DNA from: Cloacibacterium normanense
GTDB taxonomy: Bacteria; Bacteroidota; Bacteroidia; Flavobacteriales; Weeksellaceae
Direction of reading: 5' to 3'
Length of the DNA stretch: 64,000 bases
NCBI RefSeq assembly: GCF_003860565.1
Contig: NZ_CP034157.1
Coordinates: 1,612,001 to 1,676,000, forward strand
Shown: positions 1-64,000 of the stretch, piece after piece
Position numbering within the stretch: position 1 is the first letter of the stretch
How the letters are laid out: each line of letters starts with the position of its first letter
Program-made: the position numbers and the translations under genes
The notes under the pieces: generated by a model
What the model was told of the DNA's origin: nothing
What the model saw: only the letters and a program-made list of their open reading frames with translations
Database searches by the model: none

Positions 1-858
1 AAGAAAAAATTTCCAGACTTAAAATGGATTGCAGATTTCCGTGATCCATGGACTGAAATTTCGTATTACAAACACTTGAAACTGACTAAAATTGCCGATA
101 AAAAGCATAGGAAATTAGAATCTGAAGTGTTCAAAAATGCAGATATTACTTTGGCAACAAGTTATACCGATGCTGAAAATTTCAGAAAAAAAGGCGCAAA
201 TGCTTTCTGCATTACGAATGGATTTGATGTAGATGCTTCGACTACGCTCAGCATGACAGAAGAAAACTCTAAAACTCTACTACTCTCCAATTCTACCACT
301 AAATTCACGTTAAGTTACATCGGTATTTTAGAACAGCTTAGAAATCCTGAAATTTTGTGGGAAACTTTAAATGTTTTGGTTCAAGAAAATGCAGACTTCA
401 AAAACGATTTTGAGTTGAAATTTGTAGGGAGATTAGACGATAAAATTTTACAAAAAATAGAAAGTTCAGCTCTTAAAAATAACTTAACGAATTTGGGTTA
501 TCAAACGCATGATGTTGCGTTAAAACACATGCAAGATTCATCAGTTTTATTGATGACCAATTTTCCTCAAGAATCTTCAAAAGGGATTATTCCAGGGAAA
601 ATTTTCGAATATTTGGCAACGGGAAAAACGATTCTTTCTTTCGGTCCAAAAGATGCAGATGTAGAAAAAATATTGAACGAAACCAAAGCTGGAAAACATT
701 TTGGCTATGATGAAAAAGAGAATCTAAAGAATTTTATTTTAGAATCTTACCAAAATTGGAAATCAGGAATGCTGAACCAAAACGCTGAAAACATTGAGCA
801 ATTTTCTAGAAAAAATTTGACTCAGAAACTAGTCGATTTAATGAATAAATGGTTTTAA
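1..858 (+). CDS. Glycosyltransferase, GT4-like, 3' part only
   Basis: The reading frame is open from the first base, so the gene starts before the window; the TTG at 76 is only an internal codon. The visible part begins with a WIADFRDPWTE stretch, which is typical of flavobacterial group-1/GT4 glycosyltransferases where the N-terminal Rossmann domain ends. The C-terminal half has the PGKIFEYLATGKTIL segment that binds the nucleotide-sugar in GT-B enzymes. It would transfer a sugar onto a polysaccharide or glycolipid at the inner membrane; the substrate cannot be read from sequence. The next gene starts 1 base after the stop, so the two are probably co-transcribed. Confidence 0.85.
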   Translation, partial: KKKFPDLKWIADFRDPWTEISYYKHLKLTKIADKKHRKLESEVFKNADITLATSYTDAENFRKKGANAFCITNGFDVDASTTLSMTEENSKTLLLSNSTTKFTLSYIGILEQLRNPEILWETLNVLVQENADFKNDFELKFVGRLDDKILQKIESSALKNNLTNLGYQTHDVALKHMQDSSVLLMTNFPQESSKGIIPGKIFEYLATGKTILSFGPKDADVEKILNETKAGKHFGYDEKENLKNFILESYQNWKSGMLNQNAENIEQFSRKNLTQKLVDLMNKWF

Positions 859-859
859 A

Positions 860-1453
860 ATGAAATTGGTATCCGCTTTTTTACTTTCGCTATTTTTAGT
901 TTCGTGTTCATTGATGCAACCGAGAACAGCTAGAACTTCATCTCAACTTTCTGAAAAAGAAATCATTACAATTACGCAACTCATTGGCAAAGAGAAAATT
1001 ACAAAAGAAGTTTACGAAAATTTCTATGCACAATATCAGAACAATCTTTTCGGAAATATTGCCAAAAGAAAGCAAAAACACATTGAAATTTGGAAAAACA
1101 TTCTTGCAAAACAGAATATCACCGTTCTAGAAAATGAAAGTTTAGAAGAAACAGAAAACCTTAAAAACCAACTACTTTCAGAAGCAATAGATGAAACTTT
1201 GGCGCTGAAAACTGCTATAAAAATAGAAGAGTTGAATCTCAATGACATCTATATCGTAAGAAAAAATAGCCAAAAATCAAGCATTAGAGAAGCAGCAAAT
1301 GGTATAGAATGCGGTACTAAGAATCATCTTTTTGTTTATTACAAAGCTTTGAGAGAAAAAGGCGAAAAATACACCCATCAATACATTTCGGGCAAAGAAT
1401 TTAAAAATGTTGTGAATGGTTCTGTGAATTCTTGCAGCATAAAATACGACTAA
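860..1453 (+). CDS. Putative lipoprotein, unknown function
   Basis: The protein has 197 residues and a clear lipoprotein signal peptide (hydrophobic run, then LVSCS with the lipobox Cys at about residue 16). The mature part is Lys/Glu-rich and predicted mostly helical. No family was recognised. Two Cys lie near the C-terminus (ECGTKN and NSCSIKYD) and could form a disulfide. It follows the glycosyltransferase after 1 base and ends at a hairpin terminator. Confidence 0.7.
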   Translation: MKLVSAFLLSLFLVSCSLMQPRTARTSSQLSEKEIITITQLIGKEKITKEVYENFYAQYQNNLFGNIAKRKQKHIEIWKNILAKQNITVLENESLEETENLKNQLLSEAIDETLALKTAIKIEELNLNDIYIVRKNSQKSSIREAANGIECGTKNHLFVYYKALREKGEKYTHQYISGKEFKNVVNGSVNSCSIKYD

Positions 1454-1457
1454 AAAA

Positions 1458-1490
1458 ATCGGGAAGATTGCTCTTCCCGATTTTATTTAT
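1458..1490. terminator. Bidirectional intrinsic terminator
   Basis: A perfect 10-bp stem (1458-1467 with 1473-1482) has a 6-base loop, a T-rich run on the plus side and an A-run on the other side. It lies between convergent genes that stop at 1453 and 1511 and can serve both. Confidence 0.85.
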
Positions 1491-1510
1491 TTTGAATTGA
1501 TTATTTTGTA

Positions 1511-2494
1511 TTAATCTAGCCAACCCATTTCTTTCATCCAGTCATCATTATAGATTTTCCCTACATATCTAGAACCGTGATCATGAAGTAAAACTACTAT
1601 GATATCATCTTTGGTAAATTGATCTTGCATTTGCTTAATCGCAGCAATCGCACTTCCTGCAGAATAACCACAGAAAATCCCTTCTTCTTTAGCTAATTTT
1701 CTTGCATAGATCGCGCCATCTTTATCTGTAACTTTCTCGAAATGGTCTATCACAGACATGTCATAGTTTTCAGGCAAAATATCCTCACCAATTCCTTCTG
1801 TAATATAAGTGTAAGCATTTTCTAAGTGAATTTCTCCCGTTTCATGAATTTCTTTCAAAATAGAACCATAAGTATCTACACCAATAACTTTGATATCTTT
1901 ACTTTTTTCTTTGAAAAACGTTCCGCAACCTGTAATCGTGCCTCCTGTTCCTGCTCCTACTACAAAATGAGTCAATTTCCCTTCAGTTTGTCCCCAAATT
2001 TCTGGTGCCGTAGATTCATAATGCGCTGCTCTATTAGAAAGATTATCATATTGGTTTACATACCAAGCGTTTTCAGTTTCTTCCGTTAATCTTTTTGCAG
2101 TTTGGTAATAAGAACGTGGATCGGTAGGTTTTACATCAGTAGGACAAATCACCACTTCTGCACCTAAAGCACGTAAAATATCTGCTTTTTCTTTTGATTG
2201 TTTAGAATTAGTCACGAAAATACACTTGTAACCTTTGATAATGGCTGCTAAAGCCAATCCCATTCCTGTATTTCCAGAAGTTCCTTCAATGATGGTTCCT
2301 CCAGGTTTCAGACGACCGTCTTTTTCAGCATCTTCAATCATTTTCAGTGCCATTCTGTCTTTTACAGAATTCCCAGGATTGAAGGTTTCTACTTTTGCTA
2401 AAACCAATGCAGGGAAATCTTCTCCCAAAACTTTGTTTAGCTTTACCAGCGGTGTATTTCCTATCGTTTCTAAAATATTTTTTGCGTAGTTCAT
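1511..2494 (-). CDS. PLP-dependent cysteine synthase / cystathionine beta-synthase-like enzyme
   Basis: This is a fold-type II PLP enzyme of 327 residues. The PLP lysine is K45 in GNSVKDRMA, the substrate loop is EGTSGNTG (about 70-77), and the phosphate loop is GTGGTITG. The segment QYDNLSNRAAHYESTAPEIW resembles the catalytic core of cystathionine beta-synthases more than classical CysK, but the C-terminal CBS-domain pair is absent. It should catalyse a beta-replacement that makes cysteine or cystathionine in the cytoplasm. It stands alone, convergent with the lipoprotein gene. Confidence 0.88.
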   Translation of the reverse strand: MNYAKNILETIGNTPLVKLNKVLGEDFPALVLAKVETFNPGNSVKDRMALKMIEDAEKDGRLKPGGTIIEGTSGNTGMGLALAAIIKGYKCIFVTNSKQSKEKADILRALGAEVVICPTDVKPTDPRSYYQTAKRLTEETENAWYVNQYDNLSNRAAHYESTAPEIWGQTEGKLTHFVVGAGTGGTITGCGTFFKEKSKDIKVIGVDTYGSILKEIHETGEIHLENAYTYITEGIGEDILPENYDMSVIDHFEKVTDKDGAIYARKLAKEEGIFCGYSAGSAIAAIKQMQDQFTKDDIIVVLLHDHGSRYVGKIYNDDWMKEMGWLD

Positions 2495-2592
2495 TGTAAA
2501 AATTTGAGCCGCAAAAATACGATTTTTATTTTTAGAAAATGACCAAAAATTAAAACCTGACCTTTAACTATTGATTAAATTTTAGCAAATAA

Positions 2593-3828
2593 TTAATTAT
2601 ACTTAATCGCTTTTACAGGAGAAATTTTAGAAATCAGATAACTTGGCAAAATAAGAGCGAATGCAGAAATCGCCAAAATCCCAACAGAAATTCCCAAAAT
2701 ATAAACAGGGTTTAAATCTACAGGAACCGTGCTTACGTAGTAATTCTCTGGATTGAGTTTGATAAATCCGAAGATTTTTTGAAGCACCAAAAATCCTAAA
2801 CCGATTACATTCCCCATAATTAATCCAGGAATCATAATCAACAAAGTATAGTTGATGAAAATCGCTCGAATTTGTCCGTTGGTTGCACCCAATGTTTTGA
2901 GCATTCCAATAGAATTGGTGCGCTCAATAATGAGAATAAGCAAAACCATTATGATATTAATGACTACAACAATCAGCATAATCGTGATAATCAGTCCGAT
3001 GTTGGTATCAAAAATATTAATCCAATCTACGATTTGAGGATATTTATCCGTCGCTTTTTCTGCGTAATTTTTGTAACCTATTAGTTTTTCAATTTTTGGA
3101 TAAATGGCATCCATATCATCACTGTCTTTCAAGAAAATATCTATTCCTCCCACATCAGTTTTTGCCATATCCTGAATTTTTCTCACGTGATTTATATCGC
3201 CGATGATAAACAAATCATCTATCATTTTGATGTCTGTCTTGTAAATTCCAGAAATTTCAAATTTTCTGTAAATGGGTTGTTGGTCTTCTTTAGAAAAAAT
3301 CGCTACGATGCTGTCTTTAGGTTTCAGATGCAAATCATTGGCAATTTTATCAGAGAGAATGACTTGGTTGTTATAGCCTTCTTCGGTAAATTTTGGAACT
3401 TCTCCAGCTACCATAAAACTTTGAAAACGCTCTGCATCAAAATCTTTGGCTACACCTTTTAAAATAACCCCTGCAAAGTTTTCTTCGGTTCTCAGAATCC
3501 CAGAAACCGTAGCGTAAGATTGCGTGTTAGAAACATCTGATAGATTTTTAATACCCTTTACATTTAATCCCTCTTGGTGAAGCACCGAAGAATTATAGGA
3601 AGAATTGCTTTTGGTAGATTTCACAGAAATGTGTCCCACGAAATCTGCCATACGATTTTTAATGGCTTTTTTGGAGCCTAAACCAGTAGAAACTGTCACC
3701 AATGAAACAATAATTCCCAGCGCTACAGAAAGCCTTCCAATGAAGACAATCACGCGTGAAAGATTATTTTTGTTATCTTTGGAGAACGCTATTTTTTTAG
3801 AAAAATATATTGGAAATTTCAAAATCAA
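2593..3828 (-). CDS. ABC transporter permease, LolC/LolE (FtsX) type
   Basis: The protein has 411 residues. One N-terminal membrane segment is followed by a large periplasmic MacB-like domain (about 50-270) and three C-terminal membrane helices, which is the LolCE/FtsX layout. The conserved LKTLGATNGQIRAIF cytoplasmic motif lies between the last helices. In the family such proteins extract lipoproteins from, or signal across, the inner membrane with a separate ATPase, which is not in this window. Its start codon directly abuts the start of the divergent 3829 gene, so the two promoters must overlap the coding ends. Confidence 0.85.
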   Translation of the reverse strand: MILKFPIYFSKKIAFSKDNKNNLSRVIVFIGRLSVALGIIVSLVTVSTGLGSKKAIKNRMADFVGHISVKSTKSNSSYNSSVLHQEGLNVKGIKNLSDVSNTQSYATVSGILRTEENFAGVILKGVAKDFDAERFQSFMVAGEVPKFTEEGYNNQVILSDKIANDLHLKPKDSIVAIFSKEDQQPIYRKFEISGIYKTDIKMIDDLFIIGDINHVRKIQDMAKTDVGGIDIFLKDSDDMDAIYPKIEKLIGYKNYAEKATDKYPQIVDWINIFDTNIGLIITIMLIVVVINIIMVLLILIIERTNSIGMLKTLGATNGQIRAIFINYTLLIMIPGLIMGNVIGLGFLVLQKIFGFIKLNPENYYVSTVPVDLNPVYILGISVGILAISAFALILPSYLISKISPVKAIKYN

Positions 3829-5088
3829 ATGAATTTAAGTGTCAAAATTAAAGATTTAGTTCTTATTATGCTAATGATTTTTGGGTTACAAAGTTGTAGC
3901 ACTCAAAAAAACAATGCAAATCCCAATCCAGAACCTGTAAAAACGGTAGAAATTGCTTTAGAAAAACCAAAAAATAAAGAAGAAAATTGTTTTAAAAACG
4001 CTGCAGACAGACCAGAACTCTATTTGCCTCTTCTGAAAAATAAAACTGTTGCAATAGTTGCCAATCAAACGAGTTTATTATCAGACAAAACCCATTTGGT
4101 AGATTTTTTGGTTCAAAATAATATCAAAATCAAGCATATTTTTGCTCCAGAACACGGTTTCCGTGGAACTGCTGATGCTGGTGAACATGTAAAAAACGGA
4201 ATTGACACTAAAACAGGTTTGCCAATTATTTCGCTTTACGGCGACAATAAAAAACCAAAACCTGAACAATTACAAGGCGTAGATATTGTACTTTTTGACA
4301 TTCAAGATGTGGGCGTAAGATTTTACACCTACATTTCTACACTCACTTATGTGATGGAAGCTGCCGCAGAAAATGGCAAAGAAATCATTGTTCTAGACCG
4401 TCCGAATCCTCATGATGGTTATACAGACGGACCAGTTTTAAAAGAAAAATGGACAAGTTTCGTAGGATTACACAAAGTTCCTGTAGTCTATGGATTAACC
4501 ATTGGCGAATACGGAAAAATGGTGAATGGCGAAAAATGGATGAAAAATGCAGTGCAGGTAAAATATACACTCATCCCAATGCTAAATTATCATAAAAATA
4601 AAAGATATCCTATTTCTGAAAAACCTTCGCCTAATTTACCAAATGATCAATCCATCAACCTCTATCCTAGCCTTTGTTTCTTTGAAGGAACGCAGGTTTC
4701 TGTAGGAAGAGGTACAGATTTTCCTTTTCAAGTATATGGAAGTCCTTGGTTAAAAAATCAGGAATTTTCATTCACTCCGAAACCAACTTCAGGTGCAAAA
4801 GATCCATTCTTAAATGGTAAATTATGCTTTGGAAAAGATTTACGTCAATTCCCAGAAATTAAAGGAAAATTAGATTTAAGTTTTGTGATTGATGCATATC
4901 AAAATTTTGACAAAAAAGCTCAAGACTTCTTCTTAAAAAACCTTTGGTTTGATACTTTGGCAGGAACAGATGAATTTCGCAAACAAATTATTTCGGGAAC
5001 TCCAGAAACAGAAATTAGAAAATCTTGGCAAAAAGATTTAGAAAATTTCGAGAAAATCCGTAGCAAATATGTTCTCTACGAAAACTAA
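3829..5088 (+). CDS. NamZ-like exo-beta-N-acetylmuramidase (DUF1343) lipoprotein
   Basis: The protein has 419 residues with a lipoprotein signal (GLQSCS, Cys about 23). Family hallmarks are visible: EHGFRG, the DIQDVGVRFYTYISTL motif, and the DRPNPHDGY motif. DUF1343 proteins include NamZ/YbbC, which release N-acetylmuramic acid from the non-reducing ends of peptidoglycan fragments. The lipid anchor implies periplasmic or outer-membrane-associated cell-wall recycling. The next gene, a TSUP exporter, begins 10 bases after the stop. Confidence 0.85.
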   Translation: MNLSVKIKDLVLIMLMIFGLQSCSTQKNNANPNPEPVKTVEIALEKPKNKEENCFKNAADRPELYLPLLKNKTVAIVANQTSLLSDKTHLVDFLVQNNIKIKHIFAPEHGFRGTADAGEHVKNGIDTKTGLPIISLYGDNKKPKPEQLQGVDIVLFDIQDVGVRFYTYISTLTYVMEAAAENGKEIIVLDRPNPHDGYTDGPVLKEKWTSFVGLHKVPVVYGLTIGEYGKMVNGEKWMKNAVQVKYTLIPMLNYHKNKRYPISEKPSPNLPNDQSINLYPSLCFFEGTQVSVGRGTDFPFQVYGSPWLKNQEFSFTPKPTSGAKDPFLNGKLCFGKDLRQFPEIKGKLDLSFVIDAYQNFDKKAQDFFLKNLWFDTLAGTDEFRKQIISGTPETEIRKSWQKDLENFEKIRSKYVLYEN

Positions 5089-5098
5089 TCAATTGTAA

Positions 5099-5884
5099 AT
5101 GGATTTTTTCTCTGATTACAGTTTTTATACGCTATTCTTTTTAGCTGCATTTGCCTTTATTGCAGGGTTTTTAGATGCAATAGTTGGCGGTGGTGGTTTG
5201 ATACAATTGCCCGCTTTGTTGATTCAGTTCCCTCAATTGGCATTGCCAACACTTTTTGGAACCAATAAAATCGCAGCGCTTTCTGGAACAAGCATTGCAG
5301 CGGTACAATACGCCAAAAGAATTCGCTTCAACTGGAAAGTTTTGCTTTCTATCTCGCTTTTTTCTTTTATTTTTTCGTTTTTGGGAGCGAGAACAATGAG
5401 TTACTTGGATTCTGAAGCATTAAAACCTTTAATTTTAATTATTCTGATTGCGATTGCGATTTATACTTTCATCAAAAAAGATTTAGGAAATGTCGCGACC
5501 AAAGATTTAAGCACCACCAAAAAAATGATTTTCGGAGCAGTGATTGGAGCAGTCATTGGTTTCTACGATGGGTTTTTTGGACCGGGAACAGGAAGTTTCT
5601 TTGTTTTGGCTTTCGTGGTGATTTTAGGATTTGATTTTCTTTCGGCCTCTGCTTATGCTAAAGTCGTGAATTGCATCACCAATATTTCGGCGCTTTTGGT
5701 TTTCATCAGCCACGGAAATTATTTGTTAGAACTGGCAATTTTAATGGCCGTTTTCAATGTTTTAGGAAACTTTCTAGGAACAAAAATTGCCTTTAAAAAA
5801 GGCAATGGATTTATCAGAATTGTATTTTTAATTATCGTAATGCTGATGATTTTACGATACAGCAAAGAAGTTTTTTGGACTTAA
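5099..5884 (+). CDS. TSUP (TauE/SafE) family membrane exporter
   Basis: The protein has 261 residues and about seven to eight hydrophobic segments. Two related GG/G-rich motifs occur, FLDAIVGGGGLIQLP near residue 25 and FYDGFFGPGTGSFF near residue 155, as expected for the duplicated TauE/SafE fold. The family exports sulfite, sulfoacetate or related small organic anions. The substrate is unknown here. Confidence 0.88.
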   Translation: MDFFSDYSFYTLFFLAAFAFIAGFLDAIVGGGGLIQLPALLIQFPQLALPTLFGTNKIAALSGTSIAAVQYAKRIRFNWKVLLSISLFSFIFSFLGARTMSYLDSEALKPLILIILIAIAIYTFIKKDLGNVATKDLSTTKKMIFGAVIGAVIGFYDGFFGPGTGSFFVLAFVVILGFDFLSASAYAKVVNCITNISALLVFISHGNYLLELAILMAVFNVLGNFLGTKIAFKKGNGFIRIVFLIIVMLMILRYSKEVFWT

Positions 5885-5885
5885 T

Positions 5886-6092
5886 TTAATCGAAATGTTG
5901 CGGGCCTGATTGGTCATTTTTACTTCTGTTGTAAATCATCATCCCGATGGTAAGTCCTACCATTCCGCCAAGTCCGTTTAGTAAAGCTCTTTGTAATTTG
6001 TCTGATTGTGTATTCCCAATGTAATTCATCAAAAACACGATGACGAACGTAATCACCAAAACCACTAAAAATTTCACACTTTTTAATTCCAT
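5886..6092 (-). CDS. Small two-helix membrane protein, unknown function
   Basis: The protein has 68 residues and two hydrophobic segments (about 7-25 and 37-55) followed by a charged, polar tail. It starts 1 base after the stop of the upstream 6094-6660 gene on the same strand, so it is probably translationally linked to it. No family was recognised. Confidence 0.6.
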   Translation of the reverse strand: MELKSVKFLVVLVITFVIVFLMNYIGNTQSDKLQRALLNGLGGMVGLTIGMMIYNRSKNDQSGPQHFD

Positions 6093-6093
6093 A

Positions 6094-6660
6094 TTATTTA
6101 ATTTGATAAGAAATCATTACGCCACCTTTATAAGGAATCCATTCTCCGCTTCCGTTAATAGAAGCTCCTTCTTCTTTGTCTGCTCTTATGTCTGGGAAAG
6201 CATTATAATAAGATCTATATTTAGATTGTGCATTGCCACCACCTAAAAATATATCTAAGTTTATTTTATCATTCACTTTCACTACATAACCTACAGTTCC
6301 GCCTAAAAGTATAGAATATCCTTCTTGATGAATTCCCAAATTAAGATGGTTATACTTTTGCATTCTATAAATCGCTACTCCTGTATTAGCAGCCACATAC
6401 CAATTTTTAAAACTTTCGATAAAATAATAACGATATTCTAAACTCCCAATAGCAAAAAGCATTCTATTTCCGAAAAGTGATTTCCAAGGGGAAACAAAAA
6501 CATCTGCTTGAAAAGTCGTTTTGTCTGTAAGTTTCGTTTCTATTCCTGCGTTTAACATCAGTGCGGGAAGGGTAAAACCATTGACTTTAACATACGTTTG
6601 CGCACTAACATTTATTCCAATACTAAAGAGTATGAGAAAATAATAATTTTTTAAAAGCAT
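6094..6660 (-). CDS. Predicted outer-membrane beta-barrel protein (DUF3575-like)
   Basis: The protein has 188 residues and a signal peptide ending near NVSAQ. The mature part is built of alternating amphipathic strands (for example YVAANTGVAIYRM and ILLGGTVGYVVKV), as in small outer-membrane barrels of the DUF3575 type. The family call is from general appearance. It lies between the thioredoxin-like gene and the small membrane-protein gene, all on the minus strand with gaps under 10 bases, so these three form an operon. Confidence 0.6.
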   Translation of the reverse strand: MLLKNYYFLILFSIGINVSAQTYVKVNGFTLPALMLNAGIETKLTDKTTFQADVFVSPWKSLFGNRMLFAIGSLEYRYYFIESFKNWYVAANTGVAIYRMQKYNHLNLGIHQEGYSILLGGTVGYVVKVNDKINLDIFLGGGNAQSKYRSYYNAFPDIRADKEEGASINGSGEWIPYKGGVMISYQIK

Positions 6661-6666
6661 TTGTGT

Positions 6667-7845
6667 TTAATTTATCTTTTTTAATAATTCTTCAGTTGAT
6701 GCGTATTCATCTCCTTTCGCTTTAGCAATTTCGATAGATTTTTTCGCCCAAAGTTTAGCATTTTTATTATCACCCAATTTATAATAAATATTGGCTAAAG
6801 TATCTGTATTCTGACTATTTTCTTCTTTTTTAAAGCCCTCTAAACACAATTGTGTTACTTGAGTCAACAAAGTTTTATCTGTAACGTAGAGGTAAAAATT
6901 CCAAGCGACATTATTGAGTTCATCGGTGGCAAAATCTTTTGGATTTTGATAATAATTCAAAGCAGATTTTGCGTAATCATCATATTTTTTTTGAGTAAAA
7001 AATAAATCCATATTGATTTTATTCAAAAGTTGTTTTGCTTCTTTTTCGCCATAAATTTTTGTTCCTTCAGCTAAAAAAATGGGTTCGTTAATGCTTTGAG
7101 TATTGGCATCGAAAGATTTTTGTAAAACCGTGTTCAGTTTGAGTTGATTATCATATTCCGCCAAATAACTTTCTGGAATTTGCGTAGAAAGTTCTGCCTT
7201 TTTTGCCGTGAAGATTTTATACAAATCATCATCTATGGTTTTGGTGAAAAACAGTAACATTCCTGCTTCTTCTTTAGAATAAGTAGCGTCTGTTCTCGTC
7301 TGGAAATAACGGGTAGCCACTTTTTGTGCCAATGAAAAATCAGTTGCATACGTATTTTTAATCAATCCCATTAAAAATTCTGGGTCTTTTTCTCCCGCTT
7401 CAAACTTCGCAATTTTATTTTCTAAAGTATTTTCTGGATTCACGGCTTCTTTGGCAATACTGATGAGTTCTTGCGGACTCATATAACCTGCAGCTTTGTA
7501 AACTACTTTTCCATCTCCATTTATGAATAGCAATGTAGGATAAGAATAAATGCTGTATTTTTTTGCAATTTCTATTCCTTCTCCTTTTTCCATGTCAATA
7601 TGAAGGTTCAGGAAATTGGCATTGAAATAATCGCCCACTTCTTTTTTAGGAAATACATTTTTGTCTAACAATTTACACGGACCACACCATGAAGCAAAAG
7701 CATCTAAAAAAATGAGTTTATTTTCTTTTTTGGCTTGTTCTAAGGTTTTAGCAAAAGACTGTTTTCCGAATTTTATTCCATCTTGAGAAAAAAGGGCTGT
7801 AGAAATCACCAAGAATAGGAACAATATAATTTTTTTCATTATCAT
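6667..7845 (-). CDS. Secreted thioredoxin-family protein with C-terminal helical repeats
   Basis: The protein has 392 residues and a signal peptide (cleavage near ALFSQ). A thioredoxin domain spans about residues 25-135 with the active site WCGPCK (C54, C57) and the cis-Pro in SYPTLLF. The remaining ~250 residues are predicted helical; the last part (TLANIYYKLGDNKNAKLWAKKS) looks like a TPR. It probably acts in periplasmic disulfide reduction. An in-frame ATG two codons downstream is an equally possible start. It heads the operon 7845-5886. Confidence 0.82.
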   Translation of the reverse strand: MIMKKIILFLFLVISTALFSQDGIKFGKQSFAKTLEQAKKENKLIFLDAFASWCGPCKLLDKNVFPKKEVGDYFNANFLNLHIDMEKGEGIEIAKKYSIYSYPTLLFINGDGKVVYKAAGYMSPQELISIAKEAVNPENTLENKIAKFEAGEKDPEFLMGLIKNTYATDFSLAQKVATRYFQTRTDATYSKEEAGMLLFFTKTIDDDLYKIFTAKKAELSTQIPESYLAEYDNQLKLNTVLQKSFDANTQSINEPIFLAEGTKIYGEKEAKQLLNKINMDLFFTQKKYDDYAKSALNYYQNPKDFATDELNNVAWNFYLYVTDKTLLTQVTQLCLEGFKKEENSQNTDTLANIYYKLGDNKNAKLWAKKSIEIAKAKGDEYASTEELLKKIN

Positions 7846-8115
7846 TTAAAATTGAGCTACGAAGATAAAATTTTTTGAGGGAACAAAAAATTAATAACCA
7901 AAATAATACCAATTTAAAATCTCTATAATAAGGCATTTTTCCGAAATATAAATTCTGAAAGAATAGATAAAGCATCACCTCTTATATATCAGCTCTAAAA
8001 CCTTTTTCTTATCCTAAAATTTTCTTAACTTTAACTGAATAAAAGACTGATTAAAAACCAATTAAAATCAGCCATTTTTTCCCGTGATTTATTCTCATCT
8101 TAAAAAAGAAATGCC

Positions 8116-10590
8116 ATGACACAAGGAATTTCTCAAAAAAAAGCAGCAGAACTTTTGAAACAATACGGCTTCAATGAACTCCCTTCTGCAAAACCGAAAA
8201 ACGTTTGGCAAATTGCCCTAGAAGTGATTCAAGAGCCCATGTTTATCTTACTTATGTTTTGTGGTCTCGTCTATGTTTTATTGGGAGATTATACCGAAGG
8301 AATGATTCTGTTGTGTTGGGTTTTTGTCATTATTTTCATCACCTTTTATCAACACAGAAAAACCGAAAAATCTTTAGAAGCATTGAGACAATTGTCTTCT
8401 CCACGAGCTTTGGTGATTCGTGATGGGCAAGAAATTAGAATTCCCGGAAGAGAAGTCGTTCCCGAAGATGTAGTCATTTTAAACGAAGGAGATAGAGTTC
8501 CTGCAGATGCTATTTTATTGGAAAGTCAACACCTTACTATAGACGAATCTTTACTAACTGGCGAATCTGTTCCCGTGATTAAAACCGAAGAAAAAGAAGC
8601 TCATGTTTTCAGCGGAACGCTCATCGTACAAGGAAAAGGCAAAGCAAAAGTGACGCATACTGGTTCCGAAACACAATTCGGAAAAATTGGCGTTTCGCTA
8701 CAAAATATAGAACAAGAAAGCACCCGATTGCAAAAAGAGATGAAAAGACTCATCAGAAGTCTGTTTCTTATGGGAATCGCCATCAGTATTGGCGTGATTT
8801 TGGCTTTTTATTTGACCAGAGGAAATTTCCTTAATTCTTTATTGAACGGATTGGCTTCTGCCATGTCTATTCTACCCGAAGAATTCCCTGTAGTATTGAC
8901 TATTTTCTTAGCATTGGGAGCTTGGAGATTATCCAAAAACAATGTATTAACACGCAAACCTTCTGCCATAGAAACACTTGGTTCTGCCACCGTATTATGC
9001 AGTGATAAAACAGGAACCATTACCCAAAACAAAATGGAAGTTGCAGCGCTTTACTCAGGTGAAAAACTCTATTACAAGAAAGATTTTAAACATTCTTTAG
9101 AAAATATTCAAGAGGTTTTAACGGTTTTGGTTCACGCTTCTCAGCGTCATTCGATTGACCCGATGGAAAAAGCGATTGGCAATGAAATCAGCAGGTTACA
9201 TCTCGCAAAAGAGGATTTAGATTTGGTAAAAGAATATCCACTGAGCAAAGAATTATTTGCCATGACTCGCGTGATGAAATCTAAAAACCATCCACAAAGT
9301 CATGCGTATTGCAAAGGTGCTCCTGAAGCGATTTTCCAATTGTGCCATTTTTCTGAAGAAGAAAACGCTCGTTATACTCAATTGGTTCACCAATTGGCAG
9401 AAAATGGTTACAGAGTTCTCGCAGCTGCTCATTGCGAAATAACTTCTGCCGAACTTCCCGAGAAACAAGAAGAATTTCCTTTTGTTTTTTGCGGATTGGT
9501 CGCTTTTGAAGATCCGATTCGTGAAGAAGTTCCAGGAGCCATCAGCGAATGCAACAAAGCAGGAATTAAAGTCATTATGATTACGGGTGATTTTCCAGCC
9601 ACTGCCAAAAGTATCGCCAATCAAATTGGTTTACAGCACAACGACCAAGTTTTAACGGGTGCAGAACTCCAAAATATGAGCGATGCAGAACTCAAAGAAA
9701 AAATAAAAAACACCCATCTTTTCGCAAGAATTGTTCCCGAACAAAAACTCCAAATCATCAAAGCCTTAAAAGCCAATGGAGAAGTAGTCGCCATGACAGG
9801 AGACGGTGTAAATGATGCTCCTGCACTGAAAGCTTCCGACATCGGAATTGCCATGGGAATGAAAGGAACAGATGTAGCCAGAGAAGCATCTTCCTTGGTT
9901 TTATTAGATGATAATTTTGCTTCAATTGTTTACGCCATTCGTTCTGGAAGAAGAATTTTTGACAATCTTCAAAAAGCCATGTCTTACATTCTTGCTATTC
10001 ACGTTCCGATTATTGGTTTGGTTTTATTGCCTGCTTTTTATTCTTCTTTGCCTATTTTATTGATGCCGATGCATATTGTATTTATGGAACTGATTATCGA
10101 CCCAGTTTGTTCTATCGCTTTTGAATCTGAACAAGAAGAAAGAGGCATTATGAACCGACCGCCCAGAAATCCTGACGAACTCTTTTTCGGTTGGCGAAAA
10201 ATTGCTTTTAGCTTGGTGAAAGGATTTTTACTTCTCACAATGGTAGTGGTGGTTTATTTTCTTTCTCTAAAAGAAGGACATACTGATAACGCAGTGAGAG
10301 CCATCGCATTTTCTTCATTGATTGTAGGAAATGTATTTCTTATTCTCACTTCATTGTCTGACACCCGAAATTTTGTTTCTGTAATTTTAGAGAATAATAA
10401 AGCTTTGGTCATTATTTCTACCATTGCTTTCACTTTACTTTTTTTAACGATTGGAAACCCAATGCTGCAAAAGATTTTCAGTTTTGAATATCCTGGTCAT
10501 CAACATTTTCTTACGTCTATTATAGGAGCCGTAAGTGTTTTGTTTATCTTAGAAATGATTAAGCTATTGAAATTAAAACTTAAATCTTAA
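8116..10590 (+). CDS. Cation-translocating P-type ATPase (P2-like)
   Basis: The protein has 824 residues and all P-type motifs: TGES in the actuator domain, the phosphorylated Asp in CSDKTGTIT, the nucleotide-binding KGAPE, and TGDGVNDAP at the hinge. The N-terminus has the cation-ATPase-N pattern (KKAAELLKQYGFNELP). The M4 ion-site motif reads PEEFP, where SERCA/PMCA pumps have PEGLP, so Ca2+ is possible but the ion is uncertain. No heavy-metal CxxC domain is present. It moves a cation across the inner membrane. It ends about 100 bases before the peroxide operon, which has its own promoter. Confidence 0.9.
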   Translation: MTQGISQKKAAELLKQYGFNELPSAKPKNVWQIALEVIQEPMFILLMFCGLVYVLLGDYTEGMILLCWVFVIIFITFYQHRKTEKSLEALRQLSSPRALVIRDGQEIRIPGREVVPEDVVILNEGDRVPADAILLESQHLTIDESLLTGESVPVIKTEEKEAHVFSGTLIVQGKGKAKVTHTGSETQFGKIGVSLQNIEQESTRLQKEMKRLIRSLFLMGIAISIGVILAFYLTRGNFLNSLLNGLASAMSILPEEFPVVLTIFLALGAWRLSKNNVLTRKPSAIETLGSATVLCSDKTGTITQNKMEVAALYSGEKLYYKKDFKHSLENIQEVLTVLVHASQRHSIDPMEKAIGNEISRLHLAKEDLDLVKEYPLSKELFAMTRVMKSKNHPQSHAYCKGAPEAIFQLCHFSEEENARYTQLVHQLAENGYRVLAAAHCEITSAELPEKQEEFPFVFCGLVAFEDPIREEVPGAISECNKAGIKVIMITGDFPATAKSIANQIGLQHNDQVLTGAELQNMSDAELKEKIKNTHLFARIVPEQKLQIIKALKANGEVVAMTGDGVNDAPALKASDIGIAMGMKGTDVAREASSLVLLDDNFASIVYAIRSGRRIFDNLQKAMSYILAIHVPIIGLVLLPAFYSSLPILLMPMHIVFMELIIDPVCSIAFESEQEERGIMNRPPRNPDELFFGWRKIAFSLVKGFLLLTMVVVVYFLSLKEGHTDNAVRAIAFSSLIVGNVFLILTSLSDTRNFVSVILENNKALVIISTIAFTLLFLTIGNPMLQKIFSFEYPGHQHFLTSIIGAVSVLFILEMIKLLKLKLKS

Positions 10591-10632
10591 ATTAAAAATC
10601 ATCCTTTATTACAATCAAATTTTTAAAAAATA

Positions 10633-10690
10633 TTGATTTGTTTCAAAGTTTTTGTACATTTGCATCGTGAACGATTTAATTTTAAACGAT
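10633..10690 (+). promoter_or_regulatory. Flavobacterial promoter and possible OhrR operator
   Basis: TTG at 10633-10635 and TACATTTG at 10655-10662 are 19 bases apart, matching the Bacteroidetes TTG-N17-23-TAnnTTTG promoter. Just downstream, 10671-10688 is an imperfect AT-rich palindrome (CGATTTAA...TTAAACG) placed where a repressor would block initiation. This promoter would serve the fusion peroxidase and the OhrR-like gene. The operator assignment is inference. Confidence 0.55.
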
Positions 10691-10695
10691 ACTTT

Positions 10696-11598
10696 ATGAA
10701 GACTAACCTTATACAGAACATTTTCAGAGTAATTCTAGGTTCTTTTATGCTCTTAGCAGGAATAGGTCACCTCACTTTTCAGCGTACAGAATTTCTAGCA
10801 CAAGTTCCTAGATGGTTGCCTAGTCATCCTCACTTTATGGATTTTATTGTTTTATTATCTGGTGTAGCAGAAATTTCACTAGGTTTAGCGATGATTTTTT
10901 GGACTCGCAAAAAGGCTAAAGTAGGAATAGCATTGGCTATTTTCTATGTGCTTATTTTCCCGGGAAATATTTCACAATATACCAATGGAATATCTGCTTT
11001 TGGCTTAGATACGGACGAAAAAAGATTTATTAGGCTATTCTTCCAACCTGTGCTTATTCTTTGGGCATTATGGTCAACTGGAGCGCTTCAACTGCTTTTG
11101 AAAAAGAAAAAATCTAAGACTTCTGTTTCATTTTTTGATTTAAAAGCACAATTATTGAATGGTGATACCATTTCTATGAATCAGTTCCGAAATATGACCA
11201 TCATTGTGGTCAATACAGCAAGCAAATGCGGACTTACCCCACAATATGAAGGTTTAGAAAAACTTTATCAACGATACAAAAATGAGGGATTGGTGATTTT
11301 AGGATTTCCTTGCAATCAATTTGCAAAGCAAGAATCTGGAAGTGCCAATGAAATTCAAGAATTTTGTCAAATAAACTATGGTGTAAGTTTCCCAATGTTT
11401 GACAAAATAGAGGTTAATGGCAAAAACGCTCACCCAATTTTCAAATATTTAAAAGCTGAACTAGGAGGATTTCTAGTGGATGATGTTAAATGGAATTTCA
11501 CCAAATTTGTCATCGACAAAAACGGAAAACCTGTTCGTAGATTTTCGCCAACTACTCCACCAGAGAAAATGGAAAACTACATTAAAAGTATCTTATGA
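10696..11598 (+). CDS. DoxX-type membrane domain fused to glutathione peroxidase
   Basis: The frame opens at 10633, but that start lies inside the promoter, so the ATG at 10696 (MKTNLIQN) is chosen, giving 300 residues. Residues 1-135 form a DoxX/DUF-type four-helix membrane domain; residues 145-300 are a complete glutathione peroxidase fold. Catalytic residues are present: C178 (ASKCGLT), Q208 in GFPCNQF, W266 and N267 in KWNFTKF, plus C206 and C224 as possible resolving cysteines. Bacterial homologues usually use thioredoxin and reduce organic or lipid peroxides. The membrane anchor would hold the enzyme against membrane lipid hydroperoxides. Its stop overlaps the next start (ATGA). Confidence 0.85.
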   Translation: MKTNLIQNIFRVILGSFMLLAGIGHLTFQRTEFLAQVPRWLPSHPHFMDFIVLLSGVAEISLGLAMIFWTRKKAKVGIALAIFYVLIFPGNISQYTNGISAFGLDTDEKRFIRLFFQPVLILWALWSTGALQLLLKKKKSKTSVSFFDLKAQLLNGDTISMNQFRNMTIIVVNTASKCGLTPQYEGLEKLYQRYKNEGLVILGFPCNQFAKQESGSANEIQEFCQINYGVSFPMFDKIEVNGKNAHPIFKYLKAELGGFLVDDVKWNFTKFVIDKNGKPVRRFSPTTPPEKMENYIKSIL

Positions 11599-12062
11599 AA
11601 ACAGAAAAAGATTTCAGCACTCTCTATTTAGAAAGACAATTGTGCTTTCCATTATATGCAGCATCTCGATTAACCACCAAGATTTATGAGCCTTTTCTCA
11701 AAAATCTAGACCTCACCTATCCACAATATTTGGTGCTTATGGTACTTTGGCAAAATGACGCCATCACGGTGAATGAAATAGGGAGCCGACTTTTTTTAGA
11801 ATCTAATACGCTCACTCCATTGCTCAAAAGATTAGAACAAAAGGGATTGCTTACCCGAAAACGCTCTGCCGAAGACGAAAGAAAGGTAGTGATTTCTCTT
11901 ACCACCTCAGGAAAAGCACTCCGAGAACAAGCAGTAGAAATTCCCACAAAAATTATTAGTCATTTCTCAGACGAGAGCATTTCTGCGGAAGAAATCATAC
12001 AATTCCAAAAAACCTTGCATAGTTTGATAGAAATTCTTCATCAAAAATCTGAAAAACAATAA
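11595..12062 (+). CDS. ohrR: MarR-family organic-peroxide sensor, OhrR-like
   Basis: The protein has 155 residues and a MarR winged helix. The peroxide-sensing cysteine of OhrR is present as C17 in the expected context LCFPLYAASR, and the recognition-helix/wing pattern is SNTLTPLLKRLEQKGLLTRKR followed by DERKVV. It overlaps the upstream peroxidase by 4 bases (ATGA), so it is made from the same mRNA. By family logic it represses its own operon until C17 is oxidised by organic hydroperoxide. It ends 27 bases before a strong terminator. Confidence 0.85.
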   Translation: MKTEKDFSTLYLERQLCFPLYAASRLTTKIYEPFLKNLDLTYPQYLVLMVLWQNDAITVNEIGSRLFLESNTLTPLLKRLEQKGLLTRKRSAEDERKVVISLTTSGKALREQAVEIPTKIISHFSDESISAEEIIQFQKTLHSLIEILHQKSEKQ

Positions 12063-12088
12063 CGTATTTACAGATAATTACATACTTC

Positions 12089-12114
12089 AGCCTATTTTTA
12101 ATAGGCTTTTTTTA
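12089..12114 (+). terminator. Intrinsic terminator of the peroxide operon
   Basis: The 8-bp stem AGCCTATT/AATAGGCT has a short T-rich loop and is followed by a T7 run. Confidence 0.85.
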
Positions 12115-12501
12115 TGGAAAAAAGCTGTGAAAACTTATATTGCTACATGGACATACCTTGCTCTAATTTCCCTATGCAAAAGCTATTGCAAAAGTCATTT
12201 AAATGTTATAATGATTTTAAAAATAATTGAACGAAGAGAAAATACTTAGAACTTAAATAGTATTAAAAAAATATCTTTTTCATGCACTCCTCATGCACTA
12301 TCTATGGAGTATCTATGCACCATCTATGCTATATCTAAATTTATTTATCGTCCTTGTGTCGTCCTAAAATAACTATACAGGTTACTTTATGAAAAATTTA
12401 TTATCAAGTAAACCACACGAAAGGATTTGTGCGGTAACGGGGACAGTTCTCTGTAGCTAGGCAGTGCGTATAATGTTCATTATGTTACTTGCTGCGGACA
12501 G

Positions 12502-12678
12502 CGGTGGTTTTGGAACCTTGCGATGTTATTAAGAAGTGAACGTTTTAGTGTGTTTAAGGTCACGTATTAGAAAACTCGCCATCGGGGCAGCGATGGTTTT
12601 GGAACCTTGACGAGGTTATTAAGAACTGAACGTTTTAGTGTGTTTAAAGGTCATGGATTAGAAAACCGCGCCATCGGG
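12502..12678 (+). repeat. Tandem pair of ~88-bp units ending in the dispersed CGGATT/CATCGG box
   Basis: Two near-identical units (12502-12590 and 12591-12678) start with GGTTTTGGAACCTTG. Each ends with GTCACGTATTAG or GTCATGGATTAG plus CGCCATCGGG, the same right end as the dispersed intergenic repeats downstream. The body differs from the downstream copies. The gap 12115-12501 upstream holds no gene; it has short ATGCAC repeats near 12284-12330 and a GTAACGG...GTTAC stretch near 12435-12490. Confidence 0.75.
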
Positions 12679-12682
12679 TGAT

Positions 12683-13038
12683 GTTACTGCTTTGTTTTTT
12701 TTATTAGCAACTAAAGGATTTAGTGTTTTAAAGATTGGAGAAAGTTTGCATGTTATTCTGGTATTGCTCCTTTTGAATATAGTTCTGGCTCAAGTGTAAG
12801 AGCAATAACTAAAGTAAATCATTTTGCTGATAAGAAAATAAAATCTCTTCTACATCTCGTAGCATTAAATGCTATAAAATACGATGCAGAACTAAAGGAA
12901 TAGTACCAACGAAAAAGAGATGAAGGCAAACATACGCTCTTGGTATTAAATAATATAAAATGCAAAATTGTAAGCAGAGCTTTTGCTGTTATTAGCAGAG
13001 AATCTCCTTTTGTCAATACTTACAAATTTGCTTCTTAA
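12683..13038 (+). pseudogene. IS110-family transposase C-terminal remnant
   Basis: The plus strand translates (frame of 12742) to KFACYSGIAPFEYSSGSS and LHLVALNAIKYDAELKE, followed by GKHTLLVLNNIKCKIV, which is the conserved C-terminal (Transposase_20) half of IS110 transposases. The preceding bases 12683-12741 give VTALFFLLATKGFSVLKIGE in another frame, so there is a frameshift near 12740, and an in-frame TAG lies at 12901. It is a dead fragment. It begins within 5 bases of the end of a dispersed repeat. The rest up to 13143 shows nothing else. Confidence 0.8.
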
Positions 13039-13143
13039 AATTTTTATATTTTTATTTGGTTTTTGCCATAGAATGCGCCATCGGTGTTTTGGGAAGCGCA
13101 CGGGTTTTTCGGTTTACGCATGTAGAAAATAATCTTTTCCATT

Positions 13144-13230
13144 ATGAAGAGATTCTTCACTATGTTGCGCTTCGTTCAGAATGACACAGTTCTGTTCTGT
13201 ACTCAAGGATAAGAAATCTGAGACATCGGG
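13144..13230 (+). repeat. Dispersed repeat ending in the CATCGG box, copy A
   Basis: This GAAGAGATTCTTCACTA...CAGAATGACAC element is followed by a degenerate AAGAAATCTGAGACATCGGGG box. A second copy is at 17119-17203. It ends 3 bases before the stop codon of the minus-strand gene at 13234. Confidence 0.75.
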
Positions 13231-13233
13231 GTT

Positions 13234-14121
13234 TTAATTTTTATTTATTTTTTTTAAAAAGTCTTTTGTAATTATATTATTGTGTTTTAATGAAGGTAAA
13301 CCTACACTTTTACGATTTTTATTCACTTGAATTGTATCAGAAATTCCATCTATTCCAATATAAGAACCATAGAGCATTTTGTCTTTTAAAACTTGTAAAT
13401 GATAGCGGTCTACCATCGTTGAATATTCACGTGGTGTACAATCCCCCATTTTTAAATATCTTTTTAATTTTTTTTCAAAATAAGGATAATCTTGCGAAGC
13501 CGACATGTGACTAAAAAAGGTACTCATTGGTAAAAAGACATCATCATTCCCAAAAATACCCACTTTTTGTAAAGAAGGATATCCATAATTATCAAATATC
13601 CACTTCATAAGTTTCGCATTTTTTAAATCATTTCTAGCACTTATATTTACATCTAAACGTTTTCCTTCTTGATCACGTATAAAAAGAGTTGTAATAGAAT
13701 CCATTAATACTTTTTCTCTTGACCTCACCCATAAATCTGTTTTATAAGCTGCTTCTAAACTGTCTATTCCATATTTTTTAAATAAGGGTAAATGCTCTTG
13801 ATAAGCGTTTCTATAAGGTGCAATTAAAGTAATAAACTTGTACAGATTTTTTTTACCCCCGAAATTTTCTTGATACTTATCACTCAAATAAATATAATTT
13901 TCAAATTCTTCTATTCTCTCTTGATTTTTAGGTGGAAACTCCTTAAATAATTTTCTGAATTTTTTTATTGCTAATTTAGGTCTTTGAGCAATTCTGTAGA
14001 TGCTATCAATCTCATTTACTTTATTATAATAAATAATGTAATTTTTCTCCCTTGTGTTACAAGAAATAATGATTAAAGAAAGAAGTATTAGAATTAGAAA
14101 ATAATTGAAATATGATTTCAT
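13234..14121 (-). CDS. Lipoprotein with DUF6624-like domain
   Basis: The protein has 295 residues and a lipoprotein signal (LIIISCN, Cys about 21). The C-terminal half fits the DUF6624 pattern: IRDQEGKRLDV, DNYGYPSLQKVGIFG, FFSHMSASQDYPYFEKKL, YSTMVDRYHLQVLKDKMLYG, and a closing NRKSVGLPSLK. The domain's activity is not known to me. It is the first of the minus-strand genes bounded by the dispersed repeat and has no obvious functional neighbour. Confidence 0.65.
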   Translation of the reverse strand: MKSYFNYFLILILLSLIIISCNTREKNYIIYYNKVNEIDSIYRIAQRPKLAIKKFRKLFKEFPPKNQERIEEFENYIYLSDKYQENFGGKKNLYKFITLIAPYRNAYQEHLPLFKKYGIDSLEAAYKTDLWVRSREKVLMDSITTLFIRDQEGKRLDVNISARNDLKNAKLMKWIFDNYGYPSLQKVGIFGNDDVFLPMSTFFSHMSASQDYPYFEKKLKRYLKMGDCTPREYSTMVDRYHLQVLKDKMLYGSYIGIDGISDTIQVNKNRKSVGLPSLKHNNIITKDFLKKINKN

Positions 14122-14130
14122 ATTTAGAAG

Positions 14131-14204
14131 TGCTTGGGTTATTTAGTTTCTAACAAATTTAATTAAAATATAAAAAGTCACGGATTACAAATCCGCGCCG
14201 TTGG
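14131..14204 (-). repeat. Dispersed intergenic repeat, short copy
   Basis: A 74-bp copy contains CTAACAAATTTAATTAAA and the right-end box GTCACGGATT-ACA-AATCCG-CGCCGTTGG. The CGGATT/AATCCG arms form a perfect hairpin here. It ends 2 bases before the stop of the 14207 gene. Confidence 0.8.
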
Positions 14205-14206
14205 AA

Positions 14207-14911
14207 TTATCTCATTTTTATTGTTTTCCATTTTGTTTGCCCCTTGTCAAAGCTACAAATTTGAAATTTGTACTTACTTATTTTCTTTACCAAGTCGCTA
14301 AACTTAACTTCTGTAGGGTCTTTCGTCATTATGTCAAAAGTAGTAATGGCAATTTCGTTCCAAGTGTTTTTCTTTAAACTGTAAATTCTTAAAGATTTAT
14401 ATCTGCTTACACAAGAAGAATAGAAAATTCCAACTTCGTTAATCCCGTCTTCATCAATGTCACTACAAACAAAAAAATTATCTGGATGGCAACAATAAGA
14501 ATCTGTATAAAGTCTGGGTAATGTCTTGTCATAAAAACAATAGGATTCTCCATCGTCACAATAATTGAAGTTAGGCATTACAAAGACAGTATCATTTTTT
14601 TTGCTTGTTCTAATTCCTTTAATAATTCTTATCCCTTCAAACCCTTCTTTCAGTTCTGAATTTCTATGTGTTAAAACTCCACAATTATCTGGTTGATATA
14701 GTGAAAAATAGTGGTCAATAATTCCGGTTTTTTCTTTCAATAAACTGTCCTTGATAAATTTTTTGTTGGCATTTAGTATATAAGTTAAACTATCATTTTT
14801 GTAAATAGTGTCATTCTCTGTTGACTTAGTTTCATCAACTTTATTATCCTTGAATTTGTAAGAAAATGTCAAGGTTAGTAAAATAAAAATTATTAAAATG
14901 TTCTTGTTCAT
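14207..14911 (-). CDS. Secreted protein, unknown function
   Basis: The protein has 234 residues and a hydrophobic N-terminus (ILIIFILLTLTFSY). The central segment CSDIDEDGINEVGIFYSSC contains a DxDxDG calcium-loop pattern of the FG-GAP/VCBS kind; six cysteines are concentrated in this part. No firm family. It lies between two copies of the intergenic repeat. Confidence 0.6.
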   Translation of the reverse strand: MNKNILIIFILLTLTFSYKFKDNKVDETKSTENDTIYKNDSLTYILNANKKFIKDSLLKEKTGIIDHYFSLYQPDNCGVLTHRNSELKEGFEGIRIIKGIRTSKKNDTVFVMPNFNYCDDGESYCFYDKTLPRLYTDSYCCHPDNFFVCSDIDEDGINEVGIFYSSCVSRYKSLRIYSLKKNTWNEIAITTFDIMTKDPTEVKFSDLVKKISKYKFQICSFDKGQTKWKTIKMR

Positions 14912-14930
14912 GTGACAGTCTCTCTATTAT

Positions 14931-15100
14931 AACAGCTCACACACAAATAGACTGTAAAACACTTATTAACGTTTGTAAATGATTGTCAGTATTTAATGAG
15001 TTCAGTATTTGAATTTATGCTTATTAGTTTCAATCAAATTTAATTAAAATAAATGAAATGAGCTGTGGAAAGTTACGGATTAGAAATCTGCGCCACATGG
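14931..15100 (-). repeat. Dispersed intergenic repeat, full copy
   Basis: The copy runs from CACACACAAATAGACTG, about 20 bp upstream of the 14911 start codon, to GTTACGGATTAGAAATCTG-CGCCACATGG, which ends 5 bases before the stop of the 15106 gene. The middle contains TCAAATTTAATTAAAATAAATG. Confidence 0.82.
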
Positions 15101-15105
15101 AGTTT

Positions 15106-15384
15106 TTATTTATCTGTTGTCCATTTAGTTCCTTTTGCTGATATTGTCAATACGTCTTTTCGTTTTAACTCTTTCCAAGGTGTCTGTGTAGTGTCGTATT
15201 CTATTATTTGATAATTTCTCTCGCAGTTCTCCCAATTTGTGCAAGGACAACGATTGGGGATTTCATTCCAAGGAATATTAGCTCTTTGTTGAAGTTCACT
15301 GAATGCGTCTTTAAATGTTTTAAACTCCCCTTGTTGTTCAGCGTGAAATTCATCTTCTATTATAAAGGTTGTCTGATGTTGCAT
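15106..15384 (-). CDS. Small Cys-rich hypothetical protein
   Basis: The frame is open back to 15468, but that extension runs through a repeat box, so the ATG at 15384 (MQHQTTFI) is preferred, giving 92 residues. A NRCPCTNWENCERNY segment has three close cysteines (CxC-x5-C) that could bind a metal. No signal peptide and no known family. Confidence 0.5.
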   Translation of the reverse strand: MQHQTTFIIEDEFHAEQQGEFKTFKDAFSELQQRANIPWNEIPNRCPCTNWENCERNYQIIEYDTTQTPWKELKRKDVLTISAKGTKWTTDK

Positions 15385-15388
15385 TTTA

Positions 15389-15850
15389 TCATTTAAATTT
15401 TGGATTAGAATCCGCGCTAACGGGTGTCCAAAATGAATAAATCTCTTTTGTTGATTTTTTCCTAGCAATGTTAAACTGGTTATCTTTTACTATTTCAAAA
15501 TCTTTCGCATTAAATTTGTCTGTATCTAAAAACCAACTTGGTTTTAGATTTTCAAATTGTCTTACCTTTTGCTGAAAAGCAAATGTTTCAACTTTTGGAT
15601 AATTTAAAAATATTGAATCGTAATAGCTATTATTCGAATAATTAAATTTCCCGAAAGCACATTTATCAAGATAAGAAATGCTTTTTAATTCATATGCATC
15701 AGATTTAATGATACTAGGAAACCATCCCGATAATCTTGGATTTTGAATGCTCTTAAAATCTTCATAATTTTTATAATTCTGGTCATAAGAATTATTTTCA
15801 CAAGAAATTATAAATAGAAACAAGCAGAAAATCTTGAATATTTTTTTCAT
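15389..15850 (-). CDS. Lipoprotein, unknown; 3' end runs into a repeat box
   Basis: The protein has 153 residues and a lipobox (FIISCEN, Cys about 17). The last 13 or so codons (PVSADSNPKFK) are encoded by a degenerate repeat box (15401-15424, GGATTAGAATCC-GCGCTAACGGG), so the natural C-terminus was probably replaced or truncated when this junction formed. No family was recognised. Confidence 0.55.
   Translation of the reverse strand: MKKIFKIFCLFLFIISCENNSYDQNYKNYEDFKSIQNPRLSGWFPSIIKSDAYELKSISYLDKCAFGKFNYSNNSYYDSIFLNYPKVETFAFQQKVRQFENLKPSWFLDTDKFNAKDFEIVKDNQFNIARKKSTKEIYSFWTPVSADSNPKFK
15401..15424 (-). repeat. Right-end box only of the dispersed repeat
   Basis: GGATTAGAATCC followed by GCGCTAACGGG matches the right end of the intergenic repeat without its body. 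It is the copy with an intact GCTAACGG, the form from which the more common GCCATCGG could derive. Confidence 0.65.
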
Positions 15851-15886
15851 ATGTTCATTTTAACCACAATGTTTGTAGTAATTACT

Positions 15887-16073
15887 GCTAACATTCAAAT
15901 AGTCGAAGTATAAATATAATACTCTTATAATCAATTAAATATTCGTTTGTAAGCGAATGTAAGTATTTGTTAGATTTCGGTATTTGAGTTTATGTTAATT
16001 AGTTTCTAACAAATTTAATTAAAATAAATGAAATGAGCTGTGGAAGGTCACGGATTAGAAATCTGCGCTATCG
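15887..16073 (-). repeat. Dispersed intergenic repeat, full copy
   Basis: It starts with GCTAACATTCAAATAGTCGAAG, contains ATTCGTTTGTAAGCGAATG and CTAACAAATTTAATTAAA, and ends GTCACGGATTAGAAATCTG-CGCTATCG, 6 bases before the 16080 stop codon. This is the best preserved copy. Confidence 0.85.
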
Positions 16074-16079
16074 TTTTTC

Positions 16080-16892
16080 TTAGTGTAACAAATTTATTTC
16101 GATGATGTTATTATCTTTCTTAAAGTTTTCCAGCCATTTATCATTTAATTCTTTTATTACTTGAGCAGAAGTTTTGAAGTTTCCTTCTGCATCTCTTTGG
16201 TCAGGAATATGACCAATTAAATCAGCTGTTGGATTTTTACGATAGTCTTTAAATTTTTTCACGTATTGGTCAAAGTTCAATTTATATTCTTTATAGTTGT
16301 TCAAATTGGGATAATTAAAAATATGATCATTTTTTCTTATTCCCTTTAATTCAAAAATATGACTTTTAGTGGTGTCTTCAATTTTTAAAATTAAACCAGG
16401 AAGGTTTTTGAATTTATAAGGTCCGTCTGGAATTGGTAATTCTTTTGCAAACCAAGCAACCCACTTTCTTCCACCGAATTCAGTTGTTGCTTCTTGTACA
16501 TCATAACCTAAAATTTTTGAAAATCTATTTTCCAATTTCCATTTTAGATCTATGTCTTGTTTTACAATATATTTATCCCAAGATATAAAAGTTATATAAT
16601 CAATTTGATTTGAATTAGGATATTTAACAATTCTATCACTAATCATTACTTTATTTTTTGGCATTGCCATATTCCCTTTTTTGGCTTCGGATAACTGTAT
16701 AGAATCAGAAGAATATCTTTCGTAACTATAGAATTCTGTTCTATCTTTTTGAATATTCAAAATCATTATTTCATTTTTTACATTCATTTTATTTGTAGAA
16801 TCAGAAATGAATTTATAATCATATAAAAAAAGTTTATCTTGAGAATATGTGTAATTTATGATCAATAGGAAAAGTAAAAATTGAATTTTCAT
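16080..16892 (-). CDS. GLPGLI family secreted protein
   Basis: The protein has 270 residues and a signal peptide (cleavage near NYTYSQ). The family-defining motif is clear: GPYKFKNLPGLILKIED around residue 155-171. GLPGLI proteins are Bacteroidota envelope proteins of unknown biochemical role. It is flanked by repeat copies on both sides. Confidence 0.85.
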   Translation of the reverse strand: MKIQFLLFLLIINYTYSQDKLFLYDYKFISDSTNKMNVKNEIMILNIQKDRTEFYSYERYSSDSIQLSEAKKGNMAMPKNKVMISDRIVKYPNSNQIDYITFISWDKYIVKQDIDLKWKLENRFSKILGYDVQEATTEFGGRKWVAWFAKELPIPDGPYKFKNLPGLILKIEDTTKSHIFELKGIRKNDHIFNYPNLNNYKEYKLNFDQYVKKFKDYRKNPTADLIGHIPDQRDAEGNFKTSAQVIKELNDKWLENFKKDNNIIEINLLH

Positions 16893-16910
16893 TATATAGT
16901 ATTTTTTTAG

Positions 16911-17080
16911 AGATTACCGTTAACACACAAAATAGAAAAAGAATGATAGCACAATTCTTATCATCTAATAATTGTAATTAGTTCAGTATTTGAGTTCTTA
17001 TTTATTCGTTTATAACACATTTAATTAAAGTAAATGATATGATTTGTGGAAAGTCACGGATTAAAAATCTGCGCCATCGT
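16911..17080 (-). repeat. Dispersed intergenic repeat, full copy
   Basis: It starts with ACCGTTAACACACAAAATAG and ends GTCACGGATTAAAAATCTG-CGCCATCG. It sits upstream of the 16892 start codon and is followed by a second repeat type at 17119. Confidence 0.8.
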
Positions 17081-17118
17081 GAATTTGTAAAGTTGTGAAG
17101 TTGAAATATTTTGCCTTT

Positions 17119-17203
17119 TGAAGAGATTCTTCACTACGCTGTGCTTCGTTCAGAATGACACGGTTCTGTTTTGTAGTCACGGTTCGAAAGCTGAGGTATC
17201 GGG
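17119..17203 (+). repeat. Dispersed repeat ending in the CATCGG box, copy B
   Basis: This is the same GAAGAGATTCTTCACTA element as at 13144, followed by GTCACGGTTCGAAAGCTG-AGGTATCGGG. It ends exactly at the stop codon of the 17204 gene. Confidence 0.75.
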
Positions 17204-18088
17204 TTATTTTACATTCATTACTTTTTCTAATAATGGAGGTAATTTCGTGTCAGGATTAATTAGATCATTATTCCAAAAACTCATCACACAACTTATATTC
17301 TTGTTTCTCACATTTTCTGCAATGTAATAAACGGTCAATGATTTTCCTCCTGACATTCCCGCTAGAGCAGAATTAACTCCTGTAAACTCTACGATAACTT
17401 TTTTTGCTTTGGTTGGAACGCCTTCAAATTCAACATCAACAATATTTTCACTTGCAATTTTTGTGCTTTTTCTTGTTTTTGTCACATTAAATTGATTTTC
17501 AATAGATTGTTTTGCGTCTTCCAAAGTTTTATGGATAGACCAATTCATTTCTCCAAAGTATGGACATTGCACCGTATTTAAATATGACCAATAGCAACTA
17601 TTCCCAAGTTCTATTTTTCTTCCTACAAAATCAATTGACTGGATTTGCAACTGAACAAAATTTTCTCTAGGAATTTGGTTATTAATTATTTTATTAACTA
17701 ATTCTTCCTCGGTCTCTCTATCTGTGATTCCATTTTTTATAAACCAAACAACAGTAGTAGTATTGTTAGGATTCTCTACAAAATAGTAATTGTTAGTTTG
17801 AAAAATGTTTCCAGCGATATTTTGTTTTTTTGTGATGAAATAATTATTGAAATCAATTTTTTCATCTCTAATTTTTAAATCGGTTTCAGTAATATTATGC
17901 TTTTTAAAAATTTTCTTTAACCCTTTTTCGTCAAAAGAATTGTTAAAAACTTCACTTGTTATGCTGTAACCATCAATATTATACCAAGTTTTCCCATTGT
18001 TGTCTAATACAGAAAGTCTATCAAAAATATTGGATTGCGAAAATGCAAAAACCGAAGTAAAAATTAAGATTATTTTTAGAGATTTCAT
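17204..18088 (-). CDS. Secreted hypothetical protein
   Basis: The protein has 294 residues and a signal peptide ending FAFSQ. The C-terminal third includes TVYYIAENVRNKNISCVMSFW. No recognised domain. Its start overlaps the stop of the upstream lipoprotein gene by 4 bases (ATGA), so these two form a coupled pair inside one repeat-bounded unit. Confidence 0.6.
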   Translation of the reverse strand: MKSLKIILIFTSVFAFSQSNIFDRLSVLDNNGKTWYNIDGYSITSEVFNNSFDEKGLKKIFKKHNITETDLKIRDEKIDFNNYFITKKQNIAGNIFQTNNYYFVENPNNTTTVVWFIKNGITDRETEEELVNKIINNQIPRENFVQLQIQSIDFVGRKIELGNSCYWSYLNTVQCPYFGEMNWSIHKTLEDAKQSIENQFNVTKTRKSTKIASENIVDVEFEGVPTKAKKVIVEFTGVNSALAGMSGGKSLTVYYIAENVRNKNISCVMSFWNNDLINPDTKLPPLLEKVMNVK

Positions 18089-18471
18089 TTGTTTATGGTA
18101 AATGTATAGGTTGGAACATTGTCATTAGATTTTTTTTTCCAATTTTCAGCAAGGTTTGGATTATTCATTTCAATACCTTCTACTGGAAAGATATCAAATT
18201 TAGAAAACCATTTTTGTGGATTTTCACCATCTTTTTTGAAATAAGTTTGTCTTACAATAATGCTGTCTTTTGCTTTAACCGTAAATGAGTTTGTTACTTC
18301 TTGAGGTCCAAATGTTTGCGACATTTTTATTACGCTTGCAGAAAAACTTATAGGCTTTTCAGAAGTATTTTTTACAATAAATGCTGTCATTGGACTTCCT
18401 TGCATAGGAAAGCAAGAAATTAAAATTACCGAAATAAGTAAAATTAATGTTGATTTAAATAAATTTTTCAT
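18085..18471 (-). CDS. Lipoprotein, unknown function
   Basis: The protein has 128 residues with lipobox LISCF (Cys about 20) and a beta-rich mature part (TAFIVKNTSEKPISFSASV). It is translationally coupled to the 17204-18088 gene downstream and may act with it at the envelope. Confidence 0.6.
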   Translation of the reverse strand: MKNLFKSTLILLISVILISCFPMQGSPMTAFIVKNTSEKPISFSASVIKMSQTFGPQEVTNSFTVKAKDSIIVRQTYFKKDGENPQKWFSKFDIFPVEGIEMNNPNLAENWKKKSNDNVPTYTFTINK

Positions 18472-18504
18472 ATTCTATGCGGTTTTTTTGCATTATTTCA
18501 TATA

Positions 18505-18651
18505 CCACTCAAATAGACGAATAATAATTGTAAAATTCTTATCATCTAATAATTGTAAGTGTTTAGTACAGTATTTGATTTCTTGTTTATTAATTTATAT
18601 CGAATTTAATGAAAATAAATGAGTCACGGATTAGAAAACTGCGCAATCGGG
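18505..18651 (-). repeat. Dispersed intergenic repeat, copy with shortened middle
   Basis: It starts CACTCAAATAGACGAATAAT and ends GTCACGGATTAGAAAACTG-CGCAATCGGGG. A separate piece at 18706-18741 (CCGCGCCTTGCAAAACC then GCTGTTATCGG) resembles the right arm of the palindromic spacer at 25432-25627 and ends 10 bases before the 18752 stop codon. Confidence 0.75.
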
Positions 18652-18751
18652 GAAAATGGATTTTTTTTTGCGTGTATAGTCTCAAATCTCCCAAAGGATA
18701 TCTTCAAACCCGCGCCTTGCAAAACCGCTGTTATCGGTAGTCTCTTTATTT

Positions 18752-19768
18752 TCATTTCAAAGTCCATTCAACAAAATTATTCATAACTTCTTTCCAATGT
18801 GGTTTATCGTGGTTTGCTCTTCCATCTTCACCGACTTCAAAAAAATTATGTTCAAGGTTTAGATATCTTTTATAAGTCAGATTAGTTTTATGATTTCTTA
18901 TGAAGTATAAAGGAACCAAATCGCATAAATCACTTGCGATATCGTATGTACCGTACGCTAAATAAATTGGCTTATTAATTTCTAACCAATCGTCTATTAA
19001 AGGTTCGGAAAAAGATCTCCATGCAATTAAATTGACATTTGCTTTTACTTTTTGCGGATTATTCGCATTACGATAAATTTCATATTCTTCCTCAATTTCT
19101 TTATTTGCTTTTTCCCAAGTTATTTTTTTATTTTCTGCGTCTTTTCTTGATTCTCTTATGTTTTGATCAATTCTTCCGAATGGATTTGCTCCAAATAATC
19201 CAAGTTTTGTTACTGCCTTATAATTTTTCGCAATTTTTGTGGCAACTTTTGAACCTTGTGAATGACCTGCAATTATTAGTTTTGAGTTGTCAACCCATTT
19301 TTGCTTGTGCAAAAACTTTAAAACTTTTATTGCTCGGTTTGTATAGTTTTCTAAAAAATCTGCTTTTTGAAATTCTTCTGTTGGAATGTTTTTGTCCTTT
19401 GAGTGGCCAAAATACCAATAGGAATCATTTATTTGGCTTTCCTCTGCAACTAATGGCGTTTTAGGCATAGAGACGATTACTAGATAATAATTCTTTGTAA
19501 TCTTCTCAATATCAAAATTTGTAATTCCACCGCCAATTAACCAGATTCCTTCCTTCGAATTTACATAAAGTGGATAAGGAAGTGAACCTTGACACCAAAG
19601 AAAAATAGGCTTTTTAGTTTCAAGTTTTGTATCAAAAACTATAAAATCTATATTTTCATCTCTACTTGTTAATTGGAAAGTCGTAGATTCATTATTAATT
19701 ATTTTTTTCTGCTGACTAAAAGAAAGGTTAATAATTAGTAAAAAAAATATTATAATTTTAATTTTCAT
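18752..19768 (-). CDS. Secreted alpha/beta hydrolase
   Basis: The protein has 338 residues and a signal peptide ending NLSFSQ. The nucleophile elbow is GHSQGS (Ser near residue 169); an Asp in YLAYGTYDIASDL and a His in LNLEHNF could complete the triad. Substrate unknown; an esterase or peptidase-type hydrolysis outside the cytoplasm is likely. It is bounded by repeats. Confidence 0.75.
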   Translation of the reverse strand: MKIKIIIFFLLIINLSFSQQKKIINNESTTFQLTSRDENIDFIVFDTKLETKKPIFLWCQGSLPYPLYVNSKEGIWLIGGGITNFDIEKITKNYYLVIVSMPKTPLVAEESQINDSYWYFGHSKDKNIPTEEFQKADFLENYTNRAIKVLKFLHKQKWVDNSKLIIAGHSQGSKVATKIAKNYKAVTKLGLFGANPFGRIDQNIRESRKDAENKKITWEKANKEIEEEYEIYRNANNPQKVKANVNLIAWRSFSEPLIDDWLEINKPIYLAYGTYDIASDLCDLVPLYFIRNHKTNLTYKRYLNLEHNFFEVGEDGRANHDKPHWKEVMNNFVEWTLK

Positions 19769-19800
19769 TCTCTGTTATGTTAATAGTTTTTTAGAGATTA

Positions 19801-19992
19801 CCGATAACACTCAAATAGACGAAGTACAATTGTAAAATTCTTATAATCAAGGAAATATTCGTTTATAAATGATTGTAAGTATTTATTTTGTTCGTTATTT
19901 GAGTTTTTGTTTATTCGTTCTTAACAAATCTAATTAAAGTAAATGATATGATTTGTGGAAGGTCACAGAATAGAAATCTGAGCCATCGGGGG
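19801..19992 (-). repeat. Dispersed intergenic repeat, full copy
   Basis: It starts CGATAACACTCAAATAGACG and ends GTCACAGAATAGAAATCTG-AGCCATCGGGGG, 17 bases before the 20010 stop codon. Confidence 0.82.
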
Positions 19993-20009
19993 CAGCGGGA
20001 TGTCTGTAG

Positions 20010-20648
20010 TTATTTTAATGCAATCTCTAAGTCTTCAATCATTTTTTCTTTGAAAATTGGTAAAAAATGTTCAATTATTTTATTTTCTTCCCTTAAATTT
20101 TTATTGCTATCGTATACCTCAAAATCAAATTTTTTATTCATATTTTCAGGTATAAAAATATTCGTAAAATCCTTATTATTTTTACTGTACGGTAATACTA
20201 AAAAGTTAGAAAAAAATAAAGCTCTTTTTTTTGTATGTGAGAGTGTTGCAATACCAAAATTATAATTTAAATCATTAATTCCCAAAATATCACTTCTTCC
20301 ATATGCTGTATTTTTTCTTAAAATAAGAATTTTATCTATTCCTTTTTCATTACAAAACTGGTTAATGTATTCAATTGCTTTTACATTTGAATACTTTAAA
20401 TCAATATTTTCAAGTTTTGAAAAATCAAAATCTTCATATTTTTGAAACGAATATTTATTTTTATTCAAATAATCTTCTAAGAAAACTAAATAATTATAAT
20501 TTAATTCTTTTTCGATTTCTGCTTTTGCTTTAAATGAACCTTTTAAAAAAACATAACCCATTTTTGGATTTATATTTGAAACAATTCCAATTTTTTGACT
20601 ATTAAATAGTAAGGGGAATAAGGCGATAAATAAAAACTTCAATTTCAT
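20010..20648 (-). CDS. Secreted hypothetical protein
   Basis: The frame extends to 20876 through a multi-hairpin repeat, so the ATG at 20648 (MKLKFLFIALF) with a signal-like hydrophobic start is chosen, giving 212 residues. An alternating Lys/Asn/Glu-rich sequence follows, with KGIDKILILRK and ALFFSNFLVLPYS strands. No family was recognised. Confidence 0.6.
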   Translation of the reverse strand: MKLKFLFIALFPLLFNSQKIGIVSNINPKMGYVFLKGSFKAKAEIEKELNYNYLVFLEDYLNKNKYSFQKYEDFDFSKLENIDLKYSNVKAIEYINQFCNEKGIDKILILRKNTAYGRSDILGINDLNYNFGIATLSHTKKRALFFSNFLVLPYSKNNKDFTNIFIPENMNKKFDFEVYDSNKNLREENKIIEHFLPIFKEKMIEDLEIALK

Positions 20649-20675
20649 ATTGTTTTTTTTAATAATTACAGATAA

Positions 20676-20837
20676 CGGTTCGGCGGATTTGCGAAGTCCC
20701 GAGAAGGAAGTTTGCTTCCGTTCTTGGGATTTAGCAAATTCACAGATGTGCGAAGTTCGCGTAGCGACGAGCAACATCTGCGGATGTAATCCGCCGAACC
20801 GATGTGGCAAAAGGAGCGGAGCGGATTTTGCCACATC
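20676..20837. repeat. Multi-hairpin palindromic element
   Basis: A perfect 14-bp inverted repeat (20676-20689 with 20788-20801, CGGTTCGGCGGATT) encloses two smaller hairpins. It is followed immediately by a perfect 12-bp hairpin (20801-20812 with 20826-20837, GATGTGGCAAAA). GATAACGG stands just outside the left arm. It lies between a start codon and the next dispersed repeat. Confidence 0.8.
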
Positions 20838-20997
20838 ACTCAAATAGACGAAGAATAATTGTAAAATTCTTATCATCTAATAATTGGTAAGTGTTTAGTT
20901 CTGAATTTGAGTTCTTGTTTTTTAGTTTCTAACAAATTTAATTTAAATAAATAATATGATTTGTGGGAAGTCACGGATTAAAAATCTGAGGTACTGG
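20838..20997 (-). repeat. Dispersed intergenic repeat, full copy
   Basis: It starts ACTCAAATAGACGAAGAATA and ends GTCACGGATTAAAAATCTG-AGGTACTGG. It is the last copy of the compact array; the next gene (21196) is on the plus strand. Confidence 0.8.
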
Positions 20998-21195
20998 TAT
21001 TTTTATTTAAAATCATTTTTTAATATTAGTAAGACAAAAGTCAACTGATTTAAGCAAAATAAAAAATTGTATCTACCGAAATTTATCAATTTCTATATTT
21101 TTACCCTATTACTTCAAAGTATTTATCTCTTCAAATCACTGAATAGGAATTTGTAATACTGATAAAATATCTATTTTTGTAGGATATAACCATGT

Positions 21196-22920
21196 ATGAA
21201 AAGAATTCATTTCATTTTAATTTTTCTCTGTCCTTTTTTATTATTCTCTCAAAGTAAAAAAGGATTTAAAATACCCGATTCATTAAAGAATAAAAGTACT
21301 CAGTATATATACAATGCTTATCAAGATGCATATCAAATAGATAATGAACAAGCTGAATTCTATGCGAATGTAATTCTCTCCAAAGGAAAAAAAGACAACA
21401 ATAAAGATTTGCTCTATGATGGGTATTATAAAATTGCCAGAATAAAAAATCTAAAGGGAGAAAACGGACATCCCTATGCAGACTCACTCATTGCCCTGGT
21501 AAAAAATAAAACTTATAAAAATTATCCTTCTAATGCATACATTATTAAAGGGATATTATACAACAATGAGGGGAAGTATAAGGACGCTTTAGATCAATAT
21601 TCAATAGCTTTAAAATACAGTCCAAAAGACGATCAAGAATTTTTCTACCGTATAAAATTACTAATAGGCATACTGAAAACTGCAACTGAAGAATATAAAG
21701 AAGCTTTACCCCTTTTCAAAGAATACCATGAGTATCAGATAGCTAAAATAGGCACTCGCCATGAAGATAAAGGAGCATACATCGGTTCTATTTTTTCACT
21801 CGCCAATATTTATGCTAAATGTGAGCAATATGGAAAAAGCAATGAACTTATAGCATTAGGAATAAAGGAATGTAAAAAGTACAAAATCTACTCCCAATAC
21901 AATTACCTCATCATGCTGAAAGGCATCAATAATTACTATTTAAAAAACTTGCCTTTGTCATTACGCTACTTACAATCTGCTGAAAGATTATTAAGAAAAA
22001 ATAAAGATTACTCTAATCTCTCCATTTTATACTATTTTATTGGCAAAGTGAAACATGAATCTCATCAGGAAGATGAGGCTATCCGTTATCTTATTCAATC
22101 TGATTCCATCTCTTATGCCATACAAGATTACAATCCTGTAAGCAGAGATGGATATGAAATTATTATCGATTATTATAAGAAAAAAGGAGATATCAAAAAT
22201 CAATTAAAATATATTAATCAACTTATCTATGCCGACAGCGCTATTGCAAAGACACAAAAAAATCTTTCCAAAGAAATTTTCAAAAAGTATGATACTGCTT
22301 TGCTGATAAAGGAAAAAGAAGGACTCATAAAAACTCTGAATAACCGAAATTCAATTTATATATGGTTCATTTTATTTTTAATTATTTGTTCAGGTCTTTT
22401 TATCTATATCATCATTGAAAATAGAAAAAAAATCAAAAAATATGAGAAGCATGCAAAGGAGTTGCTTGAAAAAATTGACCACAGAAAAATAATCATTACA
22501 GAAAATGAACCCTTCAATGCGCCTAAACAAGATGAAGAGGAGAACAAAAACCATATATCCTCTCACCCTAAATTCCAAAATATCATCCAAAAAATAGAAA
22601 TTTTCGAAAAAAATCATTCTTTTTTAAGAAAAAACATCACGTTAGATTCACTATCTAAAGAGTTTGATACGAACAGAGATTATCTGTCTAAGTTAATCAA
22701 TGAATTAAAAGGGAAAAATTTCACTCAATACTTAAATGAACTCAGAATAAACTACATTGTTTCAGAGCTTAAAACGAACGAAAAAATGAGAAAGTATACC
22801 ATAGCTGCTATCTCTGAGGAAATTGGGTTCAATAATTCTGAAACTTTCACCAATGCTTTTAAAAAGATTACAGGAACATTGCCTTCTTATTACATAAAAC
22901 TTTTAAATGAGGAACGCTAG
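21196..22920 (+). CDS. TPR sensor with AraC-type DNA-binding domain
   Basis: The protein has 574 residues: signal peptide, about 350 residues of TPR-like helical repeats (periplasmic), a single membrane helix (IYIWFILFLIICSGLFIYII, near 395), a coiled linker, and a C-terminal AraC HTH pair (about 475-570; ITLDSLSKEFDTNRDYLSKL and YTIAAISEEIGFNN). This is the common Bacteroidota one-protein transmembrane regulator. The target is unknown; a paralogue with the same layout is at 35862-37622. Confidence 0.85.
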   Translation: MKRIHFILIFLCPFLLFSQSKKGFKIPDSLKNKSTQYIYNAYQDAYQIDNEQAEFYANVILSKGKKDNNKDLLYDGYYKIARIKNLKGENGHPYADSLIALVKNKTYKNYPSNAYIIKGILYNNEGKYKDALDQYSIALKYSPKDDQEFFYRIKLLIGILKTATEEYKEALPLFKEYHEYQIAKIGTRHEDKGAYIGSIFSLANIYAKCEQYGKSNELIALGIKECKKYKIYSQYNYLIMLKGINNYYLKNLPLSLRYLQSAERLLRKNKDYSNLSILYYFIGKVKHESHQEDEAIRYLIQSDSISYAIQDYNPVSRDGYEIIIDYYKKKGDIKNQLKYINQLIYADSAIAKTQKNLSKEIFKKYDTALLIKEKEGLIKTLNNRNSIYIWFILFLIICSGLFIYIIIENRKKIKKYEKHAKELLEKIDHRKIIITENEPFNAPKQDEEENKNHISSHPKFQNIIQKIEIFEKNHSFLRKNITLDSLSKEFDTNRDYLSKLINELKGKNFTQYLNELRINYIVSELKTNEKMRKYTIAAISEEIGFNNSETFTNAFKKITGTLPSYYIKLLNEER

Positions 22921-22939
22921 AATTTCTGAAATGGTTCTG

Positions 22940-22990
22940 GATGTGGTGAGTAGTGATGAAGTGATGAAGTGATGTGGTGATGTGGTGATG
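22940..22990 (+). repeat. Short GATGAAGTGATGTGGT microsatellite
   Basis: Imperfect tandem GATG(A/T)(A/G)GT units lie just after the regulator gene. The gap 22921-23437 otherwise holds no gene; near 23330-23355 is a CCCAGCCCCTCCTAAAGGAGG hairpin that recurs near 59600. Confidence 0.6.
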
Positions 22991-23437
22991 AAAAATAATT
23001 CATTGCGCTAGAGACAAAAAACACCATCAGTTATTTACTTCATTTCCAGAATTTTAATTTTCAAAACACACCCAATACCTCCTCTATTTTATCTCGTTTT
23101 TTATCAATTTCGGCAGGCTTTTCTTGAAAAACTTAGATTATGACTTCATATTTGTAAAACCGAAACAGATGAGGTAAAAACTAATAACAAGAAAAGCAAG
23201 CTAAAAGAACAAAAAATCTAATCTATGTAATTCTATGAAAGTTCCTGAGAAGCAACTTTATCAGATACTTAAAATCACTCAATTAAAGCTCTCAGAATAG
23301 AATTAATTAGAATGAAGAATTGACTTTTGGCCTCCCCCAGCCCCTCCTAAAGGAGGGTGAAAGATTTGGAATAAAAAACTCCAAAGCGGATGGGCTTTAG
23401 AAATGAAATTATAAATATTAAAGAAATATATTAAATT

Positions 23438-23776
23438 TTAGGGTTCAAAAAAATTAAAGAACATTTTTTCTAAATCTGGAAAATCTTTAAAACTTCCTTT
23501 TTCGTTTTGATTTGTTATGGATATAGTTGTTTTACTAAATACTATTTCTGGAGTATAAATATTTTTTAAAAAAATTTCATTTTCATCTTTTTCATCAATT
23601 ATGGAAAATTTATTCACAGAATACTTTTTATAATAAACTAATTTAAATTTCTTATCTATCCCTCTTGGAATATAAATATGAGAGGATCCCTTATTTGAGT
23701 AGTCAAATAAATAAGAATAATCTTGAATAAATTCGAAAAGTTTCATAAATCTATGTTCATCAATTTTATTAATCAT
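23438..23776 (-). CDS. Hypothetical cytoplasmic protein
   Basis: The protein has 112 residues, no signal peptide or membrane segment, rich in Lys, Phe and Tyr. The first ATG (MINKIDEHRF) is kept; another is at residue 11. No family was recognised. It stands alone with a long AT-rich upstream region. Confidence 0.5.
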   Translation of the reverse strand: MINKIDEHRFMKLFEFIQDYSYLFDYSNKGSSHIYIPRGIDKKFKLVYYKKYSVNKFSIIDEKDENEIFLKNIYTPEIVFSKTTISITNQNEKGSFKDFPDLEKMFFNFFEP

Positions 23777-23895
23777 AATTTATTTTTTTTGTTTTCAAAT
23801 GTATTAATGAATTATTATCAATGAAAGAAAATAGGTTTACAAATTTTTATCTTCATGTAAAAAGTTATTCACAATTCTGTAAAATTGAATTGTCC

Positions 23896-24540
23896 TTAAA
23901 ATAAGGAATTGACTTCAAGATTAGTGAGGTTTTGAGCGGAAAGTTCTGGATTGTAGTTTGGGTAGAGAAAGTCTTCTACTGGGATATCATCTAGCCAACG
24001 GTATTCGATTTGGTTGTTTAATAGAATTGGCATTCTGTGTTTGGTGTTGTGGATTTCTGCCATGAGTGGATTGGCTTCCGTGGTTCCTATGGTGCAGGTA
24101 AGGATTTCTTCATCTGTAGCTGGGTTTACCCAGATGTTGTACAGTCCACCAATAGCAAAGATTTCCTGGTCTTTAATTTTGATGAGGTAGTTGTCTTTTC
24201 TTTTTCCTTTGTCGTCCAACCATTTCCATTCGTGGAAAGCATTGACTAAAATTAGGCAACGGTTATTGGTGTAGTTTTTATAGGTTGGCTTCTGGTGCAC
24301 TTCTTCCATTCTTGCATTGAGGGTTTTCTTAGCGAATTCGCTATCCTTAGCCCAAGTTGGGAGGAAACCCCACTGCGCTGCAACGATATGGTCTGTATCG
24401 TGGTCTAAAATCACTGGTAATTTTGGATTGGCAAAACCGTTGATTTTGTCGTCTCTGGTGTAATCGTCTCCAATGTATTCCGCTTGATAGGCTTGTTCAA
24501 GTTCTCTAGGGGTGGATTTTATTCTAACGTAGTTGCACAT
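23896..24540 (-). CDS. SOS-response-associated peptidase (SRAP; YedK/HMCES family)
   Basis: The protein has 214 residues. Cys2 right after the initiator Met is the residue that crosslinks abasic DNA in this family. Other signature residues are N75/R77 in LNARME, E104 in AFHEWKW, and H168 in KHRMPILL. The family shields abasic sites in single-stranded DNA by a thiazolidine DNA-protein crosslink. The mobile umuDC-type locus lies 3 kb away. Confidence 0.92.
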   Translation of the reverse strand: MCNYVRIKSTPRELEQAYQAEYIGDDYTRDDKINGFANPKLPVILDHDTDHIVAAQWGFLPTWAKDSEFAKKTLNARMEEVHQKPTYKNYTNNRCLILVNAFHEWKWLDDKGKRKDNYLIKIKDQEIFAIGGLYNIWVNPATDEEILTCTIGTTEANPLMAEIHNTKHRMPILLNNQIEYRWLDDIPVEDFLYPNYNPELSAQNLTNLEVNSLF

Positions 24541-24667
24541 GGTGATTTTGGTTTAATCAAAAGTAGTGAATTTTTGCACACTATGTATATTTGGGTTTGG
24601 GAGTTTGAAATGGTGAGAAAAACTATGAAGTTGCAAAGTTTTGAGAGCCAGGGTGTTTTGTTTATAA

Positions 24668-24738
24668 AAAACGCTAACATTTTTACAGTTAGCGTTTTGC
24701 TTTTATTTATCTGCTACGAAGTCGGGAGACTTCGTAGC
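24668..24738. terminator. Two adjacent perfect hairpins
   Basis: Hairpin 1 (24668-24678 with 24688-24698, AAAACGCTAAC) looks like a bidirectional terminator. Hairpin 2 (24713-24723 with 24728-24738, GCTACGAAGTC) has a 4-base loop and is REP-like; it sits 14 bases beyond the stop codon of the 24753 gene. Confidence 0.65.
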
Positions 24739-24752
24739 GCGGGGAGTTTTTT

Positions 24753-25397
24753 TTATTTTAGACTTTCTTTTATTAATTTATCCATATATTCTATCAGTTT
24801 ATTTCTATTTGGCATTAAATCTCGAAGTTTTTTCACGACTTCTTCTTGATAATTTTTACGTTCAATAAGCAATTTTTCATATCTAGGCGTTAAATCCAAT
24901 TCTGTTTTTATGATTGTAGAAATGTTTAAACAATGTTTTTCAAAATCGTGCTGAAGCATTAGAATTTTAACGGACAAATCTTTTCTTAAATGGTAAAATT
25001 CTGAATCTGAAATGAAAATTTCTATTTCTCCCTCCTTAAAATTGTAATTAGTTTTAGCTTCTTTAATATTGTTAATTGTTAGTTCATTTTTCACTTCATA
25101 ATTATCACTAAAATCTGATGAAGAATCAGTTATAAGTCTTTGCCAATTGTTTATTGCTGAGAAATATTCTAAAATTTTTGATCGTTTTAAAGAATTGTAA
25201 TCAATTTCACCACTTTCCCGAACTTTAAATTTGGTTTCAACCTCCTTGATTTCTTTTGTAATCTGTGCAATATCTTCTTTTGTTGCCAAATTTTCACCTT
25301 TTTTCTTCAAGTATGATGGAACATAAAATTGAAAGTAAAGCATAAGTATAATGCCTACCAAAATTAATATGTTAAAAATCAAGTTTGTCAATTCCAT
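24753..25397 (-). CDS. Membrane-anchored coiled-coil protein, unknown
   Basis: The protein has 214 residues. One N-terminal helix (LIFNILILVGIILMLYFQF) is followed by a charged helical region (KKKGENLATKEDIAQITKEI); ATKEDI-QIT is a short pattern often seen after a single N-terminal TM in small membrane proteins. No domain of known function. It lies between the hairpin pair and a large palindromic spacer. Confidence 0.55.
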   Translation of the reverse strand: MELTNLIFNILILVGIILMLYFQFYVPSYLKKKGENLATKEDIAQITKEIKEVETKFKVRESGEIDYNSLKRSKILEYFSAINNWQRLITDSSSDFSDNYEVKNELTINNIKEAKTNYNFKEGEIEIFISDSEFYHLRKDLSVKILMLQHDFEKHCLNISTIIKTELDLTPRYEKLLIERKNYQEEVVKKLRDLMPNRNKLIEYMDKLIKESLK

Positions 25398-25431
25398 ATC
25401 TGTAATTAAGTAATTTTTTCACAAAATTTCT

Positions 25432-25627
25432 GCTAACGGAAAGGGGCTTTGCGAGGTGCGGGCTACTGCAACCGAAAGTGGAGAAGAGGACGAAACTCTA
25501 GCAAAAACTTTTTCCATTTTTTAAAACTACGAAAAAAATAAAAAATGGGAAAGCTTTTTGTGGGTACTGCCTGCAAATTTTCTAAGATTTCCTTCAACCT
25601 CGCATCTTGCAAAACCCAGGTTAGCCG
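25432..25627. repeat. Imperfect palindromic spacer with GCTAAC/GTTAGC ends
   Basis: The 196-bp element is bounded by GCTAACGG (25432-25439) and GTTAGC (25620-25625). The arms GGGCTTTGCGAGGTGCGGG and CCTCGCATCTTGCAAAACCC pair with only four transitions. A second inner hairpin (CTTTTTCCATTTTTT with AAAAAATGGGAAAG) lies between. It separates two minus-strand genes, with its ends 11 bases from the 25638 stop and about 35 from the 25397 start. Confidence 0.75.
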
Positions 25628-25637
25628 CAGTATTTTT

Positions 25638-26840
25638 TTACAGTCTCTTTACTTCAACAATTTTTATTTGATTAGTGTGAATATCTTTCAATTTCACTAC
25701 GGACTTTTGGGTCTCGATTTTATCATTACTTTTAAACAAATCACACAAATTTAAATTTTCATAATTTATCTCATCTACTTTTAAGATTTCGTCGCCAAGA
25801 TTAATTTTTTCTTCGAGCGATTTGTCCCATATAATTCCAACTACTAATTTGTTGTCAGAAATAATAGGGGAAATACCCCAAGGTTTTTTAGATATCTCAT
25901 TGAAATTTTCGATTTTTGAAGTAGGTTCGAAATAAAACTTTTTAGTTGCATAATCTATCGTTGCTTTACCAAATTTTAATAATTGCGAGCCTATTCTTGA
26001 TTCATTACCGCTAGTTGTAAGGACTTTAACATTCTCAAATTTGTAATTATTCACTAAAATGGAAGGAATATTTACAATTGCTTGCGGTTTAATATCGTCA
26101 AAACCGTGAATTCCCCAAACATAAGTTCCTTTGCTTTCATTTATCACTTCAATAACAGTCTTTTTCGAGTTAAAAAATTTATATGCTTCATAAGACATAT
26201 CGTAAAATTTATCTGCTCCACTGTCAAATAATACATTATCGGCAAGTTTCTCATTTCCTTTTTGCAAAACTAGGGTTATCCTTGGATTACTTTGCGACTG
26301 TGTAAGTTTGATTTCCTGAAAAGGAACTTTTTTTAAATTTAGATTTTTGGAATTATCAGTTATAGTGATTAGTTTTTGCGCATCATCAAACTGAACAACA
26401 GAATTTCGAAGCATATTGCTTCCAATAATTCCGTCAATTTGAAAACAGTCAAACATTTGTGAAGCAGTTTCGGGTAAAACAAATCCTTCCGTATTAAGAA
26501 ATGTGATTTCTCCCAATTGTAATTTGGGTAAAGAAGTAACTATTAATTCTTCTTTTCTACCTGACGCATCAAGAACTGATACGCTTCCTTTTTTAGTTAA
26601 TTTAATTTCTTCAAATAATTTTTTTGATACTGAAAAAGCGGCTCCTGTATCAAACAAAAATCTATAATATTTTCCATTAATAGACGTGTTGACAATTAGT
26701 TTATCGTTGTATTTCTCATATTTTAACGTCTGAAAATATTTTTTTTGTTCAATAGTTCCTTGATTAAGGTTAATTGAATTCTGACCAAAATAAAAGGATA
26801 AATTGATAAAAAATACTAGTAGTAAAATTGTTCTTTTCAT
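25638..26840 (-). CDS. Secreted retropepsin-like aspartyl protease with C-terminal PDZ
   Basis: The ATG at 26840 (MKRTILLLVFF) is preferred over the upstream one because it starts the signal peptide; length 400. Two half-sites are present, LFDTGAAFS and LFDSGADKFY, as in bacterial aspartyl proteases of the gag-asp type with two lobes in one chain. The last ~90 residues (GISPIISDNKLVVGIIWDKS, LGDEILKVDEINYENL) look like a PDZ domain. Likely periplasmic protein processing. Confidence 0.8.
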   Translation of the reverse strand: MKRTILLLVFFINLSFYFGQNSINLNQGTIEQKKYFQTLKYEKYNDKLIVNTSINGKYYRFLFDTGAAFSVSKKLFEEIKLTKKGSVSVLDASGRKEELIVTSLPKLQLGEITFLNTEGFVLPETASQMFDCFQIDGIIGSNMLRNSVVQFDDAQKLITITDNSKNLNLKKVPFQEIKLTQSQSNPRITLVLQKGNEKLADNVLFDSGADKFYDMSYEAYKFFNSKKTVIEVINESKGTYVWGIHGFDDIKPQAIVNIPSILVNNYKFENVKVLTTSGNESRIGSQLLKFGKATIDYATKKFYFEPTSKIENFNEISKKPWGISPIISDNKLVVGIIWDKSLEEKINLGDEILKVDEINYENLNLCDLFKSNDKIETQKSVVKLKDIHTNQIKIVEVKRL

Positions 26841-26867
26841 TTGATACACGGTATTTGACAATATTGC

Positions 26868-27035
26868 GGCTAACTCATAAATATACGCAATTAGACACTA
26901 ATTTATTGATATAGACCAAAATATTCGTTTGTAAACAATTGTAAGTATTTGATTGGGTGTAATATTGAGTTATGCTTATTTGTTTTTATCAAAAATAAAC
27001 AAATTTTATGAATAAAAAATACGGGAAGTCAGAAT
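26868..27035 (-). repeat. Diverged copy of the dispersed intergenic repeat
   Basis: It starts GCGGCTAACTCATAAATATACGC, contains ATATTCGTTTGTAAACAATTG and TATTGAGTTATGCTTATTTG, and ends with a degenerate AAGTCAGAATTTT instead of the CGGATT box. The rest of the gap to 27192 has another small repeat, CCCCTCTAAAAGAGGGG near 27110-27125, and no gene. Confidence 0.65.
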
Positions 27036-27192
27036 TTTGATGGAAATTGATGAAAATCATTGAGTTTTGGAAGAAGACACCCCGTCATTCCGATTCTCGG
27101 AATGCCACCCCTCTAAAAGAGGGGAACTTTAAGTATTGCGTTTTTGGAACAGTTGGAGGCCAGTTCTCTAAGAGTGGGGAACTGATAGTGTG

Positions 27193-28458
27193 TTATTTTG
27201 CTTTGACTTTGATGATTTGGTGGAGGTCTGTGGTGTAGCGTGGCGATAGGTTCTTTTGGTTCATTTTCCAAGTTCTTTGTACGTCCATGGAGCCGAGTTT
27301 GATTTTGTCGTCTCCCAGTCTTTTGTTCATCACGTCAATTATCTGCATGATTGGGCGGTGTTTTGCGTGGAGGTCTTCATCAAATAATGAGGTCATTCTC
27401 TCGGTTTCAGGAACGAATTCTGTGACCATTACTCCCGCTTTTTTGTATTGGAAATAAGGCAGGTAAATTCTCTCCAGTCCTTGAAGTGCTGCCTTTGAAA
27501 TTTCAATGGCTGAATTAGAAGGATTGGTTAAGGTGATGGTGATGGAATTGCTGTATTGTTTCAAGTCCTGTTTGAAACGGTCTGTCATGATGAAAACCGT
27601 AACATATCTGCAACATGATTTTTGAGCTCTCAGCTTCTCGGAGCATTTATAGGCGAAGGTAGAAACTCTTTCTTTCAAGGTTTCTAAATCGTCTGTTCTT
27701 TTATCAAATGTTCTGGTGGTAGCAATTCCTTTTTTGGGTTTTGGAACGGAAAGGTCGTATTGTGGAATTCCAAGTAATTCTCTATGCATTCTTAAACCAA
27801 GGATTCCCATTTCTTTTTGGACGAAAGCTTCGGGAAGTTGGGTAAAATCCCAAGCGGTCTTTATCCCTCTTTTAGAAAATCTTTCGAAATATCTTCTGCC
27901 AATGCCCCAAACGTCTTCCAAAGGAAACCATTTGAGTGCTTTTTCAATCTTTTCTGGTGTGTCTATCATGTAGACTCCCTTTGTTCTTTCTGGGAACTTT
28001 TTTGCAATTTTATTGGCCACCTTTGCCAAGGTTTTGGAAGGTGCCAATCCGATACTCGTGGGAATATCTAAACCTCTGAATACTTTTTCTCTAAGTTCGA
28101 GACAATGCTGCTGCAAGTCTATATGTTCGTAGCCGTGAAAATCTAAAAAGGATTCATCAATACTGTAGACTTCAATGTCTTTGCAATATCTTCTGCAGAT
28201 ATTTACTATCCGGTTTGAAATATCGCCATATAAGACAAAATTGGCTGAGAAAACTGTTAATCCTGCTTCTTTTTCAAGATGCTGAATCTGGAAGTATGGT
28301 TGTCCCATTTTAATGCCCAAGGCTTTGGCTTCGTTGGAACGTGCAATGGCGCACCCATCGTTGTTGGATAATACCACAACGGGCTTGTTTCGCAAGTCTG
28401 GACGGAAAACCCTTTCACAACTTGCATAGAAATTATTGCCATCGATTAAGCCAAACAT
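27193..28458 (-). CDS. umuC: Y-family translesion DNA polymerase, UmuC-like
   Basis: The protein has 421 residues. The N-terminal palm motif FGLIDGNNFYASCERVF and the catalytic YSIDESFLDF are intact, followed by the helix-hairpin-helix thumb (PLEDVWGIGRRYFERF) and the UmuC-type little-finger/C-terminal domain. It performs mutagenic bypass synthesis. It belongs to a minus-strand unit with an XRE gene and a umuD homologue, but that umuD is frameshifted (see 28962-29428). Confidence 0.93.
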   Translation of the reverse strand: MFGLIDGNNFYASCERVFRPDLRNKPVVVLSNNDGCAIARSNEAKALGIKMGQPYFQIQHLEKEAGLTVFSANFVLYGDISNRIVNICRRYCKDIEVYSIDESFLDFHGYEHIDLQQHCLELREKVFRGLDIPTSIGLAPSKTLAKVANKIAKKFPERTKGVYMIDTPEKIEKALKWFPLEDVWGIGRRYFERFSKRGIKTAWDFTQLPEAFVQKEMGILGLRMHRELLGIPQYDLSVPKPKKGIATTRTFDKRTDDLETLKERVSTFAYKCSEKLRAQKSCCRYVTVFIMTDRFKQDLKQYSNSITITLTNPSNSAIEISKAALQGLERIYLPYFQYKKAGVMVTEFVPETERMTSLFDEDLHAKHRPIMQIIDVMNKRLGDDKIKLGSMDVQRTWKMNQKNLSPRYTTDLHQIIKVKAK

Positions 28459-28470
28459 TATTTTTTTATT

Positions 28471-28959
28471 TTAAATAAAATCGATTTTTACTTTCCTTCC
28501 TAAGCCTAAATTAACATACTTCTGCATAGTTTTTAAGCCTAGTAATCTTCCGTCGTTTTCAATCTTTTTTATTGTAGAAATTGGTATTTCAGATTTTTTG
28601 GAAAACTCTTCCAAAGAATAATTTAAAGTCAGTCTGTAACTTTTAAGTTTTGGGCCAAGTTTATATATGTCTTTTTCTAAAACATATTTATTTTCTAAAG
28701 CATTATACTTTTTAAAAATTTCATTTTTGAAGGCCTTCCATTCATTAGATGTGTCTTTTTTACCGACACTATTTAATACTTGCAATGTATACGCATTGAC
28801 TTCTGAAAACTTTTTTTGTAATTCTACAATGTGTTCTTCAGTTTCTGTTTTATGTTCGTATTTAAAATCTATTTTTAGTATAAATAATAATTTATTATTA
28901 TCATTTAGTTTTTCAAAAGCAGAAAAGAAATACAAAAGATTGTCTTTTTTGATGTTCAT
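28471..28959 (-). CDS. XRE-type helix-turn-helix protein inserted between umuD and umuC
   Basis: The protein has 162 residues. The C-terminal part (about 105-150: LGPKLKSYRLTLNYSLEEFS then SEIPISTIKKIENDGR) is a lambda-repressor-type HTH; the N-terminal 100 residues are helical and unassigned. It starts 2 bases after the umuD stop and ends 12 bases before umuC, so it is transcribed with them. It may regulate the unit; that is inference. Confidence 0.7.
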   Translation of the reverse strand: MNIKKDNLLYFFSAFEKLNDNNKLLFILKIDFKYEHKTETEEHIVELQKKFSEVNAYTLQVLNSVGKKDTSNEWKAFKNEIFKKYNALENKYVLEKDIYKLGPKLKSYRLTLNYSLEEFSKKSEIPISTIKKIENDGRLLGLKTMQKYVNLGLGRKVKIDFI

Positions 28960-28961
28960 GA

Positions 28962-29428
28962 TTATTTTCTTAGTTTATGTAGGTTCCAAGTGGAAACGCC
29001 CCAAAGCTCGAAGTCTGTATCTTCGCTGATGTCCATATCAGAATAGTTGGGGTTTTCTGATTTGAGTTTTATTTTTTCTAATCTTAGAGAGTTTTCCTTG
29101 TATTTTGGCTTGTACCTCTTTACATAAAATTCTCCCTGATAAAAGACTACTACAATATCATTTTCTCTAGGAAAAAGACCTTTCTGAACAATGAGAATAT
29201 CTTCATTGTATACCCCAATCCCAATAAGGGAATCTCCTGTTACCTTTGCAAAGAAAGTGGTTTCTTTGTCTTTGATTAAGAGCTTTAACAAGTCTATGGT
29301 GTCTTCGGGAAGTCTAAAGCAGGACTTTCAAAACTGCCGTAACCACCCGCTTTTACCTTAGCTGGAAGGACTGAGATAGCAATGTTTTCATCGCTTTCAA
29401 GTTTGAAAAGTTTTATCTTGGATTTCAT
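28962..29428 (-). pseudogene. umuD: umuD-like S24 peptidase gene with a -1 frameshift
   Basis: From the ATG at 29428 the frame reads MKSKIKLFKLESDENIAISV and on to AGGYGSFESPALDFP, then hits a stop. A shift of one base at the GGG run 29307-29309 restores EDTIDLLKLLIKDKETTFF, which continues to 28962. Together they match full-length UmuD: AGG cleavage region, catalytic Ser in VTGDSLIGIG, Lys in EFYVKRYK. The downstream part alone has no good start. A sequencing error in a three-base run cannot be excluded. Confidence 0.8.
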
Positions 29429-29483
29429 TTTTCAAAGGTATAAAATAAAGCAAAATGAATTGGGGAGTGTGGAAAAGTTTTGG

Positions 29484-29692
29484 TTTGACTTCGACAAGCT
29501 CAGTCACCGGGCTTCGTGAACTGCGTTCGCAGACCTACAGTCTGTGCTCAGCCAGCGAGGAAGGAAAACAATTTTCTTTTCCCAGCCCTGACTTCGACGA
29601 CGCTCAGTCACCTGGGTGGAAAATTGTTAATTGTTAATTATGAAAAGTGTTGTACTTAAAGTCATGGATTAGAAATAAGCGCCATCAGGACC
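29484..29692. repeat. Dispersed repeats in a gene-free stretch
   Basis: No gene is supported between 29429 and 29823. The stretch holds CTTCGACAAGCTCAGTCACC (29490-29510) with a related GACTTCGACGACGCTCAGTC copy near 29590, both resembling the element at 31568-31602. It also holds a lone right-end box of the dispersed family (GTCATGGATTAGAAATAAG-CGCCATCAGG, 29661-29690). Confidence 0.6.
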
Positions 29693-29823
29693 CCTGTTCT
29701 TTTTTATGAAATAACAGTTTAAGCACATTTAAAAAAATATGTTTTCTTTTTTTTCTACGTAACCAAGGGTTAATTTTCATTAAGATTAAACGTTTTTTTA
29801 CAAAAAAACTTATTAATTTATCG

Positions 29824-30027
29824 TTAATCAATCATAACTTCTTTTACTTTTTCGGGCTCAAAGCCTGCATAAGCGCAAAATTCTTCCACGGTGATAAATT
29901 GATGTTCTTCTTTGTTTAATTTTTCTTTGATTTTTTGGATCAAGTTACGGGCATATCTCTCACTTTTCCCTGTAATTTTGACGATGTCCTTAGGATAGAT
30001 GCACAGTCTTTTTTGTTTCATTTTCAT
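29824..30027 (-). CDS. Small HTH-like DNA-binding protein
   Basis: The protein has 67 residues. KDIVKITGKSERYARNLIQKIKE looks like a helix-turn-helix and VEEFCAYAGFEPEKV like a second short helix pair. Such proteins occur near mobile modules in Flavobacteriia. The 319-bp gap to 30346 is AT-rich; a TATATTTG on the minus strand (30130-30137) could be part of this gene's promoter, but no convincing -33 TTG was seen. Confidence 0.5.
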   Translation of the reverse strand: MKMKQKRLCIYPKDIVKITGKSERYARNLIQKIKEKLNKEEHQFITVEEFCAYAGFEPEKVKEVMID

Positions 30028-30346
30028 ACTTTAAATCAATTATTTATTGTACAAGAATAAGTTGTGGCATCTTACTCATTTGTCTTAGAATGACAAAAAA
30101 AGAAAACAATATATTGCTATTGTTCTTTACAAATATAATCAATTCGGTCACATTTTTACCTATATAATGTTGAAAAAAATAGCATTTGAGGTAAAAAAAT
30201 GTAAAAACGGCAAAAAACGTCTGTCTCGGCAGGGTTTCTTGTTCAGCATATTTTTAATCTCAATCTTTGCCTTGTGAATTCACCAGCGGTTTGAACAGAT
30301 GTACCTCAAACATCTGAATTATCAATCTTTTAAAAAGTAAAAAAAA

Positions 30347-31105
30347 ATGGCAAGACAAGGAAGTATTATTAAAATTAACGGAACCATTGCAGGGATTAAT
30401 TTCTACAAATCCAAAGATGGTTATCTTGTAAGAGAGAAAGGAGGTGTATCCGCAGAGAGAATCAAAAAAGACCCCGCATTTCAAAGAACTCGCGAAAACG
30501 GTTCTGAATTTGGAAGAGCAGGCACCTCTGGGAAAATTTTGAGAAACGCTATTCGTCCTTTACTACAAAAGGCTTCAGACTCTAGAATGGTTAGCCGACT
30601 TACTAGAGAAATGATTAAAGTTATCCAAATGGATCAAACTAGTCCTAGAGGTCAAAGAAATGTTATAGACGGAGAAGCTGTTCTCTTGAAAGGATTTGAT
30701 TTCAACATCAATGGTAAGCTTGGGAATACCCTCTATGCGCCGCAAACAGTAGAAATTACCAGAACTAGTGGTTTATGTGAAGTGAATATTCCTCCATTTG
30801 TACCAACGGTTATGATTGCAGCTCCAAGTGGCACCACCCATTTCAAGCTTCTCTCTGCTGCGGTTGCGGTAGATTTCGAAAATGGCACCTTTGAAACTCA
30901 AACCAACGAATCAGGAATTATTGCATGGAATGATACTGAAACACAAGAATTTATTTTGGATAATGAGTTAACCCCTAATTCACCTCATCCTATCTTCTTA
31001 ATGTGTGGAGTAGAATTCTATCAAGACGTTAATGGTGAGAAGTATCCATTAAAAAACGGTGCTTATAATGCTTTATCTATTGTAAAAGTTGACACTCCTG
31101 TTTAA
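30347..31105 (+). CDS. Hypothetical protein of a phage-like module
   Basis: The protein has 252 residues and no signal peptide. It starts MARQGSIIKINGTIAGINFY, with basic and helical content up to about residue 110, then a beta-rich half. It resembles small-module proteins often found beside DUF5675 genes in Flavobacteriia, but I cannot name a family. It is followed after 8 bases by the DUF5675 gene. Confidence 0.55.
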   Translation: MARQGSIIKINGTIAGINFYKSKDGYLVREKGGVSAERIKKDPAFQRTRENGSEFGRAGTSGKILRNAIRPLLQKASDSRMVSRLTREMIKVIQMDQTSPRGQRNVIDGEAVLLKGFDFNINGKLGNTLYAPQTVEITRTSGLCEVNIPPFVPTVMIAAPSGTTHFKLLSAAVAVDFENGTFETQTNESGIIAWNDTETQEFILDNELTPNSPHPIFLMCGVEFYQDVNGEKYPLKNGAYNALSIVKVDTPV

Positions 31106-31113
31106 AACTTTAC

Positions 31114-31530
31114 ATGGAAATTGTATTAAAAAGGATGTATTTTCCCGAAGGAACGAACGGCGCATTGAGCTTTGAAGGCAAAGAAATTTGTAAAACAATA
31201 GAATTGCCTTGGAGAAATAATCAGGCTCGAATTTCGTGTGTTCCAGAGGGAAAATACAAAATCCGAAAGCGTTTCAGTGCAAAATTTAAATGGCATATAG
31301 AGATTATGAATGTAAAAAACAGGAAGTTCATTCTCTTTCACCCAGCTAATCACGCACAAAAGGAACTGAATGGATGTATTGCTCCCGTAACACAAATTAC
31401 AGGAGAAGGTAGAGGAAATGAATCGAGAAAGGCTTTTGAGGAGCTTAAAAAATTAGTTTTCCCCTATCTAGAAAGTGGTTTTAAAATAGAACTTATCATT
31501 AAAAGTGAAAATTCTGTTCCAAACTTATAA
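31114..31530 (+). CDS. DUF5675 family protein
   Basis: The protein has 138 residues matching DUF5675: MEIVLKRMYFPEGTNGALS, ETxELPWRNN-type motif ELPWRNNQARISCVPEGKY, FHPANHAQKELNGCIAP (His and Cys conserved). The HxxN...GC arrangement recalls a Cys/His peptidase or transpeptidase-like site. The family is common in phages and phage-like islands and may act on cell wall. The site assignment is inference. Confidence 0.8.
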   Translation: MEIVLKRMYFPEGTNGALSFEGKEICKTIELPWRNNQARISCVPEGKYKIRKRFSAKFKWHIEIMNVKNRKFILFHPANHAQKELNGCIAPVTQITGEGRGNESRKAFEELKKLVFPYLESGFKIELIIKSENSVPNL

Positions 31531-31651
31531 AGGATGGGATTTAGTATCAGAAATTTTTTACCCCAACTCTGACTTCGACTTCGCTCAGTCACCAAGGGTA
31601 AAATTTTCTGAATCTAGAAAGTAGAATTTTCATTCAAAATTTTGAATCATT

Positions 31652-31864
31652 ATGAAAAAAATAGTTCAAAGACTACAAGAGCCCACGCCTAAGTTTTTTA
31701 GAAAGTTAAGAAATATAGGTTTAGCATTAACCGCGGTGGGTGGAGTTATTGCCACAGCTCCCATTTCATTACCTAGTCTTCTGGTAAGTATTGGAGGATA
31801 TCTGGCTGTAGCAGGAGGAATTGCTTCCGCAGTAAGCCAATCTGCCATTCACCGAGACGACTAA
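31652..31864 (+). CDS. Small two-helix membrane protein
   Basis: The protein has 70 residues: a basic N-terminus, then hydrophobic stretches AGIGLALTAVGG-type (LALTAVGGVIATAPISLP) and LLVSIGGYLAVAGGIASA. It has a holin-like size and layout and follows the DUF5675 gene. The repeat GACTTCGACTTCGCTCAGTC lies upstream at 31568-31602. Confidence 0.55.
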   Translation: MKKIVQRLQEPTPKFFRKLRNIGLALTAVGGVIATAPISLPSLLVSIGGYLAVAGGIASAVSQSAIHRDD

Positions 31865-31910
31865 GTTATCTATTTCATCAAACTCATCATTAATTTTATG
31901 CTGATTTGCA

Positions 31911-32096
31911 ATGAATTACGTGGATAACTCTACAAAACTTAGTACAGCATGTGGAACTTTATTGACTATCTTTGTTTATATCCAAAAGGATGAGATTATC
32001 AAGACCATTATTTTGGCAGGGGTTGGAGCAATAACAAGTTTTGCTATCAGTTTATTGTTAAAATATTGTATTAAGAGAATAAACCGAAAAAAATAA
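31911..32096 (+). CDS. Small membrane protein
   Basis: The protein has 61 residues. Two hydrophobic segments (STACGTLLTIFVYI and TIILAGVGAITSFAISLLL) precede a basic C-terminal tail (KRINRKK), which is a holin-like arrangement. It is followed by a strong terminator. Confidence 0.5.
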   Translation: MNYVDNSTKLSTACGTLLTIFVYIQKDEIIKTIILAGVGAITSFAISLLLKYCIKRINRKK

Positions 32097-32122
32097 GTTG
32101 TGGCAAACTTAGAAACGGTATA

Positions 32123-32160
32123 GAGGCTCCCTGAGATTAAGGAGCCTCTTTTATTTTCTT
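32123..32160 (+). terminator. Intrinsic terminator
   Basis: The 8-bp GC-rich stem GAGGCTCC/GGAGCCTC (32123-32130 with 32141-32148) is followed by a T-rich run. It overlaps the stop codon of the convergent ATPase gene. Confidence 0.85.
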
Positions 32161-32792
32161 TTGTCTTCAGAAGATTCTTCGTATCCGAAGAGATTAAACA
32201 TTTCTCTCATTCTTGATCTAATACGTTTACCATATAAAGTTTCAATTTCTTTAGCAGACAGATTCGTGGTAATATGTGTTATTGTATTTTTCTGTTTAAA
32301 CAATTCGTATCTAGACAATAAAATTTCGCCCATTACATTACAATCATTTCCGAAATACTTTGTGATTTTTTCTGTACCTAGGTCGTCAAAGCAAAAGCTT
32401 TTTATATTCCTTAGATTATTCCCATTAGTTGTAAAAGAGTACTTGTCTATAATATCAAACCCATCTTTCAAAAATTCAGAAACCACTTGACGAGAAGATA
32501 TAACCTCAAAATCTGATTTATTCAATTTACATTCTTTGAGAATTTTAAATAAAGTAGTTTTTCCACATCCAATAGGTCCGGTAAGGAGTATGCCTTTATT
32601 CAAATCAAAGCCCATTTCATCAGCAACCAAATCATCTCTTAACATCCAAGCCAACATTGCAAATACAATGGCTCTTTCAGATGAAGGAATTACGTATTCT
32701 CTACCTATTATTTTTGAAGCATTTTTTATAAACCAAGGGATTACTTTATAATAATCATAGCGGGTCTCTATAGTTTTTGTTGGCAGGTTCAT
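32151..32792 (-). CDS. DnaC/IstB-like P-loop ATPase
   Basis: The ATG at 32792 (MNLPTKTI) is taken as start (213 residues); it overlaps the upstream gene by 38 bases. Walker A is GPIGCGKTT, Walker B SFCFDDLGTE, and an Arg finger candidate lies in RIRSRM. The size and motifs fit helicase loaders of plasmid/phage replication modules. It works with the upstream winged-helix protein, probably in replication of a mobile element. Confidence 0.75.
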   Translation of the reverse strand: MNLPTKTIETRYDYYKVIPWFIKNASKIIGREYVIPSSERAIVFAMLAWMLRDDLVADEMGFDLNKGILLTGPIGCGKTTLFKILKECKLNKSDFEVISSRQVVSEFLKDGFDIIDKYSFTTNGNNLRNIKSFCFDDLGTEKITKYFGNDCNVMGEILLSRYELFKQKNTITHITTNLSAKEIETLYGKRIRSRMREMFNLFGYEESSEDKRK

Positions 32793-33534
32793 AATTTTCT
32801 TTATTATTAAAAGGTGATTTATTTTTCTGAAAATTCTCCTTAAAAATATTTTCATTCAATTTAGATATCCAGTTTTCGGCTAATGGTTGCCAGTTGATTA
32901 TTCTAGTTCTCCCTCCCATTAACCAGCCTAATGATTGATAATGATTAAAAAACCTCTTTGCATGTTGTTCGGTACAATTGTTAGAAATAAAAAATTGTTT
33001 TACCATTAAATAATTAGGTGGAATTGTGGAATCCTCATTTATGACTAATTGCCGTTCTTCATATTTATTTTCACTTTTGTTTGATTGTAAAATATGATTA
33101 TTGATTTTATTCTTTTCAATATTTGAATTGTTTGAATTGTTTATATAAGGTACTATTGCTTGTTCAGCACCTGACTGATTAATAGTCTGGTCAAACGAAT
33201 TTAGCTGTTCACCTGCTGACTGTTTATTGAACCTCTCATTGTTAGAATCAAAACTAAACAGATGAACTAAACTCCCTTTAAGTGGATTAAAAGAAGGAAA
33301 ATACTGAATGTAACCCCAGTCATGCAATTCTTTGATGCATTTATGGTAAGTCGCTTTAGCCGATATTTTACTTAAAGTCATCATCTCATTCCTAGAAATA
33401 CTTATTGGATTGCGAAAACGGTTTGCATTCCAGAACTGAAACAAGGCATGATAAAGACTTATATGAGATGGATTGAGGCGGTTTTCATGACCTATTTTTT
33501 CATAAAACCCAGTTAAATGACGTATGTAGTTCAT
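32755..33534 (-). CDS. Winged-helix replication-type protein
   Basis: The protein has 259 residues. An N-terminal winged helix (about 15-95: ISISRNEMMTLSKISAKATY, ELHDWGYIQYFP), a low-complexity Asn/Ser linker, and a C-terminal INWQPLAENWISK segment make a layout seen in DnaD/DnaT-like partners of DnaC-type loaders on mobile elements. It lies between an excisionase-like gene and the ATPase gene. Confidence 0.65.
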   Translation of the reverse strand: MNYIRHLTGFYEKIGHENRLNPSHISLYHALFQFWNANRFRNPISISRNEMMTLSKISAKATYHKCIKELHDWGYIQYFPSFNPLKGSLVHLFSFDSNNERFNKQSAGEQLNSFDQTINQSGAEQAIVPYINNSNNSNIEKNKINNHILQSNKSENKYEERQLVINEDSTIPPNYLMVKQFFISNNCTEQHAKRFFNHYQSLGWLMGGRTRIINWQPLAENWISKLNENIFKENFQKNKSPFNNKENYEPANKNYRDPL

Positions 33535-33537
33535 CTT

Positions 33538-33837
33538 TTAAGATTTTATTTGATTGACATTTCTGCTTTCCAAAAGTTTTTCTATGTCTTCATAATTGTA
33601 ATAAAGGGTACCTCCAACTTTAGAAAAACGTAAAGTCTGATTCATTCTCAAATTTTGTAATGTACCTGTTGAAATTTTAAGAATAGATTTCACTTCAGAA
33701 GACTTTAACCATAGCTTCTGTTCTGATGTTTTGACATTGAAAATGCCTTTAATTTCTTCAATTAATTCTAGTTTGAATTGTTCTAAATCTTCTTTTGTAA
33801 TTAAGGATACTGTCATGATTTGATTTGTTTTTGACAA
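33538..33837 (-). CDS. Excisionase/MerR-like helix-turn-helix protein
   Basis: The protein has 99 residues. The C-terminal half is HTH_17-like: LKSSEVKSILKISTGTLQNL then KVGGTLYYNYEDIEKLL. Such proteins act as excisionase or regulator in Bacteroidota conjugative elements. The IS982 insertion begins 14 bases upstream of its start, so its promoter is probably displaced. Confidence 0.75.
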   Translation of the reverse strand: MSKTNQIMTVSLITKEDLEQFKLELIEEIKGIFNVKTSEQKLWLKSSEVKSILKISTGTLQNLRMNQTLRFSKVGGTLYYNYEDIEKLLESRNVNQIKS

Positions 33838-33850
33838 ATTTTAATCATTT

Positions 33851-34833
33851 ACCTGTTGTGCATTTAGGAATTAAGAAAGAAAAAGATTGTCCATTTGATT
33901 AAAAAATCGTATATTTAGTTGATTACCAAGTCATTAAATATATGAACAATCTCATTCAAAATTACAATATTATTTTAAAAGAATTGACAAATACTTGTAA
34001 ACATATAACTACAACCAAGCAAATTAGGCTTCCAAAAATGTCTGATTTGGAACTTGTGGCACTTAATGTTACTGCGGAATACATGTCAATTAACTCTGAA
34101 TTACAGCTGTTTAGATGTATTTCAGGAACCGATTTGGACGGAAAAATTGAAAGAAGTGTCTATAATAAAAGAAAGAGAAAACTTTTACCTTACATTGAAA
34201 AGATCAGAGAAACTTTAAGCAACAATTTTTCGGATTTTACCGATGTATTTATTGTAGATTCAACGCCAATTGAAATATGCAAAATTAGTAGAGCAAATCG
34301 CTCGGCAATCTGCGCAACAGATGAAATTAAACCTTCTTTTGGATATTGTGCTGCACAGAAGTCAAGATATTTTGGTTATAAACTTCATGCAGTTTGCGAC
34401 AAGAATGGAATCTTTCATTCTTTCGATTTTTCACCTGCAAACGTTCATGATGTTAATTACCTTAATGACATTAAAGAAAATTTTCAGAATTGCCTGTTAA
34501 TAGGAGATAGAGGATATATCAGCAAAGAAATTCAAATGGATTTATTCAACTATTCTAGGATAAATCTTTCAGTCCCAATGCGCAAGAACCAGCATAATTT
34601 TGTGGAGTTTTCAAGAACAAAATCTAAAATCAGAAAACGTATTGAGACCAATATCTCGCAATTGTGCGGACAGTTCACAATCAACACCAACTTTGCAAAA
34701 ACATTTCAAGGTTTAGCAACAAGAATAGTATCGAAAATAACTTCTTTTACGATGATTCAATACCTAAATTTCTTCGTATTTAAGAGAAGTTTGAACAAAT
34801 TAAAAATTAATTTGTGCTAAATGCACAATAGGT
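33851..34833 (+). mobile_element. Complete IS982-family insertion sequence
   Basis: The 983-bp element has terminal inverted repeats (ACCTGTTGTGCATTTAG left, its complement with one mismatch right) and a 6-bp target duplication TCATTT (33845-33850 and 34834-34839). It carries one transposase gene. The second copy at 63408 is identical over the visible part, so transposition is recent. Confidence 0.92.
33942..34820 (+). CDS. IS982 family transposase
   Basis: The protein has 292 residues. DDE-type catalytic core: FIVDSTPIEI (first Asp), LIGDRGYIS (second Asp), and a later Glu in the FVEF or KRIETN region. The length and KxxYFGYKLHAVCD motif are typical of IS982. It appears intact. The stop lies 13 bases inside the right end. 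Confidence 0.92.
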   Translation: MNNLIQNYNIILKELTNTCKHITTTKQIRLPKMSDLELVALNVTAEYMSINSELQLFRCISGTDLDGKIERSVYNKRKRKLLPYIEKIRETLSNNFSDFTDVFIVDSTPIEICKISRANRSAICATDEIKPSFGYCAAQKSRYFGYKLHAVCDKNGIFHSFDFSPANVHDVNYLNDIKENFQNCLLIGDRGYISKEIQMDLFNYSRINLSVPMRKNQHNFVEFSRTKSKIRKRIETNISQLCGQFTINTNFAKTFQGLATRIVSKITSFTMIQYLNFFVFKRSLNKLKINLC

Positions 34834-34946
34834 TCATTTTAGTTTATTGTATTCATTACCTTTTCGGTAGTACCGAAAGATTATTTTTAGCATCACTCAA
34901 ACTGTAAACATTGAAGATTCAAAAAACATAAGGTTTTCCGTCTCTA

Positions 34947-35795
34947 TCAAGCATCTTTTTCGATAAAATAAGCATCTAAAGAATTATTTAGAAAGTGCAA
35001 AAATTTAGTTCTGTTTATTTTTCTTCCTTTTATTTCTCCTAACGTTTTATAAAAACTAGACAAATCGATATTTAGAAATTTTTCTGAATGTCTAATGATT
35101 TCGTTCAGTTCAATATTGCCATTATTAAAATACTTTGCCTGATGTAGCGCATAAATTAATTCAATTAGATTAACTTTTGGCGATGACCACTCTAGTTTAC
35201 TTGTACAGTCACAATTTTTTTCTTTGTTGGTTCCAATATTTTCGATTTCAAATAAAATATACTTTTCTAATAAGTCATTAGCGATAATCCTTGCTACCAA
35301 ATCATCATTCGCTGTGGTAAAGTTTTCATCAAAATTATGAAGATTGGTTTGGAACTTAGCTTTTAAGTCATACTGATGTCTAACAAAATATTTATGGTCA
35401 AGATATGTCGCTTTTCTTCTATAGTAATTATAAAATTCAAGATTCTGACCATAAAAATATTTCATATCCATTAAAGCGGTTTCGTAATGTTTTTTTATCG
35501 TTTTTTGATTTGCTGTTGGTTTGGTAGATTCTAAGTCTAATATTTTAGAGTAATATATGAATTTGGCAATGAGTTTTGGTTTCATTTCTTTGAAAAAGTA
35601 AATTTCCTGCGCCATATCTTCAAATAGGTGTTCAGTAATCATTGCTTTTACTTGCCTAATTATTTCATCAATTTCCATTAATGCATGTTCACATCGTAGT
35701 ATGGCATCAGGCACTTGCATTTCAATTTTAGAGAGAACTGAATCCAATTCATTAGATAATTTTTCGATTTTTTTTAGTAGTAATTTTGTCTCCAT
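34947..35795 (-). CDS. RteC domain protein
   Basis: The ATG at 35795 (METKLLLKK) is preferred to a TTG five codons earlier, giving 282 residues. The RteC pattern is clear: EIYFFKEMKPKLIAKFIYY, FYNYYRRKATYLDHKYFVR, LEWSSPKVNLIELIYALH, and ending KINRTKFLHFLNNSLDAYF. RteC regulates excision and transfer of Bacteroides conjugative transposons, so this marks the region as ICE-derived. A near-palindrome TTTCGGTAGTACCGAAA lies downstream near 34862-34881. Confidence 0.85.
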   Translation of the reverse strand: METKLLLKKIEKLSNELDSVLSKIEMQVPDAILRCEHALMEIDEIIRQVKAMITEHLFEDMAQEIYFFKEMKPKLIAKFIYYSKILDLESTKPTANQKTIKKHYETALMDMKYFYGQNLEFYNYYRRKATYLDHKYFVRHQYDLKAKFQTNLHNFDENFTTANDDLVARIIANDLLEKYILFEIENIGTNKEKNCDCTSKLEWSSPKVNLIELIYALHQAKYFNNGNIELNEIIRHSEKFLNIDLSSFYKTLGEIKGRKINRTKFLHFLNNSLDAYFIEKDA

Positions 35796-35861
35796 GATTT
35801 TTTTGAGCAAAATACGAAGTAAAATTAAAATGAATTAAAAACCATATGAAGCGTTTTATCG

Positions 35862-37622
35862 CTAAGAATTTTCTAATTCTTGTTTCCTTTGATTTATAAA
35901 GTCTTTAGGACGTATCCCGTTCATTTCATAGAATAAAGCAGAAAAGTTTTGACGAGATGCAATGCCACATTCTTCAGCTAGAGCATCCACCGTATAATTA
36001 AGGTATTTTTTATCTGAAAAAAGTAAATTGGTTATATAGTTAATCCTTAGTTCAATCAAATATCTATTAAAATTCATTTTCTTGTTTTCATTGATCACCC
36101 AAGAGAGATAGTATGCATTTGTTTCAAACTTTGAAGCTAATAAATTGAGATTAATCCCTTTTTTAGTAAATCCTTTACTATTTTCAAATGCTTCCAATTT
36201 TTTTAAAATCTCTAATTCAATTTCTTTACTTAACCCTAGTTTTCTTTGATTTTCTAATTCACTAGTCTTTGGTAATATTGTTTCTTTCTCGGATGTAGAA
36301 GATGTTTCTAGATTATTTAAAGCTTCAAGATATTTCTTTTCTAATGATTTATATTGAGTTTGTATGTGAATTTCTCTTCTGTATCTAATGACATATAATG
36401 CTAAGAAAGCTAAAGAAATAACAATAAAAATCATTACTAATAGATTACGGATATGTATTCTTTCTTCTAATTCTGTTTTACTTTCATAAAGGCTTTTTGC
36501 ATCATATTCTTTATGAATTTTAGGAGCCAGATAAACAAAATCTTTACTTATAACACTATCTGCTTTTAACAGTTGTTTCATGTAATACACCTGTTTATCC
36601 ACATTATTTTCCTTCTTATAAATATTGATTAAAATTTCATAATTATTTCTAAGTTCTGGTAAAATAAACTGGTGTTTATTAAAAATAGAATCAATTTTTT
36701 CAAACTTTTTAATTGCCAACTCCTTTTTATTAAGATAAAGCAAAGACTTTCCTTGAAAGAAATAATTTACCGATACCCAAACAAAGTCATCTGCTTTTTT
36801 TAGACCATTCAGAGATTCACTGAAGTAAGGTAATGCTTCTTTATATTGATGATTATAAAAAAGTGATACTCCCTTTGATTTGAGAAAGTAATTGTACTCT
36901 AAAATAAAATCTTTTTGATTTATCGATTGTTTTAAACCTAATGCAATCAAACTATCTGATTTTTTATGAAGTTTCAAACTTCTATAGATTACATTGGCTT
37001 GGTGAATACTATTTAAATATCCTTTCTTATAATTGAATACTTCATTTGGGTGCAAATCAGACTTCAATTGAGCTTCAAAGAAATGAATACAATCCTTAAA
37101 GTGAATCAGTGCTTCATCATAATAGCCTAAGTAGCTTTTTACCACGCCCAAATGATAAATCACTTTATAATGAAGATATTTATTCTCCGAATTTTTCACA
37201 TAGGTAAAAGCTTTTAGGTACTCATTAAGAGCAGGTGTATATTTTCTAAAGTTAGAATAATAGATGATCCCTTTCCCTAAATAAGCAGAAGTAATGAGAT
37301 TATTGTCTTTGGATTTAATCGCTGCCACAATAGTACTATCGGCATATTTCAATTTTAAAAATTTATTCTTTTCAAAGTACACTGCATCTTGATAGCCATG
37401 TACTAATTCTGATAAATTATTTTCTTTTTTGGCTTTGCTTATTAGTTTTTGGACAAAAGGAAGTGCTTTATTATCATTTTTCTCATACTTATCATAGACT
37501 AATCTTAGCGATTCAAAAGAAGAATTCTCAGAGTTTTGTCCATAAAAAGAAAGGTTACTTATCCAAATAAGTAAAAATAGAAATATCACATTTGGTTTAT
37601 TAATCGACTTAACGCTCTTCAT
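35862..37622 (-). CDS. TPR sensor with AraC-type DNA-binding domain
   Basis: The ATG at 37622 (MKSVKSINKPN) is preferred to an upstream TTG, giving 586 residues. Signal anchor, about 350 residues of TPR-like helices, one membrane helix (LLVMIFIVISLAFLALYVI near 400), and a C-terminal AraC HTH pair (LLASKFETNAYYLSWVI and YTVDALAEECGIASRQNFSA). It is divergent from the 37880 lipoprotein gene; it probably controls the uptake locus 37.9-47 kb, with the twin palindromes at 37741 as possible site. Confidence 0.85.
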   Translation of the reverse strand: MKSVKSINKPNVIFLFLLIWISNLSFYGQNSENSSFESLRLVYDKYEKNDNKALPFVQKLISKAKKENNLSELVHGYQDAVYFEKNKFLKLKYADSTIVAAIKSKDNNLITSAYLGKGIIYYSNFRKYTPALNEYLKAFTYVKNSENKYLHYKVIYHLGVVKSYLGYYDEALIHFKDCIHFFEAQLKSDLHPNEVFNYKKGYLNSIHQANVIYRSLKLHKKSDSLIALGLKQSINQKDFILEYNYFLKSKGVSLFYNHQYKEALPYFSESLNGLKKADDFVWVSVNYFFQGKSLLYLNKKELAIKKFEKIDSIFNKHQFILPELRNNYEILINIYKKENNVDKQVYYMKQLLKADSVISKDFVYLAPKIHKEYDAKSLYESKTELEERIHIRNLLVMIFIVISLAFLALYVIRYRREIHIQTQYKSLEKKYLEALNNLETSSTSEKETILPKTSELENQRKLGLSKEIELEILKKLEAFENSKGFTKKGINLNLLASKFETNAYYLSWVINENKKMNFNRYLIELRINYITNLLFSDKKYLNYTVDALAEECGIASRQNFSALFYEMNGIRPKDFINQRKQELENS

Positions 37623-37740
37623 TCGACTAAAATTACACAAAAAGTCTCAAAATTCATCAAATTAACACGTTGTCCATAAAATTTCTTCTAAAACAATGCT
37701 AAAACTGCATTAATAAAGCCATTTTAATCAACATTAACAT

Positions 37741-37786
37741 GTCCTAATTCATGAATTAGGACGTCTCAATTCATGAATTGAGACGT
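37741..37786. promoter_or_regulatory. Two adjacent perfect palindromes
   Basis: A 22-bp (37741-37762) and a 26-bp (37761-37786) perfect palindrome overlap by 2 bases and share the core AATTCATGAATT. They lie in the divergent region between the AraC-type regulator and the 37880 gene. No T-run follows, so an operator is more likely than a terminator. Confidence 0.6.
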
Positions 37787-37879
37787 AGATGACTTTTTTG
37801 AAGGCTCAAACTTCTTCTATTTTTGGAGTGAATTCATCAAGAAAAACCTGGCCGGGATAACCTTAAAATTAAAAAAATC

Positions 37880-38116
37880 ATGAAAAAGCATTTTAACCTT
37901 ATCCCCACATTTCTGTTAAGTATTGTCTTAATAGGTTGTAGAAATACCGAAGAAACAGAAAAAGAGAATTACAAACCCACTATGAAGTCTAATAATAGGA
38001 ATGAGATATCAAATACTATCGAAAATGACAGTATCAATACCCAGTCTTTAGAACCTTCGGAAGAAAAGAAAGATCCTCCAGTAAAAGACCGTCAAGACTG
38101 GAGAAAAAGTAATTAG
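37880..38116 (+). CDS. Small lipoprotein
   Basis: The protein has 78 residues. Signal peptide with lipobox LIGCRN (Cys about 20), then a very hydrophilic Glu/Asn/Lys tail with no fold visible. First gene of the plus-strand unit 37880-40160. Confidence 0.65.
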   Translation: MKKHFNLIPTFLLSIVLIGCRNTEETEKENYKPTMKSNNRNEISNTIENDSINTQSLEPSEEKKDPPVKDRQDWRKSN

Positions 38117-38143
38117 GAGAAAAACAAATAAGAAAAAAACAAA

Positions 38144-38320
38144 ATGAAGATTAGCCCAGCTCCACCCTTGTTCATTTGCAAAACAGGCTCTCCATGTCCT
38201 GAGAGTGGACTTTGGGAGAGCATGGGCTTTTTCAAAACAACCATTGTCATTTCTAAGAAGAGTAAAATGCCAGACTATTGCGGTAAAAAAGTTGTTTGGA
38301 AACTTATTGAGAAAGTCTAA
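38144..38320 (+). CDS. Small Cys-containing protein with CP-x-SG-x-W motif
   Basis: The protein has 58 residues, ATG at 38144 to TAA at 38320. The sequence has ICKTGSPCPESGLWES, then FFKTTIVISKKSKMPDYCG and a C-terminal VWKLIEK. The pattern TG-x-x-CP-x-SG-x-W...MP...W is one I associate with a widespread minimal domain, but I cannot name it; two or more Cys could bind a metal. No signal peptide. It sits between the lipoprotein and MauE-like genes in the same orientation, with gaps of 27 and 34 bases. Confidence 0.6.
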   Translation: MKISPAPPLFICKTGSPCPESGLWESMGFFKTTIVISKKSKMPDYCGKKVVWKLIEKV

Positions 38321-38354
38321 AAATCAAATTACAGTAACCCTAATTAAATGACCC

Positions 38355-39869
38355 ATGAAAAAAGAATATCAATATTTTGTACTCTTTAGCATCTACTTCC
38401 ATGTGTTGCTTTTTACTTATGCAGCTGTAAGTAAGTTATTAGATTTTGAAAACTTTCAGATTCAATTGGCTCAATCCCCGTTATTAAGTGCTTTTGCTGG
38501 TTTTATTTCTTATTCCGTTATTTTCATTGAATTCATAATAGCAATGTTATTATGTATTCCTAGAATTAGGTTACTGGGATTATACAGCTCATTATTCTTA
38601 ATGATGGGATTTTCTATTTACATTTATCTCATTCTTAATTTTAGTGATTTCGTGCCTTGTTCATGTGGTGGAATTTTAGAAAAATTAGGATGGCATGAAC
38701 ATCTTATTTTTAACCTTATCTGTGTTCTTATCTTACTGTTATCCATTTTTATCATTGAAAAATCTAAAGAGATCAGACTGAAACGAACTCTATTATTTAC
38801 ATTGCTCACCATAGTTTTATCAAGTATAACTATTTATTCTTTATTCTTACAATCAGAGTTTATCATTAAAAAGGAGAATAATTTCACCAGAAGAATGATT
38901 ATAAACCCAATTGATGAAAAACAATCAATAACACTGAAAAATAACAGTTATTATTTTGCTGGACATCATCAATCTGAGATATATCTTGGAAATCGAGAAT
39001 ATCCCTTACAATTATTAAAAATTACGCCTGATTTTTTAGCTTCAGAAAACTTAATTATACGATTGGACGATTATAAAACCCAATATAAAAGCTTAAGATT
39101 ACAGATAAAATATCCAAATTTTTATGTCTATGATGGTAGAGTTCCGATTATATTAAGAGGAGATCTTAAAAAATTATTTGCGAAAACTATTAGTTTAGAC
39201 AAAGCATACTTTTCACAAATAACTATTGTAGAATATCCAAACTTTGCCATAAGAACGTTGAATTCTAAAAATAAAGAATTGGTATTGGGTAATCTCAATA
39301 TCAATGATTCAAAAGAACCTCATTTATATCCACATATTTTACAAAAACAAGTTGATGGATTCTTTGACTGTGATGGAATTTTACTTTTTGACGAAAGTAC
39401 AAAAAGGCTCATTTATCTCTATTATTACAGAAATCAATTTATTGTCATGGATAAATCCATGGATGTTTTACATCAATTTAATACGATTGATACCTATAGA
39501 ACAGCACAAATTAAAACTCAAAAACTATCTACAGGATTTCATAAAATGAGTGCTCCTCCCACAAAAGTAAACCGAAATGCTTTTGCTTTTAAAAATCTAT
39601 TATTTGTTCATTCTAACCTCATTGGAAAACACGAATCAAGACAAGAATGGAAAAATTCATCTGTAATTGACGTCTATAAAACTAATGAAAAGAGATATAT
39701 AGGAAGTTTTTATATCCCAAAGAAAGAAAATTTTTCAGTATCAGATTTTATGGTTACTGAGCACTATTTGTATGTTATTATGAATCATCAACTTATAAAA
39801 TATCAACTTACAAGATCAATAACAAAGTACTTTGTATCAGGGGAAGCCGAAAACCTGTCTTTAGAGTAG
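38355..39869 (+). CDS. MauE/DoxX-type membrane protein with large extracytoplasmic domain
   Basis: The protein has 504 residues. The first ~140 residues form four membrane helices of the MauE/DoxX type, with the characteristic CSCGG pair (PCSCGGILEKLG). A fifth helix at about 150-170 leads into a ~330-residue beta-rich domain outside the cytoplasm. MauE-like proteins assist disulfide chemistry of exported proteins. The neighbour at 39894 is a Cys-containing exported protein and a plausible client. Confidence 0.75.
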   Translation: MKKEYQYFVLFSIYFHVLLFTYAAVSKLLDFENFQIQLAQSPLLSAFAGFISYSVIFIEFIIAMLLCIPRIRLLGLYSSLFLMMGFSIYIYLILNFSDFVPCSCGGILEKLGWHEHLIFNLICVLILLLSIFIIEKSKEIRLKRTLLFTLLTIVLSSITIYSLFLQSEFIIKKENNFTRRMIINPIDEKQSITLKNNSYYFAGHHQSEIYLGNREYPLQLLKITPDFLASENLIIRLDDYKTQYKSLRLQIKYPNFYVYDGRVPIILRGDLKKLFAKTISLDKAYFSQITIVEYPNFAIRTLNSKNKELVLGNLNINDSKEPHLYPHILQKQVDGFFDCDGILLFDESTKRLIYLYYYRNQFIVMDKSMDVLHQFNTIDTYRTAQIKTQKLSTGFHKMSAPPTKVNRNAFAFKNLLFVHSNLIGKHESRQEWKNSSVIDVYKTNEKRYIGSFYIPKKENFSVSDFMVTEHYLYVIMNHQLIKYQLTRSITKYFVSGEAENLSLE

Positions 39870-39893
39870 GTATAAATTTAAATTTTTTTAGCC

Positions 39894-40160
39894 ATGAAAA
39901 GATTTATCATTCCCGCTGCTGTAATCCTATTAGGAACAGGAGCTGCTTTTGCTACTAAAGTAAGCAATAATAACGCAAAAGCTATTTTTGACGGTTATCT
40001 TCGTATAGACGAAGGAAATGGACAATTCAGATGTGAAAACACAGGCAAACAATGTACTGATGAAGATGGGCCAACTTGTGTATGGGCAGTAGATGGAGTT
40101 ACTCCATTGCGTAAAGTGGGTGGTACCATGTGTGGTGCTACTTTAAATGAAATTCAATAA
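39894..40160 (+). CDS. DUF6520 family exported small protein
   Basis: The protein has 88 residues. An N-terminal signal (FIIPAAVILLGTGAAFAT) is followed by a ~65-residue mature part with four Cys (CENTGKQC, TCVW, MCGA) able to form two disulfides. DUF6520 proteins are typical of Flavobacteriia and lie beside MauE-like genes; their function is unknown. Confidence 0.8.
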   Translation: MKRFIIPAAVILLGTGAAFATKVSNNNAKAIFDGYLRIDEGNGQFRCENTGKQCTDEDGPTCVWAVDGVTPLRKVGGTMCGATLNEIQ

Positions 40161-40172
40161 ATCAACAAAAGT

Positions 40173-40199
40173 AAGGACGCTAAAAAGCGTCCTTATTCA
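40173..40199. terminator. Intrinsic terminator between convergent genes
   Basis: The 8-bp stem AAGGACGC/GCGTCCTT has an AAAAA-rich loop and a T-containing tail. It overlaps the last codons of the S9 peptidase gene. Confidence 0.7.
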
Positions 40200-42687
40200 T
40201 TTCTTGGTTTATCCAATCTATATCTTTTTTATCTTTTAGAAAATAATCCCACCATTCCATTGATCTTTTATTTAAGTCAAAACTTTCTACTGTTCCTATG
40301 CCTACATCATGCTCTTTTTCTTTGTATAGTAATGCAATTACCTTTTTCTTGTTTCTTTTTAAACCGATGTAAAACTCTATGGTATGTCCCCAATGTACCG
40401 TTTCATCTTTCTGACCCGTCCAAAGTAAAATAGGTGCGTTTACTTTTTCTACATGCATGATTGGATTATTATTAAGATATAACATTTTATCCTCCGCAAA
40501 CGGTTTAAACATTTCGTATTGTTGGTTTTCAAACTGCCAATAAAAAGGTATGTTAAATTTATAGGAATACGAAAAGTAAGCTCTAACAATATCACTATGT
40601 CCTGCTCCACTTATATACGCTGCAAAACGATTAGAATGAGTTGCTATGAAGTTGGTTTCATATCCTCCATGCGAATGCCCCGTCAACCCTATTCTTTTCT
40701 TATCAATTCCTTTAAATTTTTCTAAAAAGTCTAGCGCACTATGCACGCCATCTAATGCTGACCAACCCGTTCCTCTGTTATCATGTATAATGTCTGGAAG
40801 TAATACAAAATATCCCTTTTGTTGCAGCAAACGAATATTAAAACCTAATGGGTCATCTATTTTTGGCATTTGGTAACGGTTTGAAGTGTGGCTCTGTATT
40901 TGATAAATATGAACAATCATAGGATATTTTTTTGTTGAGTCATAATTAATAGGGTAATACAAAACCGCTTTAAGTTCTTTACCTAAAGTATTTTTATACG
41001 TTAAGACTTCTTGTTTCAATAGCGATGTTGATTTGTCATTCAATTTCACCTTATACCCTATTTTATTCTTTTTCGTGATGGTATTATACGTTTCAACTTG
41101 AGGTGGAATGTTATAATTTTCTTTAATGAACAAAAAATTTTCTAACTTTTTATCGAACTTCAATTCTTTTATTCTTTCTTTGGTAAAAGGGATAACATTA
41201 ATGTCTTCATCCTTATCCTTATAAAGTCTATATGAAGTTGTATTATTTTTTTCATCCCATAGTTTTAGTAAGAGAGGTGTTTTAAGATTAATTTTTCTGA
41301 TTTTAATATCAAAATGATTATTTAAATCTACCACTTCAGGGTTTACAACCGTAGTCTTGTATTCTTTCTCCTTCATTACATTTCTTAAATTTTCATTTTT
41401 TATTTCATAGTTCATAAGCCCTAATGAACTCTCCAATAATATAGAAGTACCATCTGCACTAAATACTGGATTTTGTAAATCTTGTTTTTTTATTTCTTTA
41501 AGAATATTATTTTGGCAGTCATATAATAACCAATTTCTTTTGTCAAAATCAAACGCAATGATATATTTGCCTAAGCCATCTGTGACGATTTTCGAGACTC
41601 TTCGAAATATCAATTTATATGACCTATCTGAAACATTGTACAAATATATATTCAGTAAAGGTCTGTGTAATATATAGTCATTTTCTTCCAATGCATTAAA
41701 AACCATCACCTCATTTGAATTATTAAAGGGTATTACCTCAGAAAACTTCTGATTGTCTATTTGAACTTCTGCACCCGTATTTGCATTCCAGACTGAGTAA
41801 TCATGAATCTGCTTGCCATATTGTCTGGATTCCATGTCTCTATCGTTTCCGTACCAAATATCTAACCATGGACTATTCTCTAGAGGTATTGTTCCTTGAA
41901 AATCAATTACGACGGTTGACAGATTATCTAAAGCCTTTACTTTCACAGAAGAGAATTTCTTAAAATCGTTTTCTTTGGAATAGACTATTTTACCTGATGG
42001 AATATTGAGTATCTGCAAAATGATTTTGTTAGCCATTTTATCCAAAATGGTGATTGCCAGAAATTTATTTGTCTTCACTAAAACTTCAATATTTTTAATT
42101 TCATATTTTGAAGAAAAAACCGTTTTCGATTGGGTTGATGTTAACTGTTCTATATTCCATGTTTCCTCTACTTTGTGGATTATATACCCTATCCCATCTT
42201 TTTGTTTAACCCATCCTTTTACCCCATCAAAAGACTTTACCACACTTCCCTTTTTATCATAAATTACTGCCTTTTCTTCTCTGCTTATTGTGCAAAATCT
42301 ATCTCCGGAACCTAGCGTAAAAGCCTTAGAAACCTTTTCAATTTCCCATTTATGGTTATTGATTAAATCCCACCAAACTGCTTTATTATTGCCCGTGGAC
42401 AGTAAATGGTTGTTTGGTGTAAATTCTATAAATGGTTGCTTGATTAGAAAACCTAAAGTTGAATTTTTGGCCTGCACGTCTACCACCATAATGGTATCAT
42501 TATTTTGAGCATGCCATTTTTTAAAGGTTGCCCATTTTCCATTTTCTGAAAGCTCTATATTCCCTACTGTATAGAATTTCTGTAACCATTTTGACAATGA
42601 GTCCGAGGGTTTAGGAGTAGCAGACCATAACGAGGTAATGAATAGAGCAAAAATGATGGATAAAGCCTTTCTATTAATAGCCCTCAT
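40180..42687 (-). CDS. Secreted S9 (prolyl-oligopeptidase type) peptidase
   Basis: The protein has 835 residues: signal peptide, a long beta-propeller region (about 30-560), and a C-terminal alpha/beta-hydrolase. Catalytic triad: S672 in TGHSHGGYE (usual GGSYGGY is altered), D761 in GQKDETVHW, H793 in KEKEHDVG. It should cleave short peptides in the periplasm. It overlaps the SusD stop by 14 bases, so it is coupled to SusC/SusD, consistent with import and trimming of peptides. Confidence 0.88.
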   Translation of the reverse strand: MRAINRKALSIIFALFITSLWSATPKPSDSLSKWLQKFYTVGNIELSENGKWATFKKWHAQNNDTIMVVDVQAKNSTLGFLIKQPFIEFTPNNHLLSTGNNKAVWWDLINNHKWEIEKVSKAFTLGSGDRFCTISREEKAVIYDKKGSVVKSFDGVKGWVKQKDGIGYIIHKVEETWNIEQLTSTQSKTVFSSKYEIKNIEVLVKTNKFLAITILDKMANKIILQILNIPSGKIVYSKENDFKKFSSVKVKALDNLSTVVIDFQGTIPLENSPWLDIWYGNDRDMESRQYGKQIHDYSVWNANTGAEVQIDNQKFSEVIPFNNSNEVMVFNALEENDYILHRPLLNIYLYNVSDRSYKLIFRRVSKIVTDGLGKYIIAFDFDKRNWLLYDCQNNILKEIKKQDLQNPVFSADGTSILLESSLGLMNYEIKNENLRNVMKEKEYKTTVVNPEVVDLNNHFDIKIRKINLKTPLLLKLWDEKNNTTSYRLYKDKDEDINVIPFTKERIKELKFDKKLENFLFIKENYNIPPQVETYNTITKKNKIGYKVKLNDKSTSLLKQEVLTYKNTLGKELKAVLYYPINYDSTKKYPMIVHIYQIQSHTSNRYQMPKIDDPLGFNIRLLQQKGYFVLLPDIIHDNRGTGWSALDGVHSALDFLEKFKGIDKKRIGLTGHSHGGYETNFIATHSNRFAAYISGAGHSDIVRAYFSYSYKFNIPFYWQFENQQYEMFKPFAEDKMLYLNNNPIMHVEKVNAPILLWTGQKDETVHWGHTIEFYIGLKRNKKKVIALLYKEKEHDVGIGTVESFDLNKRSMEWWDYFLKDKKDIDWINQEMNKDAF

Positions 42688-44047
42688 TTTGTGGATTTAA
42701 ATTCGGGTTTAACAAAAGTTCTTTTTGAGGGATTGGCCATAACGCATGATAGGTTTTCCAATTAGGCTTCACCGTTTGAAGAGTATTCAATATACCATAG
42801 CGTTTCATATCCAGGAAACGATGCCCCATTTCTGTAAAAAACTCTTTTCGCGATTCCAATAAAATCTCATTCAGTACATCATTTTTTGAAATGGGTAATT
42901 GAATCGCTGATAAACCTGCTCTAAGTCTTGAGGCATTAAGATAAGGCAACGCCAATGCTGTTTTGTCTTGTTGAGCATAGGTTTCAGCTAAAAGCAAATA
43001 CGCTTCTTCTATCCTAAAGACAATGGAATATTCTGTGGTATTAGATGTTCTATTTTTATACTTGTCTGCTCTATACCACACATTCTGTCCTACCTGTACT
43101 TTTGCCATCCAGTTTTGTTTGCGCAAATCTGAAGTGATAAAGACATTGATTAAACTAGTAGACAATGCGTATGATGTGGGAGCAGTATTATTGAAATAAT
43201 AGGCAGAAGCTTCTTTCGTTGCATTCCCGCTATTCTTAGGTTTAAGTTGCCAAATGATGTGTTTGCCATTCTTATTAAATACTTTGGAAAGGTCATTTTC
43301 ATAAATGTACAATGGACTTGTAACAATGTCTTTCAAAACAGGTTCTGCTTTTATCCACTGATGCTGGGTCATGTAAATTTTAGCCAACAGCAATTGACCT
43401 GCTTTTCGGTTTAAGAAAATTCTTTCTGTGTTTCTGTAATCATCTGACAACAAACTTATGGCTTCTATGACATCGTTTTCTAAGAGTGTAAGCACTTGAT
43501 TGCCTGAAGTCTTTCCTATTGACTGATTTATTTTATAATCTGTACTGCTTGGGAATGGGATGTCTCCAAATATTTGCTGCAAATAGAAACATACCAATGA
43601 CCTTACTAAAAGCGCTTCACCTTTAATTCTATTTTTATCTTTCTGTGGCAATGTTTGAGTATCTCTAATGCCTTCCAGAATTGTATTGGCAGTTAATATA
43701 CACTGATACGATTTAGCCCAATAAGTGTTTATCTGAGGGTTGGTTTCTTCCTGTGTATTTTGGTATATGTCTGGAAGCCCTGTAGAAGAGGATGCAACAA
43801 AATAATCTAAATCATCAGTATATGCTCCCATTAACTTCCCTGTTTGGTCTCCAGCAACAGGTGAATTGTCCCATAACATTCCGTAGAGGGCTGCCAGCGC
43901 TGCATCAGCAGTTTGTACATCCTCGAACACTTTTTGTGAAGAAATCTGATTAGAAGGTTCTTCTACTTCTATCATTTTTTCACAATTCTGAATCATGCTG
44001 AATCCTATGAAACACAGGAATAATTTATAAAATGGACTTGTTTTCAT
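42674..44047 (-). CDS. SusD/RagB-like outer-membrane lipoprotein
   Basis: The protein has 457 residues. Lipobox (SMIQNCEK, Cys about 23), N-terminal SusD-like TPR region (FEDVQTADAALAALYGMLWD), and C-terminal RagB domain (LNEILLESRKEFFTEMGHRF, LWPIPQKELLLNPNLNPQN). It binds substrate over the SusC barrel at the cell surface. It lies between susC and the peptidase. Confidence 0.92.
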   Translation of the reverse strand: MKTSPFYKLFLCFIGFSMIQNCEKMIEVEEPSNQISSQKVFEDVQTADAALAALYGMLWDNSPVAGDQTGKLMGAYTDDLDYFVASSSTGLPDIYQNTQEETNPQINTYWAKSYQCILTANTILEGIRDTQTLPQKDKNRIKGEALLVRSLVCFYLQQIFGDIPFPSSTDYKINQSIGKTSGNQVLTLLENDVIEAISLLSDDYRNTERIFLNRKAGQLLLAKIYMTQHQWIKAEPVLKDIVTSPLYIYENDLSKVFNKNGKHIIWQLKPKNSGNATKEASAYYFNNTAPTSYALSTSLINVFITSDLRKQNWMAKVQVGQNVWYRADKYKNRTSNTTEYSIVFRIEEAYLLLAETYAQQDKTALALPYLNASRLRAGLSAIQLPISKNDVLNEILLESRKEFFTEMGHRFLDMKRYGILNTLQTVKPNWKTYHALWPIPQKELLLNPNLNPQNEGY

Positions 44048-44057
44048 TGTTAAGGTT

Positions 44058-47030
44058 TTAAAATTTTATTGATAAGCCTAAAGAATACGTTCTTAAAGGA
44101 GGCAGAAATCCAGCAATATTAAATTCAGGATCTATACCAAAATATTTGGTATACGTCAGTAGATTCTGTCCTTGAAAATAGATTTGTATCGTTTTAAATA
44201 CCTCTGAACGTATCGGTATTTTATAGGAAAACTGAAGGTTTTTCAGTCTCACATAGGAAGCATCGCTTACTGCTGCATCACTATTCTGAAACAATACCTG
44301 TGCTGCATTATTTGTTGCCAGATAAGGCATATACATTCCTGCAGGATTATCAGCAGACCATACATTCAGCACTTCTACGGGTTGATTATTCATTCCTCCT
44401 GGAATGGGCATTAAATAATTATAATTCCTATTTTTCTGTTTTACAAATTGTAAAAGGAAAGCTAATTCCCAATTATTATATTGAAATTTATTATGCCAAC
44501 CCCCAAAATACTTTACTCCTATATCTTCTATAATTTTATTATCATTAGGCGCGTTTATTTTCCCATCATTGTTATAATCTGTGAACTGATAGAGCCCAGT
44601 CTGCGGATTGATTCCTTCTAAATGATATAGCTTTATCGCGTATATTGAATGACCTATGTTATATGTATTGGCATAGGAAGAGCCTTCGATTCCCTCAAAG
44701 GACAATAATTTATTGGTGGGAAAACTTATATTAAAATCTGAATTCCATTTTAATGTCCCTGAAAGTGGTCTTGTTGCTAATTGAAACTCCCATCCTTTAT
44801 TTTCTACCGTTGCGGGGAGATTAGCTGTTACGGATGAAAATCCTGTGACGGTGGATAATTGGTAGCCTACTAACTGGTCTGATGATGTATTGCGGTAAAA
44901 GGCTCCTGTAAAATTGATTTTGTCTTGCAAAAATCCTAATTCTATTGCTGCTTCCAGTTTTACTGTTTTTTCCCAACTAAAATTAGGATTGAACAGTCGG
45001 CTTGAGGTTAATCCTACAGTACCATTATAGAAATAAAGTGAAGTAGAAAAATTATTTAAGTATTGATAATCTCCAATATTATCACTTCCTGAACTTCCAT
45101 AGCTGGCTCTGAGTTTACCAAAACTTAGCCATGAGCTATCTTGCAAGAAATTTTCTTTTGAAAAAATCCAAGCCATACCGACTGCACCAAAGTTGGCAAA
45201 TTTATTTTTTGGTCCAAATCTACTACTGCCATCTCTACGCCCCGTAAGGTTAAAGATATATTTGTTTTGATAATTGTAATTGAACCTTCCATAGACCGCA
45301 GCATATTTGTATTCGGTTTTTAAATTATCTCCGATGACTTTGGTCTGTGCTACTGCAATGTTCTGTATAAATGCATTGTTATCAAATCCGTATCCTTCTA
45401 AATAACCAGACTTGGTTTCATTTGATTGATACGAAGCTCCTACTATCATTTCTAATTTATGGCTTCCGAAAGTTCTCTCATATTCCACTTGTGGTTCCAG
45501 AATAAAAGAAAATCTTCTCTGCATGTTTTGGTAGGACTGAGAACTGGATGCATTAAGACCATAGGATGGATTATAGATGGTGTGTGGAATTAATGACCAT
45601 TCTTCAAACTGCTGATGATTTAAACCTGCATTGAGTTGTATATCAAGCCCTGATAAAACGGTGTATCTTCCTTTGACATTATTTATAAACTGAAGATTTT
45701 CATTGATATAGGTTGCGTTATAATCTGCTAATGGATTGGTAAACGTATTATTTTCCCAGTTTAAGACTCCCTCTGAAGTATATAGGGCTGGAGCATTAGG
45801 AGCTAACCAATGTGCAGAACGAGCGATATCACTATTCATCTGCTTATTCTTTTGTTTGGCAAATAAATTATACATGCTCATTTCAAAACGTTTATCACTC
45901 GATTGATGGGACACCGTATTTGATAAATTGAAATTCCTGTATTTAAAATCATTTCCATAAACGGTTGATTCCTCACTATTCCCTATGTTCACCATAAATT
46001 TGGTTCTCTCCGTCCCTCCCCCTACAGTGAATTGGGTATTTGACCGTTCTGCTTTGTGACCCAAAATTTCTTTTTGCCAATCTGTATATCTTGATTGATT
46101 CCAAGTTCCATTGATGTCATAAGCATTTGCGGGATAGGCAGTGATTCCACTATTGATAAACGCCTGTTTTCTCATGGACAAATACTGTTCAGTATTCATC
46201 ATTTTCATTTCAGAAGCAAGTTCGCTTATATCATAAGACTGATTGAGCTGTACACTCAGTTTTCCTGCAAGAGCTTTCTTCGTTGTAATCAGCACCACAC
46301 CATTGGAGCCTCTTGAACCATATATAGCAGTGGCATCTGCATCTTTCAAGACTTCTATGCTTTCAATCTCATTGGGATTAATGGTATTAAGCGGGTTAAT
46401 TGAGGAACTGGGTAGTATGGTACCTGACAAATTAGAAGGGCTTTCTGAAATCATGGGCACACCATCTACTATGTATAGTGGATTATTGCCTGCACGTCTT
46501 AAACTATTTCTTCCTCTTATCTGAATCTCAAAACCACCACCTGGGGCACCGCTGTTTTGAACAATGTTGACTCCTGGCATTCTTCCCTGAACTGCTGAAA
46601 GCACATTGTTTATAGGTTGGTTTTCGATTTCTTTGGCAGTTACTTTTGCTATGCTCCCTGTACTTTCGCGTTCTTTTACTTTGTAATAACCTGCATTTAA
46701 AACGACTTCATCTATTTGCTTTTCTTTTTCTAAACTTGCATTTATTGCATTTTGGTTGCCCACATTTACCCGAGTTTCGGCATAAAGTGGGTGTCTAAAA
46801 ATGAGGATTGCATTTTCACCGAAAATGGTGAGTTGGTAGTTGCCAGAAGCATTGGTCTGGGTAACAATGTCTCTTCCTTCTTGGGAAACCCATACTCCCG
46901 CAATGGGCTTTTGATTGCTTGTCACGGTACCCGTGACGGTTCTTTGTTGTCCGTAGGCATAGCTAGAAACAAGCATGGTTAGCCCTAAGCTTATCGGAAG
47001 ATAGCCTAGAAACATTAGATTATTTTTCAT
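44058..47030 (-). CDS. SusC/RagA-like TonB-dependent receptor
   Basis: The protein has 990 residues: signal peptide, carboxypeptidase-D-like regulatory domain (about 28-100), plug domain (NVLSAVQGRMPGVNIVQNSG, RGRNSLRRAGNNPLYIVDGV), and a 22-strand barrel ending SLGLSIKF with terminal Phe. The pair with SusD plus the S9 peptidase suggests a peptide or glycopeptide ligand, but no ligand can be read. Upstream (47031-47380) is a long leader without ORF, including a CTTCCT...AGGAAG stem near 47068-47100. Confidence 0.93.
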   Translation of the reverse strand: MKNNLMFLGYLPISLGLTMLVSSYAYGQQRTVTGTVTSNQKPIAGVWVSQEGRDIVTQTNASGNYQLTIFGENAILIFRHPLYAETRVNVGNQNAINASLEKEKQIDEVVLNAGYYKVKERESTGSIAKVTAKEIENQPINNVLSAVQGRMPGVNIVQNSGAPGGGFEIQIRGRNSLRRAGNNPLYIVDGVPMISESPSNLSGTILPSSSINPLNTINPNEIESIEVLKDADATAIYGSRGSNGVVLITTKKALAGKLSVQLNQSYDISELASEMKMMNTEQYLSMRKQAFINSGITAYPANAYDINGTWNQSRYTDWQKEILGHKAERSNTQFTVGGGTERTKFMVNIGNSEESTVYGNDFKYRNFNLSNTVSHQSSDKRFEMSMYNLFAKQKNKQMNSDIARSAHWLAPNAPALYTSEGVLNWENNTFTNPLADYNATYINENLQFINNVKGRYTVLSGLDIQLNAGLNHQQFEEWSLIPHTIYNPSYGLNASSSQSYQNMQRRFSFILEPQVEYERTFGSHKLEMIVGASYQSNETKSGYLEGYGFDNNAFIQNIAVAQTKVIGDNLKTEYKYAAVYGRFNYNYQNKYIFNLTGRRDGSSRFGPKNKFANFGAVGMAWIFSKENFLQDSSWLSFGKLRASYGSSGSDNIGDYQYLNNFSTSLYFYNGTVGLTSSRLFNPNFSWEKTVKLEAAIELGFLQDKINFTGAFYRNTSSDQLVGYQLSTVTGFSSVTANLPATVENKGWEFQLATRPLSGTLKWNSDFNISFPTNKLLSFEGIEGSSYANTYNIGHSIYAIKLYHLEGINPQTGLYQFTDYNNDGKINAPNDNKIIEDIGVKYFGGWHNKFQYNNWELAFLLQFVKQKNRNYNYLMPIPGGMNNQPVEVLNVWSADNPAGMYMPYLATNNAAQVLFQNSDAAVSDASYVRLKNLQFSYKIPIRSEVFKTIQIYFQGQNLLTYTKYFGIDPEFNIAGFLPPLRTYSLGLSIKF

Positions 47031-47381
47031 AATTTTGTTAAGGTTTAAACATTAAACTTATCTGCTCTTCCTAACGCTAGTCGCCAAACTTTGCAGGAAG
47101 GGCTTTTTATTTGAGTTTTTGAGTTTTTTGGATTGTCTGTTTCTTGGTTTTTAGGTTTTAGTTGACCTCTATGAGAGGAAGAATACCAAAGGATAACCTC
47201 CCTCTGCAAAGTGGTCTGGATTTAATATGAATGATGAAATGTCCCGTGAAAGCTAAAAAGCCGCAATGGATGCGCTGCCATTGTATCCGTCTCTCTGATA
47301 CTGTATTTTGAAAAGCAGCTTAGAAAAATGTAGATGATGCGGACGGCATAAAAAGAAAACGGCATGAGACTCTACATTATC

Positions 47382-47488
47382 CGATTCGGGGCCCTGGTAA
47401 GCCTGTACACAGATAAGAGAGCCCACGCCTAGGTCGTGAGCTTTTTACTTATCCTCTCGTGTACTAAAAATTACCAGTTTTCGAATCG
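47382..47488 (-). ncRNA. Long hairpin RNA candidate (6S-Flavo-like or susC leader)
   Basis: A 107-nt extended hairpin has paired segments CGATTCG (47382-47388 with 47482-47488), CTGGTAA (47394-47400 with 47471-47477), GTACAC (47405-47410 with 47459-47464), GATAAG (47412-47417 with 47448-47453) and CACG (47424-47427 with 47435-47438), separated by small internal loops. The length and rod shape resemble the 6S-Flavo RNA class, but strand and class are inferred. A minus-strand promoter precedes it. Confidence 0.5.
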
Positions 47489-47529
47489 AGATTCTAAGCA
47501 ATAGCTTCTAATATTTTGTTGAAGTATCG

Positions 47530-47561
47530 CAAAATTACACATACAATGTAATTTTTACAAA
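47530..47561 (-). promoter_or_regulatory. Flavobacterial promoter facing the hairpin RNA and susC
   Basis: On the minus strand TTTG (47558-47561), a 20-base spacer, then TAATTTTG (47530-47537) matches TTG-N17-23-TAnnTTTG. Start of transcription would be near 47523, about 35 bases before the hairpin and about 490 before susC. Confidence 0.55.
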
Positions 47562-47645
47562 TATAATTATTTTTTTTAAATCATTCGCTTTAGCGAACAG
47601 TATTTTTTATTTAAATCTTTTCATTTGATAAAGATTTGTTTAAAA

Positions 47646-47942
47646 ATGGAAGGCAAGGAAATTTTAAATAAAAAAAATTCACTCGTTAATAAACACTTGT
47701 GTAACTTTATTGAAAGTAAATTTCTAAGAGAATATCATGATCAAAATGGAAAAATCATTTCACAAAATGAATATGCCAAACTTTGTGGAATAACATCATC
47801 AACTATTTCAAAAATAAAACTTCCTGAGGGTTATAATATTCCTTTGTCAACAATCTATAACATATTAAGACATGAAAGATATTCTTTAGAAAAATTCTTC
47901 AAAGAATTTGAAGATGAAAAAGGTATAAATATTCCAGATTAA
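47646..47942 (+). CDS. Helix-turn-helix (XRE-like) regulator
   Basis: The ATG at 47646 (MEGKEILNKK) is preferred to a TTG at 47625; length 98. SQNEYAKLCGITSSTISKIKLPEGYNI is an HTH, followed by PLSTIYNILRHERYSLEKFF. Short family found in Flavobacteriia. It is divergent from the susC leader and is the first gene of the defence-like region; target unknown. Confidence 0.7.
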   Translation: MEGKEILNKKNSLVNKHLCNFIESKFLREYHDQNGKIISQNEYAKLCGITSSTISKIKLPEGYNIPLSTIYNILRHERYSLEKFFKEFEDEKGINIPD

Positions 47943-48000
47943 TTTGATCAGAATTTAATCTCTATCAATTAATAATTCTATATTTTATAACAAATCTAAT

Positions 48001-48150
48001 CTATTTATTAATTTCCATATAATATCGTTCAGAACATTGTTCTAATACTTCATTTGTTTCTTTTAAATCTTTTAAAAGAAAATAAATCCATATCGAAAGG
48101 CCAATTACAATAACTGAAGAGACAAAGCTGTAAATTTTTAATGTATTCAT
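48001..48150 (-). CDS. Tiny single-pass membrane protein
   Basis: A 49-residue ORF runs from the ATG at 48150 to the TAG at 48001. MNTLKIYSFVSSVIVIGLS plus IWIYFLL form one membrane helix, followed by a charged LKDLKETNEVLEQC segment. It is a plausible small gene, but only the ORF and helix support it. Confidence 0.4.
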   Translation of the reverse strand: MNTLKIYSFVSSVIVIGLSIWIYFLLKDLKETNEVLEQCSERYYMEINK

Positions 48151-48697
48151 GATTTAGTTTTTTGTAAAAATAAGGAAAATTATCTAAGTTTAAGAAAACT
48201 GAGATGTGAGCAATAGCAATAAAAGAACAATTGACAAAGGTAACATTTCTGAAATAATAAAATTACTAACACAAATAAATTAAATAATTTAAGTTATTAT
48301 TAAACAAACCATGAACGAGGCTAGTACAAAAGTTATAAGTAGTGAAGTTTTAAAAATTGATGTTATTTGAAAGTGAAAAAATAATTAATTGCTTAACGTA
48401 CATCTTAAAAAAACTATCGTAATCTTTGTGATATACCATCAAAAAGCCATTAATTTTAGTCCAAACTCTATGTCAAGAACAGGTGAGAAACTTTACTATT
48501 ATAACAACCATAATTTACAAGCAAAAGAACTCAATTTTAAGGACTCTGAATTTCACAATTATAGACCTTAACAAAACAGCAACCTCCTTTAAATTGTTAT
48601 AAAAGAGGTTCGATTTTTAAGATTTTTGAATATTATTTTGAAAATTGGGAGTGGGGCAACAGATAGACCTTTTCGGCACTGGCCTTCTGTTTTTTCG
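48151..48697. other. Gene-free stretch with one hairpin
   Basis: No gene is supported. Near 48389-48571 a 60-codon plus-strand ORF ends in a polar tail but has no RBS or family. A hairpin (48581-48590 with 48601-48610, AACCTC/GAGGTT) followed by T-rich DNA may be a plus-strand terminator. Confidence 0.5.
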
Positions 48698-48913
48698 TCA
48701 TCCAACTTGGTTTTCTGAGTATTGTCCTTTAATGTGAGCCAAGAAGAATTTTCCTACTGAAACACTTCCAATAAACTCATAATAGGTGCTTTCAGGAAAG
48801 TCATAATACTGCCATACTGCACCATTTTTTTTGAATTCTATTTCAAGTGTCGAAGTATTAGGGTCAAACCCAATACTCGCTATCATTGATGATTCTATAT
48901 ATTGTCTGTCCAT
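48698..48913 (-). CDS. KTSC domain protein
   Basis: The protein has 71 residues matching the KTSC domain (SSMIASIGFDPNTSTLEIEF, VWQYYDFPESTYYEFI, SVGKFFLAHIKGQY). The domain is small and of unclear function, sometimes thought to bind RNA. It starts 2 bases after the HerA stop and is therefore part of the SIR2-HerA transcription unit, where it may be an accessory factor. Confidence 0.85.
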   Translation of the reverse strand: MDRQYIESSMIASIGFDPNTSTLEIEFKKNGAVWQYYDFPESTYYEFIGSVSVGKFFLAHIKGQYSENQVG

Positions 48914-48915
48914 AT

Positions 48916-50685
48916 TTAAAATTTTTGTTGTCTTATTCTCGTAACTACGGTTTTATAATTTTCTTCATTAGTCGGGTGTTCTTGTTGCCATTTTTCAACA
49001 AGTTTTGGATCATCACTTGTTGGTCTCGGGACATTTAGTTTAAGTCTTACTCTTGAGGGAATTTTTAATGCTTCTCCAACTATTATTGCTTCTCCTGTCC
49101 TTAATGAAGGAAGTAAATCAATTAAACTATTTAAGTTATCGGGTGCTGAAGATTTAACTATTGATTGGTCACCTGAATTAGTTAATCTTAATGCAATGAA
49201 AGTTCCTACTTGGGCAAGTATTGTCTCTGAAATTTCTGAAGGTCTTTGTGAAATCACTAACGCCCCTAAACCAAACTTTCTTCCTTCTTTGAATACTCTT
49301 TCAACTGCAGTTTTTGAATAACTGTTATTTTCATTTTTGTTCAGATAGTTGTGAGCTTCTTCATATGCTAAAAGTAGTGGTCTGTTTTTCCCTGTATATG
49401 GTTCATTCCGACCCCAAAACATACTATCATAAACAAATCTTGTTATTAGTCCAACTGTAATATCAAGAACTTCAAAAGGAACTCCACTTAAATCTAAAAT
49501 TGAGAGTTTATTGTCGCTTCCAATCCATTCATTCAATAGATGATGTAAATCTTTATTAGAATCGGCATCTTTAAATTCTCCTGGATTAAAAAGGAAATCA
49601 AATCTTGAATCTTTAAGCCTTGATAAAATTTTCTTCTCGTAAGAGTAAAATTCTTGGTGCTGAGATTTATAAGGCGGTGTGTTGTTGTTAGTTGAAAGAT
49701 GCGAAGTAAATTTTGCACCAATTAGATTTTCAGCATCACCGTCATCTTCCTTGATTGTTGTGTCTAAAATTTGTTCATCTTTTTTTGTTGTATTAAAACT
49801 TGCATTTAACCACCAATTCATTTCATACCATAGTTTTCTCGCACTGAAGGGAATTGGTGAATCGCTTGTAACAAAGTCAGGATTAACTGTACCCGATTTT
49901 AGATTGCAATTTTCCTTTTTGAGATTTGTGACTAATTCTCTAAATAAACGATAATCTGGTTTTTGGTCATCTGTCGGTTTTGCACCTACCAAAAAGTATG
50001 CAAGTTCGTCAAAGGACATTAACCAAAAAGGAATGAATAATGGATTGACTGGATCATTAATTTTTAGAACTTTGGCTTCAGGAAAAGCCGAAGAATATTC
50101 TCCGTGAGGGTCAACAAGAATAATTCTTGAACCTTTATAGCCATTCAAAATTGATTTGAGAATACTAACTGTTGTATTAGACTTACCACTACCTGTTGAA
50201 CCCAAAATTGCACAGTGTCTCAAAATTAATCTGTGTAAATCAGCATAAACGCTTAAGTTTTCAGAAGATGAGTGTTTGCCGATTTCAATAGAGCCAGCAT
50301 CTTTTTTACCATAAATATCAAACAGGTCTTTTTCAATAACTATGTGAACCTCATCATTGATTGTTGGATATGTCCCAATACCTTTTTCAAAATCATCTTC
50401 TCCAACTTTTTCACCAACAAGTTGAACGGTTAAGAACCTTGAGCCAAAACTATATTTTAGAAGTGTTTCATCTGTTTTGCTTGGTGTATTACTTACTGAT
50501 GAAACAATACCATAAATAGTAATATTGCCTATCGGAATTTTTACAAATGTTCCGATTTGTCCAATTTTATAAAGGCGACCATTTATTATTGGTGCTGCTG
50601 AAGGTATTTCGTTTGAAACTTCAACTTCAATTGTTCCTGAGTCAACCCTTATAATGTGGCCTAAATATGTTATCTCGGTTTTCAT
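48916..50685 (-). CDS. HerA-like ATPase of a SIR2-HerA system
   Basis: The protein has 589 residues. N-terminal HAS-barrel-like beta domain (1-125), then the FtsK/HerA P-loop core: Walker A LGSTGSGKSN (161-170), Walker B LLLAYEEAHNYL, and the sensor region LGALVISQRPSEIS. HerA ATPases form hexamers that act on double-stranded DNA; in defence systems the partner SIR2 assembles on this ring. Its start overlaps the SIR2 stop by 4 bases. Confidence 0.92.
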   Translation of the reverse strand: MKTEITYLGHIIRVDSGTIEVEVSNEIPSAAPIINGRLYKIGQIGTFVKIPIGNITIYGIVSSVSNTPSKTDETLLKYSFGSRFLTVQLVGEKVGEDDFEKGIGTYPTINDEVHIVIEKDLFDIYGKKDAGSIEIGKHSSSENLSVYADLHRLILRHCAILGSTGSGKSNTTVSILKSILNGYKGSRIILVDPHGEYSSAFPEAKVLKINDPVNPLFIPFWLMSFDELAYFLVGAKPTDDQKPDYRLFRELVTNLKKENCNLKSGTVNPDFVTSDSPIPFSARKLWYEMNWWLNASFNTTKKDEQILDTTIKEDDGDAENLIGAKFTSHLSTNNNTPPYKSQHQEFYSYEKKILSRLKDSRFDFLFNPGEFKDADSNKDLHHLLNEWIGSDNKLSILDLSGVPFEVLDITVGLITRFVYDSMFWGRNEPYTGKNRPLLLAYEEAHNYLNKNENNSYSKTAVERVFKEGRKFGLGALVISQRPSEISETILAQVGTFIALRLTNSGDQSIVKSSAPDNLNSLIDLLPSLRTGEAIIVGEALKIPSRVRLKLNVPRPTSDDPKLVEKWQQEHPTNEENYKTVVTRIRQQKF

Positions 50686-51875
50686 TTCGTAATGTTTTCT
50701 ATTGCTTCTCTTTTTCCTGAATTGGAAACAAGAAAGTTTACAAGTTCATTGAAGTCACTAAGTTTGAATTTATTGGTTTCAGAATTCCAATACGTTTCTG
50801 ATTTTTCATTTGGCTTTAAATCGTCCGCTGAATATTGCCATTCTCCCAAATTGCCGTTTACAATAGCCTTTGTTGGTCCAAAGACTATGAGATTCATATA
50901 TGAAGATGTTAGTTTGTGTAAATTCTCTACTTCAGCATCTTGGAAAAAGAAAACCAATGCAGTTAGTCTATTATTTTGTCGTAAACAATTGAAAATTATT
51001 TCGTTGATATGTTGGTCGGAGAATGAATATCCTGAAAAAATGAAAAGAAGTTCTCCACTAAGCAAATAGTTTTTCAGTCTGTCGAAATATGCTATGAAGG
51101 GTTGTTTCTTTGATGAATCGTATTTTTCTTTTGAAGGATAAATTACTAATTCATTCTTTTCATCTTCTATTTTTTCAATTTTTCCTTGTCGTATGATTTT
51201 TTGTGCTTTTGTTGCTGGGTCAATTTTCCAAAACCAACTCAATGAGCCGTGAATTTTCCAAAGTCTAATCCAATTTTGAGTCAGGTCATTTCTGGAGACA
51301 AATTGGTCAATACTTTCTTGCCAAAAGAATGGTTCATATGAGCCAACAAACCCGTCAAAGTATGGTATTTGGCTTGCTTCCAAAGATTTCTCAATTATTA
51401 GGTCATAATTTGTTGTGAATATTTCTTTTGAAAAATCTCTATTAAGCATACTTAGCCAAGCAAAGAACTTTTTTGTTTGACTTATATCTGCAACCGATTC
51501 TTTTGCGGCAATGATTTGATAAATTATCTTACAAATTTCAACATCTAAGGTTTTTGCAGAATCTCCTGTGACACCTTGATAACTTTTAGTCTTGACTTCT
51601 CCCGTAATTTCTCTAATTCTTCTAATATGATTAAGGATATCTTCAATATTGACATTGCGGTCTGTTATGATTGTTTTTAAGTCTTCCTTAATTGCAATAA
51701 AGTTGGCTTTATTCTCGTCTTTTAGTTCCGCTTCAATCCCTTTTGTCAATTGTTCAACGTTTGGAATTTTTAATGCACAAGAAGTCCCTGCACCAAAAAA
51801 GAATCCTATGTTTTTGGAATAGGATAAATGTGTTTTCAGTTCTCTTACTTCTCTTATTAAGTTTATTTTTTCCAT
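50682..51875 (-). CDS. SIR2 family NAD+-consuming effector
   Basis: The protein has 397 residues. Sirtuin-fold NAD-binding motifs: FFFGAGTSCAL (GAGTS 28-32), TTNYDLIIE (N156, D158), and the catalytic His in WKIHGSLSW (H209). No protein-deacetylase zinc Cys quartet is visible, fitting bacterial SIR2 effectors that hydrolyse NAD+ on infection. It heads the SIR2-HerA-KTSC operon; the known SIR2-HerA defence pair has the same order. Confidence 0.93.
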   Translation of the reverse strand: MEKINLIREVRELKTHLSYSKNIGFFFGAGTSCALKIPNVEQLTKGIEAELKDENKANFIAIKEDLKTIITDRNVNIEDILNHIRRIREITGEVKTKSYQGVTGDSAKTLDVEICKIIYQIIAAKESVADISQTKKFFAWLSMLNRDFSKEIFTTNYDLIIEKSLEASQIPYFDGFVGSYEPFFWQESIDQFVSRNDLTQNWIRLWKIHGSLSWFWKIDPATKAQKIIRQGKIEKIEDEKNELVIYPSKEKYDSSKKQPFIAYFDRLKNYLLSGELLFIFSGYSFSDQHINEIIFNCLRQNNRLTALVFFFQDAEVENLHKLTSSYMNLIVFGPTKAIVNGNLGEWQYSADDLKPNEKSETYWNSETNKFKLSDFNELVNFLVSNSGKREAIENITK

Positions 51876-51932
51876 TTCATTCGAATTGTTAATTTGGTTT
51901 AGGGTAGTTCTTTAGGCTTGCGTTCAACTTTT

Positions 51933-52106
51933 AAATATACAAAATGGAAATATAAAATACTAATCACTAATAAATTATTCATTTATTAATAATTATAAGT
52001 ATTTAATTGTATATAATTTTGAGTATATGTTAATTAGTTTCTAACAAATTTAATGAAAATAAATGATATGATTGGAAAGTCACGGATTAGAAAACCCGCC
52101 ATCGGG
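51933..52106 (-). repeat. Dispersed intergenic repeat copy
   Basis: AT-rich body with TTAATAATTATAAGTATTTAA and TTAGTTTCTAACAAATTTAA, ending GTCACGGATTAGAAAACC-CGCCATCGGG, 15 bases before the 52122 stop. It is the same family as at 13-21 kb. Confidence 0.8.
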
Positions 52107-52121
52107 ACTTATTTATGATTT

Positions 52122-52634
52122 TCAATCACAATTCCAATATGCTGTCTCTGCTTCATCACCAGGACCAAAAACACCCAACCATGGATTATCATCTGTATAG
52201 TTATCCCATTCTCTAGAGCTATAATTTAGTTTATGCTCATGATTTTCATCTGTAAAATCATATTCTTCGTCATTTGATTCAAATAAATATTCATTAGAAA
52301 AATCATCAGAAAACACTTCATCATTCATTAATTCATTTTCTGATCCATATTTGTATTTTAAATATTTATTCTGATTCTCTAGTTCATATAGTTTGTATTT
52401 CCTTTCATTAATTAAATTCTGTATTTCAATGTCATCTGATAGTAAATTTTGTAATCTGTTAATTTCATTATTTAAAAATACTTTCTTTTCTTTAAATAAT
52501 TCAAATTTTTCTCGCTCTATTTTTATTTTAATATCATAATATTCATTAAGAGTTAGAGCTATATTATGATTTGAAATAAAATCAGATTTTTCTGTAATTA
52601 TATATTTTTCAAATTCCCTCACAATAGAATTCAT
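52122..52634 (-). CDS. Coiled-coil hypothetical protein (C-terminal part of a split gene)
   Basis: The protein has 170 residues: a helical, Lys/Glu-rich first 100 residues (coiled coil), then an acidic tail ending WLGVFGPGDEAETAYWNC. The upstream 52641-52760 ORF lies in the same frame, separated by one TAA, and reads straight into this one. The original protein therefore probably had an N-terminal IF2_N-type domain. Function unknown. Confidence 0.55.
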   Translation of the reverse strand: MNSIVREFEKYIITEKSDFISNHNIALTLNEYYDIKIKIEREKFELFKEKKVFLNNEINRLQNLLSDDIEIQNLINERKYKLYELENQNKYLKYKYGSENELMNDEVFSDDFSNEYLFESNDEEYDFTDENHEHKLNYSSREWDNYTDDNPWLGVFGPGDEAETAYWNCD

Positions 52635-52640
52635 TTGGTC

Positions 52641-52760
52641 TTAATTGATACTAGAATATAATGTTAAGCCTGTATAATTTTCTTTTATTAAAAAATCTAA
52701 AATTGATTCAGGAGAGATTTTTAAATCTTTTGCAATTTGAATAATTCTTTTTGCACTCAT
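52641..52760 (-). pseudogene. IF2_N-like N-terminal fragment cut off by an in-frame TAA
   Basis: 39 codons from the ATG at 52760: MSAKRIIQIAKDLKISPESI then LDFLIKENYTGLTLYSSIN and TAA (52641-52643). The sequence looks like the small IF2_N helical domain. After the stop the same frame continues DQMNSIVREF into the 52122-52634 protein, as expected for a single 212-residue protein with one GAA-to-TAA type change. Confidence 0.55.
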
Positions 52761-52769
52761 ATTTTTAAT

Positions 52770-52949
52770 ATTACAGATAAAACAAAATTATACCTGGACA
52801 TAATATAGAAACATTAAACCATTATTTATTATGATTTATTAGTTTATAGTACTATTTAGAGTTTCTAATTATTATTATCTAACAAATTTAATCAAAATAA
52901 ATGATAAGAGTTACGGAAAGGTATGGATTAGAAAACCACTACCACGGGG
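52770..52949 (-). repeat. Dispersed intergenic repeat copy, diverged
   Basis: It contains ATCTAACAAATTTAATCAAA and ends GGTATGGATTAGAAAACCAC-TACCACGGGGG. It separates the IF2_N-type gene from the three-gene operon 52997-57101. Confidence 0.7.
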
Positions 52950-52996
52950 GTTTTTATACATAACCCACCATTTTATAAAACCCTAATTAGGTGTAT

Positions 52997-54811
52997 TTAT
53001 AATTTTTCAGAATAAAATTTATGTACACAATGTAAATTATCGTACATTATAAAGCACTTTTCTTTATAATCATCTCCATAAGGGCATTTCTCAATTCTAA
53101 GCTGTTTTATAGTATAAAATTCAATATTATTAACTATTTCATCACCGATTTTGTCTTTTTCTTCTAAGTTGTCAAAATTTAGTATGTTAATATTTACATC
53201 TTTATGACCAGTGTAAAATAATGATACAACAATTATTTTTTCAACCCTCTCGAAAAACTTTTTTTCTCTAGTTTCTTTACCCACTAATTTTCTAATAGTT
53301 CTACCATCGTTTACAACGTCTGTAATTAATAAAACTTGTCTATATTTACCTTTGGAATTATCAAAATTTAGTTTGTTTTCAAAATCATTATGGTCTTCCC
53401 ACCTATATGAATATGGAAGGTAGGTATAGGGAATAGAATATTTTATTGATGTTTTACTAGATATAATATTACCTTCGTATCCTAAACCGATTATTAAATC
53501 TGTATTTTTAACTAAATTCATTTTCTCTAAGACATCAATTATCGAATTTTTGATGAAATACAAATCTTCCTTATTCTCTAAAAGCTTTGCTGTATCAATC
53601 CAATTATGAGCACGCGAAGTTTCACTCCAATGAAAATGACCTTGATGGAATAATTTTTTTTCCTTGATAATATTGTATAGTTTATTTTGAATATCCTTGT
53701 TTTCATATTTTACAAGAGCTGTACTTTTCTGATAAACTAAGTTAGAAACAGTAGTTTCAATTTCATCATTTTCAGGAAGCTGGTCAATGGGGTTTACAGA
53801 AATAAGATTTTCCAATTTTCGAAATTCAAATGAATTTTTTTCTAAGCCTTTTATTTCTTCAGAATTAATTTTAATCCAATTTCCGAAATTTGATTCAGTA
53901 TTACCATTTACTTTATGCAATACATAAATATTATTTAATAATGATAAACAATTATTAGAATCAATAATTTCATAAATTTTGAAAGAAGCATCAATAGAGT
54001 TTTTACTACTAAATACACCACTATCACTTATTATAATACCTTCTCTATTTGCAAGATTTTTAGAATTATGTGTATGCTCATTACCATTTAAGATACATTT
54101 AATATTGAATCTTTCAAAAAGAGCAATTAGATCCTTTTTATTTTCTTTTTCCCACTGTCCAAAATGGGAATCTTCATGCTCTCCTTCAAGATTGTGATGA
54201 AAACATAATATTAATTCTTCGTAAGGAAAAGTTTTTTTGATTTCTTTTAATTCTTCCTCTAAAATATCTATTGGTATATAACCATGGCCACCATTTTGAT
54301 TAACTTTATAATTTGAATTGAGAGCTAACAAAACGATATTCCCAATAGTAATAGTGTCAAAAATTATTTTGTCAAATTCAAAATCTATTTTTTTAAATTT
54401 TTTGTAAAAATTATTAAAATTTTTAAATTTTATTTTATTTAAAAATTCAAGTGAATCTGTAGCATTATCTTTTCTAAGTTCTTCTTTTATAGAATCTCTA
54501 TGAGCATCATGATCACCAGGAATTAATAATAATCTATCAGAATCAATTTCTAACTCTGTTAATATATGAGAGATAATTCTTTCTCCTTCTTCAAATTCAA
54601 TTTGTTCAGCAATATTGGTAATGTCTCCTGTAATGACTAAATATTTATTTCTACATGTATAAGCTTTTATTTTATCGAGAAATTGATTAATAAAACTTAA
54701 ATTTTGAGTGCTAGGATTACAAGTCAAATATGTATCTGAATTTGCATATCCAAATGTCCTACTTTGATCAGAAATATGTAAATCAGAAATATGTATAATT
54801 ATATCATTCAT
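52997..54811 (-). CDS. Metallophosphoesterase fused to phosphoribosyltransferase-like domain
   Basis: The protein has 604 residues. The N-terminal calcineurin-like phosphoesterase (1-270) has all metal motifs: D10/H12 in ISDLHIS, GD at 62-63, GDHD at 99-102, HH at 205-206, and GNEHTH at 243-248. The C-terminal part (about 385-600) is PRTase-like: LIIGLGYEGNII and the PRPP loop VLLITDVVNDGRTI (493-506). It could hydrolyse a phosphodiester or phosphate and handle a ribosyl-phosphate ligand. It overlaps the 54804 gene by 8 bases; last gene of the operon. Confidence 0.82.
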   Translation of the reverse strand: MNDIIIHISDLHISDQSRTFGYANSDTYLTCNPSTQNLSFINQFLDKIKAYTCRNKYLVITGDITNIAEQIEFEEGERIISHILTELEIDSDRLLLIPGDHDAHRDSIKEELRKDNATDSLEFLNKIKFKNFNNFYKKFKKIDFEFDKIIFDTITIGNIVLLALNSNYKVNQNGGHGYIPIDILEEELKEIKKTFPYEELILCFHHNLEGEHEDSHFGQWEKENKKDLIALFERFNIKCILNGNEHTHNSKNLANREGIIISDSGVFSSKNSIDASFKIYEIIDSNNCLSLLNNIYVLHKVNGNTESNFGNWIKINSEEIKGLEKNSFEFRKLENLISVNPIDQLPENDEIETTVSNLVYQKSTALVKYENKDIQNKLYNIIKEKKLFHQGHFHWSETSRAHNWIDTAKLLENKEDLYFIKNSIIDVLEKMNLVKNTDLIIGLGYEGNIISSKTSIKYSIPYTYLPYSYRWEDHNDFENKLNFDNSKGKYRQVLLITDVVNDGRTIRKLVGKETREKKFFERVEKIIVVSLFYTGHKDVNINILNFDNLEEKDKIGDEIVNNIEFYTIKQLRIEKCPYGDDYKEKCFIMYDNLHCVHKFYSEKL

Positions 54812-55901
54812 TATCTTCTTTTTTAGACTTTAAATTAGTAGATATATAATATCCTAATTCTTCATTATTGTCTCTATCAATAGAAAAAATGGCAATTGTC
54901 GCATCTCTTCTATTAATGTCTTTCTTTTTTAAAGTTTCTGTTTTAATAAGTGAAACGTTTCCTAAATATTTTCCTCCTAAGAATTCGATTATATTCTTTA
55001 CAATTTTAACTTCTGTACCTAAACAAACTAAATCGGAAACGACAATATAATTTCTATTTTCTATAATATTCTTATTTAATGAATTATAAATACGATTTAT
55101 CGGGCCAATTTTATCAAGAATTAAAATGTCCAGTTTCAAAAGATTCGACAATATTGAAGTGATATATGAACTATTTAAGCTCTGACAAACCAAAATTGGA
55201 GGATTATATTCTTGCAAATTACCTTCACCATAAAAAGGAATAGGCCCATTTTCTCTCCATTCTTTAAGTATTTTTAGAGACAATTTATAAATTGAGTAGA
55301 TACAAAGAGCTTTCTGTTCAGAGATAAATTTCTTAATATTAATATATGAATCTAAATAAACATAAGACGATGTATGAGGTTCACCATGTTTTTCTATATA
55401 AGGTTTTAATTCTTTAATAAACTCTTTTTCAAACAATCCATCTATTTTAAAACCATCCTCAAAAAAATTAATTGACGAATCCTCAAAAAGATAAAATTTT
55501 TTGAAACCAGTCTTTTTTCGAGGTTTTAAAGTTCCCTTATCAAAGAACAAAATATCTGTTCTAACATTATTTGAATTATTCATTGAATCAAATCCAAATT
55601 TCACAATCAATTCTTCTGTGATGTTTAATAACGCAATTTTAAACCCTTCCTTTTTAAGTTGAGTAAAGTATCTGTTTATGTTAGGTTGTTCTCCTTCAAT
55701 GTGCTTTAAGTCAAATGCTATATTCAACTGAACCTTACCACTCTTTTCAATATCATCAATGACTCTCTCAATTGTTATGGATTGTAATCTATCACAAAAT
55801 ATACCATTATTATTCTCTTCAATGAAATTTGATGTAATAACTTCTTCACTATGTAAATTATAATAAATGAAGTTTTCTGCATTTAATTTTGAAATTATCA
55901 T
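54804..55901 (-). CDS. STAS-like/phosphoribosyltransferase-like protein
   Basis: The protein has 365 residues. Residues 40-105 (SITIERVIDDIEKSGKVQLN, IAFDLKHI, FKIALLNITEEL) alternate beta/alpha as in STAS domains. Residues 230-320 resemble a PRTase, with the loop YIVVSDLVCLGTEVKIV (285-301) in place of the usual D-D-x-x-x-T-G; the altered acidic pair suggests ligand binding more than catalysis. It overlaps its downstream partner by 8 bases and lies 6 bases after the GHKL gene. Confidence 0.65.
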   Translation of the reverse strand: MIISKLNAENFIYYNLHSEEVITSNFIEENNNGIFCDRLQSITIERVIDDIEKSGKVQLNIAFDLKHIEGEQPNINRYFTQLKKEGFKIALLNITEELIVKFGFDSMNNSNNVRTDILFFDKGTLKPRKKTGFKKFYLFEDSSINFFEDGFKIDGLFEKEFIKELKPYIEKHGEPHTSSYVYLDSYINIKKFISEQKALCIYSIYKLSLKILKEWRENGPIPFYGEGNLQEYNPPILVCQSLNSSYITSILSNLLKLDILILDKIGPINRIYNSLNKNIIENRNYIVVSDLVCLGTEVKIVKNIIEFLGGKYLGNVSLIKTETLKKKDINRRDATIAIFSIDRDNNEELGYYISTNLKSKKEDNE

Positions 55902-55907
55902 AGTTTA

Positions 55908-57101
55908 CTAGTTTGGAATTTCAACTTCAATGTGAACTCCTTTAAATTTTACGTTGTAAAATCTAATAGATGAGAATTTAGTTTCTTCGGAGTAATACTT
56001 AACTATTGCTTTAATTACCTTTACAAAATGCTCTGTTAATATACTTTTAGAATTCAATATTGTTTTTTCATATTCACTTTTTGTGAGTTTACCTAATTCA
56101 TATAAATTGTGTATTTCCAATATTTTATCACGTAGTTCATTTAGAGAAGTTATGTATTTGAAAATTCTATTAGATATAATTATTTGACAATTATTTGTGT
56201 GTAACCTAAAGTATCCATTACTCTTAAGTACCACATTTAACATCAAATCAAATAGTCCTTTTCTTTCCTTTAATGAAGAAAAATATAGAATTTCAAAAAT
56301 TTCTATTAAATTTTCAACAAAATACTTATTTAAGGTACTATTTAATTCTAACTTAATAGAATTTTCAAGCTCATTTTTTTCATAATAAAAAGGGAAATTT
56401 TGTTTTTTCGATAAAGAATTTTTAAATCCAATACCATTATCAGAAATTGAGAATTTCGTCTGATATTTATCTACAAACATCATGGCATATGTTGTAGATT
56501 GAGAATGTATTACACCATTAGTAATTAATTCTGAAAGTATATTAATATATTCATTGTGATTTTTGACTGTATTTTCATTATCGTATAATAGGTCATGAAA
56601 ATGAGTTTGTACATTGTAAGATACAATTGAATTTACTTTATCTCTTAGTAAAATTTCATTTGATTGTTTAAAATCTATATTAGGAAAATCCTTTTTCCTA
56701 TAAGCTCTAATTATATGTTCTTTACGTATTTCGTTTCCTAGAAATGCACCAAGATAATTTGAATTATAAATAAGAATATCATTTTCTTTTGCTATTCTAA
56801 AAAATCCCTCTAGATATAAAAATTCTAAAACTTTAATTGTAGCATGATTATTATTCAAATAAAGCTCTAAAGGTTTCTTATGGAATTTACTTAATTGCTC
56901 TATTATACTTAGTAATAAAGGGGTTGATATTGGATCAATTCTGTAAGTTGAATTAAAAATATCAGTATCTCCTTTCTGAAAAAGTAGAAACTTAATCTCA
57001 TCGGTCTTATTACCCCTATAGAATTCAGCTAATTTTGGTAAAAATTCAGTATAAAAAACTAAAGGTGTGAAATTAACTCCATCGTCTAAAATTGGTATCA
57101 T
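55908..57101 (-). CDS. GHKL (HATPase) protein with N-terminal STAS-like region
   Basis: The protein has 397 residues. The ATP-binding Bergerat fold shows the N-box SELITNGVIHS (E191, N195) and G1 box SISDNGIGF (D221, G223, G225), followed by a long helical insert and a C-terminal beta strand (FKGVHIEVEI). Residues 55-112 look STAS-like. The pairing of HATPase and STAS recalls anti-sigma/anti-anti-sigma switches, but a His-phosphoacceptor domain is absent. First gene of the three-gene operon; a repeat copy precedes it. Confidence 0.75.
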   Translation of the reverse strand: MIPILDDGVNFTPLVFYTEFLPKLAEFYRGNKTDEIKFLLFQKGDTDIFNSTYRIDPISTPLLLSIIEQLSKFHKKPLELYLNNNHATIKVLEFLYLEGFFRIAKENDILIYNSNYLGAFLGNEIRKEHIIRAYRKKDFPNIDFKQSNEILLRDKVNSIVSYNVQTHFHDLLYDNENTVKNHNEYINILSELITNGVIHSQSTTYAMMFVDKYQTKFSISDNGIGFKNSLSKKQNFPFYYEKNELENSIKLELNSTLNKYFVENLIEIFEILYFSSLKERKGLFDLMLNVVLKSNGYFRLHTNNCQIIISNRIFKYITSLNELRDKILEIHNLYELGKLTKSEYEKTILNSKSILTEHFVKVIKAIVKYYSEETKFSSIRFYNVKFKGVHIEVEIPN

Positions 57102-57112
57102 TGATTCTATAT

Positions 57113-57275
57113 AACTGATTTTTAATAATCGAACATAACACTCAAATTAACAAATTACATTTATAATACTGTATAATCAATTAAATATTTGCTTGTCAGT
57201 GATTGTGAGCATTTGTTTGAGTTCGGTATTTGAGTTTATGTTTATTAGTTTAAAACAAATTTAATTAAAAAAAAT
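57113..57275 (-). repeat. Dispersed intergenic repeat, truncated right end
   Basis: It starts TAATCGAACATAACACTCAA, then TGTATAATCAATTAAATATT and GTTTATTAGTTTAAAACAAA; the CGGATT/CATCGG box is missing, replaced by AT-rich DNA before the 57331 terminator. It marks the upstream limit of the operon 52997-57101. Confidence 0.7.
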
Positions 57276-57328
57276 TAAACTCTAAAGGCTAATGTTTTAA
57301 TTCTGAATTAAATCGAATTAAATTCAAA

Positions 57329-57356
57329 AAAAATCTATCTCTGTAGAGATAGATTT
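57329..57356 (-). terminator. Intrinsic terminator
   Basis: A perfect 12-bp arm pair (57331-57342 with 57345-57356) with CTGTAG at the centre is followed on the minus strand by T8. It ends the 57362-59002 gene. Confidence 0.8.
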
Positions 57357-57361
57357 GAATG

Positions 57362-59002
57362 TTATTTTTTGAGGAGTTTTGTCTGGTAGGTTTTGTCTCC
57401 GATTTTTAGGTTGATGAAGTATAATCCTTTTGGATATGCTGTAAGGTCTATAGGAGCATCTTTCAGTTGGGTAAAATGTTTCTCTACGACTTTGTTTCCT
57501 GCTACGTTGAAAACGGTATATGAGCCACTTTGGTTGGCAGTACGACTGTCTGATTTGATGTAAGCGATATCGGCTGTTGGGTTTGGATATGCAATGAGTT
57601 GATGATTCTGCTGTGCAAATTCTGTGGCATTGAGAACACCCCCTGCGAAATTGTAGAGGTAAGCGAATGCTTGGAAATATTGGTCGGTTACAATTTTATC
57701 GTGAATGATAAGGGTATTTTCATCATTTCTGGTTTCTGCAGAAGTGGACCAGTTGTGAGAACCTGTCAAGACTTGAGGGTCTGAACCGGCATTGTAATTG
57801 TCTACCAACATAAATTTATGGTGGAGAATTCCAGCTCCTGAATATTTTACCACTTTTGTTGTTCCGATAGCAGTCTGTAAAGCTGCAAAATCATTTCCTG
57901 TTGGGTTTTGACTATCGAAAACTGCATTGATGGTTGATAAACCTGAATTGTATTTATTGATTAAAGCATCGCGGATGTCGTCTCTAGTGATGAGCATATC
58001 TGCAATTTCTATATCTGTATTGGCTGAGTTGATGACATTCACAATTTTGGCTGTCACCCCATCAGAAGGGCTGAAATAGGCATTGACTACTTTGCCCCCA
58101 ATCACAAAATTGTGAGGGGTATTGTCTGTTTTATATGGTCCGAATTTAGAAAGGGTGGTATTTGGTGTGAGGGAATTTGAGCCCCACATTTCTTCGAACT
58201 CGATTTTATAAGCTTGTGCTAAGGCTTGGTCTTGAATAGCAATGGCATTGTTTTTATCGGGACCATCAATTTGAACGGCAGTCCAGTTGGTAGAACCCGT
58301 CCACACCCAAGGGGTATTCGGGTCTGAGCTGTCGGCATCGAAAATGACAAATTTATTGTGCATAATACCATAGTCAGACGTTGTAGGACTAGGTAATTTT
58401 GGAATGGCAGGATTGAGCAAAGGAATCATCACACTAGAAGTGCTGCCGTCATAGATTACTCTTACTTTTACCCCACGAGCATACGCACTGTTGATTGCCC
58501 CTGCAATTCCAGTAGAACTATCTGGAGAGTAACTGTTGTAAATGGCAATATCTAGGGTGCTTTGACAAGCGTTGATGTAATCAATCAGTTTGTTATCCAG
58601 TTGGTCTGCCAAGTTTACAGCATTTTGATATTGTGCCAAGGTATTGTTTACGGTATGATTGAAATAGACATTCATCACTCCACTAGATGCTGATTTGGCT
58701 ACAATGTAATTGGCTTTTGCAGTTCTGGAAGTATCGTCATTAAAGGTATATTCCAGTTTGATAACCTGTGCAGGATTGAGGCTGTCTAACACAAATGTGT
58801 TTTGGTTCGTTGCCTGTGCAATTCTCTTTTGGGTTTGAGTTTTGCCATCAAAAGCTTTGAGAGAAACGTCTTTATTGAAGGTTACTTCTATTTTATTGTC
58901 CTTGTAATGTAAGGTGTAATCTGATTCTTGAATCGTCTGAGCGTAAGTGCTCACACTGAATAATGCGGTTGCAAAAAATAAGTTGGTAAATGTTTTGTTC
59001 AT
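57362..59002 (-). CDS. Secreted phospholipase-D-like protein with T9SS sorting domain
   Basis: The protein has 546 residues and a signal peptide ending VSTYAQ. Two PLD motifs: MHNKFVIFDADSSD...TGSTNW and LHHKFMLVDNYNAGSD...TGSHNW (HxK plus N). The C-terminal ~75 residues are a type IX secretion sorting domain (IAYPNPTADIAYI, YPKGLYFINLKIG, KLLKK). It is exported to the surface or outside and may cleave phospholipids or nucleic acid; PLD nucleases such as Nuc have the same motifs. It carries its own terminator. Confidence 0.9.
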   Translation of the reverse strand: MNKTFTNLFFATALFSVSTYAQTIQESDYTLHYKDNKIEVTFNKDVSLKAFDGKTQTQKRIAQATNQNTFVLDSLNPAQVIKLEYTFNDDTSRTAKANYIVAKSASSGVMNVYFNHTVNNTLAQYQNAVNLADQLDNKLIDYINACQSTLDIAIYNSYSPDSSTGIAGAINSAYARGVKVRVIYDGSTSSVMIPLLNPAIPKLPSPTTSDYGIMHNKFVIFDADSSDPNTPWVWTGSTNWTAVQIDGPDKNNAIAIQDQALAQAYKIEFEEMWGSNSLTPNTTLSKFGPYKTDNTPHNFVIGGKVVNAYFSPSDGVTAKIVNVINSANTDIEIADMLITRDDIRDALINKYNSGLSTINAVFDSQNPTGNDFAALQTAIGTTKVVKYSGAGILHHKFMLVDNYNAGSDPQVLTGSHNWSTSAETRNDENTLIIHDKIVTDQYFQAFAYLYNFAGGVLNATEFAQQNHQLIAYPNPTADIAYIKSDSRTANQSGSYTVFNVAGNKVVEKHFTQLKDAPIDLTAYPKGLYFINLKIGDKTYQTKLLKK

Positions 59003-59059
59003 ATACTGCTATTTCTACAAATTTAAACAATATTTCCTTTGGCCATGATATGAAATAAA

Positions 59060-59302
59060 ATGGTTATTTTTACTTTGAAAAATGAAAATATGGTGGAACT
59101 TACCTCAACGGAAAAGAAAATAATCGCCTTGTTGAAAAAGGGTCAACAACAGGCTGAAATAGCTGAATATTTTAGAAATAATGAAAGGTTTAATATTAAT
59201 TCACAATCTGCGGTAGAGAAAGTCATTATGGGACTTAAAAAGAAGTTTGGTGTGAAAACGATATTTCAATTGGGTGTGGCAATTTGTAAGGTTGAAAATT
59301 GA
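59060..59302 (+). CDS. LuxR-type (GerE) helix-turn-helix protein
   Basis: The protein has 80 residues, essentially a single GerE HTH: LTSTEKKIIALLKKGQQQAE then SAVEKVIMGLKKKFGVKTIF. A second ATG at 59090 (MVELTSTE) fits the domain boundary and may be the real start. No receiver domain. Divergent from the PLD-like gene. The target is unknown. Confidence 0.7.
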   Translation: MVIFTLKNENMVELTSTEKKIIALLKKGQQQAEIAEYFRNNERFNINSQSAVEKVIMGLKKKFGVKTIFQLGVAICKVEN

Positions 59303-59377
59303 GTTTTAAAGAAATAATTTATAACTTTGAAGTTCTTCGACAAATAGGGAAAAAATTGTGAGCTTTTGCTCATGGTT

Positions 59378-59592
59378 ACCACTCATTTTTTGAGTGGTTT
59401 TTTTGTGGGTTTAAATGACTTCAACAACTGAAAATATCATTGACAAAGTAAATGATGGGTATTGTAATTTTTCTATTGTAATTTTTAGATAATTTCTGAT
59501 ATATACATATATATTTGTGCCATACGATAACTGTTTCTTTAGGTTATCATGGTTATTAGTTTTTGCCACCCGGTCATGGGTGGTTTTTTTAT
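59378..59592 (+). terminator. Two intrinsic terminators in a gene-free stretch
   Basis: The first (59378-59385 with 59391-59398, ACCACTCA/TGAGTGGT) is followed by T8; the second (59566-59571 with 59578-59583, CCACCC/GGGTGG) by T7. Nothing coding is supported between 59303 and 59741. A CAGCCCCTCCTAAAGGAGG hairpin repeat at 59599-59620 also occurs near 23335. Confidence 0.7.
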
Positions 59593-59741
59593 GCCTCCAC
59601 CAGCCCCTCCTAAAGGAGGGGAGAAAATTGAAAAAAAAAGTTTGAATTCAATAGAAAATATTTTTGCAGTTGTTCTAGGCGATAGAAAACTAACTAAATC
59701 CGCTTTTTTTCTTGTTAAGGAGAAGCGGGGAAATTATAAGT

Positions 59742-61433
59742 TTAATTTTTCAAACCAAACTTATAATAATCATCTGGAAGTGCTTTTTCATTAAATTTTA
59801 ATTTGCCTAACCAATAAAGTTTATCAAAATCACCTTGTTCATATGGAGAAAAGGTTAAATGGATATCTTCAGCTTCAGCTAATTTTTTAAAGTTGGATGG
59901 ATTTTGTAAATAGCAAGCACAAACATCAAGTTCATCAATCGAATACATTCTATCGTGCATTTGTCTTCTACAATCTAAAAAGTCAAAAAAATTATTGATA
60001 TGATTTTTCGATTTTAATTGTAACGTTTTTAAAAATACTTCTAAATCATCAATATAAACCGACCAAGGATAATCTATATCGTCTTCCTTCTCTAACAATA
60101 AACCTAAATCAGTTTGTATACAGCCAAATCTTTCTAATGTTACAACAATTGAAAATACATTATTGATTTCAGAAGGATTAATAGCTTGTAGTACTTTTTT
60201 ACGATAATTTTTCAAATGAAAAACTTCATCAGAATAAAAGAAATCCTCTACTCTTTTACATTGATCAAAGCCATATTGAATAGAATTTTCAAAATCTGAT
60301 TTCAATCTGTCAATAGCCTTATCTACGTCCCTAAAAGGCTCACGTAGTTTTGAAGCTTTAACTTCTATAATAATAGCATTTCCCTTATATATGATTAAAA
60401 AATCTTGCTCGTAATTATCAATTACATAATAATTCTCAAAAAAATTGGAATGTTTACTGGCAAAGAAAGATTTAAACATGTCACTAACCTTATTTTCTAA
60501 AGTTTTTTCTCTGTGCTTCCTTAATTTAACATTGGTATTATTATCATTAAATAGATGTGTATAAAGAATTTTATAAATAGCAATAGGTAATTGTTTACCA
60601 TATAAGCTTAAATAATTACCATTAGAAAGTTTCAAAAACGGTGTCTTTTCAAATATACTTTCAGCAGTATAATATCTTATAGAATTGTCAGATACTGGCA
60701 CTATTGAAACTAATTTTAGAAGTTTATCAACTTTTTCAGCATCAAGCCTATGATACAAATCAGATGCTGAAAATATTAAATATGCATATGTTTTATAATT
60801 AAATGAATCTAATGCATCTTGAATTTTCTTTGGCATTAAATCATATGAAGCAGAGACACTCATTTTGCCACCTTGAATTCTATCATTAAAATCTGCAAAT
60901 TCTTTAGTAAACATAAACTCCATAGTTTGCTTCCCACGAATTAAAGAAATTAATTCAATCTCTTTACAAGCTTCAATAAGAAAATCAATATCAAACCCAA
61001 AATCTGAAGTTATCTTTTCATCAAAAGGAGAAAACACCCTTCTTAATTTCTCTAAATCCTGTTCAACATAGCTTAGCACACCATTATCAAAATGATTCCT
61101 AACAGCCATTTCGTGAATTACGGATTCTTTAGTATAATTATTTAAATCTTGTGGGTAAATATTTTTTTTTATCTCATCAAGTTTATCTGCAATTAGATGT
61201 AATCCATCAAATGGAAACTCAAACTTTTCCTTTCCTTTTTTGTCAGAAAATGCATTCAATGAAATTAAGTATAGAAAATCTTTAAGTTTAGAACCAAATC
61301 TATTTATTCCTATATCAGCTGCAGGGTCAATATTTTTTTTAATAAAAAAAGCTAAAGATCCTGCAAAGCTTTCGGTATCATATTGAGATACTAAATCTTG
61401 AAGTTCGTTTATTTTGTTTTCAATATCCTTCAT
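59742..61433 (-). CDS. PD-(D/E)XK nuclease-like protein, partner of OLD gene
   Basis: The protein has 563 residues. The C-terminal part holds a restriction-endonuclease-like core: E313 in TLENKVSDMF, D344 in YEQDFLIIY, and E357/K359 in NAIIIEVKASKL. The N-terminal 300 residues are helical and unassigned. It lies 99 bases downstream of the OLD-family gene on the same strand and is likely expressed with it. Its nuclease role is inferred from the motif. Confidence 0.7.
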   Translation of the reverse strand: MKDIENKINELQDLVSQYDTESFAGSLAFFIKKNIDPAADIGINRFGSKLKDFLYLISLNAFSDKKGKEKFEFPFDGLHLIADKLDEIKKNIYPQDLNNYTKESVIHEMAVRNHFDNGVLSYVEQDLEKLRRVFSPFDEKITSDFGFDIDFLIEACKEIELISLIRGKQTMEFMFTKEFADFNDRIQGGKMSVSASYDLMPKKIQDALDSFNYKTYAYLIFSASDLYHRLDAEKVDKLLKLVSIVPVSDNSIRYYTAESIFEKTPFLKLSNGNYLSLYGKQLPIAIYKILYTHLFNDNNTNVKLRKHREKTLENKVSDMFKSFFASKHSNFFENYYVIDNYEQDFLIIYKGNAIIIEVKASKLREPFRDVDKAIDRLKSDFENSIQYGFDQCKRVEDFFYSDEVFHLKNYRKKVLQAINPSEINNVFSIVVTLERFGCIQTDLGLLLEKEDDIDYPWSVYIDDLEVFLKTLQLKSKNHINNFFDFLDCRRQMHDRMYSIDELDVCACYLQNPSNFKKLAEAEDIHLTFSPYEQGDFDKLYWLGKLKFNEKALPDDYYKFGLKN

Positions 61434-61532
61434 ATATTTCTCATTAGCTTTTTCAGGCTACATCTGTGTAAATGAAAAGGAGTTATTTGTATGAATATCT
61501 CCTTTATCATTAATTAAAAAAAGTGATAATAT

Positions 61533-63407
61533 TTATGCAGATAAAAAAGCATTAAAAAGTTTAGTCCATTTGTCTACATATTCTTTCGGTATATCATCGG
61601 ATTTTTTGTTTTTCAATTGAGCTTTTGCAGTCATTGATATCCCAACTTTCCAACACTTTTCCAATACGATTCCATTAGCCTTAGCAAATGTTTCGATTTG
61701 AGACACTACAGGAATTTTTTTATTGTAATTATCTTCAAAATCTACTTCATCTAAAGAATTGAAAAGCCTGTCAACACCTTTCTTTATCAATGAAAACGGA
61801 ATCAAATCTTCCACTTCTGATTTTTCAATTTCGGTAAACTCTTTAACATCAAGTATTCTATTTTCCAATCCTTGGTACAAACCCGATAATAATTTTTTCT
61901 TCGCATCTTCACCACTCTTATCAGAATCGATAATCAAAAAAGGTATATCATCTGCTTTACTCGAAATCATACTAACAACACCTGGGACACCTTTTACACC
62001 ACCTGATGGGACAAATACAATTTCTTGTTCTGGAGCAATCAGTTTTTCTCTAATCAAAAATCCTTTAATTGCATTAAGATAAAATTGGTCGGATGGCCCC
62101 TCAACTACAATAGCTTGGCAACCTTGTAATAAAACATCTGAGACACTTAATCCTAAAGCTGCGTGAACTGCATATATAGATTTTTCGTTCAGAGCATCAC
62201 TACCTTGCCTTAAATTACTTGAAGCAACTGTATAGCCATCCTTATCCATAAAAACTACCCTGCATCTGTCTATATTAGAAGTATCAACAATAAATGGAGA
62301 ATGTGTTGTATTAATTATCTGATTGCCTTGTGATAAATTATCAAAAAATACAGCAAGATCTTTTTGTGCTAAAGGGTGTAAAGTTAGTCCTGCTTCATCA
62401 AGCAATAAAATTGCCCCTTTGTGTTGTTCTTGGCTTTCAACTAGAAAGATTAAGTAAAAACTGATAAACCATTGAAGCCCTGTACTACGAAGTTCTAATG
62501 CTACTTCGTCAGTTCTAATGCTATCAGATACCCAAATACGAAAATAGTCGCCATCTGCTTCAAATCTAAATTTATATTCTCCCTGTTTCCACCATTCTCT
62601 AAACTTCTTCGTTAAATCACCTGAGGCTGATTGCAAAAGAATACTTCTTTCCTCTTTATCATTTTCGGCTTGTCTAATTTCCTCTGCTGTCGGTTGTGAA
62701 TTTCCGTTTCTACCATTTCTAAGCATTGCCATTTCTTTTGGGTCTTGTCCTAGTTCCAAAATTTCTTTTGGATCTAATTTCACAAATTCAAAAAGCACTC
62801 TTAATGTCCTAACTTGTTCTTCGTTTATATCTATACCATCCACAGATTTCCCGTCTAACCACTTAATTACATTTGGAAGATATATCTTTGACGATAAATT
62901 TCCATAATTTGAATAATAAACAAATGATGGTAGTTCTGCAAGAATAGCTTTCTCTAAATCGACATCTTTAAGTGGTACAATAACATCTTCTTCTATTGGT
63001 TCTTCGCCATCCTCAACTTCTTTGGCTACTTTTTCTGTTTTCGTTGATTGTGGTTTTCCACTTGGAAATTCAAATGTGTAACTCCCATCATAAAAACGCG
63101 TAACAGTTATTAATTTATCTCCTTGTAAGCTACATCCAACTTCAGTTTCAATATTCTTTATAGATTCTTCCTCAAGCTCAAATTCTGCCGTAATAAATTT
63201 CACTTCTTCAGGAGTTTTTCGATAAGTACTTAGTTTAGAAACCGGCATATCGTGTAAAATGTCAATATTTCCCTCTCGTGCTGGATTTATCTTCCATAAA
63301 GCTAAAAGTAAGTTAGACTTTCCTGCTTCGTTAATTCCTACTAACGTTGTCACATTATCGCATTCAATCCACCCGCTATCAAGAATGGACCGAAAATTTT
63401 CTACTTT
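61533..63407 (-). pseudogene. OLD-family ATPase with TOPRIM nuclease, 5' end interrupted by IS982
   Basis: From the GTG at 63353 (607 codons incl. stop) it reads Walker A GINEAGKSN (6-14), Walker B GAILLLDEAGL (313-323), then C-terminal TOPRIM: E418 in IVVEGPSD and D476/D478 in IIDSDKSG. Upstream codons VENFRSILDSGWIECDN continue the usual first strand of the family up to 63407, where IS982 sequence begins. No ATG/GTG/TTG precedes this in frame. The rest of the 5' end must lie beyond the IS, outside the window. The product is likely inactive or a shortened form. Confidence 0.85.
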
Positions 63408-64000
63408 ACCTGTTGTGCATTTAGGAATTAAGAAAGAAAAAGATTGTCCATTTGATTAAAAAATCGTATATTTAGTTGATTACCAAGTCATTAAATATAT
63501 GAACAATCTCATTCAAAATTACAATATTATTTTAAAAGAATTGACAAATACTTGTAAACATATAACTACAACCAAGCAAATTAGGCTTCCAAAAATGTCT
63601 GATTTGGAACTTGTGGCACTTAATGTTACTGCGGAATACATGTCAATTAACTCTGAATTACAGCTGTTTAGATGTATTTCAGGAACCGATTTGGACGGAA
63701 AAATTGAAAGAAGTGTCTATAATAAAAGAAAGAGAAAACTTTTACCTTACATTGAAAAGATCAGAGAAACTTTAAGCAACAATTTTTCGGATTTTACCGA
63801 TGTATTTATTGTAGATTCAACGCCAATTGAAATATGCAAAATTAGTAGAGCAAATCGCTCGGCAATCTGCGCAACAGATGAAATTAAACCTTCTTTTGGA
63901 TATTGTGCTGCACAGAAGTCAAGATATTTTGGTTATAAACTTCATGCAGTTTGCGACAAGAATGGAATCTTTCATTCTTTCGATTTTTCACCTGCAAACG
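63408..64000 (+). mobile_element. IS982 family element, second copy, cut by the window end
   Basis: It starts with the inverted repeat ACCTGTTGTGCATTTAG and is identical to 33851-34443 over all visible bases. It is inserted near the 5' end of the OLD-family gene, in the opposite orientation to it. Confidence 0.93.
63499..64000 (+). CDS. IS982 family transposase, partial (3' end outside window)
   Basis: The ATG at 63499 corresponds to the start at 33942 in the complete copy. The first 167 codons are visible and identical, including the first catalytic Asp region FIVDSTPIE. Running on past the window end. Confidence 0.9.
   Translation, partial: MNNLIQNYNIILKELTNTCKHITTTKQIRLPKMSDLELVALNVTAEYMSINSELQLFRCISGTDLDGKIERSVYNKRKRKLLPYIEKIRETLSNNFSDFTDVFIVDSTPIEICKISRANRSAICATDEIKPSFGYCAAQKSRYFGYKLHAVCDKNGIFHSFDFSPAN

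Follow-up and report, generated by a model that had tools for sequence, protein, structure and literature searches.

The window (the whole 64,000-nucleotide stretch of Cloacibacterium normanense contig NZ_CP034157.1 that was analysed) carries a three-gene operon on the minus strand, spanning positions 52997 to 57101 and encoding, in this order, a GHKL ATPase (gene 1), a PRTase-fold protein (gene 2), and a metallophosphatase-PRTase (gene 3) (Table 1). The genes are tightly packed, and the 6-base gap between genes 1 and 2 (55902 to 55907) and the 8-base overlap of genes 2 and 3 (54804 to 54811) given in the earlier note agree exactly with the ORF coordinates. The triplet is conserved in the same order in seven further loci, whose proteins are 42 to 78% identical to those of the window, and dN/dS values of 0.08 to 0.13 across the three genes, relative to the closest relative, indicate purifying selection; the three ORFs are therefore real genes.

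Table 1. Features of the operon and its edges (positions in the window)
Feature	Residues	Position	Strand	Basis
Gene 1 (P0003), 397 aa, GHKL ATPase		55908..57101	-	ORF
Gene 1, N-terminal alpha/beta region (putative)	1-about 125
Gene 1, GHKL/Bergerat ATPase domain, SpoIIAB/histidine-kinase type	about 181-397
Gene 2 (P0002), 365 aa, PRTase-fold protein		54804..55901	-	ORF
Gene 2, STAS-like region (suggestive)	about 1-120	55542..55901	-	Profile comparison, predicted model
Gene 2, orotate/adenine-PRTase-fold domain	about 157-354	54840..55433	-	Structure and profile comparison
Gene 3 (P0001), 604 aa, metallophosphatase-PRTase		52997..54811	-	ORF
Gene 3, metallophosphatase domain	about 1-330	53822..54811	-	Pfam, profile and structure comparison
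Gene 3, OPRT-like domain	about 371-604	53000..53701	-	Pfam, profile and structure comparison
Dispersed repeat copy, downstream edge of operon		52854..52937	+
Dispersed repeat copy, upstream edge of operon		57227..57282	+
Further dispersed repeat copy, beyond the 170-aa ORF 52122-52634		52000..52115	+

All eight loci found, which lie in Weeksellaceae and Sphingobacterium, hold the complete triplet in the same order, and searches with each gene, covering roughly 300 to 400 sampled genomes apiece, turned up no member on its own. The triplet is absent from six of six congeneric genomes and present in five others among the 148 of the family. The copy in Sphingobacterium, which belongs to another order, is 66 to 71% identical to that of the window and so lies closer to it than do several copies from the same family, at 42 to 58%. 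The GC content of the operon is 25%, versus 31% for the window. A dispersed repeat with 14 copies genome-wide occurs around the operon at 52.0, 52.85, and 57.2 kb, the latter two being the flanking copies that had been described on both sides. Judged from its sequence and distribution, the operon moves horizontally. Searches for relatives on plasmids, phages, and viral contigs found none, and carriage by known plasmids or phages was not seen. For an integron cassette, the IntI integrase model TIGR02249 matched only below its cut-off, as it did in all 14 control genomes. The eight members also provide natural variants for comparison; the PRPP loop is altered in one of them, and the effector gene of another contains an in-frame stop.

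Gene 1 has the N box (SELITNGVIHS, with E191 and N195) and the G1 box (SDNGIG, with D221, G223, and G225 of D221NGIG225) of GHKL ATPases, both invariant in the eight members, together with a degenerate G2 box (KERKGLFDLM). HATPase_c of Pfam matches all eight family members (best E value, 6e-5), and the top NCBIfam model is SpoIIAB (0.0048). The STAS-like region formerly assigned to this protein is unsupported, as 88 of 150 shuffled profiles score equally well. Weak phylum-wide matches to gene 1 were considered as relatives of the system and rejected, those read out being ordinary sensor histidine kinases, which serve as controls.

Structure comparison backs the PRTase-like fold claimed for the middle protein (Foldseek, 5.7e-5; Z, 9.1), and none of 150 shuffles equals its profile score. 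Its PRPP loop reads VVSDLVCLGTE, with the acidic pair replaced by S-D and the TGG region by CLGTE, and by these residues the PRTase of gene 2 is catalytically altered. Conservation within the operon is highest in the PRTase region of gene 2, with a mean identity of 75% at residues 234 to 330. The N-terminal region of gene 2 aligns co-linearly with SpoIIAA, at a borderline score reached by 7 of 150 shuffles, and the predicted model shows a STAS-like order of elements, so that the STAS-like region claimed here is suggestive. PRTase matches filled the list of structure matches to the whole gene 2 model, which included no STAS protein. At residues 71 to 78, where the element order of the predicted model places the start of STAS helix 2, no conserved Ser/Thr is found, and P, D, S, N, and A occur among the eight members.

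The N-terminal half of gene 3 is a calcineurin-like metallophosphatase, with a Pfam Metallophos match over the cut-off for P0001 (6.6e-6). All positions of the superfamily pattern (DxH, GD, GNH[DE], H, and GHxH) are present, and D10, H12, D63, D100, H101, H205, H206, N244, and H246 are invariant in the eight members. The second-metal ligands are altered by fixed N-to-D and H-to-N replacements, from GNH to GDH and from GHxH to GNEH. Fold comparison gives Z scores of 20 to 25; the top-ranked match is Bacillus subtilis YydB (PDB 9a6c chain B; Z, 25.5 over residues 1 to 338), and SMPDL3A is matched at a Z of about 20. An eight-row profile matches Lmo2642 among solved structures (5.2e-14), and searches of solved structures with single proteins or four-row profiles gave nothing usable. 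The best family model is NF053862 (DS9_1_antiphage; 4.8e-17, and up to 1.5e-23 in relatives), with DS8 second. The scores lie below the equivalog cut-offs, at 62 bits in the window and up to 83 in relatives against 420 bits for DS-9, and at 53 against 790 bits for DS8. Nor is the DS9 match specific to gene 3, as the same model gives 57 to 72 bits for three further metallophosphatases from the phylum.

The C-terminal half of gene 3 has the fold of type I PRTases, specifically of orotate PRTases (OPRT) (Foldseek, 1.6e-5; Z, 15.2). Pribosyltran of Pfam matches seven of the eight members (best E value, 1.4e-6), hhalign gives OPRT at 93% (E, 2.5e-7; 0 of 60 shuffles reach the score), and the reciprocal PyrE match is 1e-4; the weak phylum-wide match to this part is PyrE itself, likewise a control and no relative of the system. 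The start motif GHFHWSETSRAHNWID, the PPi-loop-like LGYEGN, and D498 of the PRPP loop ITDVVNDGRT are conserved in all eight members. The PRPP loop had been described as intact looking but is canonical only in part: T/S497-D498 stands in place of the acidic pair (Thr or Ser fills the first acidic position in eight of eight members), the TGG stretch is NDG, and one member (L052) has VVNGANT, with GAN. An acidic pair followed by a TGG-like stretch, as in OPRT enzymes, is thus found in neither gene 3 nor gene 2, and the flexible-loop KGHG motif of PyrE is absent. The PRTase profiles of genes 3 and 2 match each other no better than shuffles do (13 of 150), so the kinship of the two domains rests on their shared PRTase folds.

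The GHKL boxes, the phosphatase motifs (DLH, GD, GDHD, HH, and GNEH), and the ITDVVNDGRT loop read from the letters in the earlier note are all present as described, and D221 of gene 1 and D63 and D498 of gene 3 are invariant in eight of eight members. A PRTase fold is found in two of the proteins and GHKL motifs are present, and in the loci found the homologs never stand alone or in housekeeping contexts. In the window, the operon adjoins a SIR2-HerA system (PADLOC) and lies near an OLD-type ATPase gene (PADLOC and Pfam AAA_15), as had been proposed. The locus of Chryseobacterium arachidis neighbors Gabija GajAB and PDC-S32; that of genome G802 neighbors an LmuA-like nuclease, DUF4365, RES, and a retron-type RT; that of G804 neighbors TIR and DUF4365; and tyrosine integrases adjoin the operon in L007, L053, and L054. 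These are raw observations of neighbors at the eight known loci.

PADLOC-DB 2.0 models gave no match to the three proteins at an E value of 0.1, and searches of PADLOC, Pfam, NCBIfam, and the literature (including YydB and ABC-3C) returned no described system of the same architecture, in agreement with the original assessment. YydB resembles the phosphatase region of gene 3 in fold, but its PDB entry is an integrative model, and no sequence-level match to gene 3 was found. PyrE agrees with the C-terminal domain of gene 3 in fold and in start motif, and gene 2 falls in the same fold group; in gene 3, however, the domain is fused to a phosphatase, lies outside pyrimidine operons, and has a changed acidic pair and flexible loop. 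B. subtilis PurR, one of the proteins that gene 2 matches in fold, is an example of a PRTase fold serving as a ligand-binding regulator. PurR has a DNA-binding domain and its PRPP loop is intact; gene 2 has neither feature. DS-8 and DS-9 are validated antiphage metallophosphatases, and SMPDL3A is named as a fold relative of DS-8 (PMC13092281). The predicted effector of the operon belongs to the same SMPDL3A-like group, but its partners in eight of eight loci are GHKL and PRTase proteins, whereas DS-9 is partnered by a HAD phosphatase and DS-8 has a fused NACHT (PMC13092281), and gene 3 falls far under both equivalog cut-offs. VapKSC encodes a kinase, a substrate, and a PIN/VapC RNase effector in this order in a defence setting (PMC13373217). 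The operon resembles VapKSC and CapK-CapS in the order of GHKL protein, regulatory protein, and effector, in its SpoIIAB-type GHKL domain, and in its defence context, and it differs in its phosphatase-PRTase effector (Metallophos plus Pribosyltran, not a PIN RNase) and in the PRTase domain of its middle protein. Thus, both the effector class (DS-8/DS-9) and the kinase-substrate-effector order (VapKSC) are already known, and the novelty is their combination.

The earlier proposal is supported in part: the analysis backs a switch-type ATPase combined with a candidate phosphatase/PRTase effector in a context of mobility and defence. We tentatively read the operon, with slightly less than even confidence, as a horizontally moving antiphage defence, probably abortive, whose phosphatase effector would be kept in check by a pair of PRTases until a GHKL switch releases it. 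Gene 3 would be the effector, a DS-8/DS-9-like metallophosphatase that hydrolyzes a phospho(di)ester, the likeliest substrate being a nucleotide or nucleotide signal. Its activity would be restrained via its OPRT-like domain, paired with the altered OPRT-like domain of gene 2. Type I PRTases normally function as dimers, and the pairing is proposed for this reason; the gene 2-gene 3 heterodimer is a conjecture. Gene 1, as an ATP-driven switch of the SpoIIAB/histidine-kinase type, would act on gene 2 upon sensed infection or damage, and gene 3 would thereby be freed or activated. There is also a modest chance that the operon represents a new class of immunity gated by nucleotides, in which the altered PRTase of gene 2 and the PRTase-tethered phosphatase of gene 3 form a paired PRPP/nucleotide sensor-effector gated by the GHKL protein, whose trigger would be phage-disturbed nucleotide pools and not a phage protein.

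Other readings share part of this evidence. In a true VapKSC/CapKS phospho-switch, gene 1 would encode a STAS-GHKL kinase switched on by DNA damage, gene 2 the STAS protein that is both its substrate and the antitoxin, and gene 3 a toxin freed by phosphorylation of a STAS serine; the kinase of those systems is activated by ssDNA (PMC13373217). The gene order and defence setting match, as do the SpoIIAB model of gene 1 and the SpoIIAA-like N terminus of gene 2, but the Ser/Thr that is absolutely conserved at STAS helix 2 of CapS and VapS (PMC13373217) is not conserved at the predicted position in gene 2, and STAS is unsupported in gene 1 and borderline in gene 2. The operon is not filed under VapKSC because this phospho-serine position is not conserved, and such a switch appears unlikely. 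Were the PRTases catalytically active, gene 3, possibly aided by gene 2, would make or break a nucleotide with PRPP, the phosphatase would act on the product, and the production or depletion of a nucleotide would stop the phage. The motifs conserved in gene 3, the joining of phosphatase and PRTase in a single chain, and the high conservation of the gene 2 PRTase region lend this account some limited likelihood, against which stand the changed acidic pairs of both PRPP loops, the loss of TGG, and the missing KGHG motif.

The effector-plus-control layout of a mobile, low-GC, repeat-flanked operon would also suit a selfish toxin-antitoxin module on mobile cassettes, for which phage protection is incidental, yet the recurrent siting beside unrelated defence systems and the prior validation of the effector class in defence make this quite unlikely. 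As regulatory PRTase folds exist, with PurR among the matches of gene 2, a purely metabolic role, in which the operon would regulate the supply of nucleotides in the manner of PurR/PyrR and have no part in defence, may also be considered; absence from nearly all genomes, including those of the genus, horizontal spread, and the defence and integrase neighbors render it very improbable.

The operon sets a phosphatase from the neighborhood of the validated DS-8 and DS-9 under a predicted control pair that is small and lends itself to clean dissection. The added PRTase folds point to PRPP or nucleotides as the ligand or substrate, and with this operon a further class of effectors would come under the GHKL-switch logic of VapKSC.

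The window carries three ORFs packed into one operon, whose coordinates and motifs were reported correctly in the earlier note. Gene 3 was used for a pattern scan of about 85,000 genomes, which recovered three relatives, in Chishuiella changwenlii (73%), Sphingobacterium endophyticum (65%), and Chryseobacterium arachidis (56%); profile searching at the family level with gene 1 found Chishuiella again and added four further genomes. All three genes are present, in unchanged order and with short gaps or overlaps, at each of the eight distinct loci (the window counted), and searches with each gene, covering approximately 300 to 400 genomes of the class or phylum, found no solitary member of the system. 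The dN/dS values against the closest relative are 0.08 to 0.13, which are rough estimates because synonymous sites are near saturation. At one triplet locus (L054), an in-frame stop interrupts the PRTase domain of gene 3, whereas the reading frames of genes 1 and 2 remain open, reflecting either an effector in decay or a sequencing error.

Coordinates of the operon and associated features
Feature	Locus	Position	Remark
Operon	Window	52997-57101	Minus strand
Gene 1, GHKL ATPase	Window	55908-57101	397 codons
Gene 2, PRTase fold with possible STAS-like region	Window	54804-55901	365 codons; 6-base gap to gene 1
Gene 3, metallophosphatase-PRTase	Window	52997-54811	604 codons; 8-base overlap with gene 2
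Gene 3 phosphatase half	Window	53822-54811	
170-aa ORF	Window	52122-52634	
563-aa ORF	Window	59742-61433	
Repeat-containing regions	Window	12560-21000, 52000-57300	Repeat always on plus strand
Repeat-containing regions	Genome	1274-1275 kb, 1291 kb	Repeat always on plus strand
Lipoprotein-like ORF run	L051 (Chishuiella)	5300-12300	D1 repeat copies at 5991, 7725, 8520, 11639
RES-domain protein after operon	L052 (G802)	12479-13561	2 bases downstream of operon
PDC-S32-type protein after operon	L008 (C. arachidis)	11883-13361	10 bases downstream of operon
Gene 3 copy with stop	L054	7113-8939	Codon 527
Metallophosphatase-NACHT protein	L018	1-2118	

Gene 1 encodes a GHKL ATPase, as had been proposed: its N and G1 boxes do not vary between copies, and its G2 box is degenerate; HATPase_c is detected at all eight loci (best, 6e-5), and among NCBIfam models SpoIIAB scores highest (0.0048). 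The STAS-like region also proposed for this protein is unsupported, with 88 of 150 shuffled-profile controls scoring as well. In gene 2, the predicted PRTase-like domain was recovered at residues 157 to 354 of a model of moderate confidence (pLDDT 68); PRTase-fold proteins take up all of the first 50 Foldseek rows (best, 5.7e-5), the VIA-align Z score is 9.1, and the OPRT profile score beats 150 of 150 shuffles. The loop SDLVCLGTE is the same in all copies, and conservation across the operon peaks at residues 234 to 330 (mean identity, 75%); therefore, this region is not a decaying pseudo-domain. The STAS-like region suggested for gene 2 is borderline: residues 1 to 120 show a STAS-like order of elements and a co-linear alignment with SpoIIAA, but the score exceeds those of only 143 of 150 shuffles.

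The back half of gene 3 has an OPRT fold in the predicted structure (Foldseek, 1.6e-5; VIA-align Z, 15.2) and matches the OPRT profile (hhalign, 93%; E value, 2.5e-7; 0 of 60 shuffles). In addition, it is matched by pyrE models, the best value in a relative being 1.8e-8, and a genuine PyrE used as the query finds gene 3 in return. The PRPP loop, described in the earlier note as intact-looking, keeps D498 and T505 but has lost the acidic pair and TGG. The front half matches Pfam Metallophos (6.6e-6), and its predicted fold is closest to Bacillus subtilis YydB (Z, 25.5; the YydB entry is an integrative model), followed by SMPDL3A, Lmo2642, GpdQ, and Rv0805 (Z, ~20). The best NCBIfam model is that of DS-9, a validated antiphage phosphatase (PMC13092281), at 4.8e-17 in the window and 1.5e-23 in G802, and the DS-8 model ranks second in two relatives. 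These values fall well short of the cut-offs, and comparable scores are reached by other phosphatases of the phylum; the sequence thus places gene 3 in the neighborhood of DS-9 and DS-8 rather than among their members. Every metal and catalytic position of the phosphatase is kept, but in all eight members GNH is replaced by GDH (Asn to Asp) and GHxH by GNEH (first His to Asn), at ligands that we take to be those of the second metal in Rv0805, and this paired change may indicate that the metal or the substrate differs. Long ORFs contain some of the nearest phosphatases found in the phylum. One of them, L018 from genus g203, is like DS-8 a phosphatase-NACHT protein and scores 128 bits with the DS8_antiphage model, below the cut-off; other long ORFs of that genus (1,174 to 1,591 aa), matched by the gene 3 phosphatase profile, may be similar to it.

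The window operon is flanked on one side by SIR2-HerA, as noted earlier, and on the opposite side by an OLD-type AAA_15 gene. The 563-aa ORF just downstream of the latter, which shares its strand, has no match among Pfam or NCBIfam models and is a possible partner in a two-gene OLD-like system. Gabija GajA/GajB lie within ~9 kb of the C. arachidis operon; LmuA-like nuclease and DUF4365 genes lie directly upstream in G802, with a retron-type reverse transcriptase further on downstream; and TIR and DUF4365 genes lie downstream in relative G804. In raw counts over eight loci, recognizable defense genes occur near the operon in four, and an integrase occurs in three of the remaining four. The genes trailing the operon in L052 and L008 look as if extra effectors had been joined to its 3' end.

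The operon is absent from all six other genomes of the genus and present in 5 others of 148 family genomes, and the window copy is nearer to that of Sphingobacterium than to several same-family copies. Its GC content is 24.8%, versus 31.4% for the window, and tyrosine integrases adjoin it at three loci. The dispersed repeat reported on either side was confirmed; copies of ~80 to 110 bases bound the operon, with ~14 in the genome. At 14 to 21 kb, repeat copies spaced by ~1 kb lie between minus-strand ORFs, many of which have signal peptide or lipoprotein starts. This arrangement looks like a gene-cassette array, in which the operon and the 170-aa ORF would be two cassettes; no classic IntI integrase scored above its cut-off. 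Upstream of the Chishuiella operon, small co-oriented lipoprotein-like ORFs form a run with its own, different repeat (~100 bases, with a terminator-like stem), a similarly cassette-like array in another genus.

The OPRT-like domains of the presumed effector (gene 3) and regulator (gene 2) offer a dimer interface as a natural coupling, type I PRTases being usually dimeric. In this respect, the operon differs from VapKSC, which it resembles in gene order and GHKL type and in which phosphorylation of a STAS antitoxin by a GHKL kinase frees a PIN toxin, with protection against a phage (PMC13373217). Gene 2 would restrain gene 3 through the domain pair, gene 1 would use ATP to break or reshape this pairing, and the released phosphatase would attack a nucleotide-type substrate, the kind of target also supposed for DS-8 (PMC13092281). 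PRPP or a nucleotide, if bound by the PRTase domains, may serve as the trigger. The canonical phospho-serine is absent from gene 2, and gene 1, if it is a kinase, would therefore target another site. This specific scheme of hold, ATP switch, and phosphatase is tentative, falling at best a little short of an even prospect. That the three genes serve in defense is probable, and the set is a real, mobile, and undescribed candidate defense system made of parts of known kinds.

Follow-up and report, generated by a model that had tools for sequence, protein, structure and literature searches.

Gene Content of the Locus

The window, a 64,000-nucleotide stretch of the Cloacibacterium normanense chromosome, contains near its end an OLD-family ATPase/TOPRIM gene and, 99 bp downstream on the same minus strand, the gene for a putative PD-(D/E)XK nuclease, just where the original prediction had placed them. 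Two different nuclease folds, OLD/TOPRIM and what appears to be NERD, lie side by side, as it had also stated. The features are as follows.

59742–61433, minus strand: predicted NERD-family PD-(D/E)XK nuclease gene, 563 aa, intact (Pfam, alignment); the N-terminal ~300 aa have no recognized fold
60240–60500, minus strand: predicted NERD/PD-(D/E)XK domain, residues 312–398 (E313, D344, E357, K359, Q391); PF08378 match in 16/16 members, invariant residues
61434–61532, minus strand: 99-bp gap between OLD and nuclease with a terminator-like 12-bp hairpin, a possible attenuator; hairpin also present in Myroides
61533–63407, minus strand: OLD-family (class 1-like) ABC ATPase/TOPRIM gene (Pfam, PADLOC, PDB match), cut by an insertion sequence (IS) at codon 7
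63400–63407, no strand: TCTACTTT, an 8-bp target-site duplication present here in a single copy; its other copy lies past the window end
63408–64000, plus strand: IS element of 983 bp with a DDE_Tnp_1 transposase, running on to position 64390 outside the window

The OLD protein of the window matches Pfam AAA_15 (E = 6.4e-20) and, in a C-terminal TOPRIM domain, Toprim (E = 0.0018). Since its best PADLOC match is Old (E = 6.6e-26), and the intact Myroides homologue has a single PDB match, 6P74, a class 1 OLD (E = 9.9e-10), we regard the protein as class 1-like rather than as a GajA. Position 63407, given as the end of the gene in the original prediction, is the border of the 983-bp IS, which has 17-bp inverted repeats and is flanked by the 8-bp duplication. 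The start codon and first codons of OLD are on the far side of the element, outside the window; the OLD gene is therefore interrupted here, and the nuclease gene is intact. Reconstruction of the empty, IS-free site yields the full 630-aa OLD protein, and an intact relative exists in Myroides. The genome holds five copies of the IS, all identical (those at window positions 33851–34833 and at three other sites are 100% identical to the copy in OLD), which points to recent movement of the element. The insertion has probably also deprived the nuclease gene of its usual upstream promoter. The 12-bp hairpin in the gap, not flagged by a terminator scan of those 99 bp, may limit read-through from OLD into the nuclease.

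The surroundings agree with the defense context that had been envisaged for the pair. Just past the window and the IS (L004, 6330–13480), one strand carries genes for a Dcm-type methyltransferase, a HATPase, a helicase-like Z1 protein, a DUF4420 protein (a putative PD-(D/E)XK enzyme), and MTaX1; this operon looks restriction-like and gives the pair a defense-island setting. On the other side, at window positions 52997–57101 on the minus strand, we observed three co-directional genes that look like a separate defense-like unit. They encode a 397-aa GHKL-like ATPase, a protein of 365 aa, and a 604-aa metallophosphoesterase with a phosphoribosyltransferase-like C terminus, for which the NCBIfam DS9_1 anti-phage phosphoesterase model scores 62 bits and a pyrE-like model 21 bits, both under the cut-off.

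Neither Gabija nor PARIS accounts for the pair. Membership in Gabija was rejected on finding no GajB UvrD-like helicase, whether inside the window or up to 19 kb from the pair, and no GajA in the 2.76-Mb chromosome; a decayed Gabija was rejected as well, no remnant of GajA or GajB being found within the same 19 kb. PARIS, also rejected, comprises an AriA ATPase and an AriB TOPRIM effector, whereas here a single chain holds both ATPase and TOPRIM and the partner is a NERD nuclease.

The Nuclease Family

The match of the window nuclease to the NERD model (PF08378, residues 312–398) is weak, with E = 0.0051 and a score under the gathering threshold. The same model matches all 16 family members, the best at E = 7.2e-7, and in an alignment of 16 sequences spanning 25–93% identity the residues E313, D344, E357, K359, and Q391 are invariant. 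The invariance of the first four indicates that the E313...D344...E357xK359 core recognized in the original prediction did not arise by chance, and from the Pfam matches and the conserved residues we infer that it belongs to a PD-(D/E)XK/NERD fold, as had been claimed. The gene is under purifying selection (dN/dS 0.07–0.17 across the family, 0.10–0.17 within the window subfamily), which, together with the invariant catalytic residues, suggests that a working nuclease has been kept.

Beyond this domain little is recognizable. A PDB profile search with the family gave chance matches only and no structural relative, and Pfam found neither a helicase nor any other known domain in the 563-aa protein. 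CARF-PDDEXK models match the nuclease weakly (E ~0.001–0.002), and no signaling-nucleotide sensor was identified. Neither PADLOC nor NCBIfam has a model that describes the family, and a literature search, which had most subscription journals outside its reach, found no description of the module. The family is, in short, rare and undescribed.

Distribution and Gene Neighborhoods

A scan of genome contigs returned two close homologues of the nuclease, in Chryseobacterium echinoideorum (L005, 93%) and Myroides sp. 1354 (L006, 86%). Whole-genome searches of about 2000 genomes, in samples several of which overlap, place the gene in approximately 1–3% of genomes, nearly all Bacteroidota. Another copy is on an Exiguobacterium plasmid; further whole-genome sampling of the class added no new loci, and homologues were found neither in viral contigs nor in phages. 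The evidence on gene context comes from about 14 loci, some of them related, with neighbors named by PADLOC or Pfam. One copy is at a contig edge (L055) and another is a 248-aa fragment (L015). Distant NERD proteins (L016, L017, L020, L021, and L026), which have the catalytic motif or match in part, were left out of the context argument because they are longer and too divergent.

The Myroides locus has the order GajA-GajB-OLD-nuclease, with Gabija complete, and the Chryseobacterium locus the order GajA-GajB-nuclease, with no OLD gene (Gabija here: PADLOC PDLC00079/00135). Elsewhere the nuclease follows a divergent Gabija (L052 and L053; PDLC00072/00127), Wadjet I (JetABCD; L014), a type I R-M system with a RhuM/Fic protein (L054), or a KAP NTPase (L049 and L050); it is likewise preceded by IetAS at L051, and at L048 (copy a) it stands upstream, not downstream, of SIR2-HerA. 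It is usually the last gene of a complete but variable defense operon, separated by 10–99 bp from the co-directional partner gene upstream (the window and eight other loci). Solitary copies number at least three (L047, L048b, and L019, the Exiguobacterium plasmid).

These neighborhoods bear directly on the central claim of the original prediction, that OLD and the nuclease form a dedicated two-protein defense system distinct from Gabija and PARIS, a reading that we now consider highly improbable. The expectation that the genes would be conserved together held to the extent of one intact pair, in Myroides, and failed elsewhere, no pair being found outside the window and Myroides. In these two instances the genes share their adjacency, the size of the gap, and a common promoter region, and dS is similar for both genes (0.55 and 0.67), as co-inheritance would give. 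However, there are two instances only, and the Myroides pair comes after Gabija. At all other loci the nuclease occurs without OLD, either alone or next to one of the other systems named above, and OLD relatives occur without the nuclease: those on plasmids, at ~50% identity, are solo and have no NERD partner.

Partner Switching

The nuclease appears to have been exchanged between operons as a single ORF: in three lineages DNA homology ends at this ORF and the adjacent system differs. Between the window and the Chryseobacterium locus, DNA identity is 94% over the nuclease ORF and absent around it; for a core recombinase gene, presumed to be orthologous, identity between the same two genomes is 69%. 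At L051 and L052 the nuclease and the flanks of an insertion hotspot align, the cargo before the nuclease is IetAS at L051 and Gabija at L052, and homology resumes ~20 bp inside the nuclease ORF. At L048 and L050 homology covers the nuclease ORF alone, the neighbor being SIR2-HerA at L048 and a KAP NTPase at L050. Where the same neighbors recur, the rates differ: between L005 and L006, dS is 0.73 for the nuclease, 1.55 for GajB, and saturated for GajA, and a nuclease value so far below that of the adjoining GajAB genes indicates that genes of one operon have had different histories. In the nuclease tree the copies from Gabija loci do not form one group, and two to three changes of label are needed. 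The hotspot itself is common to L051, L052, and L053, from three Flavobacteriaceae-like genomes, where the cargo is IetAS or Gabija and the nuclease and both flanks are kept.

We looked in the protein for a trace of these changes of partner. In the window/L005 comparison residues 1–300 are 95% identical and the remainder 90%, despite different partners; for L051 and L052, which also differ in partner, the values are 58% and 60%. The two halves are about equally conserved across partners, which speaks against a partner-specific docking domain, and a partner-specific N-terminal domain, of which we saw no sign, was rejected as a candidate. This even conservation favors a nuclease that is independent of its partner, whether accessory or autonomous.

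It also weighs against another possible role. PrrC, which resides in type I R-M loci, offers a guard-type analogue, and the nuclease might likewise act as a guard or back-up effector that a phage sets off by inhibiting the defense system of its host. Repeated hitch-hiking with unrelated systems, type I R-M included, would suit such a function. Yet one protein would then guard many unrelated complexes, and its N-terminal domain should have diverged with its partners, which the similar identities of the two halves do not suggest; we think the idea improbable.

The remaining alternative is that the protein is an autonomous single-gene defense nuclease, Shedu-like in outline, whose place at the end of operons matters only for expression and co-selection. 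The solitary copies, one of them on a plasmid, the near-identical proteins with different partners in the window and L005, and an ORF that travels alone all agree with this account. On the other hand, most full-length copies lie less than 100 bp from a complete defense system, and the nuclease matches no PADLOC or Pfam defense nuclease family above chance level. On balance this alternative seems to us a possible but somewhat unlikely one.

Comparison with Known Systems

Gabija (GajA, a class 2 OLD, with the UvrD helicase GajB) resembles the window pair in its OLD ATPase/TOPRIM chemistry, and it accompanies the module repeatedly, a complete Gabija standing directly before it at L005 and L006 and a divergent one at L052 and L053. 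It differs in that the window OLD is class 1-like and its partner a predicted NERD nuclease instead of a helicase. With class 1 OLD proteins (P2 Old; TsOLD, 6P74) the points in common are the 630-aa length of the intact form, the sole PDB match to 6P74, and the solo plasmid relatives. They have been described as single genes (PMC10568477), as those plasmid relatives are, whereas OLD is followed by a nuclease gene both here and in Myroides.

Among single-protein systems, Shedu (SduA) is one protein with a PD-(D/E)XK nuclease domain. The likeness is in how it might work only, as the domain here is NERD and no Shedu model is among the Pfam or PADLOC matches of the 16 members. NERD domains do occur in other defense proteins, namely Nhi-like proteins and Mokosh type I (PMC10952713); the Nhi-like proteins are NERD-helicase fusions, unlike the 563-aa protein, which has no helicase. 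There is precedent for accessory nucleases common to several systems, with NucC in CBASS and type III CRISPR and RmuC in Shield and DISARM (PMC10952713). The parallel is that of one nuclease beside several immune systems; the nuclease family is a different one.

A Proposed Portable Accessory Nuclease

We suggest, as an interpretation to which we would give an even chance, that the nuclease works independently of its partner as a portable anti-mobile-element module, accessory or self-sufficient, that travels with defense operons. Such a module would join a PD-(D/E)XK (NERD) nuclease to an N-terminal domain of ~300 aa and would be expressed together with its partner while forming no dedicated complex with it. 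The nuclease would most likely degrade or process invading DNA, possibly where cleavage by the partner or the entry of a phage exposes ends or nicks, and so might serve an anti-phage or anti-plasmid role. In the window, the partner would have been the class 1-like OLD nuclease, later interrupted by the IS, with the nuclease left intact. Several observations count against this interpretation: the sample of about 14 loci is small, the solitary copies have no partner, at L048a the nuclease stands before SIR2-HerA, and a terminator-like hairpin lies between OLD and the nuclease.

A role at DNA ends is plausible by analogy. Gabija is believed to target those ends of injected DNA on which RecBCD cannot load, and Shedu is described as sensing DNA ends and nicking linear DNA (PMC12407980). 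Some partners may not supply such a substrate, and adjacency to defense genes is not function, as defense genes cluster anyway. IetAS, an AAA+ ATPase with a protease, is not known to cut DNA; a shared DNA-end intermediate is thus not guaranteed, and IetAS fits a DNA-end model poorly.

We offer more tentatively, and with some doubt, the broader notion that one nuclease family is a general booster for Gabija, OLD, Wadjet, IetAS, type I R-M, KAP NTPase, and SIR2-HerA systems, acting on a common intermediate and moving among operons as a single-gene cassette that changes partners. If the module does work across partners, it would be a transferable accessory nuclease common to bacterial immune systems, and detection tools would be underestimating both the size and the modularity of the defense unit. 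The window pair also offers a direct test of whether a class 1 OLD acts alone, a question already raised (PMC10568477).

Any such contribution would be an optional one, since most Gabija loci of the same genus do not have the module: of 11 genomes in one genus sample that have a related GajA, 1 also carries the nuclease, and at six inspected Gabija loci other genes lie downstream. Downstream of the Myroides Gabija-OLD-nuclease array (L006, 9388–11166) we observed an anti-phage dCTP deaminase gene. In a same-genus genome (G001; L002/L003) a related nuclease gene survives as a broken remnant, with 41–47% identity and several stops, from which it appears that the family decays in this genus.
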